Assembly: GCA_001800245.1 (NCBI GenBank)
Contig: MGVA01000007.1
Coordinates: 1-64,000 of the forward strand
Source: Elusimicrobia bacterium RIFOXYA12_FULL_51_18
GTDB lineage: Bacteria; Elusimicrobiota; Elusimicrobia; Elusimicrobiales; UBA9959
Direction of reading: 5' to 3'
Length of the DNA stretch: 64,000 nucleotides
The position numbers and the translations under genes are program-made. The notes under the pieces are model-generated. The model worked only from the letters and a program-made list of their open reading frames with translations, ran no database searches and was not told the origin of the DNA. Shown one piece after another: positions 1 through 64,000 of this stretch; the first letter of the stretch is position 1; every line of letters begins with the position of its first letter.

Positions 1-188
1 ACACGGACTCGCTCTTTAAGGAGCAGGTGTTCGAGTTCAATACGGCCGCCCAGTATGAGATCAACTTCAACAGTGATATCAAAGCGGGCAAGTTCTATGT
101 CCGTTGGGATCTCCAGAGGAATGGCGGCGTGGTGTCTAATCAGAATATGATAGCCGGACGCCAGACCGAGTTCATGGAAATACAGTAA
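1..188 (+). CDS. C-terminal end of an unidentified protein (5' truncated by window)
   Basis: An open frame (codons beginning at base 3) runs from the window edge to a TAA at 186-188 and gives about 61 residues ending ...RQTEFMEIQ. The fragment alternates aromatic and polar residues (EFNTAAQYEINFNSD, KFYVRWDLQ), which looks like the last strands of a beta-sandwich or binding domain; I do not recognise the family. A strong intrinsic terminator follows 21 bases later, which supports this being the real end of a plus-strand gene. The function cannot be assigned from this fragment. Confidence 0.6.
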   Translation, partial: TDSLFKEQVFEFNTAAQYEINFNSDIKAGKFYVRWDLQRNGGVVSNQNMIAGRQTEFMEIQ

Positions 189-209
189 AGTAATTGGGGA
201 GTAAACTTG

Positions 210-245
210 AGAAAGCCCGCCTGAAAAGGCGGGCTTTCTGTTTTC
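210..245 (+). terminator. Rho-independent terminator after the first gene
   Basis: A 12-bp perfect stem (AGAAAGCCCGCC / GGCGGGCTTTCT) with a six-base loop is followed by TGTTTTCTG. It sits just after the stop codon at 188 and ends the plus-strand transcript entering from the left. Confidence 0.85.
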
Positions 246-344
246 TGTACGGAGAACCTTCGCTATCGGTCAAATCCAAGGTCTCCAACGGAGGTATTAC
301 TGGCGCGTGGTATGGTGATTGGAATTATGACGAAAAAACTTCGG

Positions 345-1217
345 TTATTGGCTGATTTGCGCGGCGCCGCTCAGACCGGCGTAAATCAGCGCTCCGCCTT
401 TAAGAGTTTCTATAACGATATCGATGCTGGCAAGGCTTACAGCCAGGCAGCCCCAGGAACGTCCGGGCTGCACATCATTATCCGACACATACTTTGCCTT
501 GTGAATGACCACGGCGCGTTCAAAGGCATTGGAATTAGTGGCGGATAAACCGTGTAAGCGCATGGAACGTCCGTGTTTGCCGGTGTAAATGTCTCCGGTG
601 AGATAAAATCCGAGCGAGGACGCGTTTGAATTAGGCTTGTTGCTGAAGATCGTGGCGTATCCGTCCTTATCCGGATCCGAGCCTGAACCGTGCGCTACAT
701 GAAAAGATCTCACCGTTCCTTCCGTAATATCGGCAATATAGAAACGCGCAATACTGGAATGTCGGGAAAAATTTACCACTCCTAAATACCTTAAATTCCC
801 CAGTTTATCTTTATTGGCCGTATAATAAGCCACTGCCGCGGCTTTGAGGTCGGAGGGTATGATATTCTGGGGGTCTATATCCGCCGCGTTGTACATTTTC
901 AGGGCGCCGGCATTTCTGCCGGCGGGTATTGGAATAATTTCCTTACTATCAGGCAGCTCCTCGCGTATGTCGTCGTCAGGAAGTATCTTCATATCCGGAG
1001 GCGCCTGCCGCCACATATGCACTTTTGTATCTCCGTCCGGTTCCACGCTGATGGCTGTGGAGCCTGTTTTCGCAGCGGTCAAAGCGCCCGGCGCCGCCGC
1101 ATATCCGGAAACGGAGGGATTCCGCAGCAACTCTTCAAAAGCGCCATTGTCCGCCGACACGTTTACGGCAAAAAATGCGGACAACACGGTTGAGATAATT
1201 AAAAGACGTCCAATCAT
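345..1217 (-). CDS. Secreted murein L,D-transpeptidase-like protein (YkuD_2 type)
   Basis: Predicted periplasmic or surface enzyme of about 290 residues. The ORF track starts 25 codons too early; the ATG at 1217 has a Shine-Dalgarno GAGGAA five bases upstream and begins a clear signal peptide (MIGRLLIISTVLSAFFAVNVSA). The C-terminal half carries the YkuD_2 (PF13645) pattern: a VAHGSGSDPDKDG segment, a RLHGL segment, and the catalytic-cysteine motif SWGCLAV near residue 257. The family is related to L,D-transpeptidases that form 3-3 peptide cross-links or attach proteins to peptidoglycan; the exact substrate is unknown. It is followed upstream on the same strand by an AmpG-like permease, which is consistent with a cell-wall role for both. 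Confidence 0.85.
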   Translation of the reverse strand: MIGRLLIISTVLSAFFAVNVSADNGAFEELLRNPSVSGYAAAPGALTAAKTGSTAISVEPDGDTKVHMWRQAPPDMKILPDDDIREELPDSKEIIPIPAGRNAGALKMYNAADIDPQNIIPSDLKAAAVAYYTANKDKLGNLRYLGVVNFSRHSSIARFYIADITEGTVRSFHVAHGSGSDPDKDGYATIFSNKPNSNASSLGFYLTGDIYTGKHGRSMRLHGLSATNSNAFERAVVIHKAKYVSDNDVQPGRSWGCLAVSLASIDIVIETLKGGALIYAGLSGAAQISQ

Positions 1218-1367
1218 AAAATTCCTCACATATAATATTGCGTGATATGCGGCGTTTGTCAAGGGCCTTATTGCCTGTGCCCTGTTTGTCAATAACGGAG
1301 GCGGACCGCGCCCGGCGCAGCTGATTTTTTGTCGAATGAATATTTATCGACGGTTCCCCCCGGCCGG

Positions 1368-2819
1368 CTATGCCGGCTTTTCGCCGTCATTCATCGGGAG
1401 GCGGAATATTACCAGTATGCCGGGAATAGTGAGGAGGCAAACCGCCAGGAAAAAGTGTCTGTAGCCTATAGCCTCCTGCAGTTTGCCGCTTATCATGCCG
1501 GGGACCATCATACCCAGCGCCATAATGCCGGTGGAGATGGCGAAATGGGCTGTCTTGTATTTCCCTTTGCAGACCATCATCAGATAAACGGTGAAAGCCG
1601 TGAGGCCGATGCCGTAGCCGAACTGTTCCGCAGCCACCAGTACATAGGCTATCCATTTTGCCGGCTGAACGTAGGCCATGTATAGATAAAATACATCCGG
1701 CACGTGCAGGGCGAAAACCATGGGCCATAGGCACTTTCTGAACCCGTATTTGGATATAAGCCAGCCGCCAAGCAGTCCGCCGATTATCAGGGCTATCATG
1801 CCGAAAGTGCCGTACATAATGCCGACCTCTGAAGTGGTAATTCCCAGGCCGCCTTTCTCAAACGCATCCAACAGGAACGGCGAAGTAAGCTTTAAAAGCA
1901 TGGCTTCGGCAAAGCGGTAGAAGAGGATAAAGGCGATTATGTAACCGATACCGTCCATCGTGAAGTAAGTGATGAAGGCCTCGTTAAAAGAACTACCTTC
2001 AGCCGTCATCTGCTTTTTCAGGGAAGGGAATATGTAAGTGCGGCAGAGGAAGACCAGGGCGGCCACCAGGACGGCCGCCGCGCCCAGTTTCTGTGCCGGG
2101 CCTGAGAGGCGGTTGAAGAGCCACACAAGTCCGCCCGCGGCCGTCAGGTATGCGGCCATGGTTCCGAACGATTTCAGCAGGCTGAACAGGTCGGCCTTGG
2201 CTTTGGGTACGTCCTCGGCTGGATAAGGCAGGATAAAACGGTGATAGATAAAAAGCGCCAGGAACAGGATGGCCGACAGTAGGAGCATTATGCTCCAGCT
2301 GCCGGGGATGTCCCCCAGCGTTTCCTGCAATTGTCCGGCCCGGTATACCAAAAAGCCGGTGCCGAATATCATAGCGAACCTGTAGAACATCGAGCGGATG
2401 CCTACGAAGAAAGCCTGGTCTTCCTTGGTGAGCGCCAGCATATAGAACCCGTCGGTGGCTATATCGTGAGTGGCTGAGACGAAGGCTCCTACTGCGAAAG
2501 CCAGCAGGGAGACCGCGAAGAAATGCTGTCCGCCCAGCGAAAGCGCGGCCGCCGCCAGGCAGCAGGCCATGATAAGCTGGGTATAGACGAGCCATTTGCG
2601 GCGCGTGCCGTACATATCCACCATGGGCCCCCAGAGCATCTTTATGACCCAGGGGAGATAGAGCCAGCTGGTCCAGAAAGCGATCTGGGCGTTAGAGACG
2701 CCCATGTTTTTATAAAGGATTACGGAAACGGAGTTTATAATGATGTATGGCAGGCCTTCGGCGAAATAAGTGGAAGGCACGAAATACCAGGGGTTGCGAT
2801 TTTCGGCTTTAGAAAGCAT
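1368..2819 (-). CDS. AmpG-like MFS permease (muropeptide / PAT family)
   Basis: A 483-residue inner-membrane protein with about 12-14 hydrophobic segments. The N-terminus (WYFVPSTYFAEGLPYIII) and the SATHDIATDGFYM segment near residue 115 are characteristic of the AmpG/PAT branch of the major facilitator superfamily, whose best-known member imports anhydro-muropeptides for cell-wall recycling. The start is supported by a GGAGG four to five bases upstream of the ATG. It lies 150 bases upstream of the L,D-transpeptidase-like gene on the same strand and may be co-transcribed with it. The substrate is not proven: other family members carry siderophores or acetyl-CoA, so AmpG activity is a family-level inference. 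Confidence 0.85.
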   Translation of the reverse strand: MLSKAENRNPWYFVPSTYFAEGLPYIIINSVSVILYKNMGVSNAQIAFWTSWLYLPWVIKMLWGPMVDMYGTRRKWLVYTQLIMACCLAAAALSLGGQHFFAVSLLAFAVGAFVSATHDIATDGFYMLALTKEDQAFFVGIRSMFYRFAMIFGTGFLVYRAGQLQETLGDIPGSWSIMLLLSAILFLALFIYHRFILPYPAEDVPKAKADLFSLLKSFGTMAAYLTAAGGLVWLFNRLSGPAQKLGAAAVLVAALVFLCRTYIFPSLKKQMTAEGSSFNEAFITYFTMDGIGYIIAFILFYRFAEAMLLKLTSPFLLDAFEKGGLGITTSEVGIMYGTFGMIALIIGGLLGGWLISKYGFRKCLWPMVFALHVPDVFYLYMAYVQPAKWIAYVLVAAEQFGYGIGLTAFTVYLMMVCKGKYKTAHFAISTGIMALGMMVPGMISGKLQEAIGYRHFFLAVCLLTIPGILVIFRLPMNDGEKPA

Positions 2820-2842
2820 TGAACCTCCGCGTCATCAATAAT

Positions 2843-3025
2843 ATCCTTAGATAAGGTAATTGCCGGGGCTGCAAGTTCGGGGCGCCGTCGGGGCAGCGGA
2901 ACGCAAAACCAGCGTCGGTCACACCGTGGCCGCGCTTCCGATCCTCGGCCTCCGGACGGTTTTGCAAACCCGCCGCCCCGCCAGCGCCACTCCAACTATA
3001 CCCGCCGGCAACTATTCTAAGGATA
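2843..3025. repeat. Dispersed hairpin repeat, copy 1, with flanking inverted ends
   Basis: Non-coding. It begins with the family head GGCTGCAAGTTCGGGG (from 2867), has paired arms (GGGGCAGCGGAACGCAAAAC against GGTTTTGCAAACCCGCC..), and ends in CCCGCCGGCAA. Outside that, ATCCTTAGAT.. at 2843 is the imperfect inverse of ..ATTCTAAGGAT ending at 3024, so the unit is bounded by about 20-base inverted ends. Other copies lie near 34.8, 53.5, 55.2 and 56.8 kb. Confidence 0.75.
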
Positions 3026-3073
3026 GTTTAACTTTTGCCTGCGCGGGTTTCAATACTTTGCTAAAATTAATAC

Positions 3074-4729
3074 ATGGCACTGCTTTCACTGCTTTTCCCC
3101 CCCGAATCCGTAGCCTATTCGGTTTTCATCATAACTTTGGTAGGCGCCGCCGGCCTGGCCTTCGGGAATATTAAATTTTTCGGTATAAATCTGGGTATCG
3201 CCGGAGTCCTCTTCGCGGGCATAGTTTTCGGCCATTTCGGAGTGGACGTGAATCGGGAGACCCTGGAGTTCCTGCGGGAGTTCGGGTTGATTCTTTTCGT
3301 TTACGCCATCGGCACCCAGGTGGGCCCCGGGTTTTTTTCCTCTTTTCGTAAGGAGGGTATCAGGCTCAATCTGCTCGCGGCCGCCGTTGTACTGGGCGGC
3401 GCGGCGTTGTCTCTGCTGCTGGCGCGCCTTGCCGGCCTGGACATCCCCACCGCGGTAGGGATGTATTCCGGCGCCGTGACCAACACCCCGGCCCTGGCGG
3501 CGGCCCAGCAGACGCTCAACGGCATGAGTCCGGACTTTGCCAACAGCGCTTCCGTGGGTTACGCCCTGGCTTATCCCGGCGCTATTCTCGGCATTATATT
3601 GACCATGGTTTTTATAAAGACGGTCTTTAGATCCCAGGTAACCGAGGATATTAAACATGTGCCTGAGACGCGCAGCGAAGCCGACTTCGCCAATATGAGC
3701 ATTAAGGTGGAGAATAAAAATCTGGACGGCTTCAGGATAAAGGATATTCCCGCGATCAACGAACTGGGCGTGGTGGTCTCCCGTATCTATCACGACGGGA
3801 AAATGGCCGTGGCCCATGACGATACCGGCATAAAAGTGGGCGATGTGGTGCTGGCCGTGGGTCGTCATGAGAACGTGAAAAAATTTATGATAGTGGTCGG
3901 CTCACAGAGCGACATGGACCTTAAAAAAATCCCCAGCCGCATCGTGCATTCCCGCGTTATCGTGACCCGTAAAGAGGTTATCGGTAAGACCTTGGACGAG
4001 ATAAAACTGGAGTCGCAGTATGACGTTATAGCCACCAGGGCCACGCGCGCGGACGTGGAATTCATTGTTCCCGACAGCTATATTCTGCAGTTCGCCGACA
4101 ACCTGGTGATAGTGGGCGAAGAGGCCAGCGTGGCCAAGGCTTCCGCGATGCTGGGCAATTCACCCAAGGATCTAAATCATCCCCAACTAATTCCCGCCTT
4201 TATCGGCATTGGTCTGGGAGTGGTGCTGGGTTCCATTCCTATCGCTATACCCGGCCTTTCCACCCCCATAAAACTCGGCCTGGCCGGAGGCCCGCTGATC
4301 ATGGCTATTCTGCTGAGCTATGTGCAGACCATAGGGCCGCTTAACTGGTACATGCCTCCCGCCGGTAACCTTATGCTCAGAGAACTGGGGATAGTCCTGT
4401 TCCTGGCCTGTGTGGGCCTCAAGGCGGGAGGAAAGTTTATGGAGACGCTGGTCAGCGGCAACGGCGGCGTCATGGTGCTGCTGTCATTCGTTATAACCGT
4501 GGCGCCGATAATCATAGTCGGGGTCTTTGCCAAGTTGAAATATAGACTGAATTATATGTCGCTGTGCGGCGTGTTGGCCGGTTCCATGACCGACCCGCCC
4601 GCGCTGGCTTTTGCTAACGGTATGGCGGGTTCCAACCTCCCGGCCATGTCCTATGCCACCGTCTATCCCCTGGTCATGATCATGCGCGTAATCTCCGCGC
4701 AGGTGATAGTGTCGCTTTTTATGGGATAA
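3074..4729 (+). CDS. YidE/AspT-type transporter with RCK_C domains
   Basis: A 551-residue membrane protein of the aspartate:alanine exchanger (AAE) family. It shows the duplicated membrane block: residues 1-180 (..FREFGLILFVYAIGTQVGPGFF.., MYSGAVTNTPALAAAQ) and about 370-551 (LRELGIVLFLACVGLKAGG, LAGSMTDPPALAFAN). Between them lie two TrkA-C/RCK_C-like regulatory domains (about 210-360). Family members exchange amino or dicarboxylic acids; the substrate here is unknown. No Shine-Dalgarno is visible: TAAAAT at 3062-3067 sits seven bases before the ATG, the spacing expected for a leaderless mRNA. The stop overlaps the ATG of the broken AEC permease (TAATG), so the two once formed an operon. Confidence 0.88.
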   Translation: MALLSLLFPPESVAYSVFIITLVGAAGLAFGNIKFFGINLGIAGVLFAGIVFGHFGVDVNRETLEFLREFGLILFVYAIGTQVGPGFFSSFRKEGIRLNLLAAAVVLGGAALSLLLARLAGLDIPTAVGMYSGAVTNTPALAAAQQTLNGMSPDFANSASVGYALAYPGAILGIILTMVFIKTVFRSQVTEDIKHVPETRSEADFANMSIKVENKNLDGFRIKDIPAINELGVVVSRIYHDGKMAVAHDDTGIKVGDVVLAVGRHENVKKFMIVVGSQSDMDLKKIPSRIVHSRVIVTRKEVIGKTLDEIKLESQYDVIATRATRADVEFIVPDSYILQFADNLVIVGEEASVAKASAMLGNSPKDLNHPQLIPAFIGIGLGVVLGSIPIAIPGLSTPIKLGLAGGPLIMAILLSYVQTIGPLNWYMPPAGNLMLRELGIVLFLACVGLKAGGKFMETLVSGNGGVMVLLSFVITVAPIIIVGVFAKLKYRLNYMSLCGVLAGSMTDPPALAFANGMAGSNLPAMSYATVYPLVMIMRVISAQVIVSLFMG

Positions 4730-4934
4730 TGACGGTAATAATCGCAAACCTTTTCATCATAATGGCATCTGGCTGGCTGTTTCGCCGCTTCGGCATTGTG
4801 CGGGAAGGCGCCGCAGAGGCTTTTAACCAGTACCTATACTACCTGGCCCCTTCCTGCCCTCACCATAGTGAAAATAGCTGACACGCCGCTTTCCGGGCTC
4901 GGTTGGCGGTTCCTGACTGCAAACACGTTGCCGT
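4729..4934 (+). pseudogene. AEC-family permease remnant, frameshifted and truncated by a repeat
   Basis: The ATG at 4729 overlaps the previous stop (TAATG). It reads MTVIIANLFIIMASGWLFRRFGIVREGAAEAFNQYLYYLA, a typical auxin-efflux-carrier start, then goes out of frame at a run of C (CTGGCCCCTTCC); one C fewer would continue LPALTIVKIADTPLSGLGWRFLTANTLPL, again typical of AEC permeases. The coding stops at 4934, exactly where the TTAA-bounded element begins; the remaining eight or so membrane segments are absent. This is a dead gene cut by element insertion or by a deletion ending at the element. Confidence 0.8.
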
Positions 4935-5166
4935 TAACCCGAATCCTGCAGTTCAAATTGGTTTCCATTGGAAGATCCTGTGAACAAAAAAAGCAATACC
5001 TGCGTAGGTGCCGTATAAGGGCCTATGGCCATCAGACGGCCAGGATTCCCCGCAGCAGCGGGTCGAAAACCAAGCGCAATGCGCGCCGGGTTTTCTAGGG
5101 TGTATGCCGCGCGAAGCGCACCTGAGCTCCGCGAAGGGAAAAATTCAACTGAATTTTTCAGGTTGA
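4934..5166. repeat. TTAA-type mobile repeat, long copy (with a 99-bp insert)
   Basis: The outer segments (4934 to about 5024 and about 5124 to 5166) match the 134-bp copy at 12348-12481 with no mismatch that I can find, in opposite orientation. The left end TTAACCCGAA and right end (read inverted, ..AACCTGAA) form an imperfect terminal inverted repeat. A 99-bp insert separates the halves and is flanked by CCT on each side. The left end cuts an AEC permease and the right end supplies the stop codon of the ABC gene. Confidence 0.85.
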
Positions 5167-6920
5167 CCGTCGGTTGTGCCGCCTAATTCTTCCTCAAGTT
5201 TTCTTCTTTCGTATATCTGCTTATAAAGTCCGTTCAGGGCTATCAGTTCGGCGTGAGTGCCTTTTTCCGCCAAGCGGCCTTCGTCAAGCGTCAAGATAAA
5301 ATCCGCGTGCTCTATCGTTTTTATGCGGTGCGTGACTATCAGGCAGATGGCGTCCGGCAGTTCTTTTCGGAAGTCATGCCAGAAATCGGCTTCGGTCTGG
5401 GCGTCCATGGCGCTGGTCGCGTCGTCAAAAAGCAGCAGGTCCGGGGATGTCAGCAGCGCCCTGGCTATGGCTACGCGCTGCTTCTGGCCGCCTGAAAGCG
5501 AGAAACCGCGCGTGCCCACGAACGTCTCCAGGCCTTTCGGCAGCCTGGCGATATCGTGCTTGAGCTGAGAAACGCGCACGGCGTTGTCCACGGCGTCACG
5601 CGCCAGGTTGTCCCTCCCGAGCGTAATATTATTGAGTACGGTGTCCGTCAGTATAAAGGGGTCCTGCGTAACGAGGCCGAGACGCGCGCGCAGAGCCTCG
5701 GGAGAGAAGCCGCGCATATCCGCGCCGTTCACGCGTAGTTCGCCGGATGAGAATTCCGAGAGGCGTGTGAGCAGGGCCAGCAGGCTGCTCTTGCCCGAAC
5801 CGATCTTTCCAACTATCGCCACCAGCTGTCCCTTTTTCGCCTCGAAGGTGATCTTTTTCAGCAGCGGCACATCGTCCTTGTCGGTCTTCACGGAGACATC
5901 CGCAGCCGAAATGCTCTCTATTCTGGCCGGCGGCGCGCTGGGTGCGTGCGGTTTCTTGATGCCGCTTCTGGCGTGCAACAGCTCGTCCACGCGCTTTATA
6001 GAGGCGCCCGCCCGGGTGCCGGCCACGAAGAATTGGCTGATGTCCATCAGCGGCATCATAATCATGCCGGAATAAAAATAGAAGGCCATCAGGTCGCCCA
6101 AGGTGGCTTTGCCTTTTATGACCATCAGGCCGCCGGCGAGATAGAGCATCGCGACCGACACGAAATTGGCGTAATGGAAGAAATACGAGAAGATAATGTC
6201 CATTTTAGTGGAGGCTATCTCGGCCGCCTGCTGTCCCTCGGCCTTGCCAGCGAAAAAAGCGCTCTGGGCGTTTTCCTTGGCGTTGGCCTTTATCAGCTTT
6301 ATGCCGGTGAAGCAGGTCTCCAGAAAATCGTAGATAAGTGTTATCGTCTTCTGCAGCGCGTCGTAGCGCTCGTGCAGCTTCTTGCCGGTCTTTATGGAAG
6401 CCGTAAGGATGAAGGGCGCCGGCAGCAGCACCCAGAAGGTCAGCCATGGGCTGAGCAGCAGCATCATTGTTATGGCCGCGATAAGCGTGAAGAAGGATTG
6501 GATGAAGCGGAATACGCCCGAGCAAGAGAACCATGAGATCTTCCGCGAGATATCGTCTATCATGCGCGTGACCAGGTCGCCGGTGGTGTAGCGGTGGTAG
6601 AAATGCTGGTCCATCTTTATGATATGTTCGAACACCTCTTTGCGGAACTCCCATTCGAGGCGCATGTTCATATAGGCGCGGTTGCGCTGCGCCAGAACGC
6701 TGACAAGCGCGCTTAAAACGCCCACGCCAAGTATCAGGTATATATTCTGGTGCAAGTATTCGCGTGTTATCCCGCTTTTGAGGCCGTCTACTATCCGCTT
6801 GATAAGATAAGGATAGACCGCGTTAAGCGCTGCGCTCAGGAGGCCCAGCAGGATGATGGCGAGCATGCGGTATTTATGCCGCCGCCAGTAAGGAAAAAGC
6901 CATTTAAGGGTGAACATCAT
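5145..6920 (-). CDS. ABC exporter half-transporter, subunit with degenerate Walker B
   Basis: A 591-residue fusion of a six-helix membrane domain (residues about 15-305) and an ATPase domain. Walker A is GKIGSGKS (371-378), signature LSGGQ (475-479), H-loop His531. Walker B reads LLLFDD (495-500): the catalytic glutamate is replaced by Asp500, as in one subunit of heterodimeric exporters such as TM287/288 or LmrCD. The partner is the gene just upstream, four bases away. The last residues (PEKFS and stop) are encoded by the repeat element at 4934-5166. Exports an unknown substrate, probably a lipid, drug or peptide. Confidence 0.9.
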   Translation of the reverse strand: MMFTLKWLFPYWRRHKYRMLAIILLGLLSAALNAVYPYLIKRIVDGLKSGITREYLHQNIYLILGVGVLSALVSVLAQRNRAYMNMRLEWEFRKEVFEHIIKMDQHFYHRYTTGDLVTRMIDDISRKISWFSCSGVFRFIQSFFTLIAAITMMLLLSPWLTFWVLLPAPFILTASIKTGKKLHERYDALQKTITLIYDFLETCFTGIKLIKANAKENAQSAFFAGKAEGQQAAEIASTKMDIIFSYFFHYANFVSVAMLYLAGGLMVIKGKATLGDLMAFYFYSGMIMMPLMDISQFFVAGTRAGASIKRVDELLHARSGIKKPHAPSAPPARIESISAADVSVKTDKDDVPLLKKITFEAKKGQLVAIVGKIGSGKSSLLALLTRLSEFSSGELRVNGADMRGFSPEALRARLGLVTQDPFILTDTVLNNITLGRDNLARDAVDNAVRVSQLKHDIARLPKGLETFVGTRGFSLSGGQKQRVAIARALLTSPDLLLFDDATSAMDAQTEADFWHDFRKELPDAICLIVTHRIKTIEHADFILTLDEGRLAEKGTHAELIALNGLYKQIYERRKLEEELGGTTDGQPEKFS

Positions 6921-6924
6921 AGGG

Positions 6925-8703
6925 CTATCCGTTCTCCCCGAACTGCAGCTTGTAAAATTTAGAATATACCCCGCCCCGCTCCAGCAGTTGGCCGTGCGTG
7001 CCGCTTTCCTTGATCTCCCCCTCGGAGATCAGCAGAATGTTGTCGGCGTTGCGTATGGTGGAAAGCCTGTGGGCGATGACTATCATCGTCTTGTGCTTGA
7101 TCAGGCGCTGCATGGCCGTATTTATCAGGCGTTCGGTATACGGGTCTATATGCGAGGTCGCTTCGTCCAGTACCAGCACTTCCTGGTTGAGCACCATGGC
7201 CCGTACCAGGGAGATGACCTGTTTTTCGCCCGCGGAAAGGTTTACGCCCTTTTCCACGATATGCTTTGAAAGGCTGTGATGCTTGAAAAAAGTCTCCAGG
7301 CCTATCGTCTTTATGGCGTCGTGCACCATGGAGTCAGGGAGGGCGTCGTCCATCAGTTTCAGGTTCTGCATGATGGTGCCTGGGAAAAGGTAGATATCCT
7401 GGTGCACAAGGCCTATGGCCGTGCGCAGAGAATTCAGGCTGATGTCCGGCAGGTCCACGCCGTCTATAAGTATGCGGCCTTTCTGCGGAGTGTAGAACTT
7501 GAACAGCAAATTGGTGACGGTGGTTTTTCCCCCGCCTGTCTCTCCCACGATAGCCAGGCTTTTACCTTTAGGCAGATTGAAGGAAATATCTTTCAGCACC
7601 CACTGCGCGTCGTCGGAGTAGCGCATCCAGACATTGCGGAACTCTATGCCTTCCTTGATGGAATGGAGATATCTCGGTTTGGGGATGTCCACTATGGCGG
7701 GGCGGCGTTCGAGTATCCGGTGTATGCGCTGCCCGGCGGCGAAGGAGCGCTGGATAATGCTGATGTGCTCCGAGAGCCTGAAGACCGGCTCGAAAAGCGT
7801 GTCGATATAAAGGATGAACATCACCAGCGTGCCGATGGAAATAGCGCCGTCGATGGCCCAGCCCCCGCCCACGCCGAGTATGATGGCTATCGAGATCGGG
7901 CTGAGTAATATGATGCTCAGATAGAAAATTATCGACATGAATTCGCCGCTCAGCTCGGCGTTGAACTTTTTCTTGTTGATCACTTCGAGTTTGTCTGCGG
8001 CCATCTTTTCACGGTTGTAGGCCTGCAGCAGGGCGATGGCGTTTATGTGTTCGGTCAGGAAACCGGTGATCTCGCTGGTCAGCTTCCTGACCAGTACGAA
8101 TAAGGTGGAGCTTTTCCGCAGGAAAATAAAACTGATTACCAACACGAACGGGAAGACCGAGGAGAGCAGCAGCGTCAGGCGCGGGCTGAAATAGAACATC
8201 ACTCCGAAGGTCACTACGAACATGATCATGTCGCGAAAGATAGTGACGGTCGTTTCCGTGAAGAGCTCGTAAAGGCTGCTGGTATCCGACTGAACGCGCG
8301 CGGTAAGGCGTCCCACCGGGAATTCCGCGTAAAAAGGCAGGTCCAGCGCCAGCATGTGGGCGAGCATGCGTTTCTTCAGATCGGTCATTATCTTCTGGCC
8401 GGTCCGCACCAGCCGCATGCGCAGCAGGTAGCTGAAGCCCAGGAAAAGCATGGAGTTCAAAAAGAGCGCGCCCACGGCAATAAGGAGCATCATGGATTTG
8501 CCGGACGGGATCGCTGTGTCTATTATGTATTTGGCTATTATCGGCGTGAACAGGTTGGCGGCCGTAGAGAGCATGATCCAGACGAAAGCGGTGATAAAGC
8601 CCCGCCTCTCCGGCACGGTCAGGCCGTAGAGAGTGCGGAAGGTGGCCTTGTAATTTATTTTTTCTTTAGGGTCCTGTCCGTCATCATGGGAGTCGCCGTG
8701 CAT
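6925..8703 (-). CDS. ABC exporter half-transporter, subunit with non-canonical signature
   Basis: A 592-residue membrane-ATPase fusion. Membrane segments fill residues about 35-310. Walker A GETGGGKT (387-394), Walker B VLVLDE with an intact catalytic Glu514, H-loop IAHR. The signature is LSAGE (489-493) instead of LSGGQ. Paired with the downstream subunit (degenerate Walker B, normal signature) this gives one complete ATP site and one degenerate site, the hallmark of asymmetric heterodimeric exporters. The start has only a weak upstream AGGG. The stop lies four bases before the next start, so translation is probably coupled. Confidence 0.9.
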   Translation of the reverse strand: MHGDSHDDGQDPKEKINYKATFRTLYGLTVPERRGFITAFVWIMLSTAANLFTPIIAKYIIDTAIPSGKSMMLLIAVGALFLNSMLFLGFSYLLRMRLVRTGQKIMTDLKKRMLAHMLALDLPFYAEFPVGRLTARVQSDTSSLYELFTETTVTIFRDMIMFVVTFGVMFYFSPRLTLLLSSVFPFVLVISFIFLRKSSTLFVLVRKLTSEITGFLTEHINAIALLQAYNREKMAADKLEVINKKKFNAELSGEFMSIIFYLSIILLSPISIAIILGVGGGWAIDGAISIGTLVMFILYIDTLFEPVFRLSEHISIIQRSFAAGQRIHRILERRPAIVDIPKPRYLHSIKEGIEFRNVWMRYSDDAQWVLKDISFNLPKGKSLAIVGETGGGKTTVTNLLFKFYTPQKGRILIDGVDLPDISLNSLRTAIGLVHQDIYLFPGTIMQNLKLMDDALPDSMVHDAIKTIGLETFFKHHSLSKHIVEKGVNLSAGEKQVISLVRAMVLNQEVLVLDEATSHIDPYTERLINTAMQRLIKHKTMIVIAHRLSTIRNADNILLISEGEIKESGTHGQLLERGGVYSKFYKLQFGENG

Positions 8704-8902
8704 CCCTATATTCTATAAAATAGCCGGGCAGGCTTGCCCCGCAGGCCCGGCGGAACACTGGGTGGCTTATCGGGCCTCGCGGTTTAGTGTGGATAGTAGA
8801 AATGCTTCGGGGAAATGGCAGTTGCTGGGCTGATTGGCTTTCGGTTAAGCACCGCAGGTTAGCCCCTACGGGTAAATTTACGTGTCCATCTGTGGATATT
8901 TT

Positions 8903-8945
8903 GTAAAAAGAAAAGGGGCTTAAGGCGAACGCCTTAAACCCCTTT
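8903..8945 (-). terminator. Terminator of the 2-oxoacid:ferredoxin oxidoreductase operon
   Basis: A 15-bp near-perfect stem (GGGGCTTAAGGCG / CGCCTTAAACCCC) with a two-base loop lies 35 bases beyond the gamma-subunit stop. On the minus strand it is followed by TTTTCTTTTT, so it works as an intrinsic terminator in that direction. Confidence 0.85.
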
Positions 8946-8979
8946 GATTCCTCTATTCGTGGCAACCAATAACTAACAA

Positions 8980-9519
8980 TTAGTTCAGCTTTATTTCAGC
9001 GCCGCGTTTTAGGGCTTTGATGTTCAGCTCTATGACTTCCGGTTTGAGCTTCTTGTATACTTTGGGTAAGGCCCTGGAGATGGCGTCCAGCGAGATCGCG
9101 CCGGTATTGGACGCGAAGGCGCCCAACGCCACCATGTTCATGATCTTTGCGTTGCCGAGCTCTCCGGCTATCTGGTTGCAGGGCACATACAGTACCTTTA
9201 TGTCCTTGCGGGTTGGTTTGGAGTTGACCAGCGAACTGTTGACTATCAATAATCCGCCGGGCTTGACCAGCGGTTCGAACTTCGCCAGCGAAGGCTCATT
9301 CAGCACTATGACCGTGTCCGGTTCCGAAACTATAGGCGTGGTTACTTCGTCAGAGGCTATTACCACCGAGCAATTGGCGGTGCCGCCGCGCATCTCCGCG
9401 CCGTATGACGGGAAGAAGCTGACTTCTTTATCTTCCAGCATGCCGGAGTAGGCCAGCAGTATGCCGGCCGAGATGACTCCCTGTCCGCCGAAACCCGAGA
9501 TCCTTATTCCCTGGTACAT
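8980..9519 (-). CDS. vorC: 2-oxoacid:ferredoxin oxidoreductase, gamma subunit
   Basis: A 179-residue subunit of the thiamine-dependent 2-oxoacid:ferredoxin oxidoreductase family, which converts a 2-oxoacid and CoA to acyl-CoA, CO2 and reduced ferredoxin. The N-terminal GFGGQGVISAG and the SYGAEMRGGTANC segment are diagnostic of the gamma chain (POR domain). Last gene of the ferredoxin-alpha-beta-gamma operon and followed by a terminator. The start follows AGGAGG in the nine-base gap after the beta subunit. Four-subunit enzymes of this type act on branched-chain 2-oxoacids (VOR) or 2-oxoglutarate (KOR); sequence alone does not decide which, so the symbol is provisional. Confidence 0.88.
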   Translation of the reverse strand: MYQGIRISGFGGQGVISAGILLAYSGMLEDKEVSFFPSYGAEMRGGTANCSVVIASDEVTTPIVSEPDTVIVLNEPSLAKFEPLVKPGGLLIVNSSLVNSKPTRKDIKVLYVPCNQIAGELGNAKIMNMVALGAFASNTGAISLDAISRALPKVYKKLKPEVIELNIKALKRGAEIKLN

Positions 9520-9528
9520 AAATTCCTC

Positions 9529-10275
9529 CTATTTTTCGCCTTTATAAACGCCGAGCGGGAAGACTTTCATCATGTCGTCATTGACATATTTGGTGGCTTC
9601 CGACGGGTTATCCAGTCTCGTCCCCCAGTTGGTCGGGCACATTGAGAGTATCTCCACCATGGAGAAGCCCTTGCCGTCTATCTGGGTCTGGAAGGCTTTT
9701 TTGAGGGCGGCTTTGGTCTTGAGAACGCCCGGCGCCGTGTGCACCGAGGTGCGCTCAAGATAGGTGGAACCGTCTATGGTTGCCAGCAGCTCGCACATTC
9801 GTATAGGATAACCGGCCTGCTTGGCCGTGCGGCCCTCCACGCATGTGGTGGCTTTCTGGCCGATAAGCGTGGTGGGGGCCATCTGGCCGCCGGTCATGCC
9901 GTAGATGGCGTTATTGACGAAAATGACAGTGATGTTCTCGGAGCGGATAGCCGCGTGCACGATCTCGGCCATGCCGATGGAGGCCAGGTCGCCGTCGCCC
10001 TGGTAGGAGAACACTATGGCGCCGGGCTTGCAGCGCTTGATGCCGGTGGCCTCGGCCGGGCCGCGGCCGTGCGGGCCCTGGATCATATCGCAGTTGAAGT
10101 AAGTGTCGGCGAAGACGGCGCAGCCCACGGGGGCTATGCCGATGGTGCGCTCGCGGATATTAAGCTCGTCCATCACTTCGGCCGTCAGGCGGTGGATTAT
10201 ACCGTGGCCGCAGCCGGGGCAGTAATGCATGGGCACATCTACTAAAGATTCCGGTCTCTTATTTAGCAACTGCAT
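9529..10275 (-). CDS. vorA: 2-oxoacid:ferredoxin oxidoreductase, TPP-binding beta subunit
   Basis: A 248-residue thiamine diphosphate-binding chain. It shows the cluster motif YCPGCGHG near the N-terminus, a second cysteine in APVGCAVF, and the TPP/Mg motif GDGDLASIG followed by NNAIYGMTGGQ. The ORF track begins at an upstream TTG; the ATG at 10275 has AAGGAGCC in place and gives the usual family start (MQLLNKRPES). The gene overlaps the end of the alpha subunit by 17 bases, indicating translational coupling. It works with the alpha and gamma chains and the ferredoxin-like delta chain encoded in the same operon. Confidence 0.9.
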   Translation of the reverse strand: MQLLNKRPESLVDVPMHYCPGCGHGIIHRLTAEVMDELNIRERTIGIAPVGCAVFADTYFNCDMIQGPHGRGPAEATGIKRCKPGAIVFSYQGDGDLASIGMAEIVHAAIRSENITVIFVNNAIYGMTGGQMAPTTLIGQKATTCVEGRTAKQAGYPIRMCELLATIDGSTYLERTSVHTAPGVLKTKAALKKAFQTQIDGKGFSMVEILSMCPTNWGTRLDNPSEATKYVNDDMMKVFPLGVYKGEK

Positions 10276-11347
10276 ATTCTTTGGCTCCTTTTTTAACAAT
10301 GCGCTCAAGGGTCGTATAGACCTCTTCAGCCGTCATTACCGAAGCGCCGGGCTTGGCGTGCAGGTTGACCTGCGCCGCGCCGTTTATGGAAAGCTGTACA
10401 TCTTCCACCATTTGGCCGAGACTCATTTCGACCACCAGGAATTTCTTTATGCGGTTGGAAAGTTCGGCCAGGCGGTTCTTCGGGAACGGCCACAGGGTGA
10501 TAGGCCTGAAGAGGCCGACCTTTATGCCGCGTTCCCGGGCCAGCTTCATGGCAGCCACCGAAACCCTGGCCGAGGTGCCGTAAGCTACCATGGCTATTTC
10601 GGCGTCCTCCAGCATTTTTTCCTCGTACATAATCTCGTTCTTTTCTATTTCTTTGTAGCGTTTTACCCGTTCAAGGACCATTTTTTCCAGGTAGCCTTCG
10701 CGCAGGTCGTAAGATTTAACGATGCGCTTGGCGCGGCCGTTGTTGATGCCCAGCGCCCAGTCGGGTTCCACGAGGTTCTTGGGATCTACTTCCGGGGCTG
10801 TGAATTCTACGGGTTCCATCATCTGTCCTATGATCCCGTCCGCTAGCACCATGGCAGGGAGACGGTATTTGCAGGCCACCTCGAAACACTTGTGCGGGAA
10901 GTTGGCCATCTCATTTACGCCGTTGGGAGCCATTACGAAAGTCCGGTAGTCCCCATGGCCGCCGCCGCGGGTGGCCTGCCAGTAGTCGCCCTGCGCGCCG
11001 GCGATATTGCCGAGGCCCGGGCCTCCGCGCATCACGTTGGCGATCAGCAGCGGCAGGTCGGCGCCGGCGCAGTAGGACAGGCCTTCCTGCTTCAGGCTGA
11101 CTCCGGGGCTTGAGGAGGAGGTCATGCAGCGCACACCTGTGGCGGCGGCGCCGTAGATCATGTTTATGGCCGAGACTTCCGATTCGGCTTGTACGAAGGC
11201 GCCGCCGACAGCGGGCATGCGCCAGGACATATATTCGGGCACTTCGTTCTGCGGGGTAATAGGATAACCCGCGAAAAATCTGCATCCGGCTTTGATCGCG
11301 CCTTCCGCAAGCGCCTCATTGCCTTTCATTAATTTCTTTTCCGCCAT
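10259..11347 (-). CDS. vorB: 2-oxoacid:ferredoxin oxidoreductase, alpha subunit
   Basis: A 362-residue alpha chain (pyruvate:ferredoxin oxidoreductase domains I and II). The N-terminus KGNEALAEGAIKAGCRFFAGYPITPQ, the SSSSPGVSLKQEG segment and the MRGGPGLGNIAGAQGDYWQ segment are typical of the VOR/KOR alpha family. The start has AAGGAGCC at correct spacing. It lies 64 bases downstream of the ferredoxin gene, with a 45-bp repeat in the gap that recurs in the same position in the 14-24 kb operon. The acyl-CoA and reduced ferredoxin it makes would feed energy metabolism. Confidence 0.9.
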   Translation of the reverse strand: MAEKKLMKGNEALAEGAIKAGCRFFAGYPITPQNEVPEYMSWRMPAVGGAFVQAESEVSAINMIYGAAATGVRCMTSSSSPGVSLKQEGLSYCAGADLPLLIANVMRGGPGLGNIAGAQGDYWQATRGGGHGDYRTFVMAPNGVNEMANFPHKCFEVACKYRLPAMVLADGIIGQMMEPVEFTAPEVDPKNLVEPDWALGINNGRAKRIVKSYDLREGYLEKMVLERVKRYKEIEKNEIMYEEKMLEDAEIAMVAYGTSARVSVAAMKLARERGIKVGLFRPITLWPFPKNRLAELSNRIKKFLVVEMSLGQMVEDVQLSINGAAQVNLHAKPGASVMTAEEVYTTLERIVKKGAKEYAVAK

Positions 11348-11362
11348 CTTAGGGCTCCTTTT

Positions 11363-11407
11363 GGCCGCCTGATGCTCATAGCGCTTGCTACGGCAAAGGC
11401 ATAGCCT
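11363..11407. repeat. 45-bp intra-operon repeat, copy 1
   Basis: GGCCGCCTGATGCTCATAGC.. matches 41 of 45 bases with 20670-20714. Both copies lie in the same place: just after a stop codon and just before the Shine-Dalgarno of the next gene in a minus-strand operon. On the mRNA strand the segment can fold (GCCG..CGGC with an inner GCT/AGC stem). Confidence 0.75.
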
Positions 11408-11411
11408 GGTT

Positions 11412-11615
11412 CTATTTGTAAACGTTAATGGCCAGGTCGGGACAGATGCGGGCGCAGCTCTGGCACGCGATGCAGCAGCCTTCCTTGGCGTCTTTGGCCG
11501 GGTAGTAGCCGGTCTTAGAGAATTTATCCGATCTTTCTATGCACTTTTTGGGGCATACCTGGATGCAAAGGTAACAGCCTTTGCATTTTTCTACCACGAC
11601 TTCCATCTTGGGCAT
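11412..11615 (-). CDS. Ferredoxin-like delta subunit with two [4Fe-4S] motifs
   Basis: A 67-residue 2[4Fe-4S] protein with CKGCYLCIQVCP and CIACQSCARICP. The ATG at 11615 is preceded by GGAGG at eight bases; the upstream TTG used in the ORF track has no such site. It is the first gene of the operon that encodes the alpha, beta and gamma subunits, and in four-subunit 2-oxoacid:ferredoxin oxidoreductases this chain relays electrons from the TPP subunit to soluble ferredoxin. Confidence 0.9.
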   Translation of the reverse strand: MPKMEVVVEKCKGCYLCIQVCPKKCIERSDKFSKTGYYPAKDAKEGCCIACQSCARICPDLAINVYK

Positions 11616-11924
11616 TGTATAACCTCCGCTGTCGGTCAAAAATCAAAGTCAAATACCAACCACCGCGTGACGATATTATTGAACTTTGAATTTTAACTTT
11701 AATGTTTCAGAATGCTACGCGGCAAGGCGAGAGCCCGGCGGGGTTGCGTCTTCCAAACTTTGGCCGCATGAGGTATGCCGTGCCTTGTTACGGCGCCTAC
11801 GCAAGTATTGTCCGTACGTCTATTTTGTCGGGCTGTCGCCTGGCCGCCAGACGGCCACAGGCTAGAGAACTTCCTAAAAAAAGTATATCAAAAAAAAACA
11901 TTCTGTAACAGCCGCCCGGCAGAT
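11616..11924. other. Intergenic stretch with repeat debris
   Basis: No convincing gene. It contains fragments related to other intergenic repeats (TTACGGCGCCTACGCAAGTATTG near 11792, similar to the 4.9/12.4 kb element) and a hairpin GCCTGGCCG..CGGCCACAGGC near 11838-11862. Minus-strand T-runs lie at 11876-11902, just after the response regulator stop, and could serve as a weak end for that transcript. Confidence 0.5.
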
Positions 11925-12284
11925 TTAGATCATTTTTAAAAGCTTTTTTGCGGCGTCTATAAGGGCGGCGGGATTGACTGGTTTTTTTAGAACTACCACG
12001 TTCAGGTTTTTGGCGAGGCCGGCCACGCTTTCCGGAGCGCCGGTGGAGAATATTATGGGTGTTGGGGTCAATAGAAGATTCCGAAGGCGGTCGAATACTT
12101 TCTGTCCCCCGCCCGCCGGCATCTCTACGTCCAGTATTATAAGGTCGGGTTTTACTTCCTGGAACTTTGCCATTGCGCCGCTGGCGTCTTCGGCTGTTTG
12201 GATCTCAAAGCCGGCTTTAGTGAAAATTTCAGTGTAGAGTTCCAGTATGCAGGCATCGTCGTCAACCGCCAGTATTTTGGGCAT
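11925..12284 (-). CDS. Stand-alone response regulator receiver domain
   Basis: About 119 residues consisting only of a CheY-like receiver domain. It shows the acidic pair in AVDDDA, the phospho-acceptor Asp in LIILDVEMP, the Ser/Thr switch in FSTGAP and the Lys in LKKPVN. The ATG at 12284 begins the usual MPKILAVDDD; the ORF track uses a TTG 14 codons upstream that lacks a ribosome site (neither start has a strong one). No output domain and no kinase nearby, so it probably works by protein-protein contact. The TTAA-type repeat lies directly upstream. Confidence 0.85.
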   Translation of the reverse strand: MPKILAVDDDACILELYTEIFTKAGFEIQTAEDASGAMAKFQEVKPDLIILDVEMPAGGGQKVFDRLRNLLLTPTPIIFSTGAPESVAGLAKNLNVVVLKKPVNPAALIDAAKKLLKMI

Positions 12285-12347
12285 AAATATTTCGGAGAAT
12301 AACTTTGTTATTGCCGTATAGTCCAAATGCCAGGCAGGGGGGCAGTC

Positions 12348-12481
12348 TTAACCTGAAAAATTCAGTTGAATTTTTCCCTTCGCGGAGCTCAGGCCCTTAT
12401 ACGGCACCTACGCAGGTATTGCTTTTTTTGTTCACAGGATCTTCCAATGGAAACCAATTTGAACTGCAGGATTCGGGTTAA
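12348..12481. repeat. TTAA-type mobile repeat, short copy
   Basis: A 134-bp unit bounded by TTAA on both sides, with an imperfect terminal inverted repeat (TTAACCTGAA..CAGTT against TTAACCCGAA..CAGTT read inward). It matches the two outer parts of the copy at 4934-5166 without a visible mismatch but lacks that copy's 99-bp insert. No coding capacity. Confidence 0.85.
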
Positions 12482-12525
12482 GATTCAGTACGGACTCCCG
12501 GAGGGCGTATAATAATGGTCCCCCG

Positions 12526-13719
12526 TCAGTCGGAAGATACCTTCAAAATTCTATTATAGAACTTTTCCAGTTGTATGTTCATGCTTTCGGCGCTGAACCG
12601 GGTGTGGCCGGTGAAATCTTTTTCCATCACCCATAGGCGGGCGGCCTCGCCCATGCGTTCCCGAAGGCGGGCATCCCTGATCATTGACTCAAGAGCCGCG
12701 GCCAGCGCGCCGGGGTCGCCGGGAGGGACCAGGAGGCCGGTGACCCCCTCCTTTACCATGTCCGGGAGCCCGCATACTTTTGACGCCACTACCGGCAGTT
12801 TCATGTATTGAGCCTCAAGGACGGTGCGGCCCATGGCTTCGTTCAGGGAAGGCTGCACATAGATGTCGGTTGCGGCCAGGTATTTGAAGACATCGCGCTG
12901 GAAGCCGGTGAAAATTATTTTTCCCCACAGGCCAAGCCCGGCGGCTAAATTGATCAGTTTGGCGCCGAGAGAGCCATCCCCCACCACCAGGTAACGCAAT
13001 TTTTTGTCCAAGTTCCGGGCTTGCAATTGCGCGGCGGCACGTATGAAGTATTCCACGCCTTTGACCGGTTCTAGCCTTGCCACCACGGCGATGACTATTT
13101 CATCTTTTGGGATATCCAGGCCGCGCTTGGCGTGTTCATAGGGTCTGTCGCTGAACCGTACTCCGCTGTGGATAACCAGCCACTTGGCGGCGGTTCCCAG
13201 CCCCTGTTGCAGGGATTCGCGCCGCTCTCCCTCGGTCAGAGCGATAAAGTGGTCCGTTACGCGGGCGGTAAACTTCTCCAGCAGTTTGAAGATAAATGTT
13301 TTCAGCGGCCCGAAGTAGCCGTAAAAGACGTGGCCGTGCGGCGTGTGCACTATAATAATCCGTTCCGGCCCGGACTTGAAGTTATAAAGCCAGGCCGCCC
13401 AGCGTCCCAGTATCCCCGCCTTGGCCGTGTGTGTATGTACGATGGCCGGCTTGAGCGTGGCAATTATTTTTCCGAGTTCCAGAAAAGAGAGTAGATCTTT
13501 TAACGGGGATATTTCCCGGACAAGGTTTTTTATCTCCAAATATTTGGCATTTCCCGGCAGGGCGAGCGTCAATTGTTCCTCTCCCTTATGAGGTCCGGCG
13601 AGCAGGACGACTTTATAAGCCCCGGCCTGGTAAACCGCGGAATCTATCACGTTCCGGGCCGAGCCGCCGGGCTCAAGCCGCGTGATGATGTGTATGATAA
13701 GGTTGTTGGGGTAGTTCAA
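12526..13719 (-). CDS. GT4-family glycosyltransferase
   Basis: A 397-residue retaining glycosyltransferase of the GT-B fold. The N-terminal domain has the donor/acceptor entry motif ITRLEPGGSARNV and the C-terminal domain has VVARLEPVKGVEYFIRA, the E-x7-E box in NEAMGRTVLEA, and VCGLPDMVKEGVTGLLVPPGD. It probably adds a sugar to a lipid or polysaccharide precursor at the cytoplasmic membrane; donor and acceptor are unknown. The start is TTG with AAGGA eight bases upstream; no ATG is available in the conserved N-terminal region. It stands alone, without other sugar-polymer genes. Confidence 0.87.
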   Translation of the reverse strand: MNYPNNLIIHIITRLEPGGSARNVIDSAVYQAGAYKVVLLAGPHKGEEQLTLALPGNAKYLEIKNLVREISPLKDLLSFLELGKIIATLKPAIVHTHTAKAGILGRWAAWLYNFKSGPERIIIVHTPHGHVFYGYFGPLKTFIFKLLEKFTARVTDHFIALTEGERRESLQQGLGTAAKWLVIHSGVRFSDRPYEHAKRGLDIPKDEIVIAVVARLEPVKGVEYFIRAAAQLQARNLDKKLRYLVVGDGSLGAKLINLAAGLGLWGKIIFTGFQRDVFKYLAATDIYVQPSLNEAMGRTVLEAQYMKLPVVASKVCGLPDMVKEGVTGLLVPPGDPGALAAALESMIRDARLRERMGEAARLWVMEKDFTGHTRFSAESMNIQLEKFYNRILKVSSD

Positions 13720-13780
13720 TTTTTTATTCGTCCTTGGTTGGTTCAGGGAGATTTACTTCGGCCGGTCCGAGGCCGCTTTT

Positions 13781-14059
13781 TTAGTTTAATGAACGCGGCG
13801 TTCTTCCGTTTTTTTCTTCCCTGATGCGGCCCAGTTCCGTTTCGGCGGCGGCCAGTTTTTACCGCGCGGCCTTAAGTCCCGGCGTGTAGTCGTCCGAAAT
13901 GTGGAAAGTTTCCCCTGTTCGTCCCAGGTTCAGCGTCTTTAGGAGTTCTTCGGAACGCCAGGCTATCTCAGGGGGCTTGCGTATATCCAGAGGGGCAATA
14001 TAGCGAATACCGCCTTCGCTTTGCGAGTCCTTATCCCCCTGAGTACAGGGGCGAGATGA
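13781..14059 (-). pseudogene. Decayed or incomplete reading frame downstream of the MoaD-like gene
   Basis: This minus-strand frame has no start codon (ATG, GTG or TTG) and one internal TAA at 13859. It reads ..GGIRYIAPLDIRKPPEIAWRSEELL.. and, after the TAA, KLAAAETELGRIREEKNGRTPRSLN. Codon choice looks protein-like and both halves are in one frame, so this looks like the remnant of a real gene rather than chance. I do not recognise the family. It overlaps the end of the MoaD/ThiS-like gene in another frame. Confidence 0.4.
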
Positions 14060-14258
14060 CTATGCGGTCGCCCTCCGAGAGTTCGTCGGCGGCGCTGACA
14101 GCGCCGCCGTTGCGGGTGATGATCGTGGGTCTTTTTTTATCAAGTTTGATGCGTGCGAAGAGATCCTTCGCGGCAGCGGAGTCGGGAAGCGTGATCTCTT
14201 TTTCGCTGAAGCCCGCCGCGTAGATCAGCGGGCCTATCAGCTTTACCGTCACTTTCAT
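14031..14258 (-). CDS. MoaD/ThiS-like small sulfur-carrier protein
   Basis: A 75-residue beta-grasp protein ending in the diglycine SGG needed for C-terminal adenylation and thiocarboxylate formation. The start at 14258 (MKVTVKLIG) has AGGGA upstream; the longer ORF in the track runs back into the upstream gene. It follows the aldehyde:ferredoxin oxidoreductase gene by 19 bases, the position where MoaD/ThiS-like partners of AOR are often found, and probably helps build the tungstopterin cofactor. Last gene of the nine-gene operon. Confidence 0.85.
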   Translation of the reverse strand: MKVTVKLIGPLIYAAGFSEKEITLPDSAAAKDLFARIKLDKKRPTIITRNGGAVSAADELSEGDRIVISPLYSGG

Positions 14259-14277
14259 GTCGGTTCCCTTTTGTCTT

Positions 14278-16116
14278 CTACGATAATTCAGCGTATTTCT
14301 CCGCGGCGGCCGCCTCGCTGGAAAGGCCGAGTTTCCCCAGAGTTTCCTTGGTGGGAATGCCGCGTTTGTCGTAGCCGCGCTGGTCGTAGTAATGCTGTAG
14401 CAGTTGGTCGTACTTGTCCACATCCAGGTATTTGCCGGCTATGGGGCCTTCCTTATCGGCATTGGCCGCGTCGAACCAGACGGCTGGCGGATAATCGCCC
14501 TTGCGCGTGGCGTTGGGGAATTCGCGGATGTAGTGCAGCTTTATCATGCTGTAGGCGCGGTCGGCCACTTTCCACATGTCGTCCAGCGTCCAGTTCAGGC
14601 CGGTAGCCAGGTTAAAATACTTCGGGTAATTGTCCAGTTTCCAGCCCAGTTCTATCCAGGGGAAGCGGCAGGCCACCATGAACTCGAACATGCCGCCGCG
14701 GATGCGCTGGAGTTCTATTACCTTTGCGGCTTTGTCCGCGCCGTAGGAATCGCGGGTGCTGTTCTTGAGTTCGAAGGTTATGATCCACGCTTCCTTGTGG
14801 TGCGCTCCCATGGGCCCCACTCCGAAAGACAGCGCCTGGCCGGGGATGTGCTTGCAGTTGTAGGCGGCTATATCAAGACCTTTTACCTGCAGGGCGTAAG
14901 CTTCGGAGCTATTACCGAATTCCTTCGCCATTCGCAGGGAGCCTTCGGCGAGGAGGTTTCCCACCTTCCCTTCGCGCCGAGCGGCCATGCCCAGCAGTTC
15001 CTTGCCCCGCTCGGCGTCGCCGAACTTGAAATCTCCTTTCGCGGCGCCGCGGGCGATAGCGTCGGCGTAAAAGCTTAACGTACAGCCGGCCGACATCGTG
15101 TCCATGCCGTATTCGTCGCAAAGGTAGTTCAGGGAACCCACCTGGTCGAGCTCGAAGATATTGAGGTTGGGACCCAGCAGCGCTACATTTTCGTAGTCGA
15201 GTTCGGATTCATGGCCTTCTTTGTCGTGGATGGTGATGCCGCACTTCATAGTGCAGCTGGGACAGCCGTAGGTGGCTACACGGGCGTTGTTGAGGCGTTC
15301 GCCGTCCACTTTCCAGGCGTCGGGATGGCTGGTCTTGCGGCAATTTTCCACGGGAAGGGCCGCGACTTCGTTGCACCAGGCAAGTACGCCGTTGGTGCTT
15401 TGTATGGACCAGCCGGATTTTTTATCCATTTCGTGTACAGTTTTCAGATCTCCGTAGCCCGCGGCTTTCATGGCCGCGGGATCGGCCTGCGGAATGATTT
15501 TGGTGCCTTTTACAACAATGGCTTTGAGGAGTTTGGAGCCCATGACCGCCCCTATGCCCGGGCGTCCTCCGGCGCGCCCTTCCATGCTGCGGATCACGGC
15601 GTAGCGCACCATGTTCTCTCCGGCCTGGCCGATGTTCAGGACGCCCACGTTCTTGCCGTACTTGGCGTAGATCCAGTCGTTGGAGAAATACGTGCCTTTT
15701 CCCCACATCTCTTCGGCGCTGAGAAACTCAACCTTGTCGTCCTCAATATAGAGCATTGTGGGCTTTTCGGCTTTGCCTTCCACTATCATGGCGTCATAGC
15801 CGGCTTTGCGCAGCTGGTCCGAGACCTTTGTGCCCAGGTTCCCGTCTCCGTAGAAGCCGGTCAGGGGCGACTTGGCCGCTACTATGCACTTGCCGGTATT
15901 GGGGGCCGGGATGCCGGAGATAGGGCCGAGAGCGACCACCAGTTTGTTTTCCGGGCCCAGCGGATCTATTCCGGGTTTGAGTTCATCGTACAGTATTTTC
16001 ACGGCGAAGCCGCGGCCGCCTACCCACTTCTGCGCGAATTCTTCGGTAAATGATTCTTTTTTATAAGTTTTAGAGGTCAGATTGACCCTGAGAATATTGC
16101 CTATCCATCCTTTCAT
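14278..16116 (-). CDS. aor: Tungsten-type aldehyde:ferredoxin oxidoreductase
   Basis: A 612-residue enzyme of the AOR family that interconverts aldehydes and carboxylates using ferredoxin and a tungsten bis-pyranopterin. The [4Fe-4S] ligands are visible as C285, C288 and C292 (GCPSCTMKC) and C483 (ACRFPW). The N-terminal KGWIGNILRVNLT and the GGRGFAVKILYDEL and RAGGRPGIGAVMGSK segments are family hallmarks. The start has AGGAGG at good spacing. It directly follows the saccharopine dehydrogenase gene, whose product is aminoadipate semialdehyde, so that aldehyde is the obvious candidate substrate; this is inference from context, as AOR enzymes differ widely in substrate range. Confidence 0.93.
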   Translation of the reverse strand: MKGWIGNILRVNLTSKTYKKESFTEEFAQKWVGGRGFAVKILYDELKPGIDPLGPENKLVVALGPISGIPAPNTGKCIVAAKSPLTGFYGDGNLGTKVSDQLRKAGYDAMIVEGKAEKPTMLYIEDDKVEFLSAEEMWGKGTYFSNDWIYAKYGKNVGVLNIGQAGENMVRYAVIRSMEGRAGGRPGIGAVMGSKLLKAIVVKGTKIIPQADPAAMKAAGYGDLKTVHEMDKKSGWSIQSTNGVLAWCNEVAALPVENCRKTSHPDAWKVDGERLNNARVATYGCPSCTMKCGITIHDKEGHESELDYENVALLGPNLNIFELDQVGSLNYLCDEYGMDTMSAGCTLSFYADAIARGAAKGDFKFGDAERGKELLGMAARREGKVGNLLAEGSLRMAKEFGNSSEAYALQVKGLDIAAYNCKHIPGQALSFGVGPMGAHHKEAWIITFELKNSTRDSYGADKAAKVIELQRIRGGMFEFMVACRFPWIELGWKLDNYPKYFNLATGLNWTLDDMWKVADRAYSMIKLHYIREFPNATRKGDYPPAVWFDAANADKEGPIAGKYLDVDKYDQLLQHYYDQRGYDKRGIPTKETLGKLGLSSEAAAAEKYAELS

Positions 16117-16143
16117 TTGAGCGCCTCCTAATGGTTTTTTTGA

Positions 16144-17496
16144 TCAGTTCGGATTAATCCCGGCGGCGGCCGCCAGGTTCGTCCTTGTTTCGTTGAAATG
16201 TATCCCGTTCTCCATCTCTTCAAGTTCTTTCAGCACCGGTGTGTAGATAAGCGGGCTTACCGGGATCTGTACGCCGGTACCCTTGATCTTGCCTTCCAGG
16301 ATCAGCCTTACGGCTATCGCGACAGGCAGACTTACCGTGCGCGCCATTGAGGTGTCTCCGTGCGGAATCCCGAAATCGATAAGGGTCGAGGTAAGCTTTT
16401 CCCGCTTGCCGCCGGGGAACTCGGCTATGAATTCATGATGCATGACAAGCATGTCCCGTTCGCCCTCCGCATAAGACATCTTGGACACCATGCGGGCGGT
16501 CATAACGTCGAGCGGCGAGCCTTTTTCCAGAGGCAGCTTCTCGTCGCTGAACAGCCCCAGCCATTCCAGCCACTGTATGGGGTGTGAGTCCGCGGGAACG
16601 TCAAGTTTCGCAGCAAGGTCCTTCTTTACGGTTTCCGGACGGGAATTTGGGATTCCCGACGCGGTGAAATGTTTGAAAGTCATGCCTTTCAGGTCGTTTT
16701 CACGTTCATCAAGCAGGCCCGAATTGACTATCTTTTTCATCGCCGCGCACCAGTTCTTGTTGCGCAGCGTGCCGCGAAACACGGTCGCGGCTTCCTGAAG
16801 CCCGTAGATATCGATGTAGCCCATTGAATCCCTGTTCGGATAGGCTTCGAATTCGCCTAAGCCGGGCACGTTAAGTATGTGCATGCTGGCGAAAAGTTCG
16901 GGCCCCGGTATGTCTATCTGCTTGCCGTTCTCCAGATAACGGGCGGAATTTTTTCCGGCCGTCAGCACCCCTCTCGGGCTCCAGGAAAACTTATAGCCCC
17001 AGGGGTTAGTGTTGGCTTCGGGTGCGGGAAGCCCCCCGCAATAGGATCTGAAGCTTACGATCTTCCCGCCGTCGCCTTTCACCCGGTCTATGACTTTCAT
17101 GGCGGACATGTGATCTATGCCTGGATCCACTCCGATCTCGTTCAAGATCAGTATGCCGGCTTCTTTGGCTTTGGAGTCCAAAGCGCGCATGGCGGGGCTT
17201 ACATAGGAAGCGGTTACCATCAGCTTCTTCTGTTTTACGCATTCTTCCGCAACCAGAGGGTGATACACGGCCGGCAGGAGACTTATCACCAGGTCCGCGT
17301 CCCTGACCAGGTCCTGCAGGCCCTGTTTATCGTCGGTGTTCCAGGCCCCCGCGCGGCCGTTAGAATGGCCCTCCAGCAGCGCCGCCGCCTTGCTTTCTAC
17401 CTGGTCCACCACCGTTACGAAAAAACCTTTTTCAAGCAGATAACGCAGGCCGGGCCGCGCAACCAGACCCGCTCCCAGCAATAGAACTTTTTTCAT
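16144..17496 (-). CDS. Saccharopine dehydrogenase, glutamate-forming type (LYS9-like)
   Basis: A 450-residue NAD(P)-dependent enzyme with an N-terminal Rossmann motif (LLGAGLVARPGLRYL) and the long saccharopine-dehydrogenase C-terminal domain (NEIGVDPGIDHMSAMK, SYCGGLPAPEANTNPWGYKFSWSPRG). The GGLPAPE..NPxxYKFSWSP segment is typical of LYS9 and of the SDH half of animal and plant LKR/SDH. It cleaves saccharopine to glutamate and 2-aminoadipate-6-semialdehyde in the degradative direction. The start has AAAGGAG; the gap after the lysine-ketoglutarate reductase gene is seven bases. Together the two genes are a split version of the bifunctional eukaryotic enzyme. Confidence 0.92.
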   Translation of the reverse strand: MKKVLLLGAGLVARPGLRYLLEKGFFVTVVDQVESKAAALLEGHSNGRAGAWNTDDKQGLQDLVRDADLVISLLPAVYHPLVAEECVKQKKLMVTASYVSPAMRALDSKAKEAGILILNEIGVDPGIDHMSAMKVIDRVKGDGGKIVSFRSYCGGLPAPEANTNPWGYKFSWSPRGVLTAGKNSARYLENGKQIDIPGPELFASMHILNVPGLGEFEAYPNRDSMGYIDIYGLQEAATVFRGTLRNKNWCAAMKKIVNSGLLDERENDLKGMTFKHFTASGIPNSRPETVKKDLAAKLDVPADSHPIQWLEWLGLFSDEKLPLEKGSPLDVMTARMVSKMSYAEGERDMLVMHHEFIAEFPGGKREKLTSTLIDFGIPHGDTSMARTVSLPVAIAVRLILEGKIKGTGVQIPVSPLIYTPVLKELEEMENGIHFNETRTNLAAAAGINPN

Positions 17497-17503
17497 GTTC
17501 TGC

Positions 17504-18832
17504 TCACTCCTTTAGAAATTTTTCCAGGTAACGGTAGCCGGGCGTAAGTTTTCCCTGATAGACTATCATGGCCTTTTTTATCGGGTCGGAAAGGCGGCAG
17601 TCTGAAAAACTTACAGACATATCCGCTTTGGCTATCTCCGGTACAAAGGGTAAAAGCGCCGAACTGAACTCTCTGGAGGACTCCCTGGGCAGTTCCGCGG
17701 GCAGATTGTCCACCGCCAGGATCACCGGTCCCGTTCCTTCGCAGCCGTCCTTTACTACGCCCGTCAGCGGCTCATAAACAAAAACCGGGTTCCCTATATC
17801 CATCGACTTGACATTGCACTCTATGGCTCCATCCACGTCGCAACTGATGTCTCCTATCGCTCTCAGGCGCGGCTGCGGCGTTTTAGTGTAAAGTTCCTTT
17901 AAATACTTATTTGTGACCAGCCGCGGGTATTTGGCTTCCCAATAAATACCGTTCACCAGTACCGTAAGGTAAGGAATATACTTATCAAAGCGCGAGCGGT
18001 ATTTTTCGGGATGCTGATAATAGTCCTGAAGCTCAAAGGGCTGTCCGGGAGAAACCGGTTCCACCATATCCTCTTCTCTGAAAACGACTTTAAATATCCT
18101 GTTTTTAGCCGCGGCCCTTTTAGGATCCTGAAAAAGGGCGGGTAATTCTTCAGGTTTGATCTCTTCAACAGGGAACTGACGCAGGATCATTTGCGCGCCC
18201 TGCGAAACATGTCCGTAACCGGTGAAACCTATTACCAGCGGCGCCAGGGCTCCGTTCAGAGCGCCCGCGGCTATCTTTTTCCCCGCTTCAGCCAGAGCCA
18301 GCTCGGCGGCCTCAAGGCTCGGATAATCCAGCGCTCGTTTTATCGTGTCGAACGGATTGGATGTCTTTTCGTAGTCCAGCCGCCGCCCAAGGGCCCAAAA
18401 AGTGTCTATCATGCCCGCCAGGCCGGCGTATTTGCCGAAAAACACCAGCCGCCTGCCTTTTTCGTCCACCATCTTTTCGTAATCGATGAGCTGGCAGCCC
18501 AGTTCCATCAGCTTTCTGAGCAAGGGCATATTATGTGATTGGCCTTTGATGGTATGGGAAAAAAATATGTAGGTTTTCCCCTTTTGCAGGAGCCGGATCG
18601 GGATCTCCTTGACCGCGAAGATCGTATCACAGGCCGAGAGGTCTTCGGTTATTTTAGCGCCCGCGCGGACGTATTCTTCCGCCGTAATGGCCCGCAGGTC
18701 CGATTTTTGGACCAGGATCTCTATGCCGTGGTCCTTTATCAGGCCGGCAGCGTGCTCCGGTATTATGGGGACGCGGCGTTCCCAGGGATTTTTGTCTTCT
18801 CGTCGCAGTCCGATCGGTGAATTTAAGGACAT
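17504..18832 (-). CDS. Lysine-ketoglutarate reductase (saccharopine-forming)
   Basis: A 442-residue protein with an alanine dehydrogenase/PNT-type N-terminal domain (IGLRREDKNPWERRVPIIPEHA) and a nucleotide-binding C-terminal half, matching the LKR half of LKR/SDH (FGKYAGLAGMIDTFWALGRRL, GYGHVSQGAQMIL, AIGDISCDVDGAIECNVKS). It joins lysine and 2-oxoglutarate to form saccharopine with NAD(P)H. It has no clear Shine-Dalgarno and begins seven bases after the LeuD-type stop, so it is probably translated by coupling. This gene and the next anchor the operon to lysine. Confidence 0.9.
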   Translation of the reverse strand: MSLNSPIGLRREDKNPWERRVPIIPEHAAGLIKDHGIEILVQKSDLRAITAEEYVRAGAKITEDLSACDTIFAVKEIPIRLLQKGKTYIFFSHTIKGQSHNMPLLRKLMELGCQLIDYEKMVDEKGRRLVFFGKYAGLAGMIDTFWALGRRLDYEKTSNPFDTIKRALDYPSLEAAELALAEAGKKIAAGALNGALAPLVIGFTGYGHVSQGAQMILRQFPVEEIKPEELPALFQDPKRAAAKNRIFKVVFREEDMVEPVSPGQPFELQDYYQHPEKYRSRFDKYIPYLTVLVNGIYWEAKYPRLVTNKYLKELYTKTPQPRLRAIGDISCDVDGAIECNVKSMDIGNPVFVYEPLTGVVKDGCEGTGPVILAVDNLPAELPRESSREFSSALLPFVPEIAKADMSVSFSDCRLSDPIKKAMIVYQGKLTPGYRYLEKFLKE

Positions 18833-18839
18833 ATGAGGT

Positions 18840-19340
18840 TTAAGAGCGCGACGCCATCAGCAGTCTGCGCGTGTAAGGGATCAGCCCCCCCGCGTCGATG
18901 ATGGCCTGGCGCGCTTTAGGGAGCGGCTCTATCGGAAAGTTCTTCCCGGAAGTGCGGTTGAATATCTTTCCGTCCGCGATCTCGATCTCGTCGTTTTCCG
19001 CGGCTTCTATTCCCGGACAGATCAATATGTTAAGGCCAAGATTGATCGCGCTCTGCAGGAAAATCCGCGAAATATCCCTGGCTACGATAGCCAGGTTATA
19101 ACCTTTCAGGCAGGAGACCGCTTGTTCCCTGGATGAGCCGCAGCCGAAGTTCTTGCCGGCCACGATCGCGCTGCCGGCGGGTATCTTGCCCGCCTTGAGT
19201 TTCCCATTGAATTCCGCGTTGTCGGCAAAAGCGAATTGCGGCGTTTCGGTCGGCAGTACGGTCGCCATGAACCGGCCCGGGTAAATAATATCGGTGGATA
19301 TGTCGTCGTCCAGTTTTAAAACCACTTTTATGTTCGCCAT
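18840..19340 (-). CDS. LeuD-type small subunit of a homoaconitase / isopropylmalate isomerase
   Basis: A 166-residue small subunit with the swivelling-domain motifs VAGKNFGCGSSREQA and NLGLNILICPG. The ORF track starts far upstream inside leuC; the ATG at 19340 has AAGGAG nine bases before it and lies one base after the LeuC stop. The substrate loop reads YPGRFMATV (about 20-28), which is neither the YLRT of methanogen homoaconitase nor the YLVY/YLVM type of isopropylmalate isomerase, so the substrate is left open by sequence. Context with saccharopine genes favours homocitrate/homoisocitrate. Confidence 0.88.
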   Translation of the reverse strand: MANIKVVLKLDDDISTDIIYPGRFMATVLPTETPQFAFADNAEFNGKLKAGKIPAGSAIVAGKNFGCGSSREQAVSCLKGYNLAIVARDISRIFLQSAINLGLNILICPGIEAAENDEIEIADGKIFNRTSGKNFPIEPLPKARQAIIDAGGLIPYTRRLLMASRS

Positions 19341-19341
19341 A

Positions 19342-20652
19342 TTAGCGCGCTCCTTTTGCGCCGACCATCGCTGCGCGGGGGTCGGTGATAGTTCCGGTAA
19401 TCGCGCTCGCCGCAGCGACAGCGGGGGAGCACAGGTAAACTTCGGCTTTCGGATTTCCCATCCGCCCCTTGAAATTACGGTTCGTGGTGGCCAGGGCGAC
19501 TTCGTTGTCGCCCAGCGCTCCCTGGTGGATGCCGAGGCACGGTCCGCAGCCGGGGTTGCAGACCACCGCGCCGGCCTGGGAAAGGTCCTGTATGAAGCCG
19601 AGGTCCATGGCTTTCCGATATATGCGCCAGGATGCCGGAAAAACAAGCATACGCGTTCCATCCGCCACGCGGCGGCCTTTCAGGATCTTAGCCGCTATCT
19701 CAAGGTCGTCCAGGCGGCCGTTGGTGCACGAGCCGATCACGATCTGGTTGAGTTTTTTCCCGACCACTTCGTCTATCGGTTTTACGTTGTCAACTGTGTG
19801 AGGACAGGCTATCTGGGGCGAAAGTTTGGAAGCGTCGATCTCCACCACCCGCTCATAAACGGCGTCCGGATCCGGCCCAAAAATCTCCAGCGGCTCTTTG
19901 ACGCCCGCCTCCTCACGGAGGTAACGCCGCGTTTCTTCATCGGGCGGCACTATGCCAGCGGTGGCGCCGGCTTCCACGCTCATATTGCAGATCACCAGGC
20001 GTCCGGAGGTGGACATGGCGCGGATGGTGTCGCCGTGAAATTCCAGTACCTTATAGTTGGCCCCTTGGGCGCTGATCTTTCCGATCAGGTGCAAAATAAG
20101 GTCTTTTGGATAGACATACTCCGGAAATTTGCCGTTCACCACAACTTTGATGGTGCCGGGGACTTCGACGTTGAGAATGCGGCCCAGCGTCCAGACCGAG
20201 GCCATTTCAGTGGCGCCGATGCCGAAGGCGAAAGCGCCTAGCGCGCCGTGCGTTGTTGTATGGCTGTCGGTGCCCACAAGAACGTATCCCGGCCTCACAT
20301 AGCCGTTCTCAGGCAGGATCTGGTGGCAGATACCGCCCACATCGCCGCGGACATCGTGAAACTTTTTAATCCCCTGATTCGCCGCGAACTCGCGTATCTT
20401 TTTCTGATTCCCGGCCGTTTTCGCTGTTTCAGCCGGAACGCGGTGGTCGAAGATCAATGCTATGCGGTCGGGGTTCCAGACCTTCGCTTCGCGCCCGGTT
20501 CCCTGGAAGATCTCGGCGAATTGGTTGATCACCAGCGCGCCGTTCTCGTGCGACATCGCCAGATGGACTTCCGGTTCCAGCACATTTCCGACCGCGGTTT
20601 GCGGGCGTCCGCTGGCTTTAGCCAACAGTTTCTGAACATAAGTCATTGCCAT
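19342..20652 (-). CDS. LeuC-type large subunit of a homoaconitase / isopropylmalate isomerase
   Basis: A 436-residue aconitase-superfamily large subunit. The [4Fe-4S] ligands are visible: C309 in GSCTNGR, and C369 and C372 in CNPGCGPC. Other hallmarks are GTDSHTTTHGALGAFAFGIGATEMA and DIIVGSCTNG-like context. The length fits the archaeal-type LeuC/HacA group that includes homoaconitase and isopropylmalate isomerase. The start has GAGGTAC upstream. With the LeuD-type partner it would move a hydroxyl group between carbons of a tricarboxylate; in this operon homocitrate and homoisocitrate are the likely pair, but citrate/isocitrate cannot be excluded. Confidence 0.9.
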   Translation of the reverse strand: MAMTYVQKLLAKASGRPQTAVGNVLEPEVHLAMSHENGALVINQFAEIFQGTGREAKVWNPDRIALIFDHRVPAETAKTAGNQKKIREFAANQGIKKFHDVRGDVGGICHQILPENGYVRPGYVLVGTDSHTTTHGALGAFAFGIGATEMASVWTLGRILNVEVPGTIKVVVNGKFPEYVYPKDLILHLIGKISAQGANYKVLEFHGDTIRAMSTSGRLVICNMSVEAGATAGIVPPDEETRRYLREEAGVKEPLEIFGPDPDAVYERVVEIDASKLSPQIACPHTVDNVKPIDEVVGKKLNQIVIGSCTNGRLDDLEIAAKILKGRRVADGTRMLVFPASWRIYRKAMDLGFIQDLSQAGAVVCNPGCGPCLGIHQGALGDNEVALATTNRNFKGRMGNPKAEVYLCSPAVAAASAITGTITDPRAAMVGAKGAR

Positions 20653-20669
20653 GATTGTACCTCGTTTTA

Positions 20670-20714
20670 GGCCGCCTGATGCGCATAGCGCCTGCTACGG
20701 CACAGGGATAGCCT
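20670..20714. repeat. 45-bp intra-operon repeat, copy 2
   Basis: Matches 11363-11407 at 41 of 45 bases. It includes the stop codon of the CoA-transferase gene and ends about 15 bases before the LeuC start. The inner stem differs between copies but remains paired (GCGC..GCGC here, GCT..AGC in copy 1), which suggests an RNA structure between operon genes. Confidence 0.75.
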
Positions 20715-21912
20715 AGATAACTTTCTTGGCCTTAAGGGAGGCCAGTTCCTCTTTTGTGACTCCGAGATCCGTCAGAACTTCCTCAGTGTGTGCCGAAAGG
20801 CGCGGAGGCGGCGCGTTGAGTTCTCCGGGTGTATCGGAGAACTGAGCCGCGAGTCCGAACAACTTCAGCGTGCCGATTCCTTCCGAGTCTATATCCTTAA
20901 GGATAGCGCGGTGCCGCACTTGCGGCTGGTTCAGGGCGTCTTCCAGGCTTAAAATAGCGCCGCTGGGTACATCTCCGGCGTTCAGTATTTCCACCCATTC
21001 CGCCGTAGGACGCTGCATGAGTTTCTCTTCCACCAAAGGGGTCAGGAGTTTGCGGTTCTTCTTACGGGTGTCCCGTTTTTCAAAGAGAGGGTCTTTTTTC
21101 AGCGCCGGGATGCCCAGCATGTCGCAGAGAGATTCCCATTGTTCTTGTTTGTTGGCGGCGATATTTATGTAGCCGTCTTTCGTCTTGAAACTCCCAGATG
21201 GCGCGGCTGTGAAATTATCGTTCCCCATCGGCACGGGCTGCTGGCCGGCGATCAGCAGATTAGCCGCCACCCAGCCCAGCAAAGGCATGATGGAGTCCAG
21301 CATGGCCACATCTATAAGCTGCCCTTTGCCGCTGCGTTCGCGGTGATACAGGGCCGCCATAACGGCGAAAGCCGCGTTGAGTCCCCCCACCGTGTCGCAC
21401 ACTGGAAAGCCAGCGCGCAGAGGGTTTAAACGTTCGTCGCCATTAATAGCCATGACGCCGCTTAAACCCTGGATGATCTGGTCATAAGCGGGCTTTAATG
21501 CGTCCGGCCCAGTCTGGCCGAAGCCTGAAATAGAGCAGTAAACCAGGCGGGGATTTATCTCGGCCAGGGTTTTATAACCAAGCCCCAGCCGGGTCATAAC
21601 GTCCGGGCGGAAGTTCTCCACCAGCACGTCCGCGGTTTTTACCAGCTTTTTGAAAATTTCTTTGCCCTCCTGCGTCTTGGTATTGAGGGTCACCGATTTT
21701 TTATTGGCGTTCTGGGCCAGGAAGCTTGTGCCCATCAACTGGTCATTGAAGTCCGGTTTGACGCCCAGTTTGCGAGCCAGGTCGCCGTCTTTGGGGTTCT
21801 CTATCTTTATGACTTCGGCCCCGAGAAGCGCCAGATGCAGCGTGGCGAACGGCCCTGACAGTACATTTGTCAGGTCCAGAACACGTACCCCGGAAAGTAT
21901 CTGTTTGCTCAT
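20713..21912 (-). CDS. Family III CoA-transferase (CaiB/BaiF type)
   Basis: A 399-residue protein of the CaiB/BaiF/Frc family, which moves CoA between carboxylic acids through an aspartyl-CoA intermediate. The N-terminus (LSGVRVLDLTNVLSGPFATLHLALLGAEVIKIE), SISGFGQTGP, and the catalytic-aspartate region PVCDTVGGL (Asp173) are all present. The start has AGGAG nine bases upstream. It sits next to an HMG-CoA-lyase-like gene, the arrangement seen for citramalate and similar hydroxy-acids that are activated to CoA thioesters and then cleaved. In this operon homocitrate is proposed as the acceptor. Confidence 0.9.
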   Translation of the reverse strand: MSKQILSGVRVLDLTNVLSGPFATLHLALLGAEVIKIENPKDGDLARKLGVKPDFNDQLMGTSFLAQNANKKSVTLNTKTQEGKEIFKKLVKTADVLVENFRPDVMTRLGLGYKTLAEINPRLVYCSISGFGQTGPDALKPAYDQIIQGLSGVMAINGDERLNPLRAGFPVCDTVGGLNAAFAVMAALYHRERSGKGQLIDVAMLDSIMPLLGWVAANLLIAGQQPVPMGNDNFTAAPSGSFKTKDGYINIAANKQEQWESLCDMLGIPALKKDPLFEKRDTRKKNRKLLTPLVEEKLMQRPTAEWVEILNAGDVPSGAILSLEDALNQPQVRHRAILKDIDSEGIGTLKLFGLAAQFSDTPGELNAPPPRLSAHTEEVLTDLGVTKEELASLKAKKVI

Positions 21913-21940
21913 AGCTTTAAAACTCCTGTGGGTCTGAAAG

Positions 21941-22885
21941 TCAGGCCTGGGTTTTGACCGCGTTCCTGGCCTTGATGGGCCCGGTCTTATACACGAATCC
22001 CTGCATGTCGCGGCCGAAATGCCCGGCCACTCCGCGGGCGACGGTGATAAGCTTGTCGAGGTTCACGTCCTTGCGGAGGTCCTCCAGTTGGAAAACGTGG
22101 ACGAAGTCCTCGGTGGCCACGTTGCCGGCCGCCACCTTGGTGAAGGGGCAGCCGCCGAGGCCGGCGAAGGACGTTTCGAACGAAGTCACCCCGGCCCGCA
22201 TGGCCGCGAACATGTTCGCCATTCCCAGCCCGTAAGTGTTATGGAAATGACAGGCGCATTCAATCGCGGGGTCCAAGCGCAGGACGGTCCTGAAAAGGCG
22301 TTCCACTTGGGCGGGGTGCGCGTGCCCGGCCGTGTCGGCCAGGCTTATATTGCGCAGGCCCGCTTCAAGATAGGCGCGTACCATGTTCAGCACTCTCTCT
22401 TCGGAGATAGGGCCTTCGAAGCCGCAGCCGAAAGCTGATTGGACCGATACCTGGACTTTCTTGCCGGCGGATAGGGCCGTTTTCGCCGCGCCGATTATAC
22501 GCCGCGTGGATTCTTCGGTGTCCATGCCGGTGTTCTTCATGCTGTGGGTTTCGCTGGCGGAGGCGCCCAGGCAGAACATCTCTACGCCGCAGGCCAAGCC
22601 CCGTTCGAGGCCTTTCTCGTTCAGCGCCAGTCCGGACAATATGGCCGGTGACTTCTTGTCCTTCGTGAGCCGGCGGAAGAGCTCGTCGGTGTCCGCCATC
22701 TGCGGAACCTTTATCGGATGCACGAAAGAGCCGACTTGGATGATATCCACGCCGGAATCCATCAGGTCGCGCAGCCAAGCCTCCTTTTTCTCAAGAGGCA
22801 CTACCTGGCTCTCCATCTGCAGGCCGTCGCGCGGTCCGACCTCGTGCAGGATTAAACGCGCCGGCTTTTCGGGTGATATGCTCAT
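21941..22885 (-). CDS. HMG-CoA-lyase-family enzyme
   Basis: A 314-residue DRE-TIM metallolyase. The true start is the ATG at 22885, which overlaps the stop of the dehydrogenase gene (ATGA); the 444-residue ORF in the track reads back through that gene. The motif RDGLQ (19-23), the metal ligands in CHFHNTYG (His213, His215) and the catalytic cysteine in GLGGCPFTKVAAGN (Cys246) match HMG-CoA and citramalyl-CoA lyases. Homocitrate synthases have RDGEQ and lack this cysteine motif, so a cleavage of a 3-hydroxy-acyl-CoA is expected. The acyl group is not shown by the sequence; homocitryl-CoA is proposed from context. Confidence 0.9.
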   Translation of the reverse strand: MSISPEKPARLILHEVGPRDGLQMESQVVPLEKKEAWLRDLMDSGVDIIQVGSFVHPIKVPQMADTDELFRRLTKDKKSPAILSGLALNEKGLERGLACGVEMFCLGASASETHSMKNTGMDTEESTRRIIGAAKTALSAGKKVQVSVQSAFGCGFEGPISEERVLNMVRAYLEAGLRNISLADTAGHAHPAQVERLFRTVLRLDPAIECACHFHNTYGLGMANMFAAMRAGVTSFETSFAGLGGCPFTKVAAGNVATEDFVHVFQLEDLRKDVNLDKLITVARGVAGHFGRDMQGFVYKTGPIKARNAVKTQA

Positions 22886-24021
22886 TTTTTCGCTGCTACA
22901 GCGCACTTGTCGGCTATAGCCTTTGCCATCTCGATAGTAGTGGAAGAGCCGCCCATATCGTAGGTGCGGACTTTCCCCTCGGCGATGACCTCGGCCACCG
23001 CGTCCTCTACGAGCTTCGCTTTGGTGGCCTCGCCCAGCCAGTCCAGCATCATTTTGGCCGCCAGTATGGTGGCGATGGGGTTTACTTTGTACTGCCCCGC
23101 GTATTTGGGCGCCGAGCCGTGAGAAGGTTCGAATACCGCCAGTTTTTCTCCGATGTTGGCCGAGCAGCCGAAACCCAGCCCGCCCACCATCTGCGCGCTC
23201 AAGTCCGAGATGATGTCTCCGTAAAGGTTCGGCGCCACCAGTACGTCGTAGTTGAAGGGGTTCTTGAGCAGCCACATTGTCATGGCGTCTATGTTGGCGT
23301 CGTCCATCTTTATCTCCGGATAATCCTTTGCCACGGCTTTCGCGGCGTCGAAGAACAGCCCGTCGGTAGCGCGGACCACGTTGGCCTTGTGGACCACCGT
23401 GACTTTCTTGCGGTTGAATTGACGCGCGAATTCGAAGGCCGCCCTGACGATACGTTCGGAACCTTTCTTGGTGTTGATCTTGCAGGAAATGGCGTATTCG
23501 TCGCTCTTCAGTCCTTTAAACGCCTTGAATGCGGGCGCAAGCTCGGCAAGCACGTCGCGGAGTTTATCCGGCACGGTATTGAATTCCACACCCGCGTAGA
23601 GGTCCTCTGTGTTTTCGCGGAACACCACTATATCTATGCCCTCTTTGTAGTTGAGCGGGTTCTTAGGGTAGGCCTTGCAGGGCCGCAGGCAGTTGTAGAG
23701 ATCGAATGTCTGGCGCATGCGCACTATGGGGGAACGGTATATCAGGCCCTTGCCCTGAAGCGCCGGGATCAGCTCTTTTTCGGCGGCTTTTACCGGCTTG
23801 GAAGTGATAGCGCCGAACATCGCGGCATTAACGGTCTTAAGCAGATCTATAGTTCGCTGGGGGAACGCATCCCCCTCCTTGCACCAGAATTCCCAGCCTA
23901 TGTCGCCGTGAATGTATTCGGCGTCAAGCTCTACGCGGTCAAGCACTATCTTAGCCGCTTCCATTACCTCAACGCCAACGCCGTCTCCCGGCAGCCACGC
24001 TATCTTATATTTTTTTGCCAT
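22882..24021 (-). CDS. Isocitrate/homoisocitrate/isopropylmalate-type dehydrogenase
   Basis: A 379-residue beta-decarboxylating dehydrogenase. Hallmarks: AWLPGDGVGVEV, DIVVFRENTEDLYAGVE, and the metal/nucleotide region NLYGDIISDLSAQMVGGLGFGCSANIG. In the substrate region YRSPIVRMRQ, Ser97 and Arg103 align with Ser113 and Arg119 of E. coli isocitrate dehydrogenase, but the position of Asn115, which contacts isocitrate, is Ile99, so ordinary isocitrate dehydrogenase is not assured. First gene of the operon, with GGAGG nine bases before the ATG. Proposed to interconvert homoisocitrate and 2-oxoadipate + CO2, working in the reductive carboxylation direction. Confidence 0.87.
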   Translation of the reverse strand: MAKKYKIAWLPGDGVGVEVMEAAKIVLDRVELDAEYIHGDIGWEFWCKEGDAFPQRTIDLLKTVNAAMFGAITSKPVKAAEKELIPALQGKGLIYRSPIVRMRQTFDLYNCLRPCKAYPKNPLNYKEGIDIVVFRENTEDLYAGVEFNTVPDKLRDVLAELAPAFKAFKGLKSDEYAISCKINTKKGSERIVRAAFEFARQFNRKKVTVVHKANVVRATDGLFFDAAKAVAKDYPEIKMDDANIDAMTMWLLKNPFNYDVLVAPNLYGDIISDLSAQMVGGLGFGCSANIGEKLAVFEPSHGSAPKYAGQYKVNPIATILAAKMMLDWLGEATKAKLVEDAVAEVIAEGKVRTYDMGGSSTTIEMAKAIADKCAVAAKK

Positions 24022-24086
24022 ATCAGGTTGCCTCCATGGAATCTTGCGCCAAGCTTTTTTATCCGGGTCCGGACGGGCGCATGGCT

Positions 24087-24115
24087 ATCTTATCACAAGT
24101 CCGTTTTCTTGTCAA
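24087..24115 (-). promoter_or_regulatory. Near-consensus sigma-70 promoter of the nine-gene operon
   Basis: On the minus strand TTGACA (24115-24110) and TAAGAT (24092-24087) are separated by exactly 17 bases. Transcription would begin near 24080, leaving about 60 bases of leader before the dehydrogenase ATG at 24021. No operator-like inverted repeat is obvious. Confidence 0.8.
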
Positions 24116-24281
24116 TAATATGATGAAACGTTATCCAATTAAACATAAATTCCTTCAAAAAACGGGAGTTCCTCCGCCTCGCTGGGTTCGGTACCGGTAG
24201 TTACTTGCTAACGCATATCGTTTCAAATTTTTGACAGGCGCCGGCCCCGGTTAGCTGCAGCATAAAAGTCATATCGGCTAT

Positions 24282-24310
24282 TTGGTTTTTCGGCCCATTA
24301 ATGTGATAAT
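24282..24310 (+). promoter_or_regulatory. Possible promoter of the GT-C-like membrane protein gene
   Basis: TTGGTT at 24282 and GATAAT at 24305 are 17 bases apart and lie 20 bases before the ATG at 24331. The -35 box is weak, so this is a tentative call. The rest of 24116-24281 shows no gene. Confidence 0.45.
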
Positions 24311-24330
24311 TTGTATATGTCCGGTTCCTT

Positions 24331-26121
24331 ATGAGTAAAAAATCTAGAAAAGACAAAATTGTCGAACTGAAGACTACTTCAGCGTTGGACAAGCTGGCGA
24401 GCATAGCCGCTTCCGGCGGATTTAATACGCTGGTTTGTATTGCAACCCTGGCCGGGTTATATTTTGCTCTGGCCAGACCCATTACAGATCTTGACATTTG
24501 GTGGCATCTGAAAACCGGTCAGGTAATCGCGGAAACCGGGAAGGTTCCCAATGTCGATATTTTTTCATATCTGATATCCGGTAAGCCATGGGTGACCTTC
24601 GAATGGCTCTCACAGCTTGCCTTTTACAAATGCTACCAGTTTGGCGCGGAAAAAGGGATATATCTCCTGCGGCAGTTCATGACGCTGCTGATGTTCAGCC
24701 TCTTGCTGGCGCAAGGTTTTACCTCCGCGATGGCGGCCTCGGCTGTTATTTTTTTTGGTTTGACGTTCATGGGCGGATCCATACTTGAGCGTCCGCAGAT
24801 GTTTACTTATTTATTCGCCCTGAGCTGCAGGTTGCTTGCGCCAAAGGCCGTTTACGGCGGGCGCGGCGCTAAACTATGGGCGGCGGCCTTAATAATCATA
24901 CATATTCTATGGGCCAACATGCACGGCGGAGCAAGCGCGGTCGGTGTTCTGATAATTTTCTGCTATACCGCCGTAGCCGCTGCGCGCGGAGATAAGCCGG
25001 CAGCTATAAGAAGCTCATGGCTCTTAGCCGCTGTTTTTTGCGCGACGCTTGTGAATATCCACGGCCTGAAGATTTACACTCATCTGTTTATGACCTGGTT
25101 CGATCCCGCACAGCGCTGGATTTTGGAGTGGAAACCTTTGTCCATGTCTTCGCCCGGATTCCTGCCGTATTGCTCATACCTCCTTTTGCTGGCGGCCGCA
25201 AGTTTGCGTCTGGCCGGCGCCGAACGTGCCGCAGCTTTGCTGATCGGCCTGCTTTTTGGGGTTTTTTTCGGCTTCCGCAGCGTCCGTAACGTGGCCCTGG
25301 CGTTTTTCATCACATCGCCGGACGTCATTTCCGGGTTGCGGTGCTATTTTTCCGAAAAAAGGAAGGCCTATGTCCTGATGCTTGCGCCGTTTTTGATTTC
25401 AGTGTGCCTGAGCCTGCGGTTCCTGCCGGAAGGATTTCCACCGCTCGGACTTCTCCCGGAACCCGTCAGCCGGCAGTGGCTGACCGGGGTATGCGATTTT
25501 ATTTCAGCGCGTGATATTCCGGGTCGTATGTACAACGACTATGTGGCCGGCGGTTATCTGATCTGGCGTTTAGGTCCGGCCCGGCAGATTTTTGTGGACG
25601 GACGAAGCCTTGAATATGGCGCGCCGCTTCTGGAGAAACTTGCGAATATTTCACGCAGGGAAGGGTTCGAAAATCTGGACCGGGAATTTTATTTCGACTA
25701 TCTGGTTTTCCAGCAGAGAAAGGACGACCGGCTGTTATATTTGGATAACGATCGACAATGGCGTTGCGTTTATTTTGACGACGGGGGCCTTATCTACGCG
25801 CATCGCGCGCGAGCCGCGGCGAAAATAGCGGCGGATTTCGGTTATTCGTATCTGCGCCCCAACGAACAAAGCTTCGCCTATCTTCAAAAGTATGCAGGCG
25901 ACGGGCGCAAGGCCGGGCAAGTCATGGCTGAGATAGACAGGGCCATTGTTCAGGCGCCGCCGGAACTTTCCGCCAACGCCTATCTGATGAAAAGCTCGTT
26001 TTTACGCATGACGAAAGGGGAAGCGGTGTGGGCCCGCTGGATACTCGGTGTCGGAGAGCGCTTCCAATATCCCGACTGGCTTCGCCAGCTTGCGGATGCC
26101 AAAGCAATAGTTCAAAAATAA
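24331..26121 (+). CDS. Large polytopic membrane protein, GT-C-glycosyltransferase-like
   Basis: A 596-residue protein with about ten hydrophobic segments between residues 30 and 370 and a soluble C-terminal third. The first loop carries ITDLDIWWHLKTGQVIAETGKVPN, a motif found in a group of uncharacterised bacterial membrane proteins resembling GT-C (PMT/ArnT-like) glycosyltransferases, where an acidic pair follows the first helix. The C-terminal part contains RMYNDYVAGGYLIWRLGPARQIFVDGR, also common to the group. A role in sugar transfer at the membrane is inference. It ends five bases from the end of the convergent CoA-transferase gene. Confidence 0.65.
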   Translation: MSKKSRKDKIVELKTTSALDKLASIAASGGFNTLVCIATLAGLYFALARPITDLDIWWHLKTGQVIAETGKVPNVDIFSYLISGKPWVTFEWLSQLAFYKCYQFGAEKGIYLLRQFMTLLMFSLLLAQGFTSAMAASAVIFFGLTFMGGSILERPQMFTYLFALSCRLLAPKAVYGGRGAKLWAAALIIIHILWANMHGGASAVGVLIIFCYTAVAAARGDKPAAIRSSWLLAAVFCATLVNIHGLKIYTHLFMTWFDPAQRWILEWKPLSMSSPGFLPYCSYLLLLAAASLRLAGAERAAALLIGLLFGVFFGFRSVRNVALAFFITSPDVISGLRCYFSEKRKAYVLMLAPFLISVCLSLRFLPEGFPPLGLLPEPVSRQWLTGVCDFISARDIPGRMYNDYVAGGYLIWRLGPARQIFVDGRSLEYGAPLLEKLANISRREGFENLDREFYFDYLVFQQRKDDRLLYLDNDRQWRCVYFDDGGLIYAHRARAAAKIAADFGYSYLRPNEQSFAYLQKYAGDGRKAGQVMAEIDRAIVQAPPELSANAYLMKSSFLRMTKGEAVWARWILGVGERFQYPDWLRQLADAKAIVQK

Positions 26122-26126
26122 CAGGT

Positions 26127-26786
26127 CTAAAACCGCCCCAGTTTTTCCGCCACATGAAGCTTGGCATCGGTGTTCGTTATTACTTCCTCCACCGTGGTGT
26201 CTTCCGCTATCTCTTCCAGAACCAGGCCTTTTTTTGTGACTCTTATAAAAGCCATATCTGTGACAATGAGGTCTACTTCCCCCTTTGCCGTGAGCGGAAG
26301 CGAGCATTTTTTCAGTATCTTGGGCTCGCCGTTCTTGGTGAGGTGTTCCATGGAAACTATAACGTTTTTCGCCCCGACTACCAGGTCCATCGCGCCGCCC
26401 ATGCCTGGAACCATTTTGCCCGGGATCATGTAGTTGGCCAGGTTGCCATCCTCGTCCACTTCCAGTCCGCCCAGCACCGTGTAGTCTACATGCCCGCCGC
26501 GGATGATAGAAAAGGAAGTGAAAGAGTCGAAAAAGCAACCGCCGGGAACTATGGTCACTGGCTGTCCGCCGGCGTTGACCAGGCACGGGATCTCGCTGCC
26601 TTTCGCGGCTTTGGGCCCAAGCCCGATAAAACCGTTTTCCGAATGCAGAAGTATTGTTTTATCTTTAGGCAGATAATCGGCAACCTGGGTCGGCAGGCCT
26701 ATGCCGAGGTTCACGATAGCGCCGTCCGGGAATTCCTGCGCTATTCTTTTGACTATGCGTATTCTTTTAAGTTCTTTCTGGTCCAC
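26127..26786 (-). CDS. 3-oxoacid CoA-transferase, subunit B
   Basis: A 219-residue beta subunit of a family I CoA-transferase (AtoA/ScoB type). The catalytic glutamate is visible in SENG (Glu50), after NLGIGLPTQVADYL; later motifs include GGHVDYTVLGGLEVDEDGNLANYMIPG and VPGMGGAMDLV. The start is GTG with GAGGA eight bases upstream. It lies 12 bases after subunit A. Such enzymes move CoA between acetate, acetoacetate, butyrate or succinate; in lysine and other amino acid fermentations they help recover acyl-CoA energy. The substrate pair here is unknown. Confidence 0.92.
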   Translation of the reverse strand: MDQKELKRIRIVKRIAQEFPDGAIVNLGIGLPTQVADYLPKDKTILLHSENGFIGLGPKAAKGSEIPCLVNAGGQPVTIVPGGCFFDSFTSFSIIRGGHVDYTVLGGLEVDEDGNLANYMIPGKMVPGMGGAMDLVVGAKNVIVSMEHLTKNGEPKILKKCSLPLTAKGEVDLIVTDMAFIRVTKKGLVLEEIAEDTTVEEVITNTDAKLHVAEKLGRF

Positions 26787-26798
26787 AATAGGTGTCCT

Positions 26799-27476
26799 CT
26801 ACTTAAGCCGCAGGTTTGAGGCTGGAAGCACGGCTTTGACTATAGCCGAAATAAAGACGCCCGGTATGGTGACTTTTTCAGGGTCAAGTCCGCCGGGCTC
26901 TACTATCTTATCGGCTTCTACTATCACATAATCGGCGGCCATGGCCATGACCACCGCCGAATTTTTTGCGGACATGGGCAGGAAACAGTTTCCGTAAGTG
27001 TCGCAGACAGCGGCTTTTATCAGAGCAAAGTCGGCGCCCAGAGGGAGTTCCAGCAGGTAATCTTTGCCCTCTATGGAAAGTTTTTGTTTCCCCCTCTCAA
27101 CGTCGGTGCCTATGCCGGTGGGCGTAAGCGCGCCCCCTAGCCCGGCGCCTTTGGCCCGGATACGCTCCGCAAGCGTGCCCTGCGGCACCAGTGTAACCTT
27201 CATCTCGCCGGAATTCATCTTCCGGCCCGATTCCGGGTTTGTGCCTATATGCGAGGCCACTAGTTTTTCCACCCTGTTCTGGCAGATAAGGCGTCCCACT
27301 CCCACTTCCGGGTAGCCGGTATCGCTTGTAATAAGCGTGAGATTTTTGGAACCTTTGTTTATAAGCGCGTCTATCAGCGTGAAAGGATTTCCGCAACTCA
27401 TGAAGCCGCCTACCATTACGGATGCTCCGTCCTTTATATTTTCCACCGCTTTTTCGGGGGTTAGCACGGGTTTCAT
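26799..27476 (-). CDS. 3-oxoacid CoA-transferase, subunit A
   Basis: A 225-residue alpha subunit (AtoD/ScoA type) with VMVGGFMSCGNPFTLIDAL, the glycine-rich SDTGYPEVGVGRL, and GIGTDVERGKQKL followed by LPLGADFALIKA. The start is supported by AGAGGAAA. It forms one transcription unit with subunit B and probably starts at the extended -10 promoter at 27532. It is separated from the proposed lysine operon by the convergent membrane protein gene, so it is not co-transcribed with it. Confidence 0.92.
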   Translation of the reverse strand: MKPVLTPEKAVENIKDGASVMVGGFMSCGNPFTLIDALINKGSKNLTLITSDTGYPEVGVGRLICQNRVEKLVASHIGTNPESGRKMNSGEMKVTLVPQGTLAERIRAKGAGLGGALTPTGIGTDVERGKQKLSIEGKDYLLELPLGADFALIKAAVCDTYGNCFLPMSAKNSAVVMAMAADYVIVEADKIVEPGGLDPEKVTIPGVFISAIVKAVLPASNLRLK

Positions 27477-27531
27477 GGTTTCCTCTTTTAATGAGAAGTA
27501 ATTTGCGGGTATTTCTTAAGGAATTTTCAAT

Positions 27532-27540
27532 ATTATAACA
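27532..27540 (-). promoter_or_regulatory. Extended -10 promoter element of the CoA-transferase genes
   Basis: On the minus strand the sequence reads TGTTATAAT, a TGn extension plus a perfect TATAAT, about 55 bases before the subunit A ATG. The -35 region is A/T-rich and unclear, as expected for an extended -10 promoter. Confidence 0.55.
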
Positions 27541-27711
27541 AAATATTATTAACTATAATGAAAAGGCGGGATTGTTGACCGCGATAATCCGAAAATAGCG
27601 GCCGGTGGGGTTTTAATTATAACGTTATGGCGGGAATATCCGTAACTGTTTTAAAGCTGTGCGGTAAGCTGCCGGATGTGCCGGCGTTAATCTAAATACT
27701 AGGAGTTATTC

Positions 27712-28524
27712 ATGCACAAAGTAACTATAGACGGGGCGATGTCCCGCATAAAAGAAAATATGGCCAAAGTGAAGAAGAAAGTCCTTGTTATGAGTAATAA
27801 GGGCGGCGTGGGTAAGAGTTCTGTGGCCGTGGCTTTCGCCGCGCTGCTCAGCGCCAAAGGTTTCAAGGTCGGCCTACTGGACATAGATATTCACGGCCCC
27901 TCCATCGCCAAAATGACCGGTAAGGAAGGAGTGCTTCCGGGCACGGATGATAAGACGCTGGAACCGGTGCCGGTCAGAGAGAATCTGATGATGCTCTCCA
28001 TGGGATCTCTGCTCAGGTGTGGCGACTCCCCGGTAATCTGGCGCGGCCCGATGAAACTTAATATCCTGAAGCAATTTCTGGCGGATGTGCGCTGGGGAGA
28101 GTTGGATTATCTGGTAATTGACGCCCCTCCCGGTACCGGCGACGAACCTCTCTCCATCTGCCAGCTGATCCCTGAAATGACCGGCGCCGTTGTTGTAACC
28201 ACCGGCCAGGCCGTGGCCCTGCTCGATTCACGCAAGGCCGTCAATTTCCTCAGGCAGGTGGAGATCCCCGTGTTAGGCGTACTCGAAAATATGACCTCCT
28301 TTGAATGCCCCCATTGCGCCAAAGAAATAAACCTGTTCAAAACCGGCGGCGGCGCCCAGGCCGCGAAAGAACTGGGCGTGCCTTTCCTCGGCAGCATCCC
28401 GTTCGATCCCGCCATAGTGAACGCCGGCGACTCCGGGGAGATATATGTCCTGGAACATCCCAATGCATCCGCCGCCCAGGCCCTGAAACGGGCGGTTTCA
28501 GTCCTGTTGCCTGCGGCGGCCTAA
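27712..28524 (+). CDS. Mrp/NBP35-family Fe-S cluster carrier ATPase
   Basis: A 270-residue P-loop ATPase that carries and transfers [4Fe-4S] clusters. The deviant Walker A is KGGVGKSS (30-37), followed by GLLDIDIHGPSIAKM and IDAPPGTGDEPLS; the cluster-binding CPHC (ECPHCAKE) lies near residue 200. AGGAG stands seven bases before the ATG. It lacks the N-terminal MIP18/DUF59 domain of long Mrp proteins. With many Fe-S enzymes in the neighbourhood (AOR, VOR, LeuC type, Ehr) a cluster-delivery role is sensible. Confidence 0.92.
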   Translation: MHKVTIDGAMSRIKENMAKVKKKVLVMSNKGGVGKSSVAVAFAALLSAKGFKVGLLDIDIHGPSIAKMTGKEGVLPGTDDKTLEPVPVRENLMMLSMGSLLRCGDSPVIWRGPMKLNILKQFLADVRWGELDYLVIDAPPGTGDEPLSICQLIPEMTGAVVVTTGQAVALLDSRKAVNFLRQVEIPVLGVLENMTSFECPHCAKEINLFKTGGGAQAAKELGVPFLGSIPFDPAIVNAGDSGEIYVLEHPNASAAQALKRAVSVLLPAAA

Positions 28525-28673
28525 GTTCTATTATTTACTCCGTAGGCGGACGTGCATACACAGAATGGAGAGAGAGAGTAGGCGGCTGCCTCGTGATTTT
28601 TGTATTATACTTAATATCCCCCGGGCTTACCCGGTTTTGACGGGATAATATCAGGCGGTGTTAAGGGAGAGCT

Positions 28674-29027
28674 ATGAAAGTGCTGGTAGTTGATGATAGT
28701 GACTTAATAATGGAGATGACGAAGACCTTTTTGACGGCAATGGGCCACGAGGTAATAGGTGAGGCATATAACGGCAACGACGCCGTGAAGATTTTCACTG
28801 AAAAGCGCCCGGATCTGGTGTTGCTGGATCTGGTGATGCCCGGCAAAAACGGAATGCAGGTTTTGCAGGAAATAAAAGCCATAGATCCCGCGGTCAACGT
28901 AATTATGATAACAGCGGTACAGCAGGACCCCATAAGCCGCGAACTTCTAAGTAAAGGCGCTGCCGCCATATTGAATAAACCTTTTATATACGATGAACTG
29001 GAAGCGGTGTTGAAGCAGATGCATTGA
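28674..29027 (+). CDS. CheY-like response regulator
   Basis: A 117-residue single receiver domain: acidic pair in VVDDSD, phospho-acceptor in LVLLDLVMPGKNG, switch Thr in MITAV, and Lys in LNKPF. Shine-Dalgarno AGGGAG precedes the ATG. It is followed 13 bases later by a CheC-like phosphatase, suggesting a dedicated phosphorylation/dephosphorylation pair. No chemotaxis kinase or receptor is in the window. Confidence 0.92.
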   Translation: MKVLVVDDSDLIMEMTKTFLTAMGHEVIGEAYNGNDAVKIFTEKRPDLVLLDLVMPGKNGMQVLQEIKAIDPAVNVIMITAVQQDPISRELLSKGAAAILNKPFIYDELEAVLKQMH

Positions 29028-29040
29028 CTTAGGGAAACAT

Positions 29041-29637
29041 ATGAATCCCAACTCCAACGAAACGCTTGAAAATCTGGCTGTCTCCAGCCTGGCTCAATGC
29101 CTCCTCAGAATATCAAGGGTGTCCCCCGGCACTTGGCGGGTGTTGGGTGTGAAAGTCTCCGCCGGCACTGTCACGGACGCGGTAAAACAGCATGATTTTA
29201 AGAACTCCGCCGCGGCGGTTTATTTTAATCTGCCGGACGCTTCACCATTGGCGGCGATAATGCTGTTCGATCCGAAAGATATGGTATGTATCTCCAAATG
29301 CTTTACCGGACATTCTTTTCCCCGGGGCCCGGCAATTACTCCGGCGGATGAAGTAATGCTGACAGAACTGGGGAATATCGTGTTGAACGCGTTGATGAAC
29401 GGCTTTCTTAATGCTTTGAAGAAGTGTGTGCTGCCGGCCGTACCGCAGATGGTTGAGGGTGATATGCGGCGTCTAACCGGAGAGCTTGGGAAAATCGTGA
29501 ACCCGAACCAGGGTTTCCGCATAATAACCGCTGCCCTGGCCCTGCAATGCGACGATTCTGTCGCAATGAGCGAAGTGATGGCCCTGCTGCCTGAGAAAAT
29601 TGCTCTAGAACTGGAATTGCTTCAGCCGCCAGCGTAA
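29041..29637 (+). CDS. CheC-like phosphatase of the CheC/CheX/FliY family
   Basis: A 198-residue protein. The segment TELGNIVLNALMNGFLNAL (about residues 116-134) matches the E-x-x-N..N catalytic helix of CheC phosphatases, which dephosphorylate CheY-P. A second, weaker copy (ELGKIVNPNQ) occurs near residue 160 but lacks the full motif. It forms a two-gene unit with the receiver protein upstream. Identification rests on the helix and on the pairing, since the rest is diverged. Confidence 0.75.
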   Translation: MNPNSNETLENLAVSSLAQCLLRISRVSPGTWRVLGVKVSAGTVTDAVKQHDFKNSAAAVYFNLPDASPLAAIMLFDPKDMVCISKCFTGHSFPRGPAITPADEVMLTELGNIVLNALMNGFLNALKKCVLPAVPQMVEGDMRRLTGELGKIVNPNQGFRIITAALALQCDDSVAMSEVMALLPEKIALELELLQPPA

Positions 29638-29659
29638 GCGGCCTGAAACGGTTTAAGGG

Positions 29660-30397
29660 TCAGAATTTTCCGGAGAGGATGGCTTTCCGCTTTTTATCCG
29701 GGAAATGTTCTATCGCGTAGCGTAATGCCGTGCGCGGCATGCGTGAGTAGTTAGTTCTCAGGAAATCCAGAAGGATTCTTTTTGAGCATCTCTTCCCTAC
29801 TTCCCGCAGCATCCATCCTACGGCCTTGTGAATAAGATCCTGGTCATCATTCAAAAGTTCCAGGGCTATGGCAAGCGGAGTGCCGCTTTCACCATCTTTT
29901 ATGAAATTGAAACACGCCAATATTGCGATCCTGCGTTCCCATAAAAGCCCGGATCTGGTTAGTTTAAAAAGCGGTTTTTTGGACTTATCCTTCAGCCAAC
30001 CGCCGACAATTTCCGGCGCGGTAAGGTCCACAAGGTCCCAGTTGTTTATAAAACGCGTGTTTGAAATATATTCCCGGTAGATCTCCCCTTTTTTCTTTTC
30101 GTTGGCCCTGCGAAAATTATCCGTCAGCATAAGCAAAGCGCAAAACCGCTCCTCATGCCACGGAGATCTCAGCAGGGCGATAGCGGCTTTATCCGGCAAG
30201 CCGCGGAATTTACAGGCAAGCAGGCGTGTTTGCGGCGCCGTGAGACCCAGGAACCGGTCGCCTTGCGCGTATTCGCCTTTGCCGGTTTTGAAGAAACGTG
30301 AAAGTATAGCGGCTTTAGCGGGATTCGCGTTTCTTTTAAATTCAAGCCTTAGTTCGGCCAGGGACGGTTCCTTTTCCGCTCTTTTTTTGATTTTCAT
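29660..30397 (-). CDS. AlkD-like DNA alkylation repair protein
   Basis: A 245-residue HEAT-repeat-like DNA glycosylase family protein. Characteristic segments are GDRFLGLTAPQTRLLA, SPWHEERFCALLML, FINNWDLVDLTAPEIVG and WMLREVGKR. AlkD removes bulky or positively charged alkylated bases without base flipping. The ATG at 30397 has only a weak GGAT upstream. It converges on the CheC-like gene (22 bases apart). Confidence 0.9.
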   Translation of the reverse strand: MKIKKRAEKEPSLAELRLEFKRNANPAKAAILSRFFKTGKGEYAQGDRFLGLTAPQTRLLACKFRGLPDKAAIALLRSPWHEERFCALLMLTDNFRRANEKKKGEIYREYISNTRFINNWDLVDLTAPEIVGGWLKDKSKKPLFKLTRSGLLWERRIAILACFNFIKDGESGTPLAIALELLNDDQDLIHKAVGWMLREVGKRCSKRILLDFLRTNYSRMPRTALRYAIEHFPDKKRKAILSGKF

Positions 30398-30739
30398 TTT
30401 TCGATCCGCAAAAGCGGTTTCCCCTACGCTTTTGGCCGTCTGTGAGCCAGAGGCCCTCTATACGGCACCTGCGCAGGCATTGGGCTGCAACTGCGTCACG
30501 AATCGCTTACATAGCCCAGCTATGCCGTGCTCTTCGTTCCTTGTTTCGCTTCAAACCCGGCCAGTCAAAAGTCAAGCTATGTGAGACGCACTACAAACTA
30601 CAAATTGCGGTTCCGCATTCCTCAGCGCACGGTCCGCGTTTGAATCTTTCATCAGCCGTGGAATACGCCGGGGACATGATACGGCTCGCGGTTGCTTGGT
30701 ATCGTGTCCCCGATTTGATCCGCCTGGTTTGTTACGGAG
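30398..30739. repeat. Repeat-bearing spacer between alkD-like and ssb genes
   Basis: Holds no gene. TATACGGCACCTGCGCAGGCATT (30459) resembles the 4.9/12.4 kb element. The segment 30481-30555 (GGGCTGCAACTGCGTCACG.. to ..TTGTTTCGCTTCAAA) is homologous to the interior of the 50.2-50.5 kb element in inverted orientation. A further stem GGGGACATGATAC / GTATCGTGTCCCC lies at 30670-30711, 29 bases past the ssb stop, and could end that transcript. Confidence 0.65.
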
Positions 30740-31186
30740 TTAAAACGGAACGTCGTCAATTCCCTCCGCGGCGGCTCCGGCTCCTTTGGCGGCCGTGCGT
30801 TCTGAGGATTTAGAGCCGCCGGCGGCCCCATCCTCACGCTTGTCCAGGAATTGGATCTCATCGGCGTAGACCATCATCTTTGACTGTTTCTTGCCGTCTT
30901 CTTTGCCGGTCCATTCCTCTAGAACAAGGTGCCCTTCGACATAGATCTGCTGGCCCTTGCGCAGATATTTTTCAGCCAGGTCGGCCAACTTTCGCCCCGA
31001 TTCGCGGTTGAAAGCTTTCAACTCCACCCACACAGGAACGTCTTCCCACTGCCCGCTTTGTGGATTCTTGCGGGTATTGTTTACGGCGAAGCCGATATTC
31101 GCCACCCTGCCGCCGTTACTGAATTCCCTGACCTCGGGGTCCCGGGTCAGACGGCCGATTAACATGACTTTATTCAAGTTTCCCAT
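30740..31186 (-). CDS. ssb: Single-stranded DNA-binding protein
   Basis: A 148-residue OB-fold protein: MGNLNKVMLIGRLTRDPEVREFSNGGRVANIGFAVN at the start, an LVLEEWTGKEDGKKQSK region, a flexible Ala/Gly-rich linker and the acidic tip DDVPF that recruits partner proteins. Shine-Dalgarno GAGGAG. It stands alone rather than beside rpsF/rpsR. It may be the main SSB or an accessory copy. Confidence 0.95.
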   Translation of the reverse strand: MGNLNKVMLIGRLTRDPEVREFSNGGRVANIGFAVNNTRKNPQSGQWEDVPVWVELKAFNRESGRKLADLAEKYLRKGQQIYVEGHLVLEEWTGKEDGKKQSKMMVYADEIQFLDKREDGAAGGSKSSERTAAKGAGAAAEGIDDVPF

Positions 31187-31338
31187 AAGATATCTCCTCG
31201 TTTTTAGATAATGCTCTATTCCGCCCGGCTTCGGATCTTGCGTCCCCTCACTGGTTCACTGCCATTGCGCATTCTTCAATTCTACACTTTCGACCGCGCT
31301 TGCGCAAACTCCCTTCGGCCAATACTATAACAGAGGAG

Positions 31339-31358
31339 CCCGACAGCGTGCTGTCGGG
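31339..31358. terminator. Palindromic hairpin in the 31.2-31.4 kb spacer
   Basis: CCCGACAGC GT GCTGTCGGG is a perfect nine-bp stem with a two-base loop, about 80 bases past the stop of the TIGR03545 gene. Neither side has a strong T-run, so a terminator role is only possible. Confidence 0.4.
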
Positions 31359-31438
31359 TTGTGCATGGTCTTTTATAAGTTTTGGGAACGGTATTTGAAT
31401 ATTCAGGCGGCTAAAGTCCGGGCGTAATGAGCAGAGGG

Positions 31439-33232
31439 CTAGAGTTTGAACTTGGGAAGTTTGATCTTGCCTAGGCCTGGCGCCGGGGTTGCCTGTTGTT
31501 TTAGGCCGTTAAGGATATTGTCTCCGGAAGTGGAGATGTTTTTCTGTCCGGCGTCCAGTTTGTCTTTAAGTTCTTTCTGCTTGGAACCGGTAAGGGATTC
31601 CAGTTTTGATTTATAGGGTTTTAGGGCCGCGTCCACCTTTGCCTGCGCGTCGGCTTTGGCTTTTTCGAACTCGGCGCCGAAAGCGCCCTTGAATGCGTTG
31701 CTGAGTTTGTCGGCTAGGTCGGTGGTCAGGGAGATAACCGGGTCTTTAAGGGTGCCGCCTATTTTTATTCCCATACCGACAGATGTGAGGCCGGACATAG
31801 AACTGATAACGGAGGTTTTAAGCGGGGCAAACTTTATGCTGTCCGCCTGCGGGGCCACCTTGGCGCCCTCTATGCGGAAGATCGCGTCACCGCGGAGGTT
31901 TTCCCCAGCCAGGTTCAATGTGCCGTAGAACTGTCCGGTCCCGCCGGTAACAGCCGCGCCTATGGAATCGGGGTTGCCCAGCATAATTTCCTTTACCGCC
32001 ATGCCGGAGTATTTCAGGCTCATGTCGCCTTTCATGGCCTCGCCGGTGTTATCCAGCAGGGCTTTAAAATCCAGCGCGCGTCCGGCTTTCCCCCCTTTTA
32101 TCACGCCTATCAGAGGCTTGCCGTAGATTTGTGGCTGGGTGGTAATGCCCTCAACGGTTCCTGAAAAATCCAGCGGTACGTCAAGCCCCGCTTCGCCTGA
32201 AACGGACATCTTTCTTATCAGGAAAGAGGGAAAGGCGTGTTCTTTAGGAAAATACACGGTACGTCCGCGTCCGGAGTCTGTCTGGATGGCCTTTTTGGAT
32301 TTGTCCGGCATGTATTTGCGGGCCACGGCCAGCCATTTTAAGGCTGTCTGAGTTTTGTCCGCTATGGCCGGGCCGACCAGCATTTTAGCCAGGGACTGCG
32401 TGTCCAGGGAGGGCATTTTCATCTTGCCCATCACGGCCTCTATGTCCTTCTTGCGGGCGTCTTCGGCGGCCTTCAATCCGTACTGGATCCCGGACGCCGT
32501 TTCCTCTATGAGCTTGCGGTCATTTTTAAAGTCTTCGGACAGTTTTTTTACGTCTTTTTCTATTTTCGCTAAATCTTTCGCTTTTTTTATGAAGTCTTTT
32601 TGTTGATCCGCTTCCTGGTATTTCGCCTTTATGGCGTCTATGCGGGCCTGGTATTCTGCGGAGCCGGCCTTTTTACTCAGTTCGGCGTACTGTGCCTCAT
32701 ATTTTTTCTGGAGCTCCTCATAGACTTTGACAGAGGAAAGCGAATCGGCGGAGATCTGGAGGTCCTTTGCGTCCTTGGCGGCGTCGCCCTTGAGATCTCC
32801 AAGGCGGTCAGAGGCCATGTCTTTGCCTTCTGCCTTCAGGTCCGTTATGAATTTAGGGGTCTCTTCTTCTTTTATGAGCGGTAGCCTGGAGGAAGTTTTG
32901 CGGGACGTGCCGAATTTAAGTCCGTTCAGCAACGCCTCGTCTATGATGAATTTCTTTTCCAGCAGGGGCGAGCCTTCAATGTTGAATCTCAATTCGGAAA
33001 ATTCCAGGAGGTTGGTGAATTCCTCTTTCGCGCTGCCTACGGTTACGCCGCCCATTTGGAACGAGGGATGCAGGAAGGAAGTTCTCACTTCTGCGATCTC
33101 AACTCTGGCCCCGGCGGCTTTCTCCATGCCTTTTCTGAGCGACCATTTGAGGATGGGGTCGAAAGCAAAAAAGAAAAACGCCCAGACGAGGGTCAGGAAA
33201 ATAAAGCGGGGCAGTAGATATGACCAGCGCAT
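31439..33232 (-). CDS. TIGR03545-family membrane-anchored protein (AsmA-like C-terminus)
   Basis: A 597-residue protein with one N-terminal membrane helix (LLPRFIFLTLVWAFFFFAF), a beta-rich segment (ARVEIAEVRTSFLHPSFQMGGVTV), a long charged coiled-coil (about 130-260), and a beta-rich C-terminal half (LKYSGMAVKEIMLGN..) resembling AsmA/DUF748 lipid-transport-like repeats. The TIGR03545 family is uncharacterised, occurs in diderm bacteria and typically forms a two-gene pair with TIGR03546, as it does here (four-base gap). A periplasmic envelope role is likely but unproven. Confidence 0.8.
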   Translation of the reverse strand: MRWSYLLPRFIFLTLVWAFFFFAFDPILKWSLRKGMEKAAGARVEIAEVRTSFLHPSFQMGGVTVGSAKEEFTNLLEFSELRFNIEGSPLLEKKFIIDEALLNGLKFGTSRKTSSRLPLIKEEETPKFITDLKAEGKDMASDRLGDLKGDAAKDAKDLQISADSLSSVKVYEELQKKYEAQYAELSKKAGSAEYQARIDAIKAKYQEADQQKDFIKKAKDLAKIEKDVKKLSEDFKNDRKLIEETASGIQYGLKAAEDARKKDIEAVMGKMKMPSLDTQSLAKMLVGPAIADKTQTALKWLAVARKYMPDKSKKAIQTDSGRGRTVYFPKEHAFPSFLIRKMSVSGEAGLDVPLDFSGTVEGITTQPQIYGKPLIGVIKGGKAGRALDFKALLDNTGEAMKGDMSLKYSGMAVKEIMLGNPDSIGAAVTGGTGQFYGTLNLAGENLRGDAIFRIEGAKVAPQADSIKFAPLKTSVISSMSGLTSVGMGIKIGGTLKDPVISLTTDLADKLSNAFKGAFGAEFEKAKADAQAKVDAALKPYKSKLESLTGSKQKELKDKLDAGQKNISTSGDNILNGLKQQATPAPGLGKIKLPKFKL

Positions 33233-33236
33233 TTTG

Positions 33237-33746
33237 TTAATTTACCTTAAAGTACCAATCCAAAAGCCATGACGCTTTCAGGCCTTTAATGAATTTGGAA
33301 TTAGTCACTTTTTCTTTGAGCGTAGCGTTATAGTAAACGCCGAATTTTTTGCCGCCGAGATAAACCGGAGTCATAAGCGCGAATCCGACCACAAGGCCCC
33401 CCGTAAGGACCGTGTTGTTGAAGCCGGTCCAGGGGACTATGGGCATATTGTAAAGCTTGGTCCACAGCGGGTAAAGCGCTTGGCTGGTGAGCAGGTAGTA
33501 GCCCACGGGATCCGTGAGCTTGTCCATCAGGGGGTTCACGAAGGTCATCAAAAGTACGGTGATCAGCGCCATCGGGATATTAACTCTGAGCGCCATCAGT
33601 ATGACCAGGAGCAGTTGAGCGGTAAGGGTGGCCTTTGGCAGGAGGCCGATAAGGAATCCCAGAGCTATGCCCCATCCGATCTGGCCGGGTTCGGTGTCCG
33701 AGGTCAGGCCTTTTATGAACTGGCGTATAATGCTTAAAGGGTTCAT
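33237..33746 (-). CDS. TIGR03546-family membrane protein (DUF2062-like)
   Basis: A 169-residue protein with about four membrane segments. The pattern GWGIALGFLIGLLPK at the start and ALRVNIPMALITVLLMTFVNPLMDKLTDPVGYYLL in the middle fit TIGR03546, a DUF2062-related family. Only a weak AAGAC precedes the ATG. It is the constant partner of the downstream TIGR03545 gene and both are expected to act together in the cell envelope. Confidence 0.8.
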   Translation of the reverse strand: MNPLSIIRQFIKGLTSDTEPGQIGWGIALGFLIGLLPKATLTAQLLLVILMALRVNIPMALITVLLMTFVNPLMDKLTDPVGYYLLTSQALYPLWTKLYNMPIVPWTGFNNTVLTGGLVVGFALMTPVYLGGKKFGVYYNATLKEKVTNSKFIKGLKASWLLDWYFKVN

Positions 33747-33841
33747 TTTGTCTTAATAAAATATACCTAAAAAATGGCGGTGTTTCAAGTTTACCAATTC
33801 ATCTAAAATGTTACCGAATGGTTTATGCTGGGCAGACCACA

Positions 33842-33871
33842 TAAAAAAGCCCCGGTCTGAGACCGGAGCTT
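33842..33871 (-). terminator. Terminator of the secreted repeat-protein gene
   Basis: On the minus strand GCTCCGGTCT CA GACCGGGGC forms a ten-bp stem with one mismatch and is followed by TTTTTTAT. It lies 27 bases past the stop at 33898. Confidence 0.85.
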
Positions 33872-33897
33872 TGGGCGCGGGCCTTATAGAAAGGCGC

Positions 33898-34710
33898 TTA
33901 AAACATATAGTGAGTTCCATAGGTATCGGTCCAGAATCCATTCCCATAAGGGTTAAGTTCATAGTAAGTCGCCTGACTTCCCATACTTGCGCCGTTTTTG
34001 TAGATAAATCGGTACTCGTCGGTCCATACTATGTCTCCGGTGCGCGCGGCTATTGTGAAGTTGACCGCGCGGCCGCCCAGATTCATTCCGTTTTTGTATA
34101 TAAACCTGTATTGATCGGTCCATGCCACATCGCCGGTAAAATCTGCGAGTGCGTATGAAACGACCCGGCTGCCCAAGGAAGCGGTGTTCTTGTAGATGTA
34201 TCCGTTCTGGTCGGTCCATACTACGTCGCCGGTAACACTGGCGATCGCATAGGAAGTTGCCCGGCTGCCCAGGCTTGCCGTATTCTTGTATATGTATCCG
34301 TTCCGGTCGGTCCAGGCTACATCGTTGGTATAATTGGAGAGTATATAGGAAGCGACCCGGCCGCCTAACTGCATGGTATTCTTAAAGAGACAACCGCTTT
34401 TGTCCAACCAAGCCACGTCGCCGGCGCAGTTCGTAATAAATGACACGGCGCGGGAACCAATGCGCACCCCGTTTTTATAGATATCGCCGAAGTTGTCAAG
34501 ATAGACTATCGGTTTGGGACAGTAATCCGGTTCGGGGGTGTTCGCCTGCCCCGCGTTTTTTTGTTCCAGGGTGCTTCTTACCATTACCGGCGCCGGGAGG
34601 TCTAAAGTGCTCTGATTTTTTATATCGGCAACTTTTACACCGTTAATATCCGTTGCATATAGATTGGCCGATAAAACAAAAGTTAAAAAAGTATATACGG
34701 TCGCTTTCAT
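33898..34710 (-). CDS. Secreted protein with tandem 32-residue repeats
   Basis: A 270-residue exported protein. The ORF track starts too early; the ATG at 34710 has GGAGG six bases upstream and begins a signal peptide (MKATVYTFLTFVLSANLYA). From about residue 75 it consists of some six 32-residue repeats of the type SYAIASVTGDVVWTDQNGYIYKNTASLGSR. Each repeat has the core GDVAWTD..G.IYKN..SLGSR, resembling small WD-like or propeller blades. I do not recognise a named family. The regular length suggests a closed beta-propeller or solenoid used for binding. Confidence 0.8.
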   Translation of the reverse strand: MKATVYTFLTFVLSANLYATDINGVKVADIKNQSTLDLPAPVMVRSTLEQKNAGQANTPEPDYCPKPIVYLDNFGDIYKNGVRIGSRAVSFITNCAGDVAWLDKSGCLFKNTMQLGGRVASYILSNYTNDVAWTDRNGYIYKNTASLGSRATSYAIASVTGDVVWTDQNGYIYKNTASLGSRVVSYALADFTGDVAWTDQYRFIYKNGMNLGGRAVNFTIAARTGDIVWTDEYRFIYKNGASMGSQATYYELNPYGNGFWTDTYGTHYMF

Positions 34711-34838
34711 TTTCAACCTCCGTAGAATAACTGGTTTGTATATTTTATATTTATATACCTTATAATTACAGGGTCCTAAGGGTAACGCGCCCATAGGTCT
34801 TTTGCCGCACGGCTGTCTAAGAAAATTGGCGGGCGGCG

Positions 34839-34886
34839 GGCTGCAAGTTCGGGGTCCTGCCAGCCATGGGGCCCATCGGGAACGCC
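34839..34886 (+). repeat. Dispersed hairpin repeat, partial copy 5
   Basis: GGCTGCAAGTTCGGGGTCCTG is the head of the family seen at 2.9, 53.5, 55.2 and 56.8 kb; the copy then differs and is cut short by the mntP-like gene. It contains the short palindrome ATGGGGCCCAT. Confidence 0.6.
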
Positions 34887-34901
34887 GCTTTCTCATTTTT
34901 A

Positions 34902-34916
34902 TATAATAACTCTGTG
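34902..34916 (+). promoter_or_regulatory. -10 element placed for leaderless start of the mntP-like gene
   Basis: TATAAT (34902-34907) ends seven bases before the GTG start at 34914. No Shine-Dalgarno can fit between, so the mRNA probably begins at or next to the start codon. Confidence 0.5.
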
Positions 34917-35486
34917 AATATTCTTGAGATACTGCTTATAGCTATAGGTCTTGCTCTGGACGCTTTTGCCGTTTCTATAGCAGGCGGCGCCACTATGAAA
35001 AAGCTTGAGATGAAAAATGCTCTCAAGATGGGGCTGTTTTTCGGCGGGTTTCAGGCCATAATGCCGGTTATCGGATGGCTGGCCGGTATCGGGATGAAAA
35101 GTTTTATAACCGGAGTTGACCATTGGATAGCTTTCGGTCTGCTGACTTTGATCGGCGGTAAAATGATCTATGAGGCTATGAAGATAAAGCCGGAAGAAGA
35201 AAGCGGTCCCGGAAGCCGGCCTTTTGATACCGGCATGCTGTTCATACTAGCCGTGGCCACTTCAATAGACGCGCTGGCGGTGGGAATTACATTTTCGGTG
35301 TTGAGTGTTTCCATTATCCTGCCCGCGCTGGTTATCGGTGGCGTGACCTTTGTCATGTCTGTGACGGGGGTACGGCTTGGTGTTAAGGGCGGGCACTTCT
35401 TTGAGAATAAAATAGAGGTGGCCGGCGGCTTAATTCTTTTTGGTATAGGGCTTAAAATCCTTCTTGACCATTTGAGAGTCTTTTAA
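34914..35486 (+). CDS. mntP: MntP-type manganese efflux pump
   Basis: A 190-residue inner-membrane protein with six predicted helices in two repeats: ILLIAIGLALDAFAVSIAGGA in the first half and FILAVATSIDALAVGITFSV in the second, each with the family Asp. The track ORF starts at 34866, but comparison with known MntP proteins (which begin just before the first helix) favours the GTG at 34914. No manganese (yybP-ykoY) riboswitch is present, since the gene is preceded only by a repeat fragment and a close TATAAT. Confidence 0.9.
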   Translation: MNILEILLIAIGLALDAFAVSIAGGATMKKLEMKNALKMGLFFGGFQAIMPVIGWLAGIGMKSFITGVDHWIAFGLLTLIGGKMIYEAMKIKPEEESGPGSRPFDTGMLFILAVATSIDALAVGITFSVLSVSIILPALVIGGVTFVMSVTGVRLGVKGGHFFENKIEVAGGLILFGIGLKILLDHLRVF

Positions 35487-35560
35487 TAAGGTTAGCATTT
35501 ACCTCTTAAACACCGCTTTGCATTCATATCTTCGCTTACGCCTATAGACAGCGACAAAAA

Positions 35561-35590
35561 TTGACAAACTCCGGGGTTTTGTCATATATT
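35561..35590 (+). promoter_or_regulatory. Possible promoter of the Ehr operon
   Basis: TTGACA at 35561 is followed after 18 bases by TATATT (35585-35590). The same region can form the imperfect stem TTGACAAAC/GTTTTGTCA. The predicted leader is about 120 bases. Confidence 0.55.
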
Positions 35591-35718
35591 TTATATGAGG
35601 CCGTTTGATGCGAACGTCACAGCCTCAGAGCCGCAATTATTATTCGATGGGCAGTTTTAGCCACCTCACGGCCCGAACTTAAATTCATAAATTTATTTGT
35701 ATAGGCAGTTGCACTACT

Positions 35719-37686
35719 ATGCTTTTCTCCGTCGTTTCCGTCGTCGTTCTATTATTTAGCGCGCTTCTGGCGCTCATTTTTAACCGCAGCGCCCTGAAAA
35801 CTTCGGCCGTTGGAGCTTCAGGAGCTGTGATCGCATCCCTTACGGGTCTTATCCCGGTTGTTAAAACACTTATCGTTCCCGCCAGAGAAACCCTCTCCTT
35901 GCCCTGTTCTTTACCTGTCGGGTCTTTTAGTTTCGTCCTGGACCCGCTGGCCGCATTCTTTCTGGTTCCAGTTTTTATTCTTACCGCCGCCGCCGCGCTC
36001 TACGGGGTGGATTATCTCAAACAATTTGACGGCAAAAAACCGTTGGGTCTGGCTTGGGCCATGTTCAATGTCCTGAGCGCTTCTATGGTGGTTGTGATCC
36101 TGTCAGCCGATGCTGTCCCTTTCCTGATAGGATGGGAGGCGATGGCTGCGGCCTCGTTCGCGTTGGTGATCTTTGAGCACGAGAAGTCCCAGGTTCGCAA
36201 AGCCGGCATTATATATCTGGTCGCCGGCGGCGCCGGCGCGCTGTTTCTGCTGGCCATGTTCGCCCTGTTTGGCATAGGATCGGATTCGCTGGCTTTTTCA
36301 AGCTTTACCCGGCCGGCTGGCGGCCTGGCCTCCGTCGCTTTCCTGTGCGCTATAATGGGTTTCGGGCTGAAAGCCGGTTTTGTCCCGCTGCACATCTGGC
36401 TGCCGGAGGCGCATCCCGCTGCGCCCAGCCACGTCTCCGCCGTTATGAGCGGAGTGATGATAAAGATGGGCATATACGGTCTTATGCGTGCGCTCCATTT
36501 TCTGACCCCCTGGCAGCCGTGGTGGGGCTGGCTGTTGATAACCATCGGTGTGGTCTCGGGTCTGCTTGGCGTTATCTTTGCCCTGGCCCAGCATGATCTC
36601 AAACGCCTCCTGGCTTACTCCAGCATCGAGAACATAGGCATAATTACCCTTGGTCTGGGGATCGGGGTGCTGGGCGTTGTCAAAGCTATCTACCCGTTGG
36701 CGGCCCTTGGTTTTGCCGGCGCTCTTCTTCACGTAGTCAATCACGCCCTTTTTAAGGGGCTGCTTTTTATGGGCGCCGGCGCGGTTCTCCATGCCGCCGG
36801 CACTGCCGAGCTTGAGGCTTTGGGCGGGCTTTCAAAAAAAATGCCCCGTACCGCCGTCTATTTCCTTGTAGGCGCGGCAGCAATAGCGGGTCTGCCGCCG
36901 CTTAACGGTTTTGTAAGCGAGTTTTTTATCTGCTTCGGAGCTTTTACGGCTCTGCGGGCCCCGATCCAGACGGCCACTGGGGCCGTTCTGACGATAGCGG
37001 TCATGGCGGCCATTGGCACGCTGGCTTCCGCGTGTTTCGCCAAGGCTTTCGGCGCCGTTTTTTTGGGCAAATCGCGCTCATTAAAATGCGCGGCTGTTCA
37101 TGAGGCCGGGCCATGGATGGGTTTCGCCATGGGTGTATTAGCCGCCGCCTGCGTCTTCATCGGTTTCGCCTCGCCTTTGCTGGTAGCTCCGCTCTCCGCC
37201 GCTATCGCCTGTGGTTTCGGTCCCAGGCTGGGGCTTGAATTCAGCGCCGCCGCAGGCATCCCGCTTTTATATATCAGTGCCGGCGCTTTAACGCTGGCGG
37301 CGGTGCTGGCGCTTATAACCGTTTTTCGTAAATTTCTGCTCCGCGGGCGCAAGCCGGCCGCAGGGCCAACCTGGGATTGCGGCTACGCCGCCCCATCGGC
37401 CAGAATGCAATACGGCGCTTCATCCTTCGTACAACCGCTGACGGATTTTTTTCAGCCCATGCTGAGGACCCAACGCCATTATAGCGGGCTCAAAGGATTT
37501 TTCCCGGCCGGAGCGGATTTTCATACCGAGGCCAATTCCGTATTCTATAACCATCTCTATGCCCCGGCCGCGAATTTGATCAAGCGCCTGGCTTTCAGGT
37601 ATTCCTGGCTTCAGCACGGCCGCCTTCAGCTTTATATCCTCTACATAGTCGTGGCCCTCATCGCGCTGCTGGTGTGTAAATTATGA
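35719..37686 (+). CDS. HyfB-like ion-translocating membrane subunit (Mrp/NuoL type)
   Basis: A 655-residue membrane protein with about 15 helices, related to NuoL/NuoM and HyfB. It carries the lysine/histidine channel motifs of this superfamily: FLIGWEAMAAASFAL, GLKAGFVPLHIWLPEAHPAAPSHVSA, and LKRLLAYSSIENIGII. It should move protons or sodium ions across the inner membrane, driven by the peripheral redox module encoded downstream. First gene of a six-gene operon; its stop overlaps the next start (ATGA). Confidence 0.9.
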   Translation: MLFSVVSVVVLLFSALLALIFNRSALKTSAVGASGAVIASLTGLIPVVKTLIVPARETLSLPCSLPVGSFSFVLDPLAAFFLVPVFILTAAAALYGVDYLKQFDGKKPLGLAWAMFNVLSASMVVVILSADAVPFLIGWEAMAAASFALVIFEHEKSQVRKAGIIYLVAGGAGALFLLAMFALFGIGSDSLAFSSFTRPAGGLASVAFLCAIMGFGLKAGFVPLHIWLPEAHPAAPSHVSAVMSGVMIKMGIYGLMRALHFLTPWQPWWGWLLITIGVVSGLLGVIFALAQHDLKRLLAYSSIENIGIITLGLGIGVLGVVKAIYPLAALGFAGALLHVVNHALFKGLLFMGAGAVLHAAGTAELEALGGLSKKMPRTAVYFLVGAAAIAGLPPLNGFVSEFFICFGAFTALRAPIQTATGAVLTIAVMAAIGTLASACFAKAFGAVFLGKSRSLKCAAVHEAGPWMGFAMGVLAAACVFIGFASPLLVAPLSAAIACGFGPRLGLEFSAAAGIPLLYISAGALTLAAVLALITVFRKFLLRGRKPAAGPTWDCGYAAPSARMQYGASSFVQPLTDFFQPMLRTQRHYSGLKGFFPAGADFHTEANSVFYNHLYAPAANLIKRLAFRYSWLQHGRLQLYILYIVVALIALLVCKL

Positions 37687-38591
37687 AAGTTGTCGCACAA
37701 TATCTGATGGTCCTGACGCTCTCTCCCCTGCTGCTGGGCGTCATAAACCGCGTCAAAGCTTTCTTCGGAGGCAGGAAAGGGATTCCCCTTTTTCAACTTT
37801 ACCGCGACCTGTTCAAGTTGTTGCATAAGACTCCGGTCTACAGCCGCAGCACCACCTGGTTGTTCAGGGCCGGTCCTATCGTAGGGTTGGGGGCGGTGTT
37901 ATGCGCGCTCGCCATCGTTCCTTTCTCCGGCAGACACTCCTTCCTTGCCTTCGACGGTGACCTCATCCTGATGGTGTATTTACTGGGGCTGGCCCGCTTC
38001 GCCACCGTGCTGGCCGCCCTGGATACGGGATCCAGTTTCGAGGATATGGGCGCCAGCCGCGAGGTTCAGTTCGCGGTGTTCGCGGAGCCGGCTTTCTTCC
38101 TGGCCCTGGCGGCTTTGGCCCGGGGCACGGGACAACTTTCGCTGTCGGCCATGTTCGCCGGCCTCACGCCCGCCGTCTGGCAGAGCGCGGCCTCCGTACT
38201 GGCGCTTGTTACTGCCGCCCTGTTTATAGTTTTTCTGGCAGAGAACTCGCGCGTGCCGGTGGATGATCCCAATACTCACCTTGAGCTGACAATGATACAT
38301 GAAGTGATGGCGCTGGACCACAGCGGTCCGGACCTGGCTTTCATTCTTTACGGCGCGGCTTTAAAGCTGTGGGCATTGGGCGCGCTCATCTCCTGCGCGG
38401 TCCTCCCCAGGCATTCCGCTTCCTGGTTTGTGGATTCTGGACGGTTCATCCTTATGATGTTCGTCCTGGCCGCGGCTGTGGGAGTACTGGAATCCATAAT
38501 AGCCAGACTGCGGTTCTTGAAGGTGCCTTACCTGCTGTTCACGGCTTTCTCGTTCTCGGTATTAGCATTGATGTTTCAGGCGGCGAGATAG
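37683..38591 (+). CDS. HyfC/NuoH-like membrane anchor subunit
   Basis: A 302-residue membrane protein with eight or so helices, equivalent to HycD/HyfC and NuoH. Diagnostic segments are FGGRKGIPLFQLYRDLFKLLHK near the N-terminus, SSFEDMGASREVQFAVFAEP in the middle and ENSRVPVDDPNTHLELTMIHEVM. In complex I and group 4 hydrogenases this subunit connects the redox arm to the ion channels. Starts in an ATGA overlap with the HyfB-like gene. Confidence 0.92.
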   Translation: MKVVAQYLMVLTLSPLLLGVINRVKAFFGGRKGIPLFQLYRDLFKLLHKTPVYSRSTTWLFRAGPIVGLGAVLCALAIVPFSGRHSFLAFDGDLILMVYLLGLARFATVLAALDTGSSFEDMGASREVQFAVFAEPAFFLALAALARGTGQLSLSAMFAGLTPAVWQSAASVLALVTAALFIVFLAENSRVPVDDPNTHLELTMIHEVMALDHSGPDLAFILYGAALKLWALGALISCAVLPRHSASWFVDSGRFILMMFVLAAAVGVLESIIARLRFLKVPYLLFTAFSFSVLALMFQAAR

Positions 38592-38632
38592 AGGAGCATT
38601 TGAGGCGCTAAGGGTAGGCAAGAGATCTAACC

Positions 38633-39310
38633 ATGCATACTACTACGGCTGAACTTATAATAGTGGCTATAATACTTCTGGACCTGTCCTTGGCGGTTTC
38701 CGGGTCTTTGGCGGCCTGTATACGGCTTGCGGCCGCGCAGGGAGTCATTGCGGCTATTCTGCCGCTCCTGGCGGGTTCAGGCGCCCCGGAAAGCCGGGCC
38801 ATAATATTTTCCTCGACGGTCATTTTGCTCAAGGGCGTTATCTTCCCGTGGTTGCTGACCAGGGCCCGCGTGAAGGCCAACGCGCGCAAGGATGTTGAGC
38901 CATTCATCGGCTATCCCGCTTCCATAATCCTGTGTCTCGGCGCGTTTGCCGCGGCTTCATGGCTTGGCACCCGCCTGCCCCTGCCTGAGACTACCCGCGT
39001 GGCCTGGATAGTGCCGGCGTCGCTGGCCACCATCTTTACCGGTTTCCTGCTTATCACCACACGCGCCAAGGCTATCACACAGGTATTGGGCTACCTGGTC
39101 ATAGAGAACGGTATCTATGTTTTCGGTTTGGCACTGTTCGTGGAACAGCCGCTGATGGTGGAGCTGGCCATACTCCTGGATATCTTTGTGGCGGTGTTCG
39201 TTATGGGCATCACGATCTTCCATATCAGCCGCGAATTCGACCACATCGACACCGACGAACTCTCGCAGTTGAGCGACTGGCATCCGCAGCGGGACGGTGA
39301 GGCGGAATGA
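38633..39310 (+). CDS. HyfE-like membrane subunit (NuoK-related)
   Basis: A 225-residue protein with about six helices, similar to HyfE, which combines a NuoK-like core (ITQVLGYLVIENGIYVFGLAL) with additional N-terminal helices. The VIENGIY glutamate corresponds to the conserved NuoK glutamate in the membrane. The spacer after the HyfC-like gene is 41 bases; the end overlaps the next gene by four bases. Confidence 0.88.
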   Translation: MHTTTAELIIVAIILLDLSLAVSGSLAACIRLAAAQGVIAAILPLLAGSGAPESRAIIFSSTVILLKGVIFPWLLTRARVKANARKDVEPFIGYPASIILCLGAFAAASWLGTRLPLPETTRVAWIVPASLATIFTGFLLITTRAKAITQVLGYLVIENGIYVFGLALFVEQPLMVELAILLDIFVAVFVMGITIFHISREFDHIDTDELSQLSDWHPQRDGEAE

Positions 39311-40779
39311 TAATTCTCCTGATGCTGGTTCCGTTGCTGGCCGGTTTATCGGCCTTCCTTATTTCGGACGACGGGCGCAGGCGCGGTTTACTTGTCTCCG
39401 CTTCCGCTCTGCACCTTGCCCTCACCATTTTAGTTTTTGTCGCGAGGCCGGAAATAATCCCGGGCGACTGGTTCGGTCTGGACGCTTTGGGCCTCCTGTT
39501 CCTGGGTATAACCTCGGTCTTGTTCTTCGGCGCGTCGGTTTACGCGGTCAAATACCTTTCGTTCGAGAAATACGATCCCGGCGAAGATTCAGATGAAGGC
39601 TTCATCTTTAACAACCAACCCGAAGCCGTGTTCATCGGCTGCCTTTTATTGTTCCTGTCGGCCATGACGGCGGTCACGGTCAGCCGCCACCTCGGAATGC
39701 TCTGGGCCGCCGTGGAAGCCACGACGCTGCTGAGCGCGCCGCTCATTTATTTTCACCGCCATAAACGTTCGCTGGAGGCTACCTGGAAATACCTGCTCAT
39801 CTGTTCGGTTGGTATCGCCCTGGCATTGATGGGCAACCTGTTCCTTGGGGCGGCCGGTATCAAGGCAGGGGCGGGCCTGGATCTCGAATCTCTGCTGTCC
39901 AAGGCGGCGGCGCTGGATCCCGCCTGGGTTAAGGCCGCTTTTCTGTTCCTCTTTGTCGGCTACGGCACCAAGATGGGGCTGGCGCCTTTCCACACCTGGC
40001 TCCCCGACGCGCATAGCGAGTCTCCGGCCCTGGTTTCGGCTTTGCTTTCGGGCGCGCTTTTGAACTGCGCCTTCCTAGGCATCCTGCGCGCGGCTCAGGT
40101 TTGCGCGGGGGCGGGTCTGGCTGGGTTTACCGGGGACATATTTATACTCTTCGGTCTCCTGTCCCTTATGACTGCGGCATTGTTCATATTGGGCCAGAGG
40201 GATTATAAGCGCATGCTGGCTTATTCAAGCATAGAGCATATGGGCATACTTTCTCTGGGCGTCGGATTGGGAGGCGGGGCGGTGTATGGCGCGCTTTTGA
40301 ACTCCGTCGCGCATTCGCTGACCAAAGCCGGGCTCTTCTTTGTCTCAGGCGTGATCCTGGCAGCTTATAAGACCAAGCATATTTCAGAAGTTAAAGGCCT
40401 GTTCCGCCGCCTTCCCAAAACCGGTGTCCTATGGCTGGCCGGATTTTTCCTGATCACCGGCACACCGCCGTCCGGCATCTTCCTGGGTAAATTGATGATC
40501 CTTAAGGCAACTTTAGCGGGCGGGCATTATGTTGCGGCAGCTGCGTATCTTTTTTTCCTTGCGGTAGTTTTCGCCGGTCTGGGCCGTATTTTCCTGGAGA
40601 TGACTTTCGGAGAGGCGCCCCAGGCCGGGACCTCCGGTAAACTGCCGGGCGAATCCAGGCAAATGCTTATCCCCGCCGCATGTTTTTTCGTTTGCGTGAT
40701 CATCCTGGGCCTGTATATGCCCGGCTGGCTTAGCGACACCATTGCCGGTGCGCAGCGTCTGATTGGGGGCGCTGTATGA
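39307..40779 (+). CDS. HyfF-like ion-translocating membrane subunit (NuoL/M/N type)
   Basis: A 490-residue antiporter-like subunit with about 14 helices. Motifs: AAVEATTLLSAPLIYF, GYGTKMGLAPFHTWLPDAHSESPALVSALLSG and YKRMLAYSSIEHMGILSLG. Together with the HyfB-like subunit the complex has two antiporter modules, the composition typical of Hyf-type and Ehr complexes. Overlaps both neighbours by four bases, so stoichiometric expression is likely. Confidence 0.92.
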   Translation: MIILLMLVPLLAGLSAFLISDDGRRRGLLVSASALHLALTILVFVARPEIIPGDWFGLDALGLLFLGITSVLFFGASVYAVKYLSFEKYDPGEDSDEGFIFNNQPEAVFIGCLLLFLSAMTAVTVSRHLGMLWAAVEATTLLSAPLIYFHRHKRSLEATWKYLLICSVGIALALMGNLFLGAAGIKAGAGLDLESLLSKAAALDPAWVKAAFLFLFVGYGTKMGLAPFHTWLPDAHSESPALVSALLSGALLNCAFLGILRAAQVCAGAGLAGFTGDIFILFGLLSLMTAALFILGQRDYKRMLAYSSIEHMGILSLGVGLGGGAVYGALLNSVAHSLTKAGLFFVSGVILAAYKTKHISEVKGLFRRLPKTGVLWLAGFFLITGTPPSGIFLGKLMILKATLAGGHYVAAAAYLFFLAVVFAGLGRIFLEMTFGEAPQAGTSGKLPGESRQMLIPAACFFVCVIILGLYMPGWLSDTIAGAQRLIGGAV

Positions 40780-42260
40780 ACGGGCCGAAGTTATTGAATC
40801 ACCTGGAATCGTACGGGTTTGAGACTTTGGCGGCGCTCGATCCGGGCGTGTTTTACAGGGTCGCATCCGAACGCATTAGGGCCGGCGGCCGGGCGGTGGC
40901 CTATTTCGGCCTGCCTGAAGAAGGCGGCACTTGTCTCGTCCTGATACTGGGATTTGACTCCGAGCGCCGTCTGGAAGCCATGTCGGTTTCCGTAACGGAT
41001 TCTTTCCATTCGCTTACGTCCGAATTTCCCCAGCTGCACCTGTTCGAACGCGAGATCTCCGAACAGAACTGTCTTGAGGCCAAAGGCCATCCGTGGCTTA
41101 AGCCTGTCAGGTATCCGTTAAAGTCCGGTTCGCCGGTCGCGCCGGGCACGACAGATTTTTTTCAAGTCCACGGCAGTGAAACGCATGAAGTGGCCGTAGG
41201 TCCGGTGCACGCGGGTATAATAGAGCCGGGCCATTTCAGGTTCCAGTGCCACGGCGAACTGGTCTTCCACCTTGAGATAGCGCTCGGTTACCAGCACCGG
41301 GGCATAGAGCGCCGGTTGATCGGCGGCCCGGATAAATTGACCAGGCATTACATGGAAACCCTGGCCGGAGACACAACTATAGGACATGCGACGGCTTATT
41401 GCCGGGCCGTTGAAACCCTTTCAGACTCAAAAATCCCCCCCCGGGCGGAGATTTTGCGCGCCATCATGCTTGAACTTGAGCGGCTGGCCAACCACACGGG
41501 AGACCTGGGCGCTCTGGCCGGAGATGTGGCCTATCTGCCAACCGCCTCTTTTTGCGGCAGGTTGCGCGGCGATTTACTTAATATGACCGCCCTGATCTGC
41601 GGCAACCGTTTCGGCCGCAGCATGATTGTTCCGGGCGGGACGGCTTTCGACATCGACCCCGCCCTGGCAAAAGAATTAAAACTCAGGCTCGATGCTGCTT
41701 TCAAGGATGTGAAAAATGCCGCCGGCCTGCTGTGGAGCACTTCCTCGGTCATGGAACGCTTTGAGGGTACGGGGCTGGTTTCAAAAGAGACCGCAATAGC
41801 TTTGGGGCTGGTCGGGCCAGCCGCCAGAGCGTCCGGAGTGCGGCTGGATACCCGGCATAGTTTCCCGGTAGGCGCCTATAAGTTAAAAGCCGTTTTGCCC
41901 GCGGACGCACCGGAAAGCGGAGATGTTTACGCCAGGGCTTATATGCGCTGGCTTGAGATAAAGCGGTCCTATGAATTGATAAACGATTTTTTGTATTCTC
42001 TTCCCGGCGGCCCTATTTTTATTGAGCCGGGCGCAATGAGAGCGGAAAGATTTGTGGTATCCCTTAACGAAGGCTGGCGCGGCGAGATCTGCCACGTTGC
42101 GGTGACGGACGCGGAAGGCAGGTTTCGTTATTATAAGGTGAAGGACCCGTCGTTCAATAATTGGCAGGGACTGGCGATGGCGCTGCGCGGCGGCCAGATA
42201 TCTGATTTTCCGCTCTGTAATAAGAGCTTTAACCTCTCGTACTGCGGACATGATTTGTAG
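40776..42260 (+). CDS. Ehr-type hydrogenase-like large subunit lacking NiFe ligands
   Basis: A 494-residue fusion of a NuoC-like N-terminal domain (about 1-115) and a NuoD/hydrogenase-large-subunit domain (VGPVHAGIIEPGHFRF, LGYQHRGIERRL). In group 4 hydrogenases the L1 motif would follow as CGxC; here it reads METLAGDTTIGH (residues 194-205) with both cysteines missing. The C-terminal L2 motif DPCxxC is replaced by DFPLCNKSFNLSYCGHDL, with two cysteines nine residues apart that do not fit the ligand pattern. This matches the energy-converting hydrogenase-related (Ehr) complexes, which cannot carry a NiFe centre. The electron donor or acceptor is unknown; ferredoxin is plausible. Confidence 0.88.
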   Translation: MNGPKLLNHLESYGFETLAALDPGVFYRVASERIRAGGRAVAYFGLPEEGGTCLVLILGFDSERRLEAMSVSVTDSFHSLTSEFPQLHLFEREISEQNCLEAKGHPWLKPVRYPLKSGSPVAPGTTDFFQVHGSETHEVAVGPVHAGIIEPGHFRFQCHGELVFHLEIALGYQHRGIERRLIGGPDKLTRHYMETLAGDTTIGHATAYCRAVETLSDSKIPPRAEILRAIMLELERLANHTGDLGALAGDVAYLPTASFCGRLRGDLLNMTALICGNRFGRSMIVPGGTAFDIDPALAKELKLRLDAAFKDVKNAAGLLWSTSSVMERFEGTGLVSKETAIALGLVGPAARASGVRLDTRHSFPVGAYKLKAVLPADAPESGDVYARAYMRWLEIKRSYELINDFLYSLPGGPIFIEPGAMRAERFVVSLNEGWRGEICHVAVTDAEGRFRYYKVKDPSFNNWQGLAMALRGGQISDFPLCNKSFNLSYCGHDL

Positions 42261-42300
42261 CGAACGCGGCGGGAGGCGGCGCGGCGTTCTTAGGAAATTT

Positions 42301-43053
42301 ATGTTCAAAGCATTGATCGGAAGACTTAAGCAGGGGTATCGGACCATGGATTTCCCCTCGGCGGAGATAAAACTGCCGCCCCGGTTCCTCGGGATGCCGG
42401 GAATCCGTCACGCAGCCTGTAAAGGCGGCTGCGCTAAATGCGTCGGCGTCTGTCCGACCGGAGCCATCACCCTGCTTGCCGAAAAGCCGGTTCTGGATCT
42501 TGGGCGCTGCATTTTCTGCGGCAAATGCGCGGAGCTTTGCCCAGGGGTCTTTAAATTCAGCGGAGAATACCGGTTGGCCGCGCGCGAGCGGAAGGAATTA
42601 TTCCGAGGTGACGAAGTAGTGAAACGGACGCGGACGCTGGATTCGGAGATGAAAAGGATTTTTGGGCGCTCGCTGAAGCTAAGGCAGGTAAGCGCCGGAG
42701 GGTGCGGCGCGTGCGAGGCGGACTGTAACGTGCTTCAGACCCTTACTTATGATCTTGGGCGGTTCGGTGTCCAGTTTGTAGCCTCGCCCAGGCATGCCGA
42801 CGGGCTTTTGATAACCGGCCCGGTCACTCAAAATATGAAACTGGCGCTCCGGAAGACTTATGACGCGACTCCGACTCCGAAGATAGTTATAGCGGCGGGC
42901 GCATGCGCCATTTCCGGCGGCATTTACTCCGGGCATCCAGAGACCGCCGGCATCCCGGAAGAAATCCCTATTGACCTCTACCTGCCCGGCTGCCCGCCTC
43001 ACCCTCTTACTATCCTTGACGGAATACTTCGCCTTTTAGGCAGAATAGAATAA
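42301..43053 (+). CDS. Ferredoxin-NuoB fusion, small subunit of the Ehr-type complex
   Basis: About 250 residues. The N-terminal part has two [4Fe-4S] motifs (C40..C51 in CKGGCAKCVGVCP and C70..C80 in CIFCGKCAELCP), as in HyfH/NuoI. The C-terminal part is NuoB/HyfI-like with GCGACEADC (C135, C138), GPVT, GACAISGG (C202) and LPGCPPHP (C231), the ligands of the proximal cluster. HyfH and HyfI are normally separate, so this is a fusion. The start at 42301 has TAGGAAA; the ATG at 42250 used in the track lies inside the previous gene. No hydrogenase maturation genes follow. Confidence 0.88.
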   Translation: MFKALIGRLKQGYRTMDFPSAEIKLPPRFLGMPGIRHAACKGGCAKCVGVCPTGAITLLAEKPVLDLGRCIFCGKCAELCPGVFKFSGEYRLAARERKELFRGDEVVKRTRTLDSEMKRIFGRSLKLRQVSAGGCGACEADCNVLQTLTYDLGRFGVQFVASPRHADGLLITGPVTQNMKLALRKTYDATPTPKIVIAAGACAISGGIYSGHPETAGIPEEIPIDLYLPGCPPHPLTILDGILRLLGRIE

Positions 43054-43572
43054 TTACCGTGTTTTGGCGAAGAGCAGTTCGTCTATGGGCTTTCCATCTT
43101 TCAGGATATTCTTGCGCAGTTTTCCCTCAAACTTGTAGCCGGCCTTTTGCAGAACGCGGGATGACGCCTTGTTGAACGGAAACACATAGGCATAGACTCT
43201 GCGCAGGCCCAGTTTGGCGAAGGCGTGTCTGGTAAGCAGTTTTACGGCTTTAGTGGCGATTCCGCGCCCCCAGTAGTTTTCCCCCAGCCAATAGCCTATC
43301 TCTGCACTGTGTCCATTCACCTGGCTGAGTCCGATGCCTCCGGACGCTTCACCGTTTATCGCTATAGCTAAGTGGAACTGGGACTTGTCTTTTTCTTTAT
43401 CCAGTTTGAGATTCAGCTCAATCCAACTCCGGGCCGCTTTCATATCGTACGGGTAAACAATGTGCAGAGTGTTACGCGCTATTTTTATGTTGTTTATGTT
43501 TTTGGCAACTGAAAGTTCATCGCCTTTTTTAAAAGGCCGCAGGATAAACTTTTTCGACCTGATTGTAATCAT
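43054..43572 (-). CDS. GNAT acetyltransferase, RimJ/RimL-like
   Basis: A 172-residue acyltransferase beginning MITIRSKKFILRPFKKGD at 43572 (the longer ORF overlaps the pepF-like gene). It shows the acetyl-CoA-binding region YWLGENYWGRGIATKAVKLL and the later ASSRVLQKAGYKFEGKLRKN, typical of the RimJ/RimL branch that acetylates protein N-termini or small amines. It begins eight bases after the oligopeptidase stop, so the two are likely co-transcribed. It directly abuts the end of the convergent Ehr operon with no spacer. Target unknown. Confidence 0.88.
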   Translation of the reverse strand: MITIRSKKFILRPFKKGDELSVAKNINNIKIARNTLHIVYPYDMKAARSWIELNLKLDKEKDKSQFHLAIAINGEASGGIGLSQVNGHSAEIGYWLGENYWGRGIATKAVKLLTRHAFAKLGLRRVYAYVFPFNKASSRVLQKAGYKFEGKLRKNILKDGKPIDELLFAKTR

Positions 43573-43579
43573 CAAAAAT

Positions 43580-45421
43580 TCACCGTCCGGACCCGGCAGG
43601 CGCCAAGTCGGCGGATGCCAGAAGTTTTTTGTAGCGCGCCAACGGCTCTTCAAGGCCTTTGATCGCCGTGGCCCAGAAAGCCGGATCGCCGATGTCGGCT
43701 CCGAGGCTTCTTTTAGCCACGTTTTCCGCGGCGTCCGAGCCGGTCAGGCGCAAAAATGCCTCGTACTTGGGCAGGAAGGCCGCTCCTTCGGTTTTGAACA
43801 ACTTGAACAGTGTTGCCGCCATAAGAAAGCCGAAGGTATAGGGGAAGTTATAGAAAGAAACTCCGGTCATATAGAAATGCAGTTTTGAGGCCCAGAACAT
43901 GGGATCCTCTCCGCCGGATTCCAGCGCATCGCCGAAAATACGTTTCTGCGCCTGCGTCATCAACTCTTTCAGCCGTTGCACCGGCACTTCCCCTTTCTGA
44001 CGCTCCTCGTGGAACGCCTTTTCGAATTCAAAACGCACTGTGATGTCCAATATCGTAACGGCGGCGCCGGTAAGGTATTCGTCCAGCATGATCAGTTTCT
44101 GCGCTTCGCTTACCACGGGATCGGTCTGTATGCCGTCGGCAAGGAGATGCTCTCCGAAAATAGATGCGGTTTCAGCCAGCGTCATCGGATATTCCTGCGC
44201 CCAGGGGCGCATATCCTTAAGCAAATGGCCGTGCCAGGCGTGGCCTATTTCGTGGGCGATGGTGTTGACGTCCCCCAGCGAGCCGTTAAAGGTCATATAT
44301 ACGCGGCCCTCTTTTGTCAGACCGGATCCCGTGCAAAAGGCTCCGGGGCGTTTGCCGCCGCGGGCCTCGCTTTCCAGCCAGTGATTGGCGAGGAAATCTT
44401 TATAAAACCGTCCCAAGGCCGGATAGACCCGCTCGAATGCCGCCGTGACTTTGCCGGAGCCTTCTCCCCAGGTGTAAAGTTTTGAATCTTTCACCGGAAG
44501 CGGCGCTTCGCGTTCGAAGAACGCTATTCCCTTACGGCCCATGGCTGCGGCTTTTACGCGCAGGATCTCGCGCACCGGTTCTATGTTCTTATGTACGGCG
44601 GCGTACATGGCGTCCAAAGTGCGGCGTTTTATGCCGGCCCCGAATAGCGCCTGGTCAAGGAAATGCGCCACCTTGCGGCGCTTGTAAAGCGTAAGGCGCG
44701 TGCCGGAGATGGCATTCAGCGCCGCGGCACAGGGATCCTCTATGGAGGCCCAGGCTTTGTTGCCGCCTTCAAAAGCGGCGCGGCCGACTTTACGGTCCGC
44801 GTCCGACATAAGGGCGCGCCAGCGCGAGATGGGCAGGCGCTCTTTGCGTCCGTCCGGCCAGATCATTTCGAATTCAAGTTTTGAGGAGATCTTGTTGTAG
44901 AGCCGGGTCCAGGACTGGAAGCCGTCCACTCCCAGGTCCGCTGCCAGTTTTTCTTCGGCCGGGGGCATGGTGTGCTTCGCCTGCTCGCGCACGCGCTTCA
45001 GCGAATGGGCCACGCCTTTCAATTTTTCGCGTTTGATGAAGGCGGAGAAAATCTTTTCGGGAACATCTTTGAACGCCCGCAGCATATCCACGGCGAACTT
45101 GGAATATTCCGCGTGTATAGAATAAAGTCCGGCGCTTTCCGCCGCATATTCGTCCTTGTCCGCGTGGGCCGACTCAAGGCAGGTGACATATGAGAATATG
45201 TGTCCAAGGCGCGTCTCTATGTTTTCCGCGTTTAAAAGCAATTTTTCCCACTCATTGGCGGTTTTGGCGGAAAGCGGCGGCAGTTTAGCGGCTTTTTTCT
45301 GCATTGAGGCCAGATCCGCGCTTAGCCTGGTTTTAAATTTCAGCATTTCCGGTCCGTTGAACGCGGGGAAATAGCTTGTAAGGTCCCACTGAACGCCCTG
45401 TTTATTTGCGGTTATATTCAT
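43580..45421 (-). CDS. pepF: Oligoendopeptidase F-like M3 metallopeptidase
   Basis: A 613-residue cytoplasmic zinc peptidase. The zinc motif HEIGHAWHG is followed by the third-ligand region TLAETASIFGEHLL. The N-terminal helical domain (WDLTSYFPAFNGPEM..) and the C-terminal YNFPYTFGFLMA are typical of the PepF family, which cuts peptides of about 7-17 residues. GGAGG stands six bases before the ATG. In a predicted amino acid fermenter it would help release amino acids such as lysine from imported peptides. Confidence 0.93.
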   Translation of the reverse strand: MNITANKQGVQWDLTSYFPAFNGPEMLKFKTRLSADLASMQKKAAKLPPLSAKTANEWEKLLLNAENIETRLGHIFSYVTCLESAHADKDEYAAESAGLYSIHAEYSKFAVDMLRAFKDVPEKIFSAFIKREKLKGVAHSLKRVREQAKHTMPPAEEKLAADLGVDGFQSWTRLYNKISSKLEFEMIWPDGRKERLPISRWRALMSDADRKVGRAAFEGGNKAWASIEDPCAAALNAISGTRLTLYKRRKVAHFLDQALFGAGIKRRTLDAMYAAVHKNIEPVREILRVKAAAMGRKGIAFFEREAPLPVKDSKLYTWGEGSGKVTAAFERVYPALGRFYKDFLANHWLESEARGGKRPGAFCTGSGLTKEGRVYMTFNGSLGDVNTIAHEIGHAWHGHLLKDMRPWAQEYPMTLAETASIFGEHLLADGIQTDPVVSEAQKLIMLDEYLTGAAVTILDITVRFEFEKAFHEERQKGEVPVQRLKELMTQAQKRIFGDALESGGEDPMFWASKLHFYMTGVSFYNFPYTFGFLMAATLFKLFKTEGAAFLPKYEAFLRLTGSDAAENVAKRSLGADIGDPAFWATAIKGLEEPLARYKKLLASADLAPAGSGR

Positions 45422-45555
45422 AGCGCCTCCATGCCGGGATGATTAATGAATAGTCTGCTGAGTCAATTATACCAAAGCTCCGGCTGCCGGAAAATATTTT
45501 TTCAGGATCATATGATCAGACAGATTTTTCGGGTTGTTGCGAAGGCCACTGGTAC

Positions 45556-45584
45556 GCAGGAAAATCGAAAGTAGATTTTCCTGC
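45556..45584. repeat. Perfect inverted repeat upstream of the secreted protein gene
   Basis: GCAGGAAAATC gaaagta GATTTTCCTGC is an 11-bp perfect stem with a seven-base loop, bracketed by AAGGCC and AGGCC. It lies 17 bases upstream of the -35 box of the next promoter and could be an operator or a leftover terminator-like hairpin. Confidence 0.6.
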
Positions 45585-45600
45585 AAGGCCTTTTAGGCCC

Positions 45601-45628
45601 TTGACAAGGTTCTGGGAAGTTGTATAAT
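45601..45628 (+). promoter_or_regulatory. Consensus sigma-70 promoter of the secreted Cys/His protein
   Basis: TTGACA (45601-45606), a 16-base spacer and TATAAT (45623-45628) lie 21 bases before the ATG at 45649. It is one of the strongest promoter matches in the window. Confidence 0.8.
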
Positions 45629-45648
45629 TTGGATAAGGAATACTAATT

Positions 45649-46587
45649 ATGAAACTTCTTGCCTCTCTTTTGTTAATCTTTGCCGGCGGAGCCTATGCGG
45701 CCGAACGTCCCATGCAACTGGAGTCGGTCGGCCTTGAAAACATCAGCGACATGTTTATGCCCCCCGTAAGTCCGGCCGTGTCTCTCCTTATTAAAGCGGA
45801 GCCCGTACAACCTGAAGAACGCTACTTTAACGCCTATATTCTTAAGGCCGTAGATTACCTGTACTCAAAGTACGGGCTGCGCGGTTATGATATAAATTCC
45901 ATACTCACTCACGACATAAAATACCACACTTACGGAGTGATCCCCGCCAGGCACGCTCCTCTCACTATGTGCGTGGCCGCACAAATGGAGGTAATACTTA
46001 CCGCATACGAAATATATTCACGGGCGACCGGAGATTATTCTGTTTATGCCTACCTCCCCAAGAGCAGTTTTGAGGGATTGAGTGTCACCGATATTAAGGG
46101 GCATATCTGGGTTAATCCTAAATTCAACGCCAATGGTACCGCGGACGCTCTGATAAATTTCGGCATGGGCGAACGCCGCACCTTCGAAAATCTCAAACCA
46201 GGGGATTTTGTAAATATCAACCGTACAACCAAGACCGGTCACGCCGTGACTTTTATCGCATATATTAATAGTACCGGCAAAGTTCTGCCCAAGTATGATC
46301 CGGCCAGTGTTGTCGGCTTCAAGTATTTCTCGTCCCAGGGCCTCTTAGCAGCGGGCAAAGGCGGCTTTGACTATAGGTATGCCGTTTTCAGCGTGTTCGG
46401 TTGCCCTGAAATGCCGTATAAGCGCGACTGCAACGTTATCTATTCTGCCGACCAGAAGATGCTTAATACCGGCACGATGACGAGCCCCAAATTTTGGACC
46501 CATGTTGCTCCGAAGATCGACGCCGATACGGCGGCGGATACCGTGCTTAATCCTGATTTTTTTGACGGTATCACCACGGACGATTGA
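45649..46587 (+). CDS. Secreted protein with possible papain-like (Cys/His) domain
   Basis: A 312-residue exported protein: signal peptide MKLLASLLLIFAGGAYA, then a domain with a cysteine in HAPLTMCVAAQMEVIL (about residue 108) and a histidine in PGDFVNINRTTKTGHAVTFIAYI (about 202). A Cys at the start of a helix and a later GHAV strand are the arrangement of NlpC/P60 and CHAP-type amidases, though I cannot place it in a named family. AAGGAA precedes the ATG. It has its own consensus promoter and is probably highly expressed. Peptidoglycan or peptide cleavage is inference. Confidence 0.6.
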   Translation: MKLLASLLLIFAGGAYAAERPMQLESVGLENISDMFMPPVSPAVSLLIKAEPVQPEERYFNAYILKAVDYLYSKYGLRGYDINSILTHDIKYHTYGVIPARHAPLTMCVAAQMEVILTAYEIYSRATGDYSVYAYLPKSSFEGLSVTDIKGHIWVNPKFNANGTADALINFGMGERRTFENLKPGDFVNINRTTKTGHAVTFIAYINSTGKVLPKYDPASVVGFKYFSSQGLLAAGKGGFDYRYAVFSVFGCPEMPYKRDCNVIYSADQKMLNTGTMTSPKFWTHVAPKIDADTAADTVLNPDFFDGITTDD

Positions 46588-46761
46588 CGCCTTCTAAAAC
46601 TCCGGCCGCAGATATAATACCCGAAAATTATTGTTGAGAGCGTCTTGCATGGCGCAGCGCTATGCGGAAGGATATTTATGGGCATTTCCTCCGGGTCCGG
46701 GACTGAGAAATACGGGAAGGCTGATAGGACAGCGTAACGCATAAATTTGTAGGATATGCGT
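46588..46761 (+). other. Spacer with possible micro-ORF
   Basis: TATAAT at 46613 could be a -10 element. AAGGATATTT followed by ATG at 46678 opens a 19-codon frame (MGISSGSGTEKYGKADRTA) ending at 46737; there is no support for translation beyond that ribosome site. Confidence 0.25.
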
Positions 46762-47289
46762 ATGGAATGGTATATCGGACTGGTGACGGCATACCCTATC
46801 AGTACGGCGATGGTTCAATTCGCCGTGCTGGGAACTCTCGGCGACATGGTCTCAAAATGGCTGATCGCGCGCAGGCTTTTTATGCCGTTCAGCCCGCGCA
46901 TGACCGCTTTGAAGATGCTTGAATGGGCGGTTCTGGCCATCTGCATCAAATATGCTTTTGTTGGATTTAATGGTTTTATAGACGGTTTAGCGGGCCATGG
47001 GATGACGCCGGAGTTAGGAAGGCTGGGCAGGGCTTTGGCGATATCCGTTTCTATGAATCTGCAGTTCGGGCCGTTCCTGGTCATCGCGCACCGCTTATTG
47101 GACAACGCTATAGTCCGGAAAAGTAACTGGGTCAATCTGGACAAAGGGATGCTTTCCCTCCTCTGGTTCTGGATACCGGCCCACACCGTGACCTTCATTC
47201 TGCCGAAACCTTTTCAGATAGGCTTGGCGGCCATCTGGTCCACAACCCTTGGCCTGATCCTCGGCTTCTACAACCGCCGGGAATCATGA
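46762..47289 (+). CDS. Small membrane protein resembling Mpv17/PMP22
   Basis: About 175 residues with four hydrophobic segments. The order GDMVSKWLIARR, an internal MNLQFGPFLVIAHRLLD and the C-terminal LLWFWIPAHTVTFILPKPFQIGLAAIWSTTLGLILGFYNR is reminiscent of Mpv17/PMP22 proteins, which end with a W..P....N F..P....W pattern. The similarity is by eye only. Of two nearby ATGs, the second (46762) has AGGA at seven bases. Its end overlaps the MATE gene by four bases, so they form one operon. Confidence 0.6.
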   Translation: MEWYIGLVTAYPISTAMVQFAVLGTLGDMVSKWLIARRLFMPFSPRMTALKMLEWAVLAICIKYAFVGFNGFIDGLAGHGMTPELGRLGRALAISVSMNLQFGPFLVIAHRLLDNAIVRKSNWVNLDKGMLSLLWFWIPAHTVTFILPKPFQIGLAAIWSTTLGLILGFYNRRES

Positions 47290-48680
47290 AAGACCTTACC
47301 ACCGGCCCGGAAGGGCGCCTCATCTGGAACTTCACCGTGCCGATGCTCATCGGCAATGTTTTTCAGCAGTCCTATAACGTGATAGACAGCGTAATCGTCG
47401 GCCGGGCCATAGGCAAATCCGCCCTGGCGGCGGTGGGCGCCAGTTTTCCGATACTATTCCTGCTTGTCGCGCTTATCATCGGTGTGACGATGGGTTTTTC
47501 GATCCTCATCTCACAGTATTACGGCGCGAAGGACATGGCCAAAGTCCGCAGGGCCATAGATACCTCATACATTTTCCTTTTCTTCGCCTCGCTCGCCGCG
47601 ACCGTGATCGGAATGAGCGCCTCCGAACCTATTCTGAGGTTTTTGAAGACGCCGCAAGAGATCATGCCGCAGGCCGTGACCTTCCTGCGCATCATGTTCG
47701 CCGGGATACTGTTCCTGTTCGGATATAATTCCATAACCGCCGTGCTGCGCGGCCTGGGCGACTCCAAGACACCCCTCTATTTTCTGATCGTTTCCACTAT
47801 TCTGAACGTTATCCTGGTCATGCTGTTCGTGCTGGTTTTTAAATGGGGTATAGCCGGCTCCGCCTGGGCGACGGTGCTGGCGCAGTCGGTTTCGTTCATT
47901 ATGGGGGTTGTTTATCTGAACAGGACTCACCCGGTGCTTAACTTCCGTCTGAAAGGCCTCCAATTCGATCGGAAGATATTCAGGAAAAGTCTGGCCATAG
48001 GCCTCCCCACAGGCATACAACAGGTGATGGTGGCCGCCGGTATGATGGCGCTTTCGCGTATAGTTAATGGTTTCGGCACCGACGCTATAGCCGCTTTTAC
48101 AGCGGCCGGGCGCGTGGATACTTTCGCCGTGATGCCCGCCATGAACCTTTCGGCCGCCATTTCCACTTTCGTGGGACAGAATATCGGCGCCGGAAGAATG
48201 GACAGGGTTAAGCACGGTCTCAAAGCCGCGCTTATGATCTCAGGCGTCATTTCTTTGTCCACAACTCTGGCTATCATTCTTTTCGGCTGGCATCTGATCT
48301 CCATGTTCAGTTCCGACCCGGCGGTTATCGCTATAGGGACTCGCTATTTGTTTATCGTTGGCGGTTTCTATCTGGTTTTTTCAAGCATGTTCATCATCAC
48401 CGGGGCGCTGCGCGGCGCCGGGGACGCCTTTATTCCCATGCTGATCACTATCCTCGCGCTATGGATGATCCGCATACCGGTTTCCGTCTGGCTATCGGCC
48501 AGACTGGGGACGGATGGAATTTGGTGGGGCGTTCCCATCGCCTGGACCGTCGGGTTGCTGCTTTCCGGGGCCTATTATAGGACCGGCCGTTGGAAACGCA
48601 AAGGAATAGTCAGAGTCCCATTATCAGCGTCCATAGATTCCGAAGGCGAAGAAGCTGAATGGAACGTTTCTAAATTCTAA
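47286..48680 (+). CDS. MATE-family multidrug/toxin efflux transporter
   Basis: A 464-residue 12-helix exporter with the two-lobe MATE layout: GRLIWNFTVPMLIGNVFQQSYNVIDSVIVGRAIGKSALAAVG in the first lobe, GLPTGIQQVMVAAGMMALSRIVNGFGTDAIAAF and NLSAAISTFVGQNIGAGRMDRV at the start of the second, and GALRGAGDAFIPM near the end. It exports cationic compounds in exchange for Na+ or H+. Starts in an ATGA overlap with the Mpv17-like gene. Confidence 0.94.
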   Translation: MKDLTTGPEGRLIWNFTVPMLIGNVFQQSYNVIDSVIVGRAIGKSALAAVGASFPILFLLVALIIGVTMGFSILISQYYGAKDMAKVRRAIDTSYIFLFFASLAATVIGMSASEPILRFLKTPQEIMPQAVTFLRIMFAGILFLFGYNSITAVLRGLGDSKTPLYFLIVSTILNVILVMLFVLVFKWGIAGSAWATVLAQSVSFIMGVVYLNRTHPVLNFRLKGLQFDRKIFRKSLAIGLPTGIQQVMVAAGMMALSRIVNGFGTDAIAAFTAAGRVDTFAVMPAMNLSAAISTFVGQNIGAGRMDRVKHGLKAALMISGVISLSTTLAIILFGWHLISMFSSDPAVIAIGTRYLFIVGGFYLVFSSMFIITGALRGAGDAFIPMLITILALWMIRIPVSVWLSARLGTDGIWWGVPIAWTVGLLLSGAYYRTGRWKRKGIVRVPLSASIDSEGEEAEWNVSKF

Positions 48681-48703
48681 ATAAAACCGGTTGTGTGTAA
48701 ATA

Positions 48704-48744
48704 GAAACCCCCCTCTTCCCCCTGTACAGGGTGAAGAGGGTTTC
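48704..48744. terminator. Bidirectional hairpin between convergent genes
   Basis: GAAACCC..CTCTTC / GAAGAGGGTTTC encloses a second small stem (CCTGTACAGG). It lies 24 bases past the MATE stop and 29 bases past the stop of the convergent PspC gene. No long T-run follows on either side, so efficiency is uncertain. Confidence 0.6.
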
Positions 48745-48772
48745 TCAGGATCATCAGGCGTTAACCGATCTT

Positions 48773-48970
48773 TTACTGAATCGAAGGTTTTTCAGGGACC
48801 ACGAAGATGGCTATTATATAGGCTATGAGGCCCGGGATGAAAGCCGTGAAGGCCACAAGGAAGATATAGCCGATCCTTAGTAGTACCGGGTCCACGTCAA
48901 AGTATTCGCCCAATCCGCCTAGGATCCCGGCGAATACCTTGTTTTCCCTGCTTCGGTAAAGTTTTTTCAT
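48773..48970 (-). CDS. Small PspC-domain membrane protein
   Basis: A 65-residue protein that is almost entirely a PspC domain: KLYRSRENKVFAGILGGLGEYFDVDPVLLRIGYIFLV followed by a hydrophobic stretch and VVPEKP. GAGAGGG precedes the ATG. PspC proteins sense membrane stress or act as anti-toxin-like membrane factors; no other psp genes are nearby. It lies 27 bases downstream of the hypothetical membrane gene at 49.0-49.4 kb on the same strand. Confidence 0.92.
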   Translation of the reverse strand: MKKLYRSRENKVFAGILGGLGEYFDVDPVLLRIGYIFLVAFTAFIPGLIAYIIAIFVVPEKPSIQ

Positions 48971-48997
48971 AATTAGACCCTCTCAGATATTTGTAAA

Positions 48998-49447
48998 TCA
49001 TTTTACAAGAAATTCCGTCGTGTCGCTATTATTCTTGTCCGATGGCGGCGGAGGAGGCGCTTCCGGGAGCCGGGCTTCTTCTTGGGCTTCCAGTTCGGCC
49101 CGCAAGGCCGCCGGCATGAAGTCTCGCTCGGTGTATTTTCGCTTTTTAGCGGGAGGAGGCGGAGCGGGCTGCGGGCGGGCTATTTGTTCAGGCTCAGGGG
49201 TTGTTTTCGCTTTGGCATTCCTGCGGAAAAATTTACTAAAACATGAGGAAATAAAGGATATGGCGGCAAAACTAAGAAATATTATGGCAAAAAACTGAAC
49301 TGACTGGCCGAAAGCTACTTTTACCGGCGAAGAACCGGTCAGATCGGAAATCGTAAGGAGCTCGCCAAAGGCAAGCATTCCCAGCCCTATCAGGAGATTT
49401 ATCCACCAGGGTAGTTTTATAATGGGAACAAGTGGAGACTCTCGCAT
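48998..49447 (-). CDS. Hypothetical membrane protein with Pro-rich C-terminus
   Basis: About 149 residues from the ATG at 49447 (MRESPLVPIIKLPWWINLLIG), or 178 if it begins at the TTG at 49534; neither has a convincing ribosome site. It has two membrane helices (about WINLLIGLGMLAFGELL and VQFFAIIFLSFAAISFIS), then a basic, proline-rich tail (ARPQPAPPPPAKKRKYTERDF). The LPWW-helix-helix start is often seen in front of restriction-endonuclease-like (Mrr) domains, which are absent here. Function unknown. The extended -10 element at 49543 would favour the shorter form with a leader. Confidence 0.55.
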   Translation of the reverse strand: MRESPLVPIIKLPWWINLLIGLGMLAFGELLTISDLTGSSPVKVAFGQSVQFFAIIFLSFAAISFISSCFSKFFRRNAKAKTTPEPEQIARPQPAPPPPAKKRKYTERDFMPAALRAELEAQEEARLPEAPPPPPSDKNNSDTTEFLVK

Positions 49448-49542
49448 AAATTCTGCATGTAGGTACGGGCGTGTATTCCCGGTGAAAGCGGCGCCTATTT
49501 GCTTATCTTTCCTCTCCCCGCGCCGCTTTTTCAATAACTATA

Positions 49543-49551
49543 ATTATAACA
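49543..49551 (-). promoter_or_regulatory. Extended -10 element (TGTTATAAT)
   Basis: On the minus strand a perfect TGnTATAAT precedes the hypothetical membrane protein. The -35 region is poor. The same element occurs before the CoA-transferase genes. Confidence 0.55.
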
Positions 49552-49585
49552 AAAGCCGCTGGAATAATGCCGCAGGGTTTTAAAC

Positions 49586-49594
49586 TGCTATAAT
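49586..49594 (+). promoter_or_regulatory. Extended -10 element (TGCTATAAT)
   Basis: TGCTATAAT ends 25 bases before the ATG of the secreted coiled-coil protein; the -35 position has no clear TTGACA. Divergent from the element at 49543. Confidence 0.55.
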
Positions 49595-49619
49595 ATGCGG
49601 AATCGCCGCGCATATCCTT

Positions 49620-50117
49620 ATGAAAAAGATCTTTTTGCTGCTATTTCTCCTTCCTCTTTCCCAGGGGCCGGTCGTCCGGGCTCAGGAAAGCGTGCAAAAA
49701 CGCGTGGGCAACCTTGAGAACAGGGTAGATAAAGTAGAGGACCGGGTGACTACCCTTGAAAAGATCCAGAACCAGGCGCCGGCCGCGGCGGACCCGGAAA
49801 GTCTGAAAATCCAACCGCTGACGGTTAATCTTATAAGCAAAAAGCAGGTTATAGGGTCCGGGCAGATCGGTATTAAAATGGTATTGGAATTCAAGAATCT
49901 TACCGGATACGGTATAAAAGGCTTTTCCGGCGCTTTGGTTTTTAAACCCGAAGGCGGAGATATATATACCCGAAGAATATCCTACACCCATCCCATAGGG
50001 TCGGACGACACCGCAAAAATAGAATTGATAGTTACCAGCGGTCAGACCAGGCAATACCTCAAGTTTGTAAAAGCCAAAGTCGTCAAAGTTGTCCTTATCA
50101 ACCAAAAACTCTTTTGA
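49620..50117 (+). CDS. Secreted coiled-coil protein of unknown function
   Basis: A 165-residue exported protein: signal peptide MKKIFLLLFLLPLSQGPVVRAQ, a short heptad coiled-coil (VGNLENRVDKVEDRVTTLEKIQ, about 28-50), and a beta-rich domain (VNLISKKQVIGSGQIGIKMVLEFKNLTGYGIKGFSGALVFK) that resembles an Ig-like or FxLYD-type fold. I do not recognise a named family. It has its own extended -10 promoter and a strong terminator. Confidence 0.75.
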   Translation: MKKIFLLLFLLPLSQGPVVRAQESVQKRVGNLENRVDKVEDRVTTLEKIQNQAPAAADPESLKIQPLTVNLISKKQVIGSGQIGIKMVLEFKNLTGYGIKGFSGALVFKPEGGDIYTRRISYTHPIGSDDTAKIELIVTSGQTRQYLKFVKAKVVKVVLINQKLF

Positions 50118-50144
50118 CCGTATCCCGCGCCGCAGAATCGGCGC

Positions 50145-50174
50145 AAAAAAACCGCCCGATAAGGGCGGTTTTTA
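50145..50174 (+). terminator. Terminator of the secreted coiled-coil gene
   Basis: AAACCGCCC gataa GGGCGGTTT followed by TT; a nine-bp perfect stem 31 bases past the stop at 50117. A-rich flank on the left makes it able to work in both directions. Confidence 0.88.
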
Positions 50175-50225
50175 CAGCGGGCGGTCTTCAGCTTTCAGCC
50201 AGGTTCCCATTCCCGGCTTGATCCT

Positions 50226-50522
50226 GAATCCGTCAACTACTGAGAGTCACGCAAGTAATGTCCTATCTAGCCGACAGATTTTGGAGCGAAACAAGGAATG
50301 AGGAGCGTGGCGTAGCTGTGCTACGCGAGCGACGAATGACGAAGTTGCAGCCCAAAAGCGGCCGGCCCTTTCCCGAAGGGAAAGGGAAGCTTGCCTTCGA
50401 GCGGTTGCTTCGTTGCTTCTCACTCACAGGCCACAGGCCTGCTCGTTCGTCGCGCCTCGCATCCATCTCGAACTCAAGCTTCTAGATAGGACATTACTTG
50501 CGTGATTCTCAGTAACGGATTC
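50226..50522. mobile_element. MITE-like element with about 40-bp terminal inverted repeats
   Basis: The left end (50226-50270, GAATCCGT..GTCCTATCTAG) and right end (50482-50522) are inverted copies with one mismatch and a four-base indel. The 211-bp interior has no ORF worth calling; 50284-50355 is homologous, inverted, to 30481-30555. Shorter matching fragments of the end (TGAGAGTCACGCAA) occur near 56689-56703. No transposase is present, so it would need one in trans. Confidence 0.7.
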
Positions 50523-50526
50523 CCTT

Positions 50527-51837
50527 TTAATATTTTTTGTTCGGCAGCTTTCTGCGGCCCATGCGGAAGCTGGTTAGAAGGTTTTTCCCGCCTTTGCCTT
50601 TAAGCGCTTCCTGGTTCTTCTCAAAAAGTTCGGCGCCGGCGCTGAACTTTTCGGTAACGATGTCGGGATGCGTGGCGACTGAAATCTTTATACGGCTCAG
50701 GTTCTCTATGGCGCGCACATCGCCGCCCTGTCCCGGCGTGGCCAGGGAGATGGCGCGGCCCGAATGCCCCGCCCTGCCGGTGCGCCCGATGCGGTGCACA
50801 TAGTTATCATATTCGTCGGGCAGGTCGTAGTTGATGACTAGTTCTATGCCGGCCACGTCTATGCCGCGCGCGGCGATATCGGTGGCTACTAGGATGCGGT
50901 ATTTCCCGGTCTTAAAGCCCTCAAGCGCTTCTTTACGCTGGTTCAGAGAACGGTCGGAATGTATTTCGGCCACGCTGTGGTGCATGCGTTTCAGCATTTC
51001 AGCCACCCGCGCGGCATCGTAGCGGGTGCGCACGAACAACAATACGCTGCCCCAGTATTTGTCCAGGATCTTGCCGAGCATGGCCGGTTTTACGGACTTG
51101 CTGACGATGTAAAGTTCATGTTCCACGTTGGCCGCCGCGGTACCGGCCCGCGCCACTTCCACGCGAACGGGCATTTTCATATTCTTTCCGGCCAGTTTCA
51201 TGATCTCATCGGGCATGGTGGCGGAGAAAAGCATGGTCTGGCGGTCCTTGGGCAGAGCCGCGATCACGCGGTTAATCTGTGGGGCGAAGCCCATGTCGAA
51301 CATCCGGTCCGCTTCGTCCAGGACCAGGATGCCGACGTCGCTGACCTTTACCGTGCCCTGGCCCATGTGGTCCAGGAGCCGGCCCGGGGTGGCGATTAAA
51401 ATGCGCGGATTATGGCGCAGTTCGCGTATCTGGCGGTCGATGTTCTCGCCGCCGATAAGCACTACGCTGCTCATCCCCATTCTCGGGGCGAACTGCTGCA
51501 TCACTTCGTGTACCTGGATCGCCAGCTCCCTGGTGGGCAGGAGTACAAGGCCTTTGCCGCGCCTGGCGGCCAGTTGCTGTATCATGGGGATGGCGAAAGC
51601 GATGGTTTTGCCGGTGCCGGTCTGGGCTATGCCCACCACGTCCTTGCCTTCGGTCGCGGATGGTATGGCCTGCGCCTGTATGGGGGTTGGGATGGTGAAA
51701 TGAAGCTGGTCCAGGACGTCGAGCAGTTTCGGCGCTATGCCGAGGCCGTAGAATCCGGATTCTTTGTCTTTCTCCGCGCTCTTTACCGGGGAGATGCTGA
51801 AGATGTTGCGTGTCAGTTCTTTCAGGAATTTCTTCAT
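50527..51837 (-). CDS. DEAD-box RNA helicase, RhlE-like
   Basis: A 436-residue ATP-dependent RNA helicase with all motifs: Q-motif FTIPTPIQAQAIP, Walker A AQTGTGKT, DEAD in VLDEADRMFDMGF, SAT in LFSATMP, and HRIGRTGRAG. It acts on structured RNA during ribosome assembly or mRNA decay. It has a short basic C-terminus (MGRRKLPNKKY). It shares high similarity with the next gene upstream, which is 58 bases away, so the pair came from a tandem duplication. The start has a weak GAG only. Confidence 0.93.
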   Translation of the reverse strand: MKKFLKELTRNIFSISPVKSAEKDKESGFYGLGIAPKLLDVLDQLHFTIPTPIQAQAIPSATEGKDVVGIAQTGTGKTIAFAIPMIQQLAARRGKGLVLLPTRELAIQVHEVMQQFAPRMGMSSVVLIGGENIDRQIRELRHNPRILIATPGRLLDHMGQGTVKVSDVGILVLDEADRMFDMGFAPQINRVIAALPKDRQTMLFSATMPDEIMKLAGKNMKMPVRVEVARAGTAAANVEHELYIVSKSVKPAMLGKILDKYWGSVLLFVRTRYDAARVAEMLKRMHHSVAEIHSDRSLNQRKEALEGFKTGKYRILVATDIAARGIDVAGIELVINYDLPDEYDNYVHRIGRTGRAGHSGRAISLATPGQGGDVRAIENLSRIKISVATHPDIVTEKFSAGAELFEKNQEALKGKGGKNLLTSFRMGRRKLPNKKY

Positions 51838-51895
51838 ATTTACAATTATCTCATAATTTAGCGGACAGTTAAAGTTAGCGCGACGTTCCGCGCGG

Positions 51896-53461
51896 TTATC
51901 GTTTTTTTGTCCCGATGAACCGCGAGAACCAGCTGCCTTGCCCGGACGATTTCTTTACTTCTCCGCTCGGCGCTTCGCTGCTTGTCCTCCGTGGGCCTCT
52001 GGACGGGCCCCGGCGCTGGTCATAACGTCCGCTGGACGGACCCTCTCCCTCAAAATAGGCGGAACTGGTTACCCGGCCTCCGGAGTTTCCGCTGCCTGAG
52101 CGGAGCGGCCGCCTGGTTTCCGGCCTGCCTGATCCGCCCGATCCGGGTCTGCGGCCGGGGGCGGCGCTGCCGCTGCTTCTCCCGGCCTCCGGGAAAGATT
52201 TATGCGCGGGCCTCGGCGCGGAAGGCGGGCGCTGGTAACCGGCTCCGGGGCGGACGCGCCTGTTGCCGGGACCGCCCGGTCTTTGTCCTGACGCGGGGGC
52301 TGGAGGCGTGTGGCTGTGGAACCTGGCCGGCGGCATATCCGGGTGGACTATTACAGGCAGCGGCATCCGTATAAGTTTCTCGATGCTGCGCACTTCCTGC
52401 GCCTGGTCGGGGGCGGCGAAAGAAACGGCCCTTCCCCCCTGCCCGGCCCTGCCGGTGCGTCCGATGCGGTGGATGTAATTGTTTTCGTCGTCCGGCAGAT
52501 CGTAGTTTATGACAAGCTCTATGCCGGTTACGTCTATGCCGCGCGCGGCGATGTCGGTGGCCACTAGGATGCGGTACTTTCCGGCTTTAAAGCCGTCCAG
52601 AGCTTCGCGGCGCTGGTTAAGGGAGCGGTTGGAATGTATCTCGGCCGCGTTATGGCCCATCTCGCGTATGCGCAGAGCTATTTTGCGGGCGTTGTGTTTG
52701 GTGCGCACGAACATGAGTACGCTTCCCCCGTAAGTCTGCAGAAGTTTGTTAAGGAGATCGGGCTTGGCGTCGCGGTTGACCACGTACAGCTGTTGTTCCA
52801 CTTTTTCGGCGACCGTGCCCTGTCTGGCTACTTCCACGCGGGTAGGCAGGCGCATGTGCTGGCCCGCCAGTTTCATGATCTCGTCGGGCATGGTGGCTGA
52901 GAAGAGCATGGTCTGACGGTCCTTCGGCACGGAGCGCAGTATGCGTTCTATCTGCGGGGCGAACCCCATGTCGAACATGCGGTCCGCTTCGTCCAGCACT
53001 ATCACTTTTACATCGTTAAGTTTTATGGTGCCTTGTTCCAGATGGTCCTGGAGGCGTCCCGGAGTAGCGATAATAATGCGGGGATTCCGGCGCAGTTCGC
53101 GTATTTGTCCGCTTATGCTTTCGCCGCCGATGATCACGCAGCCGCTGAGCCCCATCGCGGGAGCGAACTGCCTGAAGACTTCGCTGACTTGCAGTGCCAG
53201 TTCGCGTGTGGGCGTCAGGACCAGGCCTCTGCCGGGCGCCGCGGCCAGCCGCTGTATCATAGGGATGGCGAAAGCGATGGTTTTGCCGGTGCCGGTTTGG
53301 GCGATGCCGACGAGGTCTTTGCCTTCGGCCGCATGAGGGATGGCCTGGCGCTGTATGGGAGTGGGGATCTTGAATTTGAGGGCGTCTAATGAGGAGAGCA
53401 GTTTAGGGGCGATACCGAGGCCGTAAAAGCCGGTGGCAGCCTCAATTGTTTTAGTTGTCAT
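51896..53461 (-). CDS. DEAD-box RNA helicase with long disordered Gly/Arg/Pro tail
   Basis: A 521-residue helicase: residues 1-370 hold the two RecA domains (Q-motif FKIPTPIQRQAIP, AQTGTGKT, VLDEADRMFDMGF, SAT, HRIGRTGRAG). About 130 further residues form a low-complexity, basic tail rich in Gly, Arg, Pro and Ser (e.g. GRRPGSGGSGRPETRRP), ending in GSWFSRFIGTKKR. Such tails bind RNA and promote condensate formation in other DEAD-box proteins. Its paralogue downstream lacks the tail, suggesting divergence of function after duplication. Confidence 0.93.
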   Translation of the reverse strand: MTTKTIEAATGFYGLGIAPKLLSSLDALKFKIPTPIQRQAIPHAAEGKDLVGIAQTGTGKTIAFAIPMIQRLAAAPGRGLVLTPTRELALQVSEVFRQFAPAMGLSGCVIIGGESISGQIRELRRNPRIIIATPGRLQDHLEQGTIKLNDVKVIVLDEADRMFDMGFAPQIERILRSVPKDRQTMLFSATMPDEIMKLAGQHMRLPTRVEVARQGTVAEKVEQQLYVVNRDAKPDLLNKLLQTYGGSVLMFVRTKHNARKIALRIREMGHNAAEIHSNRSLNQRREALDGFKAGKYRILVATDIAARGIDVTGIELVINYDLPDDENNYIHRIGRTGRAGQGGRAVSFAAPDQAQEVRSIEKLIRMPLPVIVHPDMPPARFHSHTPPAPASGQRPGGPGNRRVRPGAGYQRPPSAPRPAHKSFPEAGRSSGSAAPGRRPGSGGSGRPETRRPLRSGSGNSGGRVTSSAYFEGEGPSSGRYDQRRGPSRGPRRTSSEAPSGEVKKSSGQGSWFSRFIGTKKR

Positions 53462-53513
53462 AACCCCATTATCCCATATATCGACGGTAATAGCGAATAA
53501 TGGAGGCCCTTAC

Positions 53514-53680
53514 GGCTGCAAGTTCGGGGTTCTGTCGGGGCGGTGGAACGCAAAACCGGCGTCGCGCACACCGTGCGCGCGCCTCCGTTCCTCGGCCTCC
53601 GCGCTTCGTATGCTCGGCCTCCGGACGGTTTTGCTAACCCCCCGCCCCGCCAGCTCCCCTCCAATTATCCCCGCCGGCAA
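53514..53680 (+). repeat. Dispersed hairpin repeat, copy 2
   Basis: Head GGCTGCAAGTTCGGGG, arms GGGGCGGTGGAACGCAAAAC / GGTTTTGCTAACCCCCCGC.., tail CCCGCCGGCAA. The inner 71 bases (53556-53626) are identical to 56817-56887 (inverted). Non-coding despite several small ORFs. Confidence 0.8.
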
Positions 53681-53815
53681 TGCCCCATATCGTGCGCCGT
53701 CACACCATCGCCGCCCCTATCCCGTTTTAAAATATCCATCAAAAGAGGTCGGAGATCCAGCGCAATATTTTCTTTGCGGCAGAAGTACGGCTGGAATCGC
53801 TGTGCAGGTCCGTAT

Positions 53816-53916
53816 GAAAAGTCTCCTGCTACCTTTTTAAGATCATCCACAGACATATTATCCATATGTAACAAGCATTTTATTCTGTTTTAAAAAGTCT
53901 CCTGGTACCTTTTCCT
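53816..53916 (+). repeat. 101-bp direct repeat, left copy
   Basis: Matches 55070-55170 with three substitutions. Inside each copy a 22-base motif (AAAAGTCTCCTGCTACCTTT..) occurs at both ends, 75 bases apart. The two copies bracket the low-GC lipoprotein gene. Confidence 0.9.
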
Positions 53917-54024
53917 ATGGTCATGGACGATAAATTCGAATGGGCCGAAATTGAGAAAGAGATCTCCAAGGCTCCGGTTGAAATCCAAACGCCGGTGGGT
54001 CTTTTCAAGGTTATGCGGAGATAG
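53917..54024 (+). CDS. Short ORF or gene fragment next to the direct repeat
   Basis: ATG at 53917 opens 35 codons (MVMDDKFEWAEIEKEISKAPVEIQTPVGLFKVMRR) that start directly at the repeat edge. The sequence looks protein-like and acidic/amphipathic, but no ribosome site is present. It may be the tail or start of a gene lost when the flanking element arrived. Confidence 0.3.
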   Translation: MVMDDKFEWAEIEKEISKAPVEIQTPVGLFKVMRR

Positions 54025-54036
54025 AATATATTTAGA

Positions 54037-54945
54037 TTACTGTGGCTTGTGCTGGACCGGTAAAATAGAAATAGCTTCCAAACCCTTTAAAATCTTTGGG
54101 AGCGATTTTTTCCCCCAACCATCAATAAATAACAATACTTTCCCGTCTTTCATGAAATAAAAGCATGGGGAACTGCTAAAATCAAATTCCGGAAGTCTGC
54201 TCGCCTTATAGGCGATATATATACTGGGAAAATCAAACTGTTCCCGCCACCGCAGAATCCCCTTAACATCAAACTTGACCGTTAATAAAGTGCCATACTT
54301 CTTAAATACAGGCGCCAATTCAGGGTCCGCCAAAATTGTTTTTATCGCGCGCTCAGCTACGGGGCAACCCGCAGATATTGATACAACTATTTTAGGTCCG
54401 GTTTCAAAATGAAGTTCTTTAAGTTCAATTTTTTGCCCGTCGTCAAAAATATCATAAACGGGCCATCGGGCTGCTACGGATTCCGTACTAGTGACTATCG
54501 CTTGGGGAATAGCTGGGTAATTTGCGGCTGGGAATTGTTCCCGGATGCCTGCAGCCTTATCAAACATCCTTATGTTGATGTAGGCCCAATACATATCTTC
54601 AATGTTGTTTTCGGTATGGTCGTTTCGCCGTACTTTTTCATTGAAAGCGTTTTGCTGCCATCCTATATACTCCAGGTTTTCAGGGAAATAAAAAGTAAGT
54701 TTTTTAGAGACATCTTGTAACAGATTTAGTGTTTTAAGAGAATACTTCTTAAGCCGCTTTTCCGAGAAATCTTCTTCTTTCAATTTCCCTGGCACGAAGC
54801 CGGACTTTTTTATGCCAAAGTACTGCTGCGACACTTCTTTACGGACTTCATCGGCAATTTTAACGGTCCTGATTTCTGACCGGGAACATCCGACTAGTGT
54901 TGCGGTGCAAAGAATATGAAAGCAGAAAGATAGTTTAATTTTCAT
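54037..54945 (-). CDS. Lipoprotein with possible thioredoxin-like domain
   Basis: About 302 residues from the ATG at 54945 (MKIKLSFCFHILCTATLVGCSRSE); LVGC is a lipobox, so the mature protein is lipid-anchored. The C-terminal 110 residues (IVVSISAGCPVAERAIKTIL.. TVKFDVKG.. SSSPCFYFMKDGKVLLFIDG) fit a thioredoxin-like fold with a cis-proline strand, but only a single Cys (GCP) stands at the active-site position. The gene is AT-richer than its neighbours and lies between 101-bp direct repeats, suggesting recent arrival. No clear ribosome site. Confidence 0.65.
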   Translation of the reverse strand: MKIKLSFCFHILCTATLVGCSRSEIRTVKIADEVRKEVSQQYFGIKKSGFVPGKLKEEDFSEKRLKKYSLKTLNLLQDVSKKLTFYFPENLEYIGWQQNAFNEKVRRNDHTENNIEDMYWAYINIRMFDKAAGIREQFPAANYPAIPQAIVTSTESVAARWPVYDIFDDGQKIELKELHFETGPKIVVSISAGCPVAERAIKTILADPELAPVFKKYGTLLTVKFDVKGILRWREQFDFPSIYIAYKASRLPEFDFSSSPCFYFMKDGKVLLFIDGWGKKSLPKILKGLEAISILPVQHKPQ

Positions 54946-55069
54946 TTTCAATCTATCAACATAAAGGCCGCTTAAGGTCATCAAAAAAAGTGGATATTTG
55001 CCGCTCCGGGGGAAATCCCCCCGGAGCAACTTGTTGCTTTTCTAGTCGTAGTTACTGGGGATTGGGTAG

Positions 55070-55170
55070 GAAAAGTTTCCTGCTACCTTTTTAAGATCAT
55101 CCACAGACATATTATCCATATGTAACAAGCATTATATTCTGTTTTAAAAAGTCTCCTGGTAGCTTTTCCT
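55070..55170 (+). repeat. 101-bp direct repeat, right copy
   Basis: Ninety-eight of 101 bases match 53816-53916, in the same orientation. Confidence 0.9.
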
Positions 55171-55181
55171 TTTACGCCGGC

Positions 55182-55292
55182 GGCTGCCAGTTCGGGGGCC
55201 TGCCGGGGTCAGTCTTTTTTGCGTTCCCTCGGCCGCCTTCGGGGTCAAAAAAGACTGACACCCGTCACCCCTCCCCTGATACCCGCCGTCCC
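55182..55292 (+). repeat. Dispersed hairpin repeat, copy 4 (different arms)
   Basis: Head GGCTGCCAGTTCGGGGGCCTGCCGGGG and tail ..ACCCGCCG belong to the family, but the arms are GTCAGTCTTTTTTG / CAAAAAAGACTGAC (55208-55221 and 55246-55259), a perfect 14-bp pairing unrelated in sequence to the arms of the other copies. Confidence 0.75.
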
Positions 55293-55341
55293 CGTTCAAA
55301 GTTCCCAATTATATTTATCTCCACCCCGTTTAATTCTATAA

Positions 55342-56574
55342 TTAGGACTTTTCATAAGAAATAAGTATAGGTTTAGCCACACTTAGCGCATGCATTTCAT
55401 GACTTTTTCTTTTCTCACCGGTCAGAGATGCAATGCGTTCATAAATACCTGCCGATTTAATACGCATACTGTTATACCGTTCAACACGGAACCGCCATAA
55501 TTTATTATGCTCATGCACCTCTTTTTGAAGACTCTCATATAGTTCGGTGGTGTCTTGAATGATATTCTCCATATTATTGCGGAAGGCGGGGCCTTGGACA
55601 TATTCCATTACCTGCTTAACCAGGTGACTTCGTTCTGTTTTACTAAGATCAAGATTGAATATTTTGACCAGATTCTCTCTCAGAATGCCAATTAATGCCA
55701 TTGCGCCAGCAGGATTAATGCAAATAACGCCACCCTTTTCAATTGAAAACCCAGTGTTGTTTTTGCTTTTCTTGGCGTTCGTTATTAAAATGCCATACTC
55801 CGCATCACGCATTTGACGCGCTTTATAAGTTTGAGTAACGTGTGACTTGCTAAAATGTGCCACTTTTTTCAATTCGTAAACAATCTTGCCCACGATTTTG
55901 GATTTATCTTTTATCATGTGAAGAATATCTCCACCTTTGCCTGTATGCTGAAACTCATCTTTTGGAAAAGATTCCCGTAGTTTGGCTAGGAATATCTTTT
56001 CATCTAAAAGCCCCAACATTTGTGCAGTCTGATTCTGCTGTGTTTGCTCTTCAAGAGACTGAATTTTTGCTTGCTGTGCCTCGTTCTTTAGGCGCAAGTT
56101 TGTTATTTGACCGCTTAGCTTATTCGCCATATCTTTTCGACGGTTTTCTGCCTGATCGCGTTCCCGCTTCATTCGATATCGCTCCCTTTCAAATTTTTCG
56201 GAAGTGCTTTTCTCCAGGTTTGCCCTAAATTGGCGCAGACTTCGATTCATTTCCATTTTTTCCGCGCGCTTTGCACGCCCTACCTCACGCTGCAACTTTC
56301 GCGTATAATCAGCATTAATTTTTGCTCTCTCTTGCTGAAATTCTTTCTCTTGAGTTCGCATGCTTTTGGCGAGAGCCTTTTTCTGTTCGAAAGTATACTT
56401 CTTCTTTTTTTCCTCAAAATCTTGCTTAAGATTTTGCTCGCGCTTATGTAATTCCGCCTCTTTTAATTTTAAGTCGGCAAGCCGTTTTTCTTTTTCCTTC
56501 CATACGCCAGTAATTTGTTCATAAAGTGATTTTGTAACATCCTGCTTGCAAAGCGGGCAAGTGTATTTACTCAT
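55342..56574 (-). CDS. DUF2130 protein with N-terminal zinc finger and coiled coil
   Basis: A 410-residue protein. It starts with a CPLC zinc-finger-like motif (MSKYTCPLCKQDV), continues with a long charged coiled-coil (about 25-190) and ends in a DUF2130 domain: GKGGDILHMIKDKSKIVGKIVYELKKV, YGILITNAKKSKNN, and GVICINPAGAMALIGILRENLVKI. DUF2130 (PF09903) resembles restriction-endonuclease-like folds; function unknown, often in variable regions. The ATG at 56574 has GGAGG six bases upstream. AT-richer than its neighbours and without operon partners. Confidence 0.85.
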   Translation of the reverse strand: MSKYTCPLCKQDVTKSLYEQITGVWKEKEKRLADLKLKEAELHKREQNLKQDFEEKKKKYTFEQKKALAKSMRTQEKEFQQERAKINADYTRKLQREVGRAKRAEKMEMNRSLRQFRANLEKSTSEKFERERYRMKRERDQAENRRKDMANKLSGQITNLRLKNEAQQAKIQSLEEQTQQNQTAQMLGLLDEKIFLAKLRESFPKDEFQHTGKGGDILHMIKDKSKIVGKIVYELKKVAHFSKSHVTQTYKARQMRDAEYGILITNAKKSKNNTGFSIEKGGVICINPAGAMALIGILRENLVKIFNLDLSKTERSHLVKQVMEYVQGPAFRNNMENIIQDTTELYESLQKEVHEHNKLWRFRVERYNSMRIKSAGIYERIASLTGEKRKSHEMHALSVAKPILISYEKS

Positions 56575-56765
56575 AGATGCCTCCATGTTTTTAACATCGT
56601 CCAATCGTAGGACTAGAAAATCCCCTTAGGTCATTTTATCACATACCAAGACCACGTGTGCCAACATCTGTCCCAAAGTATGATGAAATTGCGTGACTCT
56701 CAAATACATAGGGTGCCGGTGTATAAACGGGGTGGGGATAGCTAAATAAAATCGAGTAAGGAGCG

Positions 56766-56930
56766 TGGCAGGCGGATCGGTGGAGCGGGTGGCAGGGGAA
56801 CCGGATAAGCGGAAGCGTCCGGAGGCCGAGCATACGAAGCGCGGAGGCCGAGGAACGGAGGCGCGCGCACGGTGTGCGCGACGCCGGTTCCGCGTTCCGG
56901 TCCCCTGTCGCCCGCGAACTTGCAGGCCTG
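56766..56930 (-). repeat. Dispersed hairpin repeat, copy 3
   Basis: Inverted relative to the other copies. The core 56817-56887 is identical to 53556-53626, while the arms outside it differ from copy 2 yet still pair (GGGGACCGGAACGCGGAA with TTCCGCTTATCCGGTTCCCC). The rest of 56575-56765 holds only a fragment of the 50.2 kb element end near 56689. Confidence 0.8.
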
Positions 56931-56940
56931 CCGTTACATT

Positions 56941-58362
56941 TTATTCCAGGTCGAAGGTTTGGCCGAAGTCGGGGCAGACCGTTTGGGGGATCCCCTCCGC
57001 TTTGAGGGTTTCGGCGAAGGCGGCGCGGTCTTTGGGGTCGCCGTGTACCAGGAAGATCTTCCGGGGCGGGCGGCTCAGGCCTTTGACGAAGGCGAGCAGG
57101 TCGCCCTTGTCGGCGTGGGACGAGAAAAAATGCATGGTCTCTATCCTCGCGGCCACGTCGTGCTCAAGGCCGAAGATCCTTACCTTGTTCGCCCCGTCCT
57201 GGAGACGGCGGCCCAGGGTGCCTTGCGCCTGGTAGCCGACTATAAGGATCGTCGTATTTTCTTTATCAATATTATTGCGCAGATGATGCAGCACCCGGCC
57301 GCCCTCGCACATGCCCGAAGCGGAAATGATGATCATGGGGCCGTCCGTCTCATTTAGCGCCTGGGATTCTTCCTTGGTGCGGACATAATTAATGTAATCA
57401 AAGCCGAAAGGGTCGCCGTCCATTTCGGCATAGGCCTTGAAACGGTCGTCAAAAGCGAAAGTGTCCTTGTACTTATTGAACAGTTCCGTGATGCTGAGCG
57501 TCATGGGGCTGTCCACATATACCGGGATGTCCTGCGCGGCGCCGGAGCGGAGCATCTTGTCCAGAATGAGGATGATTTCCTGGGCGCGCTCAAGTGCGAA
57601 ACTCGGGATTATGACCTTTCCTTTCTCCGCTATAGCGCGTTTTATTACGGTTTCCAGTCGGGCTTCGGCGTCATCCACGGGTTCATGCAGCCTGTCGCCG
57701 TAGGTGGTTTCCATCACCAGGTAATCCACATCGCGCGGGATCTCGGGGCTGCGCATGAGGATGGATGCCCTGCGGCCCAGGTCTCCGCTATAAAGTACGC
57801 GGCGGCGTTCCGCGCCCACCGGCAAGTTCACAAGCACCATTGCGGATCCAAGCACATGGCCGGCGTTAAGGAACTTGGCGGAAATAGTCCCCCCCGCCAG
57901 GTGTGCTTCCGCGCCCGGATCGCAGGCCTTGAACTTGTTCAGCGCCAGTTTGGCGTCCTCTTCGGTGTAAAGCGGGTCTATGCGTATGCCTTCCGCTTGG
58001 TGGACCTTGTTGAAGAATTTTGCGTCGGCTTCCTGCAGGCGGGCCGAATCCATAAGCATAATGGAAGCCAGGTCTTTGGTCGCCGCGGTACAGTAAATGC
58101 CGGCCTTCAGGCCTTTCTTGGCGAGCAGGGGCAGGCCGCCGCAATGGTCGATGTGGGCGTGAGAGAGCAAGACGGCGTCCAGATCGGCGGGGCGCACCGG
58201 GAAAGACCTGTTCTTATCTATAGATTCCCGGCGGTGCCCCTGGAACATCCCGCAGTCCAGCAGGATCTTTTTGCCGTTCGCTTCAATGAGATGCCGCGAA
58301 CCGGTAACTTCCCCCGCCGCGCCGAAAAAACCGATCTTAGCGCCGCTTGTCGTTTCCGCCAT
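56941..58362 (-). CDS. Beta-CASP metallo-beta-lactamase-fold ribonuclease
   Basis: A 473-residue RNA-processing exonuclease/endonuclease of the CPSF73-like group. The zinc motif HAHIDHCG appears near residue 58-65, followed by further metal ligands in NAGHVLGSAM and YSGDLGR; the beta-CASP domain has METTYGDR, SFALERAQE, ISASGMCEGGR, and the RMMBL-type C-terminal VHGDPKDR. The start is the ATG at 58362 with GGAGG; the track ORF reads back into the GNAT gene. Overlaps that gene by 26 bases. Confidence 0.92.
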   Translation of the reverse strand: MAETTSGAKIGFFGAAGEVTGSRHLIEANGKKILLDCGMFQGHRRESIDKNRSFPVRPADLDAVLLSHAHIDHCGGLPLLAKKGLKAGIYCTAATKDLASIMLMDSARLQEADAKFFNKVHQAEGIRIDPLYTEEDAKLALNKFKACDPGAEAHLAGGTISAKFLNAGHVLGSAMVLVNLPVGAERRRVLYSGDLGRRASILMRSPEIPRDVDYLVMETTYGDRLHEPVDDAEARLETVIKRAIAEKGKVIIPSFALERAQEIILILDKMLRSGAAQDIPVYVDSPMTLSITELFNKYKDTFAFDDRFKAYAEMDGDPFGFDYINYVRTKEESQALNETDGPMIIISASGMCEGGRVLHHLRNNIDKENTTILIVGYQAQGTLGRRLQDGANKVRIFGLEHDVAARIETMHFFSSHADKGDLLAFVKGLSRPPRKIFLVHGDPKDRAAFAETLKAEGIPQTVCPDFGQTFDLE

Positions 58363-58858
58363 GTAGCCTCCGTTTTGATCCTGTGAAATCCGCAAGCGGG
58401 CCCTGGGTCTTGCGCAGCAATAGCTCGTCATGCCCTCTGACTATAAATTCTTTCAGCACCCCGGTCTTTCTGTAACCCAGTTTTCTGTAAAGGCGTTGCG
58501 CATCTTTATTGAAAGATGACACGCATATAAACACATTCGGGCTTTCCACGAAGATCCGCTTCTCGGCGAAGCGTACCAGCAGCGTGCCGATGCCGCGGCC
58601 ACGGGCGTTCGGGGCCACACAGACGGTCTGGATATAGCCCCTGAATGTCCCGGCCATTTGCAGGATTATAAATCCAACGGCTTTGCCGTTTTCTTTCGCG
58701 GCATAAACCTCGCGCAGCGGCGCGCTTACGGTTGTGAGGCAGGCGCGATAATCCCTGCCCAAGGTAAGCCAGGGCTTGGTTCCCGACATGAATCGCGCGC
58801 AGATTTTAAAATCCGCAAGTTTCCTGGTGGGGCTGATCCTGATATCCTTAATTTCCAT
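58337..58858 (-). CDS. GNAT acetyltransferase
   Basis: A 173-residue acetyltransferase with the acetyl-CoA loop VCVAPNARGRGIGTLLVRFAEKR and the later NKDAQRLYRKLGYRKTG motif. It resembles RimI-type N-acetyltransferases, but the target is unknown. Its end overlaps the start of the beta-CASP nuclease gene and it follows the phosphoglucomutase gene by 26 bases on the same strand, so all three may be one transcript. Confidence 0.88.
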   Translation of the reverse strand: MEIKDIRISPTRKLADFKICARFMSGTKPWLTLGRDYRACLTTVSAPLREVYAAKENGKAVGFIILQMAGTFRGYIQTVCVAPNARGRGIGTLLVRFAEKRIFVESPNVFICVSSFNKDAQRLYRKLGYRKTGVLKEFIVRGHDELLLRKTQGPLADFTGSKRRLHGGNDKRR

Positions 58859-58884
58859 CCTTTTATTTTAAATCCTTCATCCTT

Positions 58885-60558
58885 CTATTTCCTGTCATTT
58901 TTCCCGGAGCCGCTCACCGCCGCCAGCGCGCCGGTTATCATGATCTCGGCTTCCTCAAAGATACGTTTCAGGTGGGACCCGTCTTTAAAACTTTCCGCGT
59001 AAATTTTATAGACGTCTTCCGTGCCGGAAGGCCGCGCGGCAAACCAGCCGCCGCGGGTAACGACCTTGAGGCCGCCTATCGGCTCATTATTGCCCGGCGC
59101 GCGGGAAAGTATCGCCTCTATCTTTTCCCCCGCCAGTTCTTTCGAAGGGACCTGCTCCGGCGCCAGGCGTTTGAGCAGGTCTTTCTGGGCCGGAGTGGCG
59201 CGCGCGTCATGCCGCTCGTAAAAAGATTCTCCGAATTCCGCCGTCAGGTCTTTATAGATCTCGCCGGGGTCTTTGCCCATGCGGGCCGTGATCTCGGCAG
59301 AAAGAAGGGAAAGTATTATGGCGTCCTTGTCGGTGCTCCAGGCTCCGCCGCCGAAGCGCAGGAAAGACGCGCCCGCGCTTTCCTCGCCGCCGAAGCCGAA
59401 GCTGCCGTCCAACAGGCCGTCGACAAACCACTTGAATCCGACCGGCACTTCACAGAGCCGGCGGCCCAGCTTGGCCGCGACGCGGTCTATCATGCCGCTT
59501 GAGACAACTGTTTTGCCTATCGCGGCGTCGGCCCGCCATTTCGGCCGGTTCCGGAACAGATAGAGGATGGCGGCGGAAAGATAATGGTTGGGCGGCAGAA
59601 GGCCCGCGCCTTTGGTGACGATGCCGTGGCGGTCGTAGTCTGTGTCGCAGCCGAAAGCGATGTCAAAGCGGTCCTTGAGTCCTATGAGGCGCTTCATGGC
59701 GTAGGGCGAAGACGGATCCATGCGTATTTTTCCGTCCCAGTCGGCCGTCATGAAACTGAAAGTAAGGTCCACTTCTTCGCTGACAATACTTAGGTTCAGG
59801 CCGTAACGTTCGGCTATGGGCGCCCAATATTTTACGCCGGCCCCGCCCAGCGGATCTACTCCCATTTTCAGGCCGGAGGCGCGGATCGCCTCCATATCTA
59901 TAACGTCGGCAAGATCGCGCGTGTAGGTTCCCGTATAGTCATATCGGCGGGTGGTGGCGGCCTTTAGAGCTTTCACCAGCGGCATGCGCTTTACTTCGCA
60001 TAGATTGTTTTCAAGGAGTTCATTTGCCAGCGCCTGGATGCGTCCGGTGGCCGCCTGGTCGGCCGGACCGCCGTTCGGCGGATTGTATTTGAAGCCTCCG
60101 TCGGAAGGCGGGTTGTGCGAGGGCGTGATGAGTATTCCGTCGGCAAGTCCCGTTACGCGGCCGCGGTTGTACGCAAGTATGGCGTGTGAAACGGCGGGTG
60201 TCGGAGTATATTCGTCCGTTTCCGCTATCCTGACCTCTACGCCGTTGGCCGCCAGCACTTCAAGCGCTGTTTCAAACGCCGGCATGGAGAGGGCGTGCGT
60301 GTCCATGCCCATAAAAAGAGGGCCGTCTATCTTAGCCGCCCGGCGGGTCAGGCAAATAGCTTGTGTTACAGCCAGGATGTGGCGTTCATTGAATGAACGT
60401 TCAAGCGAACAGCCCCGGTGCCCGGAGGTGCCGAAAGAAATTCTCTGCGACGGTATAGATGGATCCGGGATTTCCGTGTGGTAAGCCGCCAGGAGTTTTG
60501 GAATGTCGGTCAGCATTTCCCGCGGCAAAACCTTACCGGCAAGAGGACTTATTCGCAT
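58885..60558 (-). CDS. pgm: Alpha-D-glucose-phosphate-specific phosphoglucomutase
   Basis: A 557-residue enzyme interconverting glucose 1-phosphate and glucose 6-phosphate. The active-site phosphoserine lies in [24 protein letters not shown], the metal loop is [11 protein letters not shown], and the sugar- and phosphate-binding loops are GGEESAGAS and [16 protein letters not shown]. The second ATG (60558, MRISPLAGK) has AAGGAG at six bases; the first (60564) would overlap that site, so the shorter start is chosen. Provides precursors for glycogen or cell-surface sugars. Confidence 0.94.
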
Positions 60559-60683
60559 GGCCATCTCCTTGTGGGCGTCCTCGGAAAATATTACGGCGGC
60601 AAAAGCGCGCGCATTTAAACCGGCGCCCGATATCGTCCGTTATGGTCCGTCTCTTTTATTCTAATAGATTTGGCTTTTAAAAT

Positions 60684-63600
60684 CTACGGGCGCCGGGATT
60701 TTGTTTTTACGGCTTCAATTCTGAATTCCCGCTCATTGCCGTCCCCTATCTCCAGGAGCGCTTGTTTGAGGTCGGCTTCGTGTCTGTGGCTTTCGAGCGG
60801 CGCCAGCAGGCTGTACGCGCATGGTACCACCAGCAGTGTAAGGAATGTGGAGAACAGCACGCCGCCTATAACAACCAGCGCCATGGGAATGCGGGTCTCG
60901 GCCCCTGGCCCTATGCCAAGAGCCGGTGGAATGGCGGCGGCTATAGTTGCGAACGACGTCATAAGTATGGGACGCAGTCGTATCGGACAGGCGTCGAGTA
61001 AAGCCTCCGTCACATTCATGCCCTCCTCGCGACGCCGGTGGTTAGTGAAATCCACCAGAAGTATGGAGTTCTTCTTCACTATACCCATCAACAGTATCAT
61101 GCCTATCATGCTGTAAATGTTCAGGGTCTGTCCTCCGGCGTAAAGGGCGATAAAAGCTCCCGTCACGCTGAACGGCAGAGCCAGCAGCACAATCACCGGG
61201 TGCAGCAAACTATTGAACTGAGAAGCTAATACCATGTAGGCCACAAAAATACCGAAAACAAGCGCGGTTAAAAGACTGCTGGTGGATTCTTCGAAAGTTT
61301 TGGAACTGCCGGCCAGGACCACCCGGTAGCCTTCGGGGAGGAGTTCCTTTGCTATTTTCTGAACTTCAGCTATGGCTTGCGCCTGCGCCCATCCGGGCGC
61401 GGGATTGGCGAATACGCTTATTGCGCGTTCCCTATTGCGCCTGGAGATTGAGAGAAGCGTGGGTTTCTCAACAATATTTACAATTTCCGAGAGACGGATG
61501 AGTTCGCCGCGGTTGTTACGTACCCAGATCTTGGTTATATCCCCCGGGCTCTTACGGTCCTTATCCACCAGGCGCAGGCGTATATCGTAGCGTTTCCCCC
61601 CCTTTGTGAACTTTCCCACGCGCACTCCGCCTATCATGGCATTTATGGCTTCGCCTATCGTGGTCATAGTCACGCCTCGGGCTGCGGCCTTTTCGCGGTC
61701 GGGTAAAACCTGTATCTCCGGCATTCCGGTCTGATAATCGGTATCTACGTCCACCATCTTGCCTGAATCGTTCATTCGTTTCATTATAGCCCGGCTCAGT
61801 TCCCCAAGTTTATCCCAATCCGGGCCTCTCAGACTCAGTTCCACCGGATAGCCGCGTCTGGATCCGAAACCTGACTGCGAAGGATCCCGCATGGAAACGC
61901 GGTCAAGTCCGCTTACCGACTTAAGAGCCTTCCGGGTATACTGCATAAAATCCTGCTGGCTGGGCTTTTTCCCGCCCGGTTTTAAGGGGACGCGCTCAGT
62001 CTTCGGCTTCATGGTGATAAACATCATAGCGCTGTTCACATCTCCGCCGCCCACCATGCCGAAATATGCCTTTATATTGGGCTGACCCATGGCCCATTTT
62101 TCGGCTTTCGCCACGGTTTCGGCGGTAAATCCGAAAGAGGAGCCTATGGGCGTCTGCATGCTGACCATGAACTGGCTTTGGTCCTGGGACGGAGAGAATT
62201 CCCTTTGGATTTTAGAGGCGATAAAAAGCGAGGCGGTAAATATTACGGCGGAGACTCCCAGGGTTTTCCAGCGGTGGCGCAGCAGCCTTACCAGGAGTTT
62301 CCGGTATAAGGCAGCGGTCTTTTTAAACAGCGTATCCATCCAGATCCCGAATGAAGTGGTGCGGGTGGAATCCACAAACTGGGAACAGCGCATAGGCGAA
62401 AGCGTGAGGGCCTCCAATAAGGACAACAGAACCGCCGCCGACATCGTAACTCCGAACTGAAAGAAAAATCTGCCGATAATTCCTTTCATAAATATTACGG
62501 GCACAAAAATGGCAAGTATCGCTACCGAGGCGGCCATGGCCGGGAAAGTTATTTCTCTTGCTCCGATTATGGCGGCTTTAACCCGGCTCATCCCCATCTC
62601 GTTATAGCGGACTATGTTTTCCATAACCATGATCGCGTCGTCTACGACTATCCCAATGGCCAGAGACAACCCCAGCAGCGTGAAAGTGTTCAGCGTGAAG
62701 CCCATGAAGTAAAGTATAAGGAACGCGCCGATTATAGAGGTGGGAATGGAGAGGAGTACATTGAAAGTGGAGGACCAGGAGCCGAGAAAAATCCAGCAGA
62801 CTACGCCGGTAAGCAGCGCCGAAAGTATAAGCGTGAAGTTCAGTTCGCGGGTGGATTCCTCGATAAAACGGGTGGAATCGTTGGCTATAGTAAGCCGCAT
62901 ATCTTTTGGCAGGGTCGCTTGCAGTTCTGCTACTTTCGCCCGCACGGCCCTGGCCACGCCCACGGCATTGGAGCCGCGCTGTTTTACGATGCCGAGTCCC
63001 ACCGAGATCTTTCCCCCCACATGCGAGACCCTGCGGATGTCGCTTAAGCCATCTTCCACTTCCGCCACGTCTTTTAAACGGAAAGTCTTCCAGATGGCGG
63101 ACCCGCCGCGGCCCGTTATTATCAGGCGTGAAAAATCTTCCGGTGTGGAAGCTTCGCCCATAACGCGGACATTAAGTTCTTTTTTCCCCGTGTCTATATA
63201 GCCGGCCGGAGTTTCCGCGTGCTGGTTGGCCACCGTGCTTATCACATCGTTTACGGTAAGCTGCTTATTGTTAAGTTCGTCCACATTCAGCCAGATGCGA
63301 AGCGCCGGGTCCACGAAGCCGCCCATATCTACGTCTCCCACTCCGGCGATGGTGGTGAATTTATCCTTCAAAAAGTCGTTGGTAAAGGCCATCAGGTCTT
63401 TAAGCGGCCGGTCCCCTGTGAGCGCCACGCGGATTATGGCCTGGTCTTCCGGGTTGGTCTTGGTCACTGTCGGAGGATCTATATCCCGCGGGAGGTCGCG
63501 TTGGATCTGGGATATTTTAGCCTGCACTTCCTGCATAGCCACGTCTATGTCGCGTCCGATCTCAAACTCAATGGTGATGTTTGAGCGGCTCCGTTTGGAG

Positions 63601-63848
63601 CTGGAGGAGACTTCCTTTATTCCCTGTATGCCCATTACGGCGCCTTCAAGGATGTCCGCCACCTGTGTTTCCATAACTTCCGGCGCGGCGCCCTCAAGTG
63701 TTACTCCGACGTTGACCACGGGATAATCCACGTCCGGCATCTGGCTTATGCCCATATTGGAGAAACCGATCCAGCCGAAAACGATAAGGCCGAGCATAAG
63801 CATCCAGGCGAAAACCGGATTTTTTATGGCAACATCTGAAAGTGTCAT
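60684..63848 (-). CDS. RND-family multidrug efflux pump, inner-membrane subunit
   Basis: A 1054-residue AcrB-like transporter with 12 helices and two large periplasmic loops. The N-terminus (MTLSDVAIKNPVFAWMLMLGLIVFGWIG) and the helix-4 proton-relay motif GIVVDDAIMVMENIVRYNE with the Asp pair are diagnostic of the hydrophobe/amphiphile exporters. GGAG precedes the ATG. The start overlaps the stop of the TolC-like gene (ATGA), so the pump and its outer-membrane channel are made together; an adaptor gene would be expected beyond the window. Confidence 0.95.
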   Translation of the reverse strand: MTLSDVAIKNPVFAWMLMLGLIVFGWIGFSNMGISQMPDVDYPVVNVGVTLEGAAPEVMETQVADILEGAVMGIQGIKEVSSSSKRSRSNITIEFEIGRDIDVAMQEVQAKISQIQRDLPRDIDPPTVTKTNPEDQAIIRVALTGDRPLKDLMAFTNDFLKDKFTTIAGVGDVDMGGFVDPALRIWLNVDELNNKQLTVNDVISTVANQHAETPAGYIDTGKKELNVRVMGEASTPEDFSRLIITGRGGSAIWKTFRLKDVAEVEDGLSDIRRVSHVGGKISVGLGIVKQRGSNAVGVARAVRAKVAELQATLPKDMRLTIANDSTRFIEESTRELNFTLILSALLTGVVCWIFLGSWSSTFNVLLSIPTSIIGAFLILYFMGFTLNTFTLLGLSLAIGIVVDDAIMVMENIVRYNEMGMSRVKAAIIGAREITFPAMAASVAILAIFVPVIFMKGIIGRFFFQFGVTMSAAVLLSLLEALTLSPMRCSQFVDSTRTTSFGIWMDTLFKKTAALYRKLLVRLLRHRWKTLGVSAVIFTASLFIASKIQREFSPSQDQSQFMVSMQTPIGSSFGFTAETVAKAEKWAMGQPNIKAYFGMVGGGDVNSAMMFITMKPKTERVPLKPGGKKPSQQDFMQYTRKALKSVSGLDRVSMRDPSQSGFGSRRGYPVELSLRGPDWDKLGELSRAIMKRMNDSGKMVDVDTDYQTGMPEIQVLPDREKAAARGVTMTTIGEAINAMIGGVRVGKFTKGGKRYDIRLRLVDKDRKSPGDITKIWVRNNRGELIRLSEIVNIVEKPTLLSISRRNRERAISVFANPAPGWAQAQAIAEVQKIAKELLPEGYRVVLAGSSKTFEESTSSLLTALVFGIFVAYMVLASQFNSLLHPVIVLLALPFSVTGAFIALYAGGQTLNIYSMIGMILLMGIVKKNSILLVDFTNHRRREEGMNVTEALLDACPIRLRPILMTSFATIAAAIPPALGIGPGAETRIPMALVVIGGVLFSTFLTLLVVPCAYSLLAPLESHRHEADLKQALLEIGDGNEREFRIEAVKTKSRRP

Positions 63849-64000
63849 TGTTTTATCTCCAAGGTGTCTTGCCCGGCGGCCGTTTCAAGCCGGGTCTGCG
63901 CCCAGACCGCGTCTATGCGCGCGTTATCCAGGGCAAGCGCCGTTTCCTGGACCGTCTTGAGGCTGGTCAACACGTCCAGGTTTGTGACCAGTCCCAGTTT
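63845..64000 (-). CDS. C-terminal end of a TolC-type outer-membrane efflux protein
   Basis: Fifty-one codons and a stop are visible: KLGLVTNLDVLTSLKTVQETALALDNARIDAVWAQTRLETAAG.. matches the last helix of TolC-family proteins (G..T.LDVL.......A......A..D...A..RL..A.G). The stop lies within the ATGA overlap with the RND pump gene. The rest of the gene is beyond the window edge. Confidence 0.85.
   Translation of the reverse strand, partial: KLGLVTNLDVLTSLKTVQETALALDNARIDAVWAQTRLETAAGQDTLEIKQ

Follow-up and report, generated by a model that had tools for sequence, protein, structure and literature searches.

An Ehr-type operon of an Elusimicrobiota bacterium, predicted to encode a redox-driven ion pump lacking the NiFe site

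We analyzed a 64,000-nucleotide stretch (the window) of contig MGVA01000007.1 from Elusimicrobia bacterium RIFOXYA12_FULL_51_18, an uncultured member of the phylum Elusimicrobiota in the same genus as GWA2_56_46. Its operon at 35719-43053 probably encodes an Ehr complex of six subunits that belongs to the complex I and group 4 hydrogenase superfamily and would couple redox chemistry to ion pumping; in place of the NiFe site it appears to have a conserved chamber of another kind, which has no Ni ligands. The complex, a descendant of H2-producing enzymes, is most likely a ferredoxin-linked redox pump. The subunits, the lost Ni ligands and quinone residues, the intact clusters and channels, the selective constraint and the independence from HypD can be read in the sequences; the direction of electron flow, the ion and the acceptor are inferred.

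Organization of the operon

The operon consists of six open reading frames on the plus strand, whose neighbors overlap by a few bases or are separated by a 41 bp gap. Based on Pfam and NCBIfam, the encoded subunits were assigned, in this order, to the HyfB, HyfC, HyfE, HyfF and HyfG-like types and to a HyfH-HyfI fusion (Table 1). For the HyfB-type protein, the best NCBIfam match is hydrogenase 4 subunit B, with a score below the cut-off. Among solved structures, PDB matches place the large subunit (EhrL) nearest to E. coli HycE and Pyrococcus MbhL, and the small subunit (EhrS) nearest to MbhJ, HycG and HycF. The true start of EhrS is probably 42301 rather than 42250, because its relatives align from residue 18 and an AGGA precedes position 42301.

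Table 1 Features of the operon and of the window
Feature	Positions	Strand	Basis or remark
2-oxoacid:ferredoxin oxidoreductase	8980-11347	opposite to operon	>19 kb from operon
AOR	14278-16116	opposite to operon	>19 kb from operon
Promoter-like site TTGACA-18-TATATT, 11/12	35561..35590	+	upstream of operon; such sites in the region are no commoner than chance
HyfB/EhrA-like antiporter-type subunit (NuoL/M family), 655 aa	35719..37686	+	Pfam Proton_antipo_M, E 4e-54
HyfC/EhrB-like membrane anchor (NuoH family), 302 aa	37683..38591	+	Pfam NADHdh, E 6e-29; HyfC/NuoH alignment
HyfE/EhrC-like small membrane subunit, 225 aa	38633..39310	+	NCBIfam hydrogenase 4 membrane subunit, E 3e-18
HyfF/EhrD-like antiporter-type subunit, 490 aa	39307..40779	+	Pfam Proton_antipo_M, E 1e-48
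EhrL, NuoC-like N-terminal domain and NuoD/hydrogenase large subunit, 494 aa, without Ni ligands	40776..42260	+	Pfam Complex1_49kDa match; alignments
Former L1 motif A197-G198-D199-T200, replacing CGxC	41364..41375	+	alignment
Former L2 motif NKSFNLSYCGHDL (residues 482-494), whose end coincides with the cleavage point of the hydrogenase protease	42219..42257	+	alignment
EhrS, 2x[4Fe-4S] ferredoxin domain fused to NuoB/HyfI-type small subunit	42250..43053	+	Pfam Oxidored_q6, Fer4_7

The E. coli Hyf/Hyc system (7z0s) gave the best match to EhrL in both fold and sequence, and it shares the gene order and the hydrogenase-type CxxC of the small subunit. However, it has the Ni ligands and a C-terminal extension of the large subunit, as well as HyfA, HyfD (the third antiporter-like subunit) and HyfJ, none of which was found in the window's operon, and its ferredoxin subunit is here fused to the small subunit. 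The original prediction of all modules of a Hyf-like complex with two antiporter subunits thus holds for the antiporter types HyfB and HyfF, but "all modules" is overstated, since HyfA, HyfD and HyfJ are missing and a single protein combines HyfH with HyfI.

The residues of the proton channels and the Cys of the clusters are retained. Alignments showed that HyfB keeps all four proton-channel E/K residues (E140, K218, K249 and E401), while HyfF keeps E137, K222 and K395 and has N253 at the fourth position, where E. coli HyfF also carries Asn. EhrS contains all eight Cys of the ferredoxin domain and the four of the proximal cluster (C152, C155, C219 and C248, with hydrogenase-type CxxC spacing), and all of them are conserved in nearly all members of Ehr-A, the window's type. 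An extra Cys of EhrS, C159, was considered as a special residue and ruled out, as its position is not conserved.

Elsewhere in the window, a repeat protein with a recurring WTD..IYKN.A.LG unit (33898-34896) was recognized by eye, and positions 56941-58431 encode a beta-CASP ribonuclease, unusual in a bacterium, which scored 313 bits with the archaeal aCPSF1 model and 415 bits with the type VII Cas14 model, both below the cut-off.

The former NiFe site and its maturation

EhrL was aligned with E. coli HycE/HyfG, P. furiosus MbhL and the true hydrogenase of its own genome. None of the four Ni-binding Cys is retained: RxCGxC of L1 has become TLAGDT (C1 = A197, C2 = T200), and DPCxxC(T)DR of L2 has become NLSYCGHDL-stop (C3 = S488, C4 = G491), which confirms the two motif replacements noted at the outset. 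C481 and C490 sit off the ligand positions. We then compared 23 Ehr sequences obtained by a whole-protein search and not chosen by their L1/L2 motifs (set A1). S488 and G491 are invariant among them, position 200 is T, S or A, and position 197 is mostly A or S, with Cys in three sequences; a Cys pair at L1 or L2 occurs in none of the 23. C158, C481 and C490 are nearly invariant in Ehr-A but not conserved through the whole Ehr family (variants A/S/P490, I481 and V/A158), and no Ni ligands were found elsewhere in the protein. Compared with the hydrogenases in the alignment, EhrL also lacks a C-terminal extension for the protease, ending at the position at which the maturation protease of hydrogenases cleaves. 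Complex I large subunits likewise end at this point.

No hyp gene is present at the operon locus, as had been noted from the window. This absence is, however, local and not genome-wide, since HypD, a pair of HycI-type proteases and three genuine NiFe hydrogenases are encoded elsewhere in the genome. One of these hydrogenases, on contig 64 (L062:1376-10884), is a true group 4 complex; it comprises about 11 genes, and its large subunit shows CGIC, DPCMSC and a C-terminal extension. No FeFe hydrogenase was detected in the genome. Among 295 genomes of the phylum, 58 carry Ehr-A, and HypD is missing from 21 of these (18 at least 90% complete, one at 100%), as against about four expected from incompleteness alone, estimated from the listed completeness values. 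The complex thus persists without NiFe maturation, which is an independent argument against a NiFe site. Altogether, the alignment and the genome survey support the view that the operon product lacks this site, and it is predicted not to make H2.

The near invariance of C158, C481 and C490 in Ehr-A might point to a cryptic hydrogenase, in which these residues, together with H/D residues, form an unusual metal site. We regard the chance of this as practically negligible: the Cys are lost in part of the family, no ligand set fits at L1/L2, and both the occurrence of Ehr in genomes without HypD and the missing protease extension speak against it.

Family membership and selective constraint

The operon is a further member of the already known Ehr (Ech-hydrogenase-related) family, for which persistence without HypD is the new support. 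Ehr was named in Geobacter by Coppi (2005), as cited in PMC7894505 and PMC13194489; HydDB leaves it out of the hydrogenases (PMC5037454), and it has been described, with unknown function, in comammox Nitrospira (PMC10284858) and in cyanobacterial sister lineages (PMC6349859). EhrL has relatives in at least 563 loci from many phyla, among them loci of Nitrospina, and is 57-58% identical to Geobacter/Geomonas proteins. The 58 genomes of the phylum show 45-80% identity over most of EhrL, which, together with the hundreds of further loci, excludes chance. In a tree holding few reference hydrogenases and leaving out GSU0739-45, all Ehr sequences formed a single clade, separate from both group 4 hydrogenases and complex I, with 100/100 support. 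Ehr of Geobacter sulfurreducens (GSU0739-0745) resembles the operon in its NuoL-type, NuoH-type, HyfE-type, large and small subunits and in its lack of Ni ligands, but has EhrA-1 and EhrA-2 where the window's operon has one HyfB copy. Identity, monophyly, subunit set and lost ligands agree in placing the complex in the Ehr type, as originally proposed. A deeper sister clade, Ehr-B, has a small subunit without the ferredoxin domain, and ferredoxin may therefore not be the universal Ehr donor.

The survey also revealed variation in arrangement. One contig carries two tandem Ehr operons (L049:4810-6528 and 12264-13865), whose large subunits share 52% and 45% identity with EhrL of the window, and at five loci (L016, L032, L072, L096 and L131) the HyfF-type and EhrL frames lie in a single ORF of about 950-980 aa, possibly as natural fusions.

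Comparison with the closest genome (L035) gave dN/dS values of 0.07-0.15 for the six genes, which are rough because synonymous sites are near saturation. Within EhrL, 18 of the 35 positions in the old active-site loops are invariant in set A1, against 38 of 321 elsewhere; none of 100,000 random sets gave a value as low, and 1 of 355 shifts did. The same test is biased in the named relatives (set A2), since motifs taken from these very loops had served to find them, and we relied on A1. The rebuilt site, as judged from these alignments, is strongly constrained. The Geobacter Ehr has been stated to be already nonfunctional (PMC13194489); conservation of the loops beyond the rest of EhrL argues against this statement. 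Our data likewise argue that Ehr complexes are not dead hydrogenases, as few parts of the protein are as conserved as the former active site, and the complex survives in genomes unable to build a NiFe site.

These findings also bear on a non-redox role, in which the complex would be an ion antiporter or pH-homeostasis module with a purely structural peripheral arm. The Mrp-like subunits would fit such a module, and a role in pH homeostasis has been suggested for Methylacidiphilum (PMC6688271). We nevertheless consider it very improbable, because the twelve cluster Cys are present in nearly all Ehr-A and conservation is highest in the chamber, which is not expected of a structural relic.

Proposed mechanism and electron partners

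In the redox pump that we propose, reduced ferredoxin would dock on the N-terminal ferredoxin domain of EhrS, and electrons would travel through the two [4Fe-4S] clusters of this domain to the proximal cluster, which has four Cys. In a chamber formed by EhrL, EhrS and HyfC, they would then reduce a non-hydrogen acceptor, with protons supplied via E150, and this reduction would power H+ or Na+ transport by HyfC, HyfF and HyfB. Run in the opposite direction, the pump could yield reduced ferredoxin. E150 corresponds to the proton-relay Glu of MbhL (E21) and is present in 52/52 Ehr-A relatives and in 18/23 sequences of the wider set. The AlphaFold2 model of EhrL (pLDDT 84.6) has E. coli HycE (7z0s_E) as top fold match; as its active-site loops (142-151 and 490-494) were modelled with low confidence, we make no claim on the geometry of the pocket. 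On the donor side, the earlier suggestion that ferredoxin comes from the AOR or the 2-oxoacid oxidoreductase is plausible, with neither gene linked to the operon.

No conserved redox-partner gene was found in the operon or flanks of about 100 Ehr loci, which suggests a small diffusible or membrane acceptor; the flanking genes are unrelated, except for two kinds. Of the 50 named loci with enough upstream sequence, 35 have, close to the Ehr operon or immediately before it, a gene for a protein of about 235 aa with an N-terminal HTH_17 and a C-terminal PTS EIIA-2 domain (for example L038:2151-2933, L046:3389-4096 and L139:1505-2194). It is absent at the window's operon, and the literature searched contained no paper linking it with Ehr. 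In several Elusimicrobiota loci, an ArsR-family regulator is found near the operon (L046:2669-3022, L050:2127-2480 and L059:801-1136; 8 loci in the cluster). An early candidate for a partner gene, c124, was rejected, as by eye it looks like a leucyl-tRNA synthetase.

As a first guess, the acceptor could be a membrane quinone held by new residues, a reading to which we give somewhat less than an even chance. With kinship inside families ignored, cytochrome bd co-occurs with Ehr-A across the phylum (34/58 against 14/237 genomes) and within the window's family (21/27 against 7/19, p=0.007), which is a hint of a quinone link. Among the other markers, MenD matches are sub-threshold paralogues except in two genomes, MqnA/D occurs in about 20 genomes, and NuoF is nearly universal and hence uninformative. 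Complex I (NuoCD/Nqo4) resembles EhrL in its fold, the loss of the four Ni Cys and the end of the large subunit, but has an NADH module, a tandem CC and the quinone residues H38 and Y87, whereas the Ehr complex has a small-subunit CxxC, no NADH module, and I149 and G198 in place of H38 and Y87. A complex I-type quinone site is thus absent. No cytochrome bd, MqnA/D or true MenD was seen in the window's genome (assembly 90% complete), and the lack of both residues and genes speaks against a quinone link.

The proximal cluster allows a comparison with Pyrococcus MBS (6u8y), which is related to MBH, has no NiFe site and carries an ion-pumping arm. An MBS-like sulfur reductase would reduce polysulfide directly at the proximal [4Fe-4S] cluster, and the common superfamily, the lost Ni site and the lack of H38/Y87 in both complexes favor it (PMC7684303). 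In MBS, however, two of the four Ni Cys are still present, and the cluster is bound by only three Cys because a small-subunit loop is three residues shorter; an equivalent of E21 is also missing (PMC7684303). EhrL keeps none of the Ni Cys, and EhrS has hydrogenase-like CxxC spacing with all four cluster Cys, besides the E150 seen throughout the Ehr-A relatives, which makes sulfur reduction of this type quite improbable.

A further option is reverse operation, in which the ion gradient would lift electrons of quinol or some other donor to the level of ferredoxin, to be used in biosynthesis. The ferredoxin domain and both pump subunits are intact, and no Rnf/Nqr was found in the window's genome. 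Geobacter, Nitrospina and comammox Nitrospira need reduced ferredoxin. The occurrence of Ehr in these respiratory lineages (PMC10284858 for comammox Nitrospira) would also fit. However, the AOR and the 2-oxoacid oxidoreductase already reduce ferredoxin in the window's genome, so that an extra source is not obviously needed, and we regard this direction as unlikely here.

Returning to the chamber itself, we tentatively raise the possibility, on balance a doubtful one, that Ehr represents a distinct third kind of catalytic chamber, neither a NiFe nor a complex I-type quinone site. Its pocket of E150, D199, N482, K483, S488 and Y489 (with C481/C490 in Ehr-A) would, across many phyla of bacteria, either reduce an unrecognised acceptor or push electrons uphill onto ferredoxin. 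Ehr complexes are widespread and conserved, presumably as ion pumps, and identifying their acceptor would supply a missing piece between hydrogenases, MBS and complex I.
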